From a virus: 23,063 bases of DNA. The translations under genes were made by a program, and so were the position numbers. This document shows, piece by piece, positions 1 to 23,063 of this stretch (the stretch's first letter is position 1; the number at the start of each line of letters is the position of its first letter). Location: positions 1-23,063 of the IMG/VR virus record IMGVR_UViG_3300032316_001554, one strand, 5' to 3'. A model generated the notes under the pieces. That model made no database searches and was not told where the DNA came from. It was given only the letters and a program-made list of their open reading frames with translations.

Positions 1-3000
1 AAGCCATTTTCCGTGCCACCGGGATAAATGACCTTCGCCAACTTCCCGCTCGCGTAATACCGATACCCGATCGTCTTTGCTGCCTCGGTGTAACTGGTCA
101 CGCGATTGAGGCCGTCGTATGTCCGCGTGATAGTCCCGTTCCCGCCCTCGTTGAGCGAGAGGAGGTTTCCGTTGGCATCGTAGCCGGTGTAGTTCACCGT
201 AGTGCCGCCCGCGCCGGCATACATCGCGCTGGCTAGCCGTCCGGTGCCCGCGTTGTAGTTGAAGGTCGCTTTGTCGCCGCTCGGCTCGGTATGCGTGGCG
301 ACCCGCCCGTTCTTCGTGTGGGTCGTCGTCGTGGTCTGTCCAGTGGGCAAGACCACCGTTGTGCGCCGTCCCAGTGCATCGTAGCCGAACTCGAAGGTGG
401 CTCCCTTGCGGTCTGTAACAAACCGCAAACGCCCCGCCGCATCGTATTCGCTCGTCACCGTTCGCCCATCCGCCTCGGTCTTCACGGTGCGAGGCTTGCC
501 CCCGCCCGTGGTGTCGTAAACGAACCCCTCGTTCCGCGTTCCCGAATTCGCCCCGGGGTTCTGCGTCGAAGTCACCCGGCTGTCCCCGTCGTAGAAAAAC
601 TTCGTCGTTCGCGACGCGGGCCGCTGCGTTTCTGCGAGGTCGCCGTTGGCCTTGCGGACAAACGTAGTCGTGCGGTTGGCTGCATCCTTGGCGGTGGAAG
701 CCCAGTCTCGGCTGTCGTAGGCCGTTTCCTCGACCGTAACATTGTTGAGCTTTTTCAGCCGCACCTTGTCGGTCGGGTTGTAGGTGAGCGATTGCACCGG
801 ACGCTGCCCCGCATTGTCGGCGGGCGGGGTGATCGTGGCCACGCGCGCTTGGTTGTCGAAGGTCGCATTCGCGGTCGCTGCCACGCCGCTCGTGTCCGCC
901 GTCTCCCCGGTGCGCTGCCGCCGCTTGTTGTAAGTGAACGAGGTCATCCTCCCATTCGCATCCACCACGGAATCCAGATTGCCTTGGGCGGAGTAGTTTT
1001 GATTCAACGAGAACCCGCCCGGCAGAGTCGTGATGTCCGGCTGGCCGAGGGTGTCGTAGGTCTTGGTCGTCACCAACCCATCGCCATCGGTGATCGTGGA
1101 CACGCGACCGATGGCCGCTCCGCTCGCTGTGTATGTGTAGGTCGTCGTGGACTGCTCGGCGGTGCCCTTAGCCGCGATCACGCTTTGCGGGCGGTCCTTC
1201 GCGGCCTCCGGTCCGCTCGCGAAGTAGACATAATCCGTCTGCACGCCGTTCGGATCGATGACGAGGTCAAGACGGTTCAGGCTGTCGTAAGCCATGAGGG
1301 TGCTGCCACCGCCGCGCGGATGGTCGACGCGCGTCAGGTTGTGCGCGGCATCGTAGGTGTAGGCTGTCGTCTCGCTCGCCCCGCTTGTGCGGGTGACAAC
1401 GCGATCCTGGCCATCGTAGGTCATCGAGGTCGTATTGCCCTCCGGATCGCGTGAACCCGCCGGCCGTAACCGCTCGTCGTAGAAGTAGCGGGTGATGCCC
1501 CCCTGCGGGTTCACCTCGAAATTTTCGCGGCCCGTGTAGTAGAGGCGGAAGGCCTTATTTGTGTCCCCATGGAGGAACTGCCGCTCCACGCGCCCAAGGC
1601 TGTCCCACACATTTTGGGTAATCGTTTCGCCATCGTGATTGCGCAGGCGCACGATGCGGTGTTGCCCGGGGGTTGTGCCACCGGGATCTCCCGCCACGCT
1701 GTAGTCGAAATAGGAGACCTTGCCCTCAGGATCCGTCACGCTGGTCAAATTCCAATTCGTCGTATCGTAGCCGAAAGTGACACTGCGCGAAGGAGAGGTA
1801 GAATCCGTCACGCTGGTGATGCGCGTGCCGTTGTAGGCAAACGTATAGCGCCGACCGCCGGCGTCCTGCACGTAGTTGAGCGTATTGTTGGTGTTGTAAG
1901 CGAAAGTCATCGCCCGGCTATCGACATCCACGATGCGCGTCGCCTTGCCCGCCGTGTCGAATTCGATCGTATTGCCTAATCGCTGCTGGAGCCGGTAGGT
2001 GCCGTCGGTTGCCGTGGTCAGGATCATTGTCGATCCCGGAGGCGCCGTGAAGGAGCCGTCCGGTTGTTTGATAAATTGGAAGATGTCTTTGCCCATGCGC
2101 ACCGAGACCGCGTTGTCCTTCATCTGGTCCACAAACCATCCAACCGCCAGCGTGGCCACGCCCCACTCCTTCGGCGAGGCGTCCCTGCGGTAGAGGTCGG
2201 ATGCCGCCACGATTGCGACGAGGAACGCCGCAGCCTGCTGGGGCGACCCCATGCCGAGCGCCTCCTCGGAGGCAGTGCGCGCCACGGCACGGATGTGTAA
2301 ATTGTGCATCCACCCGAAGCCCAGATTCTGCTCGTCCCGCGCGGCCATGGTCGAGGAGTAGTTCCGCGTAAAGGCCAGTCCGCGCGGTGCGCCCTCGGTT
2401 CCAGTCGCCATGTCCTCGGCGGCAAAAACAAACGCCCCGGTGGCCATATCCACCGGATCGCCGGCATAAAGCCTGGTTGTGATCACCGGCGGCGCTGCGG
2501 ATTTCACCACAACCGACGAAGGCTTGTGCGTGGAAACTGGGTTGTAAGAAAAGCTGGTGGAGATGGTTGGCGACCGCACTGTTCCTATGGTTGTTCCATA
2601 GCCTCCGCTGTATCCCCCGCTAATGATCATGCCAGCGATGTTCGGGCTGCGAATTACCCAGCCCGAGCCGCTCCAAATGCCCTGGGAGATTGTGCCATTG
2701 GCAGGCAGGAAAAGCTGGGCCTGTCTGTTGTTGATCAGCCACTCAAAGTTGTCCCGAACCGGTCGGTCGGTCCAAGACTCGCCTTCGTCGCGGATGCCGT
2801 TGTTGTTGGCATCCGTGAATTCCCCAAGATCGGGAACCCCGTTGGTGCCGGTGTAGGCCGAGCCGGTCAGTTGCGGTTTGATCGCCGCCCAGTTCAGCGC
2901 TTTGGCCAGGAAGAGTTTCTGACCGCCCGAGCCCTTGTTCGCCTCGCGCAGGATGTTGACCGTGGAAACCGCGTCATAAGGTGTGCCGTCCGTTTTCACC

Positions 3001-4790
3001 TGCATCTGCTGGATGACTCCGTGCTCCAAGGCGCTGGCGAAAAGCGACCCAAGGTGAAAAAGATTCTCCCAGCGGCCGTCGTCCTCCACGCCGTCATCCG
3101 CGCGGTCACTGGAAAACTGCAATCCCACATCCACATAAAATCCCGCCTCCTGCGCCATGCGTCCGAAACGGTGGTGGTAAAGAGGAATAATGCGGTTCTG
3201 CGAGGCGATCAAACGGTTGGCTGTCGCGGTCTGGCTGAGCCAAGTGAGCCCCATGATGTTGAGAATTTCCGTGCGCACCTCGCGGGATTCGTCGGGCTTG
3301 TTGGCATCCTTGTAGGCTTTAAGCTTTTCCTGCCTTTTGGAGAGCAGCCGTTCCGAGGCATCGAACCCGTAGATGATCGCATACGAGCAAGCGTCCCCGC
3401 TGGAAGTCTGCTTTGAATAGTTTTTGGTCTCGGCTTGGTTCCCGACACCGCCGCCGGGGTGGGTTATGGAAATGGTGAGGTCCATCGTTGTGGCCGACCC
3501 GAGCGATCCGGTGTCCGCCAGCGTGTCGTCATCGAACCGCAACTCGGCGGAACTCCCGTTGAAGGTGAGTGTGACTTTGCGCCCCCGCAAATCAGCAGTG
3601 GGCAACTCGTAGTCCAGACCATCGGCGGCTGTGGAACGGAACCTCACCTTCGACTTGTAGGCCGCGAAAGACGCGTCATCCACCGAGTCGAAAAAGATCG
3701 GGGCAACTTGTCCGTAGAAGAACGAGGGCTGCCATGCCTCCGCCAGCGATGCGGCCGTCACCGGTATGATAGAGCGCCCTTGGACCAGATCCCGGAGGCC
3801 GACCGCGCCGAACGTCGACCGCAACGCAGCCGCGCGATCCCGGAGGTAGTTGCCCGTCGCGTTGGTGTTCATGCCAACCACCGAGTTGGTATCGGCCGCC
3901 CCGGCAGCCGCCCCAAGCAAGGCGGCACGCGAATAGCCGGAGTTGGTGGCAAGGTTGGCCTCCGCACCCTTTGCGTATCTCTTAAACGAAGGATCCATGA
4001 CGCTGTAGGTCCCGCCGCCATCGAAGGTGATTGCCACGAACACCCTGTCGAAGAGCACGTAGGAATCCGGCTCATTGGGGTCATGGGCAGTCCTTCCGCT
4101 GAAGGCGGCCGTTCCGGATCCGAGCCCATCGAGGAATATCTTTGCGAAGGTCAGCCGCTTGGCGGCTTTCTGACTTAATCCCGGATTGTAGGGCGATGGT
4201 GTGCCGAAAACTTCCTGGTGGGATTTGCCCGGGAACGGTTCATCGGCCAGTCCAAGCCAGTCCCGCAGGTCGTCGTATTTCCGCCAATAGGCCAGTCGCA
4301 CTAACTTGACCGTGGAAGAGGAGTATCCGGCGGCAACCAGCAGATCGCGCAGAAGGGCGCATTGATCGAAGTCGTTGCCCGACCCTTCCAGCAGAGTCAG
4401 TGACGCGCCTTTGACCAGCCCATGGTAGTGTTGGTAGCCGATCGTGTTGCGCACCCAATTGTAAATCCGCAGGGCCTTCGCTGTGGTCGGCTCCCCAGCC
4501 ACCGTCTGGCCTTCCCCGAGGGCCTGAGCGAGCGCTGCCACGTCGGGATCGATCGACGGCGCGGCGGACATTGCCGAGGCAGCTTTGATCGCCGAGACAG
4601 GTCCGGGAAGAATATCTGAGCCCGGACCCATCGGACCGGTTCCGATCGGCAGATCTCCTCCAGGTGCGAGCGAGATGTCCAGCGGTTCATTCTGCCAGAT
4701 CGGGTAATTCTGCGCCTGCGCGCCCGCAACCGGCAGGCCCAGCAAAACCGCCCAAAGTGCCAACCGCATGCTTTTGCCTAGAGTCTTCAT
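1..4790 (-). CDS. Giant secreted RHS/YD-repeat protein with transglutaminase-like N-terminal region (C-terminus beyond left edge)
   Basis: The frame opens at ATG 4788-4790 and stays in register to base 3, giving about 1596 codons in the window with the C-terminus missing. Residues 1-26 form a signal peptide ending AGAQAQ. Residues about 105-160 resemble the transglutaminase-like fold (IYNWVRNTIGYQ, then SGNDFDQCALLRDLL), but the position where the catalytic Cys normally sits is not Cys. Around residues 775-870 a DUF6531-like segment (GDPVDMATGAFVF, GFGWMHNL) introduces the RHS part. From about residue 930 onward YD repeats follow (TYDSLNRL, YDALGRRT, TYDGLNRV). By family knowledge such proteins form a cage-like shell that can hold a C-terminal toxin; the tip is not visible. 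The start lies 4 bases after the stop of the preceding gene, which suggests coupled translation. RHS identity is secure; toxin function is inference. Confidence 0.93.
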   Translation of the reverse strand, partial: MKTLGKSMRLALWAVLLGLPVAGAQAQNYPIWQNEPLDISLAPGGDLPIGTGPMGPGSDILPGPVSAIKAASAMSAAPSIDPDVAALAQALGEGQTVAGEPTTAKALRIYNWVRNTIGYQHYHGLVKGASLTLLEGSGNDFDQCALLRDLLVAAGYSSSTVKLVRLAYWRKYDDLRDWLGLADEPFPGKSHQEVFGTPSPYNPGLSQKAAKRLTFAKIFLDGLGSGTAAFSGRTAHDPNEPDSYVLFDRVFVAITFDGGGTYSVMDPSFKRYAKGAEANLATNSGYSRAALLGAAAGAADTNSVVGMNTNATGNYLRDRAAALRSTFGAVGLRDLVQGRSIIPVTAASLAEAWQPSFFYGQVAPIFFDSVDDASFAAYKSKVRFRSTAADGLDYELPTADLRGRKVTLTFNGSSAELRFDDDTLADTGSLGSATTMDLTISITHPGGGVGNQAETKNYSKQTSSGDACSYAIIYGFDASERLLSKRQEKLKAYKDANKPDESREVRTEILNIMGLTWLSQTATANRLIASQNRIIPLYHHRFGRMAQEAGFYVDVGLQFSSDRADDGVEDDGRWENLFHLGSLFASALEHGVIQQMQVKTDGTPYDAVSTVNILREANKGSGGQKLFLAKALNWAAIKPQLTGSAYTGTNGVPDLGEFTDANNNGIRDEGESWTDRPVRDNFEWLINNRQAQLFLPANGTISQGIWSGSGWVIRSPNIAGMIISGGYSGGYGTTIGTVRSPTISTSFSYNPVSTHKPSSVVVKSAAPPVITTRLYAGDPVDMATGAFVFAAEDMATGTEGAPRGLAFTRNYSSTMAARDEQNLGFGWMHNLHIRAVARTASEEALGMGSPQQAAAFLVAIVAASDLYRRDASPKEWGVATLAVGWFVDQMKDNAVSVRMGKDIFQFIKQPDGSFTAPPGSTMILTTATDGTYRLQQRLGNTIEFDTAGKATRIVDVDSRAMTFAYNTNNTLNYVQDAGGRRYTFAYNGTRITSVTDSTSPSRSVTFGYDTTNWNLTSVTDPEGKVSYFDYSVAGDPGGTTPGQHRIVRLRNHDGETITQNVWDSLGRVERQFLHGDTNKAFRLYYTGRENFEVNPQGGITRYFYDERLRPAGSRDPEGNTTSMTYDGQDRVVTRTSGASETTAYTYDAAHNLTRVDHPRGGGSTLMAYDSLNRLDLVIDPNGVQTDYVYFASGPEAAKDRPQSVIAAKGTAEQSTTTYTYTASGAAIGRVSTITDGDGLVTTKTYDTLGQPDITTLPGGFSLNQNYSAQGNLDSVVDANGRMTSFTYNKRRQRTGETADTSGVAATANATFDNQARVATITPPADNAGQRPVQSLTYNPTDKVRLKKLNNVTVEETAYDSRDWASTAKDAANRTTTFVRKANGDLAETQRPASRTTKFFYDGDSRVTSTQNPGANSGTRNEGFVYDTTGGGKPRTVKTEADGRTVTSEYDAAGRLRFVTDRKGATFEFGYDALGRRTTVVLPTGQTTTTTHTKNGRVATHTEPSGDKATFNYNAGTGRLASAMYAGAGGTTVNYTGYDANGNLLSLNEGGNGTITRTYDGLNRVTSYTEAAKTIGYRYYASGKLAKVIYPGGTENG

Positions 4791-4794
4791 GGCC

Positions 4795-5505
4795 TCAAGG
4801 GTTCCCGTCCCCCGTGGTGCTTTGCACATTGCCGCCGTCGTCATAGCCAAACCCTTCCGCCGCGCCGGCACCTGTTTGCGCTGCGCCGAGCTGGCCAACC
4901 AAATCGTATTGGAAATTCAACCGCACCGTGCCGTCGTCCACCCCGTCGCCATCCGTGTCAGCCTTGGTCGGATCAGTCGCCGCCTCCCATTCCTCCAGGT
5001 TGGTCAAACCATCGCCATCGGGATCGGCGGAGCTGGTCTGCGCGCTGGTCCCGAAATACCGGATTTCCCAATCATCGGGCAACCCGTCGCCGTCGGTATC
5101 GGCAGCGGAGAAAGGGTCGGTGCCCAGCTGCAATTCTTCGAGATTACCGATGCCATCTCCATCAAAGTCCGCCAACTCGGCATTATTGGTTGGACTGTCG
5201 CTATACCTCAGCCGCAGAAAAAACCTGTCGCCTGTCGAGGTAAAACCCCATTCCTTTACTGATTCGTCACCAGACTCGACGATCGGCACATACAGCCATG
5301 GCTGCATCAAATTCTCGGAGTGCTGGATGAAATAGGTGCGTCCAGACTTACCAAACCATTTGAAGCGAAAAATTCCATTCTCACTGTCATGCTCGAGCAA
5401 GCTGCCCTCATTCAAGTCAGATGCCGTCTGCGCCAGCATCTGTGTATCCGGCATAAGCAACATGCACCAAAGAAGCAGAGGAAATAATCGGCTGTGAGTC
5501 TTCAT
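4795..5505 (-). CDS. Secreted thrombospondin type 3 (DxDGDG) repeat protein
   Basis: 236 aa. Residues 1-25 are a signal peptide (charged start, Leu/Met-rich core, MLAQTA). The middle segment (FKWFGKSGRTYFIQHSENL, then FFLRLRYSD) matches the beta-rich module that commonly precedes calcium-binding repeats in Verrucomicrobia. Several acidic loops of the form DFDGDG, DTDGDG and DPDGDG follow, each with an NLEE or GTDP companion, as in thrombospondin type 3 calcium-binding repeats. The last 40 residues change character to NFQYDLVGQL and GFGYDDGGNV, which look like a short stretch of YD repeat. The start ATG overlaps the upstream stop (ATGA, 5502-5505), and its own stop is 4 bases before the giant RHS gene, so the three genes are probably one transcript. 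It may be a cell-surface partner of the RHS protein; that role is inference. Confidence 0.85.
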   Translation of the reverse strand: MKTHSRLFPLLLWCMLLMPDTQMLAQTASDLNEGSLLEHDSENGIFRFKWFGKSGRTYFIQHSENLMQPWLYVPIVESGDESVKEWGFTSTGDRFFLRLRYSDSPTNNAELADFDGDGIGNLEELQLGTDPFSAADTDGDGLPDDWEIRYFGTSAQTSSADPDGDGLTNLEEWEAATDPTKADTDGDGVDDGTVRLNFQYDLVGQLGAAQTGAGAAEGFGYDDGGNVQSTTGDGNP

Positions 5506-6320
5506 CGCAGCGACTCTTGGCTAATCGTCTTCAGGCCAAGGCGGTTTGGGGCATGACGACTGCGGATCGGAAAGAATTCCACCACGGAATCCTTCGGCAC
5601 AGGAGGGTGTTCCTTAAGCCATTGCTCCTGCGCTAAGCGGGCCGCTTCGATCTCTTTGTATTCTCGAATAAGATTGTCGCGGTTGGCGTCAAAATACCGA
5701 TGCAAATCATCAATTGCCTGCATCACTTCCTTGGATGCGGGGCTTTTCGCCGTGATCTGCCACGCCGATTTTTCCGTCTGCTGCTGCCGCTGCAGTAAAC
5801 CAAACGGCCAAGGTCGAGGGTGAAATCCGAACGTATTCTCCCCGATGAACGCTTCCCTCGTTTCCTCAAAGTCCTCGCGGCTGCAGTCACCAAGGCCCAT
5901 GAAAAACGAGTAGAGGCTGTCGCCGGTTTCAAAGTCCGACAACTGACTCAGGTAGTGAAAATCAATGGTGGTAAGGAAACTCACCCACTGCCCGTCCTCA
6001 TACCACTCAACCTCCGTGAATTCGTGGTCGTAAACAGTGCATGAGAGAAAAGCATATGCGTATCTTTTGGACTCCAATCGCTGCATTTCCTCAAGTTCGG
6101 CAGCCGTGGGAGGGGCCTCTGGTGTCACAATCGCCGGCGCTGGCACGGGCGTGGGCTTTAGCACCGGCGTGACGACACGATTGTAGATTATGAAACGCGG
6201 ACCAAGATCAACCTCCTGGCTGTCCAATACCCGCAACGGTGCGGCAGGACAGAACAAGGCCCCAACAAAAAGAACAGCGACCGTGGCGGCGGCTGTCACA
6301 GAGGCTTGGGGGAAAGCCAT
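5502..6320 (-). CDS. Secreted protein of unknown function, first gene of the RHS unit
   Basis: 272 aa, not recognised. Residues 1-27 are a signal peptide with an Ala/Val-rich core and an AAP boundary. A Pro-rich linker (residues about 50-75, TPVLKPTPVPAPAIVTPEAPP) leads to a helical segment (AAELEEMQRLESKRYAY) and then a mixed domain rich in aromatic and acidic residues. The last third is strongly helical and charged (SKEVMQAIDDLHRYFDANRDNLIREYKEIEAARLAQEQWLKEH), possibly a coiled coil. The ATG at 6318-6320 is supported by an AAGGTG ribosome-binding site seven bases upstream. Its stop overlaps the next start by ATGA. Placement at the head of a three-gene unit and the signal peptide point to an envelope or periplasmic role; no enzymatic motif is visible. 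Confidence 0.75.
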   Translation of the reverse strand: MAFPQASVTAAATVAVLFVGALFCPAAPLRVLDSQEVDLGPRFIIYNRVVTPVLKPTPVPAPAIVTPEAPPTAAELEEMQRLESKRYAYAFLSCTVYDHEFTEVEWYEDGQWVSFLTTIDFHYLSQLSDFETGDSLYSFFMGLGDCSREDFEETREAFIGENTFGFHPRPWPFGLLQRQQQTEKSAWQITAKSPASKEVMQAIDDLHRYFDANRDNLIREYKEIEAARLAQEQWLKEHPPVPKDSVVEFFPIRSRHAPNRLGLKTISQESLR

Positions 6321-6327
6321 ACAGAAT

Positions 6328-6333
6328 CACCTT
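6328..6333 (-). promoter_or_regulatory. Ribosome-binding site of the three-gene RHS unit
   Basis: On the minus strand AAGGTG lies seven bases before the ATG at 6320. It is one of the few good Shine-Dalgarno matches in this window and supports that start. Confidence 0.5.
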
Positions 6334-6436
6334 GGGGATCTTATCGCAACGGGGCAAGCTGCAATTATCTGCCCGCGATTATTTGTTTGAATGCTGGGCG
6401 TGCACAGCCCGCCGCCAAATTTCCAACCTCACGCGA

Positions 6437-6464
6437 TTGACGCAATGCTCATGGATGCTATTTA
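6437..6464 (+). promoter_or_regulatory. Weak promoter candidate before the 98-aa gene
   Basis: TTGACG (6437-6442) and TATTTA (6459-6464) are separated by 16 bases. The -10 match is only partial, and it sits so close to the ATG at 6471 that a transcript from here would be nearly leaderless. The AAAGAGA before the ATG could act as a ribosome-binding site only for a transcript starting further upstream. The rest of the divergent gap 6321-6470 shows nothing else. Confidence 0.25.
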
Positions 6465-6470
6465 AAGAGA

Positions 6471-6767
6471 ATGAATGATCCAATCTCTGCTCTGAATAAA
6501 ATCAGCCAACTCCTCAACACCACTATTCGAAACGAGGCGGCCGACAAGAATTCAGTATTCGCCGCCACTGCGATTTTGATTCAACGCTTGCGCGATCACA
6601 AAAGCCACAACAATGAGCAGCTCTCAGGATACTTGCAGGTCAAAATAGCAGAACTGGAATGGCATTCGGCTGCGATGCTTGGATTCGACACTACTAACGG
6701 CCACCCAACCGACCAACACCACCGGTGGGCTTGCGCAGCCATTGATGCGCTCCTTGAGAGCTTCTGA
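6471..6767 (+). CDS. Small hypothetical protein upstream of a HEPN gene
   Basis: 98 aa, not recognised. It is predicted mostly helical and soluble, with no signal peptide or membrane segment. The N-terminal half alternates hydrophobic and charged residues (ISALNKISQLLNTTIRNEA, AATAILIQRLRDHK), and the C-terminus ends in an amphipathic helix (AAIDALLESF). It is followed after 31 bases by a HEPN-domain gene on the same strand, so the two are probably co-transcribed. A small gene directly before a HEPN toxin often encodes an antitoxin or partner; here that is inference from position only. Base composition is AT-richer than the neighbouring phage module. Confidence 0.6.
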   Translation: MNDPISALNKISQLLNTTIRNEAADKNSVFAATAILIQRLRDHKSHNNEQLSGYLQVKIAELEWHSAAMLGFDTTNGHPTDQHHRWACAAIDALLESF

Positions 6768-6798
6768 CCAGGCCCTTTAGCGGGCACACCACCACACT

Positions 6799-7446
6799 AT
6801 GGCCTCTTCAGCATTTAGAGAGTTCCGATACAATGTTCTTGATGCAAAAAGACTACACCAAGTCCACAGGATAGTTTCTAAAGGCAAGCCAGGAAGGAAA
6901 GGTCTTGGACACCTCACGCGGAGCGGAGTCGTGATGCTTTGTGCAGCTTGGGAGCGATATCACGAGTCTGTCATCGTGGAGGCTGTTACTTATTTTACTT
7001 CTACAATTGAGCAGCCCGAGACTCTACCCCTGTCGGTCCGCAAACACCTCAGCAAATTCGCAAAAGAACACATTCACGATCTGAAACCGATGGAGCTGGC
7101 AGGTGATGGTTGGAAGCAGTTGCTTGTCTGGCTCGCCGCTGATGAGGCGGGTAAGCTTAATACGCCGAAAAGCACAAATCTTAGACTTTTATACGAGCGG
7201 TTTTTAGGACTTAATGATGTAACAGATTTTTGGCCAGAAGGGGGTGAGCCAATTGATGTCTTCGTAAAAGAAAGAGGTGACATTGCCCACAACGGCAGAC
7301 AGAGTCCATACATCCCTAACGCGGTTTTGAGCAATTACATCCAGATGGTCGAGGACGTTGTGGCCGCGCATGACAATAGGCTTTGCGACTTTCTGAAGCA
7401 CGCCAGCAAAGCTACTTGTCAGCCATGGCGTCGCACCGCCGAGTAG
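6799..7446 (+). CDS. HEPN-domain protein, RiboL-PSP type (putative RNase or conflict protein)
   Basis: 215 aa. The N-terminal helices (LTRSGVVMLCAAWERYHESVIVEAV, residues about 39-63) match the conserved start of the RiboL-PSP HEPN family, including the W-E-x-Y core. The HEPN signature R-x4-H is present as R159-GDIA-H164, in the helix KERGDIAHNGR. HEPN proteins of this kind are often metal-independent RNases in toxin-antitoxin or anti-phage systems; that function follows from the family and is not shown here. The gene follows a 98-aa gene on the same strand and runs into an RHS-derived scrap on the other strand. Codon use is AT-rich compared with the phage module. A distant relative of the same family lies at 18228-18794. 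The ATG has no clear Shine-Dalgarno sequence. Confidence 0.75.
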   Translation: MASSAFREFRYNVLDAKRLHQVHRIVSKGKPGRKGLGHLTRSGVVMLCAAWERYHESVIVEAVTYFTSTIEQPETLPLSVRKHLSKFAKEHIHDLKPMELAGDGWKQLLVWLAADEAGKLNTPKSTNLRLLYERFLGLNDVTDFWPEGGEPIDVFVKERGDIAHNGRQSPYIPNAVLSNYIQMVEDVVAAHDNRLCDFLKHASKATCQPWRRTAE

Positions 7447-7462
7447 TAGTCACTATTGCACA

Positions 7463-7602
7463 CAACGTCCCGGATCGAGCCGAGGTGGTCGCGGGTGTAG
7501 AAGAACTTGTTGGTTCCCTGCTGCACCCCCTTAAAGGAAATACCGCTGCACCGCCGTGGTGACGGTCCCATTGCGCCGTTCAACGAGCGAGATTCGCCTA
7601 TT
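7463..7602 (-). pseudogene. Remnant of an RHS protein C-terminal core, frameshifted
   Basis: Reading leftwards on the minus strand, one frame gives RRISLVERRNGTVTTAVQRYF and then hits a stop. One extra base later, another frame continues as KGVQQGTNKFFYTRDHLGSIRDVV. Together these match the end of the RHS core, including the DHLGS-R signature. The break near 7535-7540 looks like a single extra T. No start, upstream repeats or tip domain remain, so this is a dead fragment. It has the same orientation as the other RHS pieces in the window. It directly abuts the end of the HEPN gene, which may mark an insertion boundary. Confidence 0.75.
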
Positions 7603-7661
7603 TTCGGCGTGTCACTTATACGAGCGGTCATCGACAAACAAGCAACAACACGAACACCGCT

Positions 7662-8114
7662 CTAGGTCCGACTGGCAGCAGCCTGCTCCTCAAAGGTCCA
7701 GACGCGGAATTCCATGGCTCTAAGCCGTTCCCTCGGCGTTCGTTTTGCGTCCGAGAAGAGTTCATAAGCTGCATTGTAAAGGGCCGGATGGTCTATCTGG
7801 CAAACGCGCTGCCAGACCGCCCCGAATCTGCTGATGGCATTTTCCTGTGCCCAGCGCCATGATCTCTCCCTTGCGAGCGGGATGGCTTGGTCCATGAGCT
7901 CGGCCAGTTGCGCGTTAAGGCTGCCTCTGGCCGCCTCACTGGCGTGATATTCCGGGCAATCTGCAGGCAGGGAAATGCCCCTTTCCGCAATATGCGCAAC
8001 CACAGCTTCGACTAACACGGCCGACTCGGGCTTGTTGTCGTTCTTGGTGATGTGAACAAGAGCCTTTTTGACGGGCTCGCTCACCCTAAGTGACACGGTT
8101 TCAGTGCGTTTCAT
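7662..8114 (-). CDS. Ribbon-helix-helix DNA-binding protein, putative repressor
   Basis: 150 aa. Residues 1-50 (KRTETVSLRVSEPVKKALVHITKNDNKPESAVLVEAVVAHI) have the strand-helix-helix pattern of the Arc/MetJ ribbon-helix-helix fold: an alternating beta strand (TVSLRV) and two helices. The remaining ~100 residues are helical and rich in Arg, Glu and Trp (RERSWRWAQENAISRFGAVWQRV) and are not recognised; they may form an oligomerisation or effector domain. The gene is divergent from the small HTH gene that opens the phage replication module. A perfect inverted repeat covers its own start codon, which suits autorepression and control of the divergent genes. No Shine-Dalgarno sequence is visible before the ATG. 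The repressor role is inferred from fold, site and position. Confidence 0.65.
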   Translation of the reverse strand: MKRTETVSLRVSEPVKKALVHITKNDNKPESAVLVEAVVAHIAERGISLPADCPEYHASEAARGSLNAQLAELMDQAIPLARERSWRWAQENAISRFGAVWQRVCQIDHPALYNAAYELFSDAKRTPRERLRAMEFRVWTFEEQAAASRT

Positions 8115-8126
8115 TGTAAGACAATG
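8112..8126. promoter_or_regulatory. Candidate operator: palindrome over the start codon of the RHH gene
   Basis: CATTGT AAG ACAATG is a perfect six-base inverted repeat with a three-base centre. Its left half contains the complement of the RHH gene's ATG. A TTGACG (8127-8132) that could serve as a plus-strand -35 element directly adjoins it. Binding here would block both the repressor gene and the divergent phage genes. Confidence 0.4.
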
Positions 8127-8190
8127 TTGACGGCGAAAATCTGGAAAATTTTTGCAGCGCTATCAGACTCTGCACCCCCTTTGAAGCACC

Positions 8191-8406
8191 ATGCCCCGCC
8201 CCGCGCGCAGAACGACGCCGGAGCCTCCTGCGCCCTACAAGCTCTACACGGCGCGCGAGGCGGCGGTTGAGTTGCACGTTCCCGAGACCTGGCTCAGCGC
8301 GGCACGTCAAGCCGGCGCCCCGTTCCCCGGTGGTCGCACCCGCCCAGAGTGGGTCCTCACATGGTTGCACGAGAACCCTGAGTTCACGCTCAAACACCAC
8401 CGCTAA
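8191..8406 (+). CDS. Small helix-turn-helix protein (excisionase/MerR-like)
   Basis: 71 aa. After a basic, Pro-rich start the segment YTAREAAVELHVPETWLSAARQAGAPFPGGRTRPEWVLTWLHENPEF resembles the winged-helix fold of excisionases and phage small HTH proteins: a helix carrying AREAA, a turn with VPETWLSAAR as recognition helix, and a GGRTR wing followed by a W-x-x-x-W-L helix. It is the first plus-strand gene of the replication module and is divergent from the ribbon-helix-helix gene, fitting an early regulatory switch. No integrase is present in the window, so an excisionase role is unproven; a transcriptional regulator is equally possible. The ATG has only a weak GAAG upstream. Confidence 0.6.
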   Translation: MPRPARRTTPEPPAPYKLYTAREAAVELHVPETWLSAARQAGAPFPGGRTRPEWVLTWLHENPEFTLKHHR

Positions 8407-8653
8407 CGCACGCGCGGAGGCCTCCATTTCCGAGGAGCGTCAAATTTTTTCAGGCAAAAGATCGGGAAGTCAAGGGAAGCCACGCAAAGCGTGGGGAAAC
8501 GTGGGGAAAAATCGCGACGCTGTCGCGCGGCCCGAAAAAAACCGGGTGTAGGTCTCATGCGTGCGCCGAACCAGCGGCGTCATACCCCGCCAAGGCAACA
8601 AGCCGCGATTGCCGCACGGGGGCAACAAACCGCACGCGGCGCCGAACCCCGAT
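8407..8653. other. Repeat-rich leader before the replication genes
   Basis: About 250 bases with no convincing gene. They contain GGAGGCCTCC (8415-8424), a T-run at 8445-8450, a hairpin CCACGC-AAA-GCGTGG (8480-8494), a tandem 10-base repeat GTGGGGAAAC/GTGGGGAAAA (8491-8510), a hairpin CGCGAC-GCT-GTCGCG (8513-8527) and a 27-base-period repeat GGCAACAAGCCGC/GGCAACAAACCGC (8594 and 8621). An open frame from ATG 8561 runs in register into the ATPase gene but would add only low-complexity residues (GNKPRLPHG-type repeats). The stretch could be a leader RNA, a protein-binding region or a replication origin. Confidence 0.4.
8480..8527. repeat. Two hairpins enclosing a tandem GTGGGGAAA(A/C) repeat
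   Basis: Two perfect six-base-stem hairpins with three-base loops (8480-8494 and 8513-8527) enclose two directly adjacent copies of a GTGGGGAAA(A/C) decamer. Iteron-like repeats next to hairpins are common at origins, but two copies are few. Confidence 0.45.
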
Positions 8654-9601
8654 ATGAATAATGCCAATATCCCGCTGTCGCGCGGCAAGATCGCGCGGCC
8701 GCAAAAAGCCGTGATCTACGGCCCCGAGGGCGTGGGCAAGTCCACGCTCGCCAGCCAACTCCCCTCGCCCGTCTTCCTCGACACCGAGGGCGGAACCCAC
8801 CACCTCGACGTGGTGCGCTTTCCCGATGCGCGCACGTGGGAGGATGTCACCGTCGCCGCCGCGCAACTCGCCCGGGGTGGCCACGAATTCAAGAGCTTCG
8901 TCGTCGACACGGCCGACTGGCTCGAGAAGCGCCTAGCCGAGCACCTCTGCCGCAAGGCCAACAAGGAATCCATCGAGGACTTCGGCTACGGGAAGGGCTA
9001 CGTGCTCGTGGCCGAGGAATTCGCGAAGTTCTTGGCCTCGCTCGATGCGCTCCTACGTGGCGGCATGCACGTCGTCTTTCTCGCGCACTCCACGGTTCGC
9101 AAGTTTGAGTCGCCTGATCAGGTCGGCAGCTACGACCGCTACGAACTCAAGCTCTCCAAGCAGGTGGCTCCGCTCCTCAAGGAGTGGGCCGACTTGATCC
9201 TCTTCACAAACTACGTGACCAAGGTGGCCGAGAGCGATTCCGGCCGCCGTCGCGGCATCGGCGGGCGCGAGCGCGTCATCATGACCACGCACTGCGCGGC
9301 CTACGACGCCAAGAACCGCCACGGTCTCGAGGAAAAGCTCCCCTTCTCCTACGACGCGATCGCTGCGGTGTTCGCCTCCAACTTGGCGCCTGCGTCGCGT
9401 CCGAAATCCCAAGGCGAGCGTCTGGCCGAAATCCTCGGTGACCGCGTCAACGACGGGCGCGAGTTCCTGATCGACCGCGGCCAACTGACCAAGGACGGAT
9501 CGCTCAACGATGTGGACGCCGACTACGCCGCGCGCATCTTCGCCGATCCCGACAAGTTCCTGACCGCCGTGGAGAGCTTCAACTCGGGGGCCGCTCAGTG
9601 A
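8654..9601 (+). CDS. Phage P-loop ATPase (AAA_24 / Sak4-like recombination ATPase)
   Basis: 315 aa from ATG 8654. The start was chosen because family members begin about 20 residues before the P-loop; the frame is also open to ATG 8561. The Walker A motif GPEGVGKST follows KAVIYG, FLDTEGG comes next, and SFVVDTADWLEK fits Walker B. Such single-domain RecA-like ATPases are common in phage early operons next to nucleases and ssDNA-binding proteins, and some (Sak4) promote single-strand annealing. That role is inferred from family and context. The C-terminal part (LAEILGDRVNDGREFLIDRGQL) is helical. The stop overlaps the next start as GTGA, indicating translational coupling to the nuclease gene. 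Strong GC bias at third positions supports coding. Confidence 0.8.
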   Translation: MNNANIPLSRGKIARPQKAVIYGPEGVGKSTLASQLPSPVFLDTEGGTHHLDVVRFPDARTWEDVTVAAAQLARGGHEFKSFVVDTADWLEKRLAEHLCRKANKESIEDFGYGKGYVLVAEEFAKFLASLDALLRGGMHVVFLAHSTVRKFESPDQVGSYDRYELKLSKQVAPLLKEWADLILFTNYVTKVAESDSGRRRGIGGRERVIMTTHCAAYDAKNRHGLEEKLPFSYDAIAAVFASNLAPASRPKSQGERLAEILGDRVNDGREFLIDRGQLTKDGSLNDVDADYAARIFADPDKFLTAVESFNSGAAQ

Positions 9602-10617
9602 GTCTTCGTCCCTCCGCGCTGCCAAAGCTCGCGCTCTGCCCCTGCTACGAGTCGGATCCAAGTCCCGGTCCGGCCGCCGAACGCGGCACGCGCATGGACG
9701 CGGTCTTCCGCGCCCGCGTCGAATCCAAGCCAGCCCCGAACTTCGAGAATCTGACCGAGGCCGACCTCGAGGCGCTCGAGTGGGCAGTGAGTGCGCTACG
9801 CGCCATGGCCGGCGGCGAGCGACAAATCGTTGACGAGGAGGCCTGTCGTGTGGCGGTGCCCGGATTCGAAGCCCCGGGCACGGCCGATGCGATCGTGCCG
9901 ACCAAATTCTTCCACGCCGACCTCAAGACCGGAACCAAGCGCAACTACCGCGAGCAAATGGCGGCCTACGCCCTCGGACTCATGGAGCAGCACTTCGCTC
10001 CGACTTGGACCGCGCACCTGCTCTTCTGCGACAGCCGCGAGGTGGCGACGCACACTTTCACGCACCGCGAGGCGCGCGAAATCGTGGAGCGGGTCGTGGC
10101 CTCCTACCGCGACGAGCACAAGAAGCCCGTGCTCTGCGAATACTGCGCGTGGTGCGCGAAGACCATGACCTGCACCGCGCGCATGGAGCTGGCCAACTCG
10201 GTGATCGCGCCCGCAGCCGACCTCGACTTCGCCGCAGTCTTGGCCGATCCCGCCCGCCTCGGGCTTTTCCTCACCGCCTGCTCGGTGCTCGATGACTTCC
10301 GCGAGAAAGCGCAGGAGACGGCCAAGACGCTTCTGTCTGAAGGCAAGACTGTGCCTGGTTGGAAACTCTCCAAGCGCTCCACGCGCGAGTTCGTCGATCA
10401 CGTGGACGTCGGCCGCCACATCACCGCCCTCGGCTTCGGCGAAGTGCTCGCCGCCTACGGAAACCTGTCGGCCAAGAAGTTCCGCGCCCTGTGGGAGTCC
10501 AGGCTCCCGTCCCGTCCATTTCCCGAGGAGGTCATCCGCCAAGGCAAGCCCGTCGCGGCTCTCCTGGCTGACAAGACCGCCTCGCTGCCACCAACCACCA
10601 CAACAACCAACCCATAG
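9598..10617 (+). CDS. RecB/Cas4-like PD-(D/E)xK nuclease (DUF2800-like)
   Basis: 339 aa with a GTG start overlapping the previous stop. The nuclease core is clear: GTAD (D97), HADLKTG with D108-x-K110, and the RecB-family Q-x3-Y motif as Q120-MAA-Y124. Four cysteines at 180, 183, 186 and 192 (CEYCAWC, then TMTC), with C14 and C16 near the N-terminus, could hold an iron-sulfur cluster as in Cas4 and AddB. The C-terminal half is helical and ends in a Thr/Pro tail. Placement between a RecA-like ATPase and an ssDNA-binding candidate suggests end processing during phage recombination and replication. The nuclease fold is read from motifs; the exact activity (5'-3' exonuclease is typical) is inference. 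Confidence 0.8.
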   Translation: MSLRPSALPKLALCPCYESDPSPGPAAERGTRMDAVFRARVESKPAPNFENLTEADLEALEWAVSALRAMAGGERQIVDEEACRVAVPGFEAPGTADAIVPTKFFHADLKTGTKRNYREQMAAYALGLMEQHFAPTWTAHLLFCDSREVATHTFTHREAREIVERVVASYRDEHKKPVLCEYCAWCAKTMTCTARMELANSVIAPAADLDFAAVLADPARLGLFLTACSVLDDFREKAQETAKTLLSEGKTVPGWKLSKRSTREFVDHVDVGRHITALGFGEVLAAYGNLSAKKFRALWESRLPSRPFPEEVIRQGKPVAALLADKTASLPPTTTTTNP

Positions 10618-10623
10618 ACCAAC

Positions 10624-11016
10624 ATGCCAAGTTACAAAGCAAGCGAACCGTCCGCCGCTCCCGAGGCCGTCAAGCCCGGCGAGTACCACTGCGAAATCAT
10701 CAACGCCGAGGAGGGCAAGTCCCAGAGCGGCGGCAACCCGATCATCTCTCTCAAGCTGCGACTCGAAAACGAGGCCGTCCTCTACGACCGCCTCGTCTTC
10801 ACGCCCTCGGCGTTCTGGAAAATCGACAGCTTCCGCGCCGCCATCGGGCAGAAGGTGATCCCCGACGAGGAAGTGAACATCGAGGCCGACGAACTCGTCG
10901 GCAAGACCGCGCGGATCCGCGTCGTCAACGAAACCTACGAGGGGCGCCAGCGCAGCAAAGTGGCCGCCTGGCTCATGCCCGCCAAGCCGGAGAAGCGCGA
11001 TGGACTCCCCTTCTAG
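10624..11016 (+). CDS. DUF669-like phage protein, probable ssDNA-binding protein
   Basis: 130 aa. The pattern VKPGEYHCEIINAEEGKSQSGGNPIISLKLRL, then FWKIDSFRAAIG, then VGKTARIRVVNETYEGRQRSKVAAWL resembles the DUF669 / OB-fold-like proteins that replace SSB in phage operons. The C-terminus ends GLPF after a charged stretch, reminiscent of SSB-type tails ending in D-x-PF. The gene follows the nuclease by six bases and overlaps the helicase start by 17 bases, so it belongs to the same transcript. ssDNA binding is inferred from family resemblance and operon position; no direct motif proves it. Confidence 0.65.
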   Translation: MPSYKASEPSAAPEAVKPGEYHCEIINAEEGKSQSGGNPIISLKLRLENEAVLYDRLVFTPSAFWKIDSFRAAIGQKVIPDEEVNIEADELVGKTARIRVVNETYEGRQRSKVAAWLMPAKPEKRDGLPF

Positions 11017-13564
11017 CTCCCTGCGGGGCTACCAGCTGGCGGCGGCCGACTCGATCATGTCGGGCTTCGGCGAATTCCGCCGCCAGCTCCTGGTGGCGGC
11101 CACCGGCTGTCATCGTGCCGGGCACCCGATCCTCATGGCCGATGGCACAATCAAGTCCGTCGAAGATGTGGCGGTCGGCGACAGCGTGATGGGCCCCGAC
11201 AGCCGACCCCGCAACGTGGTCGCACTGCACCGCGGCCGCGATGAAATGTTCAGTATCACTCCTTCCAAAGGCGAAGCCTTCGTGGTCAACGCCGGTCACA
11301 TACTGCACCTGGTCAGGACATCAACGGGCAGACCAAGCGAGGACAACAAAATCCGGACCATGGATATCTCGGTGCGCGATTACCTCGCACAAAACAAAAC
11401 GTTCCGGCATGTGCACAAACTCCAGCGCGTGCCCATCGAGTTCGCCCAGCCGCTAAAGCGGCCGTGGCACATTGATCCTTACATCTTGGGAGTAGTCCTT
11501 GGCGACGGGTGTCTGCACTGCGGCAACGTTGCCGTGACCACTCCGGACAAGGAAATCGTGGCTGCACTCAGTGTCTACGCCAGATCAATCGAATCGGGTC
11601 TGAGGCACGCGGAACTCAAAAACAACAAAGCCTCGACATACTTTTTCAAGGGACTTCCGGGAACCTACGGCAAGGAATTCCTTCTCTACTGCCTGCGAAA
11701 GGAAGGCCTCGCCGTCCGTGGCGAACAAAAGTTTGTCCCGCATCATTACAAGACGGCTGACCGGGCATCCCGCCGACAACTGCTCGCCGGCCTCCTCGAT
11801 ACCGACGGCTATTGCAGCGGCGGCGGATATGAGTTCGTCAACAAGTCGCCGAAACTGGCCCAGGACGTGGTTTTCTTGGCCAGAAGCCTTGGGTTGGCGG
11901 CTTACCAATCGCAAAAGTTGGTCAAGGGGCGGGTCTATTACCGCATCAGCATTTCCGGCGACTGCTCACGCCTTCCGTTGCGCATCGATCGCAAGAGGGC
12001 TCCTGAAAGGCTGCAGATCAAAGACCCTCTAGTCGCCGGATTCAGCGTTACGCCAGAGGGGCCGGGCGAATTCTTCGGATTCTCACTCGACGCCGATCAC
12101 CTCTACGTGGACGGAAACTTCACCGTTCATCACAACAGCGGAAAGACCCAAATCTTCTCCGAAGTTGTTCGCAGGTTGCAGCCCGAGCGCTCGCTCATCC
12201 TCTGCCACCGCGAGGAGCTGATTGATCAGGCCGCACGGCGGCTTGCCTCTTTCGGCATCGCGGCCGAGGTCGAGATGGCCGACCGCAAGGCATCGCTCGA
12301 TGCTCCCGCAGTGGTCGGCAGCGTGCAGACGCTCATGCGCGACAACCGCCTCAAGCGCTGGCCGCGCGGCCATTTCGGATTGGTCGTGGCCGACGAGGCC
12401 CATCATGCCACCAGCGACTCCTGGCAAAAGGTGCTGTGGTATTTCGACACGAGGACGCTGGGCGCCAGCGCCACCCCGGAGCGGTCCGACAAGCGCGAAC
12501 TCGGAAAGTATTTCGAGAACATCGCCTACGAGGTGGGCTTGCTCGACCTGGTCAAGCAGGGCTGGCTCTCCCCGATCCGCGTCCGCACGATTCCTCTCGG
12601 TCTCGATCTGCGCGGTGCGCGCACCGTGGCCGGCGACTACAACGCCGAGGACCTGGGCGAAATCATCGAGCCGCAACTCGGCAAAATCGTCGAGGTGCTG
12701 GCCAAGGATTACCGCCACCGCAAGACGATCGTCTTCCTGCCGCTGGTCAGCCTCTCGCAGCTTTTCGCCCGCATGTGCAGGGCGGCCGGGTTGCCCTCCT
12801 GGCATGTGGACGGCACGACCAAGGACCGTGCTGAAATATTGTCGGAGTTTTCGTCAGCACGCACCGGCGTCATGTCCAACGCCATGCTCCTGACCGAGGG
12901 CTATGACGAGCCCTCCATCGACTGCGTCGTCTGTCTGCGCCCGACCAAAATTCGCAGCCTCTACTGCCAGATCGTCGGCCGCGGCACACGTGTTTACCCA
13001 AACAAGGATCACCTGCTGCTCCTGGATTTCCTTTGGCTCACCAACGACCACTCGCTCATCAGGCCCGCGCACTTGGTGGCCAAAGACGAGAAGGAGGCCG
13101 ATGGCGTCGCGCGCATGCTCGCCGAGCACGAGGATTTGGAGCGTGCTGTCGAAGACGCCGCCGAGGCGCGCGCTCGCAGTCTGTGCGAACGACTCGAACT
13201 CAACCGCACGCGCCCGCCGCGCTATTTCGACCCGTTGGAATTCGCCGTGTCGCTCGGAGATGTGGAACTCGCCGAGTTCGAGCCAACCATGCCGTGGCAC
13301 AGCGACAGCGTCACCATCAAGCAGATCAAGATGCTCGGCAGATACGGCATCGACCACCGCAATGTCGCATCCAAGGGGCATGCGGCAGCCATTCTTGACC
13401 GGATTTTCTCCAGATCCCGCCTGCAGCTCGCCACCCCCAAGCAGCTTCTGTGGTTGCGCAAACTGGGACACCCGAAGCCGGAACTGGCCACCTTCCAAGA
13501 GGCCAAGCAGTTCTTGGACGAGAAGTTTGGCAAACGTTCGCCCGCTACCGCCGTCGCAGCATGA
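11000..13564 (+). CDS. Phage SF2 DEAH-type DNA helicase, interrupted by an intein
   Basis: 854-aa precursor; after splicing about 511 aa remain. The Q-like motif LRGYQ lies near residue 8. The Walker A motif ATG-SGKT is split: ATG ends at residue 36 and SGKT resumes at 380. Motif II is DEAH (465-468), motif III GASATPE (488-494), and motif VI QIVGRGTR (657-664), all as in UvsW/SSL2-type superfamily 2 helicases. The C-terminal ~150 residues are helical, and KQLLWLRKLGHPKPELATFQEAKQFLDE resembles a small accessory domain. Because the insertion separates the two halves of the P-loop, ATPase activity should require protein splicing. A GGAG before ATG 11000 supports the start. The stop overlaps the primase start (ATGA). 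Confidence 0.9.
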   Translation: MDSPSSSLRGYQLAAADSIMSGFGEFRRQLLVAATGCHRAGHPILMADGTIKSVEDVAVGDSVMGPDSRPRNVVALHRGRDEMFSITPSKGEAFVVNAGHILHLVRTSTGRPSEDNKIRTMDISVRDYLAQNKTFRHVHKLQRVPIEFAQPLKRPWHIDPYILGVVLGDGCLHCGNVAVTTPDKEIVAALSVYARSIESGLRHAELKNNKASTYFFKGLPGTYGKEFLLYCLRKEGLAVRGEQKFVPHHYKTADRASRRQLLAGLLDTDGYCSGGGYEFVNKSPKLAQDVVFLARSLGLAAYQSQKLVKGRVYYRISISGDCSRLPLRIDRKRAPERLQIKDPLVAGFSVTPEGPGEFFGFSLDADHLYVDGNFTVHHNSGKTQIFSEVVRRLQPERSLILCHREELIDQAARRLASFGIAAEVEMADRKASLDAPAVVGSVQTLMRDNRLKRWPRGHFGLVVADEAHHATSDSWQKVLWYFDTRTLGASATPERSDKRELGKYFENIAYEVGLLDLVKQGWLSPIRVRTIPLGLDLRGARTVAGDYNAEDLGEIIEPQLGKIVEVLAKDYRHRKTIVFLPLVSLSQLFARMCRAAGLPSWHVDGTTKDRAEILSEFSSARTGVMSNAMLLTEGYDEPSIDCVVCLRPTKIRSLYCQIVGRGTRVYPNKDHLLLLDFLWLTNDHSLIRPAHLVAKDEKEADGVARMLAEHEDLERAVEDAAEARARSLCERLELNRTRPPRYFDPLEFAVSLGDVELAEFEPTMPWHSDSVTIKQIKMLGRYGIDHRNVASKGHAAAILDRIFSRSRLQLATPKQLLWLRKLGHPKPELATFQEAKQFLDEKFGKRSPATAVAA
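11108..12136 (+). mobile_element. Intein with LAGLIDADG homing endonuclease in the helicase P-loop
   Basis: This covers residues 37-379 (343 aa) of the helicase precursor. It begins with Cys37 in a standard block A (CHRAGHPILMADGTIKSVED-x-VGD) and ends FGFSLDADHLYVDGNFTVHHN, followed by Ser380, giving the expected Cys...His-Asn/Ser splice residues. Block B is VNAGHIL, keeping the His but not the usual Thr. Two LAGLIDADG helices, YILGVVLGDGC (D169) and LLAGLLDTDGYC (D269), mark a homing endonuclease with both acidic residues intact. Removing the insert restores a normal ATG-SGKT Walker A. The inserted DNA looks AT-richer than the flanking helicase, in keeping with later arrival. Homing activity is inferred. 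Confidence 0.93.
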
Positions 13565-15555
13565 AGTATCGCGCCACCAGCGGCGGCCGTCTTCCGTGCC
13601 GCACCCGCGAGTATCTCGAACGCGGCGCCCCCGAAGGCTCGCGCAACCGCGAGCTTTTCGAGGCCGCCTGTCAGTTCCGCGACGCCATGATCGAGGCGGC
13701 CGAGGCCGAGCAGGCGCTCATCGCCCGCGCCCTGGCCGATGGCCTGAGCGAACACGAGGCCCGTCACACCGTGCACAGCGCTTACTCCGGCGCCGTGCGC
13801 TCGCCCGTCACAGGCGCGGCACCAAGCGGCTCCAACGGATCCAACGGCAAAAACGGCGACCACCGCGACAATCACGAATCCCTCCCCGAGCTTCCGCCGC
13901 CCATCGACCACGGATGGCGCACGCTCCTTGAAGCCTGCTTCATGCCCGACGAGTTCGTCGCCATTGCCGTGGCCGGCGAGGGCAAGGACGGAGCGCCCGT
14001 GCCCAAGCGCGGCAAGACACGCACCGCGGCCCAGTGGATCCGCCACATCGAGGCCAAGGGCGGCATCGAGGAGGTCTTCCCCGCCAAGCTCGGCCTCTAC
14101 GTGCGCATCAACCCGATGCGCGATGGCGGCGCGCGAAACAAGGACGTGGCCGCCTTCCGCCATGTGCTCGTCGAATTCGACTGCGATGCCGCGGGTCAAC
14201 CGATTCCCAAGGAGAAGCAACTGGCCGCCATTGTCACTAGCGGCCTTCCGGTCTCCGCCTTGATCGATTCAGGCAACAAGAGCCTGCACGCCTGGATCCG
14301 GGTCGACGCGCCCGACGAGGCCCAATACCGCCTGAGAGTCGATGCCGTTTACGAGAAGTTCAAGCACCTCAACCTCGACCGCCAGAACCGCAACCCATCG
14401 CGCCTCTCCCGCTGTCCCGACGGCTTCCGCCAGATCGGCTCCGAACTGCGACGTCAGCGCCTCTTGGCCACCGGGCTCGGCGCATCCTCGTGGATCGAGT
14501 GGGAGGCCCGCCAGATCGACGACGAACTCGAGCCGATGCCGGTGTCGTCGCTGTCGGTCTACGACATATCCAACGACCCGAATTCCGTGCTCGGCAACCG
14601 CTGGCTTTGCCGGGGCGGATCGCTCGTCATCGTCGGCCAGTCCGGCATCGGCAAGTCCTCGCTCTGCATGCAGCTCATGATCCTGTGGGCGCTCGGCCGC
14701 GAGGCCTTCGGCATCGCCCCCACCCGCGGAAAGCCCCTAAAGTCGCTACTAATCCAAGCCGAGAACGACATCGGCGATCTGGCCGAGATGTATCAGGGCG
14801 TGCGCCAAGGCATGGGTCTCACGCCCGAGGAGGAACGACTGCTCGATTCCCGCATCGTCATCTACCGCAACACCACGCACACCGGTCCCGGCTTCGTGCA
14901 GATGACATCGAAGCTCATCGACCGCCACAAGCCCGACATCGTCTGGGTCGATCCCCTGCTCAACTTCATCGGAGATGACATCAGCGACCAGAAGGTGATC
15001 TCCGAGTTCTGCTGCAATCAGCTCAACGCCATCTCCCACCGCACCGGCGTCATCTGGGCGCTTCTGCACCACACCGGCAAGCCGTCAAAGGATCCCAAGG
15101 CCGGATCACATTGGACCGCCTCGGACTTGGCCTATAGCGGTCTCGGCAGCTCGGCCCTCACCAACTGGGCGCGCGAGATGGCCGTCATCCTTCGCGTGCC
15201 GATGCCCGAGGGCGCACCCCCAACCTTCCAGTTCTCTATGACCAAGCGCCGCAAGCGCGCCGGTTTTCGGGACATGGAGGAGAACCCCACCGATACCATC
15301 TTTGTCCGCCACTCCTCGGGCCCCGGCATCTGCTGGGAGCAGTGCGCGCAGCCGCCGAAACCATCGAAGGGCGCGGCCTCCTACTCCACGGGAAGAGTGG
15401 GACGCCCAAGCAACTTCGATGAGGCCAAATTCCGCGAGGTGCTGGCCGAGTTCGGCGGCTCTTTGACGCGCCTCAACGAAAAGGACGTGGCTGCCAGATT
15501 GGATGCCGGAATTCGCACGATCTGGCGCTGGTGGAATCGCCTCAACTTCAACTGA
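13561..15555 (+). CDS. Bifunctional primase-helicase (AEP-like primase plus RecA/DnaB-like ATPase)
   Basis: 664 aa from ATG 13561, which overlaps the helicase stop. The first ~100 residues are helical with a Ser/Gly/Asn linker (GSNGSNGKNG). Residues about 200-300 resemble the archaeo-eukaryotic primase fold as in RepB-like primases: VLVEFD (E205, D207), SGNKSLHAW (S237, H243) and the basic segment NPSRLSRCPDG. Residues about 355-560 form a RepA-like ATPase with Walker A GQSGIGKSS (359-367) and Walker B DIVWVD (D464). The last 40 residues (LTRLNEKDVAARLDAGIRTIWRWWNRL) look like a helix-turn-helix. Such proteins prime and unwind phage or plasmid DNA. The fold assignment of the ATPase is firm, that of the primase moderate. 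Confidence 0.8.
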   Translation: MKYRATSGGRLPCRTREYLERGAPEGSRNRELFEAACQFRDAMIEAAEAEQALIARALADGLSEHEARHTVHSAYSGAVRSPVTGAAPSGSNGSNGKNGDHRDNHESLPELPPPIDHGWRTLLEACFMPDEFVAIAVAGEGKDGAPVPKRGKTRTAAQWIRHIEAKGGIEEVFPAKLGLYVRINPMRDGGARNKDVAAFRHVLVEFDCDAAGQPIPKEKQLAAIVTSGLPVSALIDSGNKSLHAWIRVDAPDEAQYRLRVDAVYEKFKHLNLDRQNRNPSRLSRCPDGFRQIGSELRRQRLLATGLGASSWIEWEARQIDDELEPMPVSSLSVYDISNDPNSVLGNRWLCRGGSLVIVGQSGIGKSSLCMQLMILWALGREAFGIAPTRGKPLKSLLIQAENDIGDLAEMYQGVRQGMGLTPEEERLLDSRIVIYRNTTHTGPGFVQMTSKLIDRHKPDIVWVDPLLNFIGDDISDQKVISEFCCNQLNAISHRTGVIWALLHHTGKPSKDPKAGSHWTASDLAYSGLGSSALTNWAREMAVILRVPMPEGAPPTFQFSMTKRRKRAGFRDMEENPTDTIFVRHSSGPGICWEQCAQPPKPSKGAASYSTGRVGRPSNFDEAKFREVLAEFGGSLTRLNEKDVAARLDAGIRTIWRWWNRLNFN

Positions 15556-16421
15556 CAACTCCCGTGCTGCAAAAACTGCCAAATACTGCTGCCAATTCCG
15601 GGAATGCCGCGCCCTCTGCCAATGCTGCCACAAATACACCACTCCGCCCCCCTAAAGGGGGCGGGTGTATTGTGGCAGTTGGCAGCAAGGGCAAGGCGCG
15701 CGCGAAGACCGGAGCAAAAGCCAAAAACTCAAAGGCACGCGACTCGCGTAGCATTGCCGTAAGTCTCACCAATGCGGGGTCAGACCCCCGAGGCCAAAAG
15801 CCCCGCCGTCGCGCGCAAAAGCCCCTCTCGCGGGCCGATGACTCCGCCGAGGGTCATGACAGCCGAGCGTCCGAATACACGAGAAATTACGATGCGTGGA
15901 TTGCGGGCCTAAACGAGTCCGACTTGGCCCGCGCCGTCGCCCTCGGCGTCGACAAGCCAATGCCCGCCGACTACCACGCCCACGGGATCGGTCTCGACGC
16001 GGACTTGGCCGAGTCCGACGAACTTTCCTACTCGCCTGACATGGCGGCTATCCTCGACCGAGAGGAAGCGCAGGATCCGCACCCCGACCTCCAAGCCGCC
16101 ATGAGTGACGTGCTCTGGGACGTGATTCGGCGCCTGGTCGGCGAACTCCTCGACACTCCAAACAGATCCCTCACCGCCGAGTGTCTCGCTGCCGTCTCCG
16201 GCATGTCCTACACCGGCGATTCCCTCTCCGCCATCGCGCGGCGCCACGGCGTCACGCGCGCAGCCGTCAGCAAACGCTGCATCGAACTGACCCGCAAACT
16301 CCAACTCCTGCCATCCAGAACCATGCGCTCGTTGACAGCGCGCCATTCATACCGCCATGCCCAACACATTATCCGCGACCTCTACGAACCAAAGTCCCGC
16401 CCCGATGATCATCGACCGTAA
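15531..16421 (+). CDS. HTH protein, sigma-region-4-like (phage regulator?), start uncertain
   Basis: The maximal open frame is 296 aa from GTG 15531, overlapping the primase end by 25 bases. Its first ~45 codons run through a large hairpin and look non-coding, so GTG 15672 (249 aa) is a serious alternative: it follows GGGGGCGGG by about six bases. Residues about 50-105 are basic and low-complexity (KGKARAKTGAKAKNSKARDS). From about residue 110 a structured part begins (SEYTRNYDAWIAGLNESDLARAV). The C-terminus carries DSLSAIARRHGVTRAAVSKRCIELTRKLQL, a clear helix-turn-helix of the sigma-70 region 4 or Sigma-like phage regulator type. It probably controls transcription of the module; its target is unknown. 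Confidence 0.65.
   Translation: MESPQLQLTTPVLQKLPNTAANSGNAAPSANAATNTPLRPPKGGGCIVAVGSKGKARAKTGAKAKNSKARDSRSIAVSLTNAGSDPRGQKPRRRAQKPLSRADDSAEGHDSRASEYTRNYDAWIAGLNESDLARAVALGVDKPMPADYHAHGIGLDADLAESDELSYSPDMAAILDREEAQDPHPDLQAAMSDVLWDVIRRLVGELLDTPNRSLTAECLAAVSGMSYTGDSLSAIARRHGVTRAAVSKRCIELTRKLQLLPSRTMRSLTARHSYRHAQHIIRDLYEPKSRPDDHRP
15616..15685. repeat. Large imperfect hairpin at the start of the HTH regulator gene
   Basis: The left arm (15616-15652) and right arm (15657-15685) pair almost throughout: CTGCCAA/TTGGCAG, TGCCACAAATACACC/GGTGTATTGTGGCA with one bulged A, then CGCCCCC/GGGGGCG around a short loop containing TAAA. The three-base ACT bulge and small mismatches keep it imperfect. There is no T-run, so it is not a standard terminator. 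The candidate start GTG 15672 and its G-rich upstream stretch lie inside the right arm. Confidence 0.7.
15776..15788. repeat. GGGGTC-A-GACCCC palindrome
   Basis: A perfect six-base inverted repeat with a single central base, inside the low-complexity part of the HTH regulator frame. This motif resembles a REP-type palindrome seen in many bacterial genomes near RAYT-like transposases; only one copy was noticed here. Confidence 0.4.
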
Positions 16422-17064
16422 GGTGGTGGCCACTCCCCTTGGCCTCGAGTTCCGCGAGGACATCGACTACGCCGAGTGGCAGGCGCTTGCCGGACACATC
16501 GCCACCTCGCTTCGGTGCATGGCCTTCGCCATCGGCGACTGGCTCGTCTACGGGGAGAAAAAGTTCGATAGCCGCAAACGTCAGGGTCGCGTCGACCAAA
16601 GCCGATACGAGTTGGCCGTTCGCGCCACGGGCATCGACTACGCCCACTTGCGCAACTACGCCTACGTCAGCCGGCGCGTTCCCCTGTCACTCAGAAATGA
16701 CAGGCTCTCCTGGGACCATCACCGCGCCGTGGCCAAACTGCCGCCCGAGCACCAGGGCAAGTGGCTCGATCTAGCCTGCCAACCCGGCGACTACGTTTCC
16801 TCACGCCGCCTGCGCGCGTCGATCAACGCCGACCGCCTGGTCTCGGTCGAGGAGCTGGTCACCCCGCCCGCCGACCAGGCGATCCTCACCCACATCCCGC
16901 CCATCAACCGCCTCACCCTCTGGTGGCGCGAAACCGGTGGCCGCGACTGGCTGCGCAGCAGATCAAAAGCCCAACTGCGCAACATGATCGTGGATTTCCG
17001 CGAGGTGATCGACATCGTCAAAGCTCTTCAATCCGAATTCCAACTACGCCCCGACGACCAATGA
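16405..17064 (+). CDS. Conserved-looking phage/plasmid protein of unknown function
   Basis: 219 aa from ATG 16405; the frame is also open to ATG 16357, which would overlap the preceding gene by 65 bases instead of 17. The body (YAEWQALAGHIATSLRCMAFAIGDWLVYGEKKF, then TGIDYAHLRNYAYVSRRVPLSLRNDRLSWDHHRAVAKL) matches a pattern seen in actinobacterial and phage proteins, where a G-D-W-L-x-Y-G-E segment is followed by a Tyr-rich HTH-like helix. That suggests DNA binding in a ParB- or KorB-like manner, but I cannot name the family. The C-terminus (SRSKAQLRNMIVDFREVIDIVKALQSEF) is a long helix. The stop overlaps the next start by ATGA. It is part of the phage early transcript. Confidence 0.65.
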   Translation: MIIDRKVVATPLGLEFREDIDYAEWQALAGHIATSLRCMAFAIGDWLVYGEKKFDSRKRQGRVDQSRYELAVRATGIDYAHLRNYAYVSRRVPLSLRNDRLSWDHHRAVAKLPPEHQGKWLDLACQPGDYVSSRRLRASINADRLVSVEELVTPPADQAILTHIPPINRLTLWWRETGGRDWLRSRSKAQLRNMIVDFREVIDIVKALQSEFQLRPDDQ

Positions 17065-17330
17065 CACCCGCACAAACCGAAGCCCATCAAGCCGCCGCCC
17101 TCGAGGCGATCAAAGAACTCCTGGAAGCCAACTTCCTGGAAGCCGAAAAATCCGCCGACGACGAAGGTCGCTTCGCCATCACCTTCCGCGTCACCTTCGA
17201 CCGATCCCACCCGCAGACCATGGTCAAAGTCACCTCCCGCGTCAGCCGCGCGTTCGTCGACGAGATCGAACTGCGGGTCAGTGATCCGAATCAGCCCGAG
17301 CTTGAACTCCCTCCGGAGCCGCACCTCTAA
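17061..17330 (+). CDS. Small acidic protein, unknown function
   Basis: 89 aa starting at an ATG that overlaps the previous stop. An N-terminal helix (TEAHQAAALEAIKELLEANFLEAEKSADDEG) is followed by two beta-like stretches (RFAITFRVTFDR, TMVKVTSRVSRAFVDEIELRV) and an acidic Pro/Glu tail (NQPELELPPEPHL). The helix-then-sheet order with an acidic tail could suit a ssDNA- or protein-binding accessory factor, but no family is recognised. Tight coupling to the preceding gene and GC-rich third positions support it as a real gene of the phage module. Confidence 0.65.
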   Translation: MTPAQTEAHQAAALEAIKELLEANFLEAEKSADDEGRFAITFRVTFDRSHPQTMVKVTSRVSRAFVDEIELRVSDPNQPELELPPEPHL

Positions 17331-17416
17331 AGTGAACTGCGGCGCCGCGGCGTCATCGCGGATCATCGCCGCATGGTTGCCCGGTCGCCACGACCTGTCT
17401 AGTTTCAGCGGCGGAA

Positions 17417-17536
17417 ATGGAACTTCTGCGCTCTTGGCTCAACCGAATTCTCGAACTCTTCGGTCTTGGCTCATCAAAGCCGCCCCCCGCCAAAAGCCTC
17501 GAGCAGCCATCGCTTTTCCAAGGCGACCCGGATTGA
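17417..17536 (+). CDS. Candidate 39-aa peptide with an amphipathic N-terminal helix
   Basis: ATG 17417 to TGA 17536. The first 18 residues (MELLRSWLNRILELFGLG) form a strongly amphipathic helix, followed by a Pro/Ser-rich tail (SSKPPPAKSLEQPSLFQGDPD). AGCGGCGG lies just upstream as a possible ribosome-binding site. It fills the gap between the small acidic protein and the nuclease, ending 16 bases before the nuclease ATG. It could be a small membrane-associated peptide or a chance frame. Confidence 0.35.
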   Translation: MELLRSWLNRILELFGLGSSKPPPAKSLEQPSLFQGDPD

Positions 17537-17552
17537 CTTCGCCCCGTCGGGC

Positions 17553-17900
17553 ATGCCCCGGCGCCTGCGCTACCGCTCCAGCGGCTCAAAGCTTGAATCC
17601 AAGTTCGCCCTTTACTGGAAATGCCTCGGCGGTCCGCCCCTCGAGCGGGAGTATCGCTTCGACTTGAGCCGGCGCTGGCGGGCCGACTTCGCTCATCTCC
17701 CGAGCCGCACGCTCATCGAGATCGAGGGCGGCATCTGGATCCAGGGGCGGCACAATCGCGCGGCGGGCTTCGTCGCCGACATGGAGAAATACCTCGAGGC
17801 GACTCTCGCCGGCTGGACCGTGGTTCGATTGGCCGATGTGCACATCACCGCGCCCGTGATCGAGCGGTTAGTGGAATTCACCGCAATGCGCGGGCGGTGA
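17553..17900 (+). CDS. PD-(D/E)xK-type endonuclease (VSR/DUF559-like), phage
   Basis: 115 aa from ATG 17553; the frame is also open to a TTG at 17466, but that extension is low-complexity and overlaps another candidate ORF. The core SKLESKFALYWKCL (E15), RRWRADFAH (D45), LIEIEGGIWIQGRHNRAAGF and DMEKYLEATLAGWTVVRL follows the order of very-short-patch/DUF559-like nucleases: acidic helix, Asp on a strand, E-x-E on the next strand, then a conserved G-R-H-N-R loop. The usual Lys of E-x-K is replaced by Glu (E56-I-E58). Small nucleases of this kind sit at the end of phage replication modules and may act on branched or mismatched DNA; the substrate here is unknown. Confidence 0.7.
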   Translation: MPRRLRYRSSGSKLESKFALYWKCLGGPPLEREYRFDLSRRWRADFAHLPSRTLIEIEGGIWIQGRHNRAAGFVADMEKYLEATLAGWTVVRLADVHITAPVIERLVEFTAMRGR

Positions 17901-18227
17901 GCCAAAATCCACCATTTTCCACCTTTTCCACTCCTTCCAAGCCACCCGTAAGCTGCCGCCTGTTTGAGCGTAGAAGTCTCGTTATCAGCGTTTTGCTACT
18001 TTCGGTTATGGGAGGGATGCCCCCGAAAAAAGTGTAAAGCTGAAAAACGTTTTCTCATGGGATTTAACTGGGGGACAAACAACCCTTGGACATGAACGAC
18101 TTACTTAAAAGATTGCTTATAACACACAGGCAATGAGGCACCTGGGGTTGATTGGCCTAATATTCTCAGTCGCTGACGGAAGAGCGAAGCCCCAGAGTTG
18201 TATGTAGTAATCTTGCTAGCCTTCTCA
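17901..18227. other. Intergenic gap between the phage module and the minus-strand cassette genes
   Basis: About 330 bases between two convergent genes. No convincing ORF, tRNA or terminator with a T-run is visible. Composition changes here from GC-rich (phage module) to AT-richer (cassette region), so a boundary of the inserted module may lie within it. No direct repeat shared with the left end near 7600-7660 was found by eye. Confidence 0.4.
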
Positions 18228-18794
18228 TCACCATCCTGTGGTGATCGAATATACGGTGGATAAATGAATCGACAATCCTTTGTCAGTCCTCTGACCGAGC
18301 TTTCTAAAAAATCCGGGCAAATGTCTAGTGTATGCCTTATGGATGATCGGTCGAGGCGTAGTGCCATGTGCGGTCTGGTGTCGAAACTGAATCGCTTCTT
18401 CTAATCTTCTCGTAGCATCCTGAGGAGCGGTCCGAGGCCACGACCAATATGTCGTGATGTCCACTAAGCCGATGGCATCGCGCATAAGATCTTTTGAATG
18501 CTGCGTGTTCGGATTATTAAAGCGGCCTATGGCGCTGCGAACCGTCGCATTCCACGCCAGCCACACACCGAGCGGTGGATCAGGCGGCTTAAGGCGATCA
18601 AGCACTTCTTTCATAACTTCTTCGAGATAGGCCTCCCACGCCGACACACACATAACTACTACGGCACGATTCAATGCCCCGAGACCGTATTGCCGGCCGC
18701 GACTTCCGGTGCTCAGTCGCCTATGTGCCGCCTCAATTTCGGCAGCGTCGGCGAGCACAGCAGCAAGAGTCTGAGTGTAGGCGTTCGATGGCAT
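18228..18794 (-). CDS. HEPN-domain protein, RiboL-PSP type (second copy)
   Basis: 188 aa. The N-terminal helices LNRAVVVMCVSAWEAYLEEVMKEVLDRL (residues 41-68) share the hydrophobic, W-E-x-Y pattern of the HEPN protein at 6799-7446. The catalytic-type R-x4-H motif is present as R138-HQTA-H143 in IQFRHQTAHG. The region between (VWLAWNATVRSAIGRF, DLMRDAIGLVDITTYW) fits the rest of the RiboL-PSP HEPN fold. Family members are often RNases of toxin or anti-phage systems; that role is inferred. It is the leftmost gene of the minus-strand run and has no small partner gene directly beside it. TTAGC lies eight bases before its ATG. Confidence 0.75.
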   Translation of the reverse strand: MPSNAYTQTLAAVLADAAEIEAAHRRLSTGSRGRQYGLGALNRAVVVMCVSAWEAYLEEVMKEVLDRLKPPDPPLGVWLAWNATVRSAIGRFNNPNTQHSKDLMRDAIGLVDITTYWSWPRTAPQDATRRLEEAIQFRHQTAHGTTPRPIIHKAYTRHLPGFFRKLGQRTDKGLSIHLSTVYSITTGW

Positions 18795-18903
18795 TTTCTT
18801 CAGCTAACGTCGAGGTCCTCTCATACCTGGCCCAGGGCGAGGCTTTGACTGTGGGTTGAGGGTTGAGCGATCATGGTGGATTGAACCTGAGGCAGGGCAG
18901 GTT

Positions 18904-19542
18904 TTAGGATCGACGCCTAGTTAGCCCTCCTTTGATTACGGTTGCAGTAAGCGTCGGCAAATCGCCATCTTGCAACATGTCGACTGTGCAGGCATCCGTA
19001 TTCCCGTCGAGAGTGGTTATTACTCGTTGATTGAAGTAACTCGCGAAATCCTGAACTTGAAAGTCCTCACCTTCGAGAAACCGGCTCCCGCTCGCGATCT
19101 GGATCTCTGGCCGACCATTCTTTCGAACGATGCCTCCGATCTTCGGCGCATCTACGATTTTCTTCATTTTCTCTACCTGCTCAGAAAGCTCTTTCCGCTT
19201 TGCAGGAGGGAGACCCTTGAGGCCACCCTCCTTCATTTGAAACATGATCGCCTTCCGGATCTTCTTCTCGTTGTCCGCACAGGTGGCGGTGATGACAAAA
19301 TCGGCCCCAGTCCGCCTCTCCGCCGAATCTCGTCCCCTATCGGCTACGTCTGTTGTATCGATTCGGAGATACTCACCTTGCTTCGATCTGACCTCCAGAC
19401 CCTGAAGACGCCCCAGAAGGGCAGATGTGAGCTTGGGCTCCTGTGGGGATCGGCGCTCCTCCAAGCCCTCAATGGCACTGTTAAGCGTCTTGCGAACAGC
19501 GTCGAGGAAATCGCGACTGTATGAAAACGAGTGTCGTGGCAT
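18904..19542 (-). CDS. Putative restriction-like (Q-x-K) nuclease-fold protein
   Basis: 212 aa, not firmly assigned. The segment SAERRTGADFVITATCADNEKKIRKAIMFQMKEG contains E75, D81 (TGAD) and Q102-x-K104 on an alternating strand. This is the order of the PD-(D/E)xK fold in its Mrr-like Q-x-K variant. A helical hairpin follows (PPAKRKELSEQVEKMKKIVD), then a second domain (PEIQIASGSRFLEGEDFQVQDFASYFNQRVI). The N-terminus (FSYSRDFLDAVRKTLNSAIEGLEERRS) is helical. No separate specificity or methylase gene is adjacent, so a stand-alone effector or part of a defence cassette is more likely than classic restriction. Function is inferred from motif pattern only. Confidence 0.6.
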   Translation of the reverse strand: MPRHSFSYSRDFLDAVRKTLNSAIEGLEERRSPQEPKLTSALLGRLQGLEVRSKQGEYLRIDTTDVADRGRDSAERRTGADFVITATCADNEKKIRKAIMFQMKEGGLKGLPPAKRKELSEQVEKMKKIVDAPKIGGIVRKNGRPEIQIASGSRFLEGEDFQVQDFASYFNQRVITTLDGNTDACTVDMLQDGDLPTLTATVIKGGLTRRRS

Positions 19543-19979
19543 CGGAATTTTCTCGGGCTAGCGCTTGAGGCCACCACACCTATGATTGTGGGCGCGGTTG
19601 CGATTGCTGTATGAGGGTGAAAGGGTCATGAATGTTTCAACTCAAAGCGGGTCAGGGGTTCGGTGGTCTGGTTTGTTCGGCACCGCTACTCAGGCAGTGC
19701 TATCAAGGTCTTGGCAAACCGCATTCGCTGCACTTAGTCAGTCAGGGGAGCGGGCGCCCACGAACAACGAAGTAGAGTCCTCCACACTGTAGGCACTGAA
19801 AACCCACCAGGAGTGCGAGGTAGGGAGGCAAGAGAGCGCGCGGAGAAAAGCGACAACACTGCCACCAGCGGCGGACAGCTATAACGAGGAAGTGAAACCG
19901 CCAGACCAAGCATGGACCCCGCCGACCAAGGGAACGGTAACGGTTGTATAGCACAACTCGTTCGTTGTTCTGCATTTTC
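19543..19979. other. Long intergenic gap in the cassette region
   Basis: 437 bases with no ORF I would defend on either strand. It holds 6-base inverted arms AACGAG (19883-19888) and CTCGTT (19957-19962) with nearby GTG/CAC, reminiscent of the weak outer pairing of recombination sites. Near the right-hand gene's start the minus strand reads TCAAGCGCTAGCC, one base off the usual end of an integron attC site. It is unusually long for a region of compact genes. Confidence 0.35.
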
Positions 19980-20480
19980 TTATAGTTCGTGAACTCCAAG
20001 ATCAGCCACATACTCGCGTCCTTTAGGCGTGATGAAGAGGTTGTCGGGTGATACCTGCATACCAAGCATGCTCGCCGAACCATTGGGGTTCTTCGCGATA
20101 CCCAAAAGTCCTGATTCAAGTGCTCGCTTTAGGAGGATATTGTTCGCGGGAGGCCACTGGATTGCGGCATTCGCAGGCGCTCCTGCCAACTCGAACAAAA
20201 TATCCATCTCCAACTGAGAATATTTATCATGCATGAACCGCAAATTGACCTTGTAGAGACGAAGAGCCTTACGATCAATCTCCCCTTTGTCGGCGCGCCG
20301 ATGGCAGTTCGGACAGAGAGCGATGAGGTTGTCATACTCGTGCGCCTGACACTGTGCCCATGGGATAATGTGGTGAACATCGATCTCAATGTATCGACAA
20401 GTGGGGATCGCGCACCGATGCCCCGCCTCGACGAGGACGCGGCGGCGGAGGTCGGCAGGTATTGGCGGACGGCTTTCCAT
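19980..20480 (-). CDS. HNH endonuclease
   Basis: 166 aa. The HNH beta-beta-alpha metal site is complete: structural cysteine pairs C23-x4-C28 and C56-x2-C59, the His pair at 36-37 in IDVHHIIPW, N51 (DNLIALC) and H60. The N-terminus PPIPADLRRRVLVEAGHRCAIPTC is the standard lead-in of stand-alone HNH proteins. The C-terminal half (ILFELAGAPANAAIQWPPANNILLKRALESGLLG, then GREYVADLGV) resembles a winged-helix or small recognition domain. Stand-alone HNH nucleases occur in phage genomes, defence islands and as toxin tips; the surrounding genes favour a defence role, by inference. The ATG at 20478-20480 has no strong Shine-Dalgarno sequence. Confidence 0.85.
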   Translation of the reverse strand: MESRPPIPADLRRRVLVEAGHRCAIPTCRYIEIDVHHIIPWAQCQAHEYDNLIALCPNCHRRADKGEIDRKALRLYKVNLRFMHDKYSQLEMDILFELAGAPANAAIQWPPANNILLKRALESGLLGIAKNPNGSASMLGMQVSPDNLFITPKGREYVADLGVHEL

Positions 20481-20509
20481 GGTGAAAATTCTTCAACGAT
20501 GAGCGCATG

Positions 20510-20598
20510 CAACTACTACCAGCGGCGGCGCACGTCGATGACGAGATTGCTGTTGTAATTATGGACAATCATTGAAACAGGGCGACTGGTAGTGGTTG
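20510..20598. repeat. Long-spaced inverted repeat between HNH and Abi-alpha-like genes
   Basis: CAACTACTACCAG (20510-20522) pairs with CTGGTAGTGGTTG (20586-20598), 12 of 13 positions matching, with 63 bases between. It fills most of the gap between the stop of the Abi-alpha-like gene and the HNH start. Too large for a normal terminator; its size suits a folded recombination site or a small mobile repeat. Confidence 0.55.
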
Positions 20599-20612
20599 GC
20601 TGCCGCAACTTT

Positions 20613-21305
20613 TTAGCCATTCGAATTGTCAAGGGCACAAACCTTCAGCAAGCAGTATCCGAAATCGGTGAACGCAATGAAGGCGCTTTTGTTCATTCGT
20701 GAGAGTGCGTCAGATCCCTCATCACAGATGCCAAGACGCTTGATGTTCTCGAAACAGAGCCGCGCTTCCTCTGCTGAAATCTGAAAGATTCCCGGAACTG
20801 ATTCGAGCTTGTATCCGAGTTGCCTGTATGGAGGCGAATGATGCTTGATCCCTTCAACCTGTTCCCCGGTTGAAACCGCTTTTTCCTTTTGGCGGATTGC
20901 CCCATAAAGCCCCTGTAAAATCTTGGCGTCTGTCCCTGACAGCTGATCAAGCACTCGCGAAAAGCTAGGGTGCGTTGACTTCGCTGTGTTGGGATCAACT
21001 GTCGACGCGAGTAGGCCAGCGAAGAGCTCTGTCAAATTGGGATCACTGGTATTTCCGCCAGCTTCAATCAATGGCACCACTGCCTCTGGCAGGACACTTC
21101 CAGCAATTTTCGATGCATCAACCCCTCTGGCTTCTAGGAATATCCTAGCTTTCTCAACCATCGTGACTTGGTTCTTGAAGCGCCACAATGAGACCCTGTC
21201 TCTCAGTAAAAGTCCAAACTCACTGAGGGGTGCCAATAGAATTTGGTCCAAGTAGCGCCGTGCCGTCTTAGCGGCCTCTTCAATTGCTTTGTCTTCTATT
21301 GGCAT
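20613..21305 (-). CDS. Abi-alpha-like protein (DUF4393)
   Basis: 230 aa. The order of features matches DUF4393/Abi-alpha: a helix with LLAPLSEFGLLLRDRVSLWRFKNQVTMVEKARIFLEARGVD, then SVLPEAVVPLIEAGGNTSDPNLTELFAGLLASTVDPN, then HPSFSRVLDQLSGTDAKILQGL. The C-terminus is a winged-helix-like segment (ENIKRLGICDEGSD, then AFIAFTDFGYCLLKVC) that often closes this family. Members are linked to abortive infection, but their biochemical action is not established. No signal peptide or membrane segment is evident. Its start overlaps the end of an RHS-derived frame by ten bases. CTAGC lies 11 bases before the ATG, as before the Q-x-K gene. Family match is good; function is inferred. Confidence 0.8.
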   Translation of the reverse strand: MPIEDKAIEEAAKTARRYLDQILLAPLSEFGLLLRDRVSLWRFKNQVTMVEKARIFLEARGVDASKIAGSVLPEAVVPLIEAGGNTSDPNLTELFAGLLASTVDPNTAKSTHPSFSRVLDQLSGTDAKILQGLYGAIRQKEKAVSTGEQVEGIKHHSPPYRQLGYKLESVPGIFQISAEEARLCFENIKRLGICDEGSDALSRMNKSAFIAFTDFGYCLLKVCALDNSNG

Positions 21306-21697
21306 AATGTTTTTTGGCTAGACCTTATGGCTGCGGTGCAATTGCGGGCAAGAAGCATGGCCTTGAAAAGAGTTGGGTTGCTGTCCGCATCGTAGGTGTA
21401 GGCCACGGTCTTGGCTCCAGTCAGCCCGCTGATCGTGATGCTTTCGCGCAACATCTGATTGGCTGCGTCGTAACTGAACGCCGAGGCTGCCACGGAGTTA
21501 CTGAGGGAGAGCATTCTCCCAGCAGCATCGTAGGTCTTGGTGACGTCAGGCGTGCTGTCGCTCCAGTCGCAGAACGTGTCACGGTTGCGGTTGTCGATGG
21601 TGCAGCTCATCGTGACCCCCGCACGCGTGCGGTATTGCGTCATGTTCGAGTTGCCATCGTAGGTCCATGTTTCATACCCGCGACGACGTCTGACCAT
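21296..21697 (-). pseudogene. Orphan RHS mid-core fragment
   Basis: A 133-codon open frame on the minus strand is almost wholly RHS repeat: WTYDGNSNMTQYRT, KTYDAAGRMLSLSNS, FSYDAANQMLRES, YTYDADSNPTLF. It lacks signal peptide, N-terminal domains, the DHLGS end and a tip. The last ~20 codons (AMLLARNCTAAIRSSQKTLCQ) do not resemble RHS and run to the Abi-alpha-like gene start. The right boundary lies inside the end of the immunity-candidate gene, whose last residues are read from the same DNA in another frame. It is most simply a broken piece of a former RHS gene. Confidence 0.75.
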
Positions 21698-22127
21698 CGG
21701 CAGCTAGGTTCAGGCCTCGAAATCTTTTTTCCCAATAGTTTCGCTCCGACTTGTCATCGGCCAGAAGGCCCCCAACAAGCAGTTTTTCTCCTCGGGTTTT
21801 CCACTTTGCTAGCTCACCGGCATTGGACTCAAGATAGTAGTGTTCGGCCATAGAGAAAACACTGTCGATCAATGCCGATGGCAAATCGAGCTCCTGGGCG
21901 TAATTATATGCCTCCTGTAGCCTTGCGAGCGCCTTGTCACCCTCACCAAAATCCGCCAGCGTCGCTTTTAGATTGTATTCTTGGAGCTTGGTTAAGTTGC
22001 CAGCCTTCAGCAACCTTGGAATAAGTTCTTCAAGCTGGCACCTCAGCGCCATCTCGCCACTCTCATCGCCGCACGAAACTGCGTTCGTAATCTGGCAACA
22101 CAGGTCGTGCACGTTTTCCCAGCCCAT
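21672..22127 (-). CDS. Putative immunity protein for the RHS tip
   Basis: 151 aa from ATG 22127, chosen because AAGGAG lies ten bases upstream; an ATG at 22148 would overlap the RHS end and has no ribosome-binding site. The protein is acidic, all-helical and TPR-like (LIPRLLKAGNLTKLQEYNLKATLADFGEGDKALARLQEAYNYAQEL, then IDSVFSMAEHYYLESNAGELAKWKTRGEKLL). It starts five bases after the stop of the RHS gene on the same strand, the usual place for a cognate immunity gene. No family is named with certainty. Its last residues (DGQTSSRV) are encoded in DNA that also carries the orphan RHS fragment, so the natural C-terminus may have been altered by that junction. Confidence 0.65.
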   Translation of the reverse strand: MGWENVHDLCCQITNAVSCGDESGEMALRCQLEELIPRLLKAGNLTKLQEYNLKATLADFGEGDKALARLQEAYNYAQELDLPSALIDSVFSMAEHYYLESNAGELAKWKTRGEKLLVGGLLADDKSERNYWEKRFRGLNLAADGQTSSRV

Positions 22128-22132
22128 TTGGA

Positions 22133-23063
22133 TCACGCTCCTTCGCATGGGGTGCAGGCTTGCTCCAAAAGCATCAAGTAGTAGTTAAGGAAAGCCCCGC
22201 CCCTCTTGATCACCTTCAGGATGCCACGGAGAGCGCGCTCTCTTTTCTTCTGCCCGTTCTTCTGGGCATCGCGGATTGCCTCTTCAACCCTTTTTGGGTC
22301 GGAATTCTTATCGAAACCTTCACAACGAATATCTTGTTTCCCACCTTTTGTTAGACCAAAATTATCGCGAAAGTTCACCACGCTATTATCGACATATCGA
22401 TATAAATTCACATCCCCCGCGTTGAACCTAATCGGATCTGTTTCGCTAAACCTCCCCAACTCCGCCGAATAAGTCCGGTTGCGGTAGTCGTAGAGATTGA
22501 GCGCCTCCAGCCACTCACGTCCTGTGGACAGGAACCTTGTACCTGTGGAGGTCCCCGCCAGCGTGGTGCCGCTGGCATCCTTGAACGTCGGCGTGCCGAA
22601 CGCATCCGAGTAATACACCCTCTCCAGCACTGCACCGCTCCCATCGGCCACGGCGATCGTGCTACCCAGCGCATCGGGCAGCTGGAACGTGGTGGCGGCG
22701 GTTGTGACTTTCGCCAAGATCTCATCCACCTGCAGACCGTGGATGTATCGCGTGGTGTGGGCGCCAGCGGCGTCATACTCCGCCACGAGGTTCCAGCCGT
22801 CGTAGATCAGGTAGGTGGTTGTGCCATTGATCGTGCGCTTCACGTCGCGGTTGCGACCATCGCGACCGAAGCTCGCGGTCGCAGGCCCTGACACGCCGAC
22901 CAAGCGGCTATTGCCATTGTGCGTGTAGGTCCATCCGCCGCCCGTAGCCAGATTGCCATTGGCATCGTAGGTCAGCGCGCCCACACCGCCCGCCGTGGTG
23001 TATTGGTTGAGGTTGTTCGCCGTGTAGTTCCCTGCCCCGGGCGCACCCGTCACGGTGGTGCGA
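22133..23063 (-). CDS. RHS protein, C-terminal core with short tip domain (N-terminus beyond right edge)
   Basis: 309 residues are visible; the frame is open at the right edge, so the GTG near 23053 is internal. The RHS core is typical: LTYDANGNLATG, YLIYDGWNLVAEYD, HGLQVDEILA, FQLPDALGSTIAVAD in place of the common DHLGS, GREWLEALNLYDYRNRTYSAELGRFSETDPIRF and NLYRYVDNSVVNFRDNFGLT. The core ends at NFGLT. A 71-residue tip follows: KGGKQDIRCEGFDKNSDPKRVEEAIRDAQ, a basic helix (KKRERALRGILKVIKRG) and a Cys-containing end (EQACTPCEGA). The tip DNA is AT-richer than the core, typical for exchanged toxin tips. The tip family is not recognised; a toxin role is inferred from layout and the following immunity-like gene. 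Confidence 0.85.
   Translation of the reverse strand, partial: RTTVTGAPGAGNYTANNLNQYTTAGGVGALTYDANGNLATGGGWTYTHNGNSRLVGVSGPATASFGRDGRNRDVKRTINGTTTYLIYDGWNLVAEYDAAGAHTTRYIHGLQVDEILAKVTTAATTFQLPDALGSTIAVADGSGAVLERVYYSDAFGTPTFKDASGTTLAGTSTGTRFLSTGREWLEALNLYDYRNRTYSAELGRFSETDPIRFNAGDVNLYRYVDNSVVNFRDNFGLTKGGKQDIRCEGFDKNSDPKRVEEAIRDAQKNGQKKRERALRGILKVIKRGGAFLNYYLMLLEQACTPCEGA

Follow-up and report, generated by a model that had tools for sequence, protein, structure and literature searches.

Inteins are enriched in P-loops. In phage terminases they occupy the K/T position and a site close to it (PMC5050341; a slash marks the insertion point here and below), and P-loop sites have been described in DnaB (PMC6195587), archaeal VMA (PMC8966425) and CDC21 (PMC6801210). 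The mycobacteriophage inteins TerL1-a and TerL1-b (PMC5050341) resemble the intein presented here in that they, too, lie in Walker A of a phage ATPase, where they use two nearby sites. However, their host is a terminase, the sites lie one residue apart and the intein sequences are distant. The closest solved relatives of the present intein are PI-SceI and the Prp8 inteins. PI-SceI, the yeast VMA1 intein, aligns with it over the whole fold and at both endonuclease acids, but its 454 aa include an additional stretch that separates the splicing part from the endonuclease. Moreover, its host is a V-ATPase, interrupted at the VMA-a site rather than at a P-loop (PMC8966425), whereas our intein occupies the P-loop of a helicase.

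The helicase inteins of Listonella phage phiHSIC (ORF42), Escherichia phage PJ16_077 and plasmid pSU2 belong to the same family as the present one (41-47% identity). They share the insertion point (TG/C...HN/[SC]GK) and the combination of HINT and LAGLIDADG domains, but their exteins are only about 23-26% identical to ours, and the pSU2 intein, unlike ours, has lost most of the first half of its endonuclease. The helicase inteins of Salmonella phage SETP3 (annotated as intein-containing) and Klebsiella phage JD001 (annotated as a putative helicase) are also members of this family (41-44% identity), but are inserted three residues later (GxGK/C...HN/T). A paper on exactly this family was not found in the literature searched, which lay mostly outside subscription journals.

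The interrupted helicase and its insert

The stretch of DNA analysed here (‘the window’) comprises the 23,063 bases of a virus record from IMG/VR. It encodes an 854-aa protein without an internal stop, as judged from the ORF list and the translation, which matches a PHROG DNA helicase (E 1e-71). The hallmarks of an SF2 helicase are present: a Walker A motif in two halves (ATG/SGKT), a DEAH-type motif II (DEAHH) and, C-terminal to the insert, the Pfam domains ResIII (2e-18) and Helicase_C (3e-9). The insert corresponds exactly to precursor residues 37-379 (nt 11108-12136), with the junctions ...LVAATG/CHRAGHPILM... and ...FTVHHN/SGKTQIF, and its removal would leave a predicted spliced helicase of 854-343 = 511 aa.

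Table 1. Features of the interrupted helicase gene and its neighbours in the window.
Feature	Coordinates	Strand	Details	Evidence
Sak4-like AAA_24 ATPase	8561..9601	+		Pfam, PHROG
DUF2800/phage exonuclease	9598..10617	+		Pfam, PHROG
DUF669/SSB-like protein	10624..11016	+		Pfam, PHROG
Helicase precursor	11000..13564	+	Intein-interrupted SF2 (ResIII/RadD-like), 854 aa	ORF, Pfam, PHROG
N-extein	11000..11107	+	36 aa up to ...LVAATG, the first half of Walker A	Translation, empty-site homologues
Intein	11108..12136	+	343 aa, C1 to H342-N343	Pfam, profile, model, homologues
HINT domain, N-terminal part	11108..11440	+	Blocks A and B, residues 1-111, edge approximate	Hom_end_hint, PI-SceI/Prp8 alignments, model
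Block B	11288..11299	+	N61-A-G-H64 (NxxH instead of TxxH)	Family alignment
LAGLIDADG homing endonuclease region	11441..12019	+	Residues 112-304, edges approximate	LAGLIDADG_3/Hom_end, PI-SceI and I-DmoI structure matches
LAGLIDADG motif 1	11486..11509	+	LGVVLGDG, D133 ~ PI-SceI D218	Family and profile alignment
LAGLIDADG motif 2	11783..11809	+	LAGLLDTDG, D233 ~ PI-SceI D326	Family and profile alignment
HINT domain, C-terminal part	12020..12136	+	Blocks F and G, ends FTVHHN	Homologue, family and profile alignments
C-extein	12137..13561	+	475 aa from SGKT (second half of Walker A) onwards, with Ser as the +1 nucleophile	Empty-site homologues
Phage DNA primase/helicase	13450..15555	+	AAA_25, PriCT_1	Pfam, PHROG

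A preliminary description of this DNA, made from the letters alone, had proposed that an intact intein with a homing endonuclease splits the Walker A motif of a phage helicase between ATG and SGKT. The split is seen directly in the translation, and the coordinates, residue numbers and 511-aa product given at the time all match the translation and the junctions. The splice residues that were said to be kept (Cys37, His378-Asn379 and Ser380 of the precursor) are all present, as are both LAGLIDADG acids. Within the insert, Pfam recognised Hom_end_hint (E 7e-18), LAGLIDADG_3 (5e-9) and Hom_end (9e-7). The intein has Cys1 (precursor residue 37) at its N-terminal splice junction and ends in H342-N343 followed by a Ser at +1, which places it in class 1. 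The presence of Cys1 distinguishes it from class 3 inteins such as Msm DnaBi1, which have no nucleophile at position 1 and carry an internal WCT triplet. Each of its two LAGLIDADG helices ends in a catalytic acid (D133 and D233). Apart from an Asn in block B, which is treated below, no odd residue was noticed.

This assignment is supported by comparison with solved structures. A profile of 39 sequences matched PI-SceI over both the splicing and the endonuclease parts, with the acids aligned (E 1e-40). An AlphaFold2 model for which the same alignment served as input (pLDDT 94.4, pTM 0.92) resembled PI-SceI over its full length (Z 32.2, rmsd 3.5, 333 residues aligned), the Prp8 inteins in its splicing domain (Z 22.6, rmsd 1.4, 140 residues aligned) and I-DmoI in its endonuclease part (Z about 14.6). 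Because the profile match, the model and these three structure matches agree, the insert is predicted to fold into a HINT splicing domain, within which a LAGLIDADG endonuclease with two motifs is nested. Taken with the empty sites described below, the profile and the structural evidence exclude a chance pattern. We consider it highly probable that a full-length intein of class 1, containing a LAGLIDADG endonuclease, lies between Gly and Ser of Walker A in an SF2 helicase of a phage-type replication cluster, and that it is self-splicing and homing.

By analogy with class-1 chemistry, the helicase would be made as an inactive 854-aa precursor, in which Cys1 would form the N-terminal thioester with the help of Asn61 and His64 of block B. 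The ester would then pass to Ser+1, Asn343 would cyclise, aided by His342, and ligation of the exteins would produce the 511-aa helicase with its P-loop restored to ATGSGKT. Since a RadA P-loop intein disrupts ATPase function, according to work cited in PMC6195587, the unspliced precursor should, by the same token, not hydrolyse ATP. The excised intein, acting as an endonuclease, would cut intein-free alleles at the P-loop codons, and repair of the cut allele would copy the intein in. Such homing into empty alleles is suggested by the intact endonuclease acids.

Empty sites, decay and probable horizontal movement

An IMG/VR scan with the C-terminal part of the helicase yielded 66 relatives (L002-L067). 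Three of these (L034, L047 and L058) start downstream of the P-loop and are uninformative, which leaves 63 that can be read at the insertion site. With a single exception, these close viral helicases are intein-free at the site (62 of 63): TGxGKT is uninterrupted in 61 of the 63, and L061 has a degenerate but uninterrupted sequence. The helicases closest to that of the window, with up to 60% identity, have no intein. The preliminary description had called for a search for the same helicase without the insert, and had set against its own proposal the case in which all homologues carry the segment as a normal domain; it is the former that was found. Because 62 of the 63 readable homologues are without it, the segment is not a normal helicase domain. 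The notion that it is a non-splicing HINT/endonuclease domain, kept as a stable part of the helicase, is hardly credible, as such a domain would destroy Walker A, every splice residue is kept in the segment, and nearly all readable homologues lack it.

The one readable relative with an intein, at the identical point, is L040 (IMGVR 3300029268_002252). Its intein (3167-4000) has 278 aa and its endonuclease is decayed, with both catalytic acids and much of the first half gone. The two helicases are 58% identical and the two inteins 46%. The helicase tree places L040 inside the empty-site relatives and the full intein tree puts its intein on a long branch, while a tree of the HINT parts pairs it with the window intein with weak support (91/73).

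Several lines of evidence bear on the origin of the window intein. In comparison with the named phages and the one plasmid, identity is 39-47% for the intein but only 19-28% for the helicase around it. The GC3 of the intein is 0.703, against a minimum of 0.808 across 483 equal-length in-frame windows of the neighbouring genes, and the low GC3 extends over both the splicing and the endonuclease parts. The identity contrast, the empty sites, the placement of L040 and the GC3 point to acquisition of the intein by transfer, although undated, and would all fit horizontal homing. As far as can be judged from sequence, the intact acids, the GC3 offset and the patchy distribution are compatible with recent activity. 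The nearest relatives of the window intein reach 51% identity at most, and no near-identical pair of empty and filled helicases was present among the relatives found.

It is possible, but rather unlikely, that the window intein still splices while its endonuclease is dead or drifting, and that it has come to be passed on vertically, together with the helicase. L040, with the same helicase family and site, has lost both acids and part of the domain, and its weak pairing with the window intein in the HINT-only tree is what shared descent would give. Moreover, no near-identical intein was found in another host. However, the window copy keeps both acids in a complete, confidently modelled two-motif domain, its GC3 is unlike that of the neighbouring genes, and simple vertical inheritance would require repeated loss, as the L040 extein is nested among empty-site relatives. 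An intein that splices and homes thus remains our preferred reading.

For such homing the residue at +1 is of importance. In the G/xGK[TS] register this residue is the variable x of GxGKT, which is Ala or Gly in 53 of 61 empty relatives. Therefore, a codon for Ser, Thr or Cys must either be there already or arrive with the invading intein, as is expected if the flanking codons are co-converted. With L040 as a stage of decay and dozens of intein-free relatives, this helicase family is usable as a natural series of the homing cycle, comprising gain, decay and loss. A separate observation concerns positions 1-380 of L047 (IMGVR 3300044640_002289), where the C-terminal end of an intein (...VFNLEVEEHHNYFVEGILVHN) lies in motif II (../CHHV) of the same helicase family. 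An ORF for a DUF559/REase_MTES_1575-type nuclease stops immediately ahead of it, in another frame. The arrangement looks like either a frameshift or a gene that was fractured and has a split intein together with an endonuclease of its own.

Block B and a possible P-loop specialisation of the family

Close relatives of the intein itself were reached in these collections only with a profile of 12 sequences: single-sequence scans gave none, neither in IMG/VR nor, for the whole protein, in the genome collection. With the profile, relatives were found in 508 stretches of viral contigs and in at least 475 stretches of genomes, and the best 80 from each source were retrieved. Among 160 cleanly delimited members, C1, H64, H342 and N343 are invariant (160/160), where for C1 this is built in, since members were retained only if they start with C, and the Cys of the window intein itself is the test. 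D133 is Asp in 158 members and Glu in one, and D233 is present in 159.

Block B of the window intein reads VVNAGHIL, with Asn at the position of the Thr (B:7) and His64 at B:10; Thr and His at these positions are assisting residues (PMC4031507). The preliminary description had noted the replacement of the Thr, correctly, and had suggested that it could slow or condition splicing. The latter does not hold, because B:7 is Asn in 149 of the 160 members (Ser in 8 and Thr in 3), and the His at B:10 is found in all of them. In addition, the 77 viral-contig members obtained from the profile scan of viral contigs, with patterns that avoid block B and the endonuclease motifs, all have the Asn and both endonuclease acids (77/77 each). 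Asn is thus the normal block B residue of this family. The loss of the Thr was rejected as a mark of conditional splicing, and it is no ground for expecting the window copy to splice slowly or conditionally. Conditional P-loop inteins are known from mycobacterial DnaB (PMC6195587) and archaeal RadA (PMC5790916), and one could imagine that the P-loop site and the non-consensus block B make the present intein a switch of the helicase. We regard this as improbable, since the Asn is the family norm and nothing particular to the window copy suggests regulation.

The insertion points of the 160 members fall into two P-loop registers three residues apart, with 98 at G/xGK[TS], 61 at GK/T and one in a degenerate P-loop. 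The family (L068-L078 and L079-L238) is found in hosts as different as SF2 helicases, DnaB, a protein of Cdc6/Orc type, a Clp-type AAA+ protein and a T2SSE secretion ATPase. Only two changes of register are needed in the intein tree, compared to 29.7 expected with shuffled labels, and the window intein falls inside a group of ten at G/xGK[TS] (SH-aLRT 97). It is thus an intact-looking, endonuclease-bearing addition to a very common P-loop intein family of phages and bacteria. Whether it is part of a lineage whose homing is specialised on the P-loop itself, moving among unrelated NTPases in two segregating registers, seems to us an evenly balanced matter. The pattern suggests ectopic homing between non-homologous P-loops via shared coding sequence, beyond allelic homing. 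Specialisation of this kind bears on why inteins accumulate in ATP-binding sites, be it that regulation is selected for or that the endonuclease recognises a conserved string of codons.

Genomic context

The helicase lies in a phage-type replication cluster with a Sak4-like ATPase, an exonuclease, an SSB-like protein and a primase. The true start of the primase/helicase is uncertain, because its ORF overlaps the end of the helicase gene. Among the scanned ORFs, which represent part of the ORFs of the window, there was no virion gene, nor any capsid, terminase or integrase gene that would identify the record as a phage beyond doubt. The left end (1-4799, minus strand) holds the open-ended gene of a large RHS/YD-repeat protein, whose start resembles a signal peptide, and the right end (21296-23053, minus strand) holds RHS fragments. 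These are probably host or island-border sequence and, as they occur at both ends, a provirus or an island may be represented here, with host DNA on either side.

Two HEPN_RiboL-PSP genes (6799-7446, plus strand, and 18228-18794, minus strand, the latter matching only part of the model) flank the replication cluster and may encode toxins or serve in defence. Where the phage-like cluster ends, 16357-17064 (plus strand) encodes a protein resembling LmbU-family transcriptional regulators, although its score of 94.8 bits (E 5e-27) stays under the curated cut-off of 125. Lastly, a gene for a protein with an abortive-infection alpha (Abi_alpha) domain (20613-21305, minus strand; E 1e-20) is adjoined by a gene with an HNH endonuclease domain (19980-20480, minus strand).
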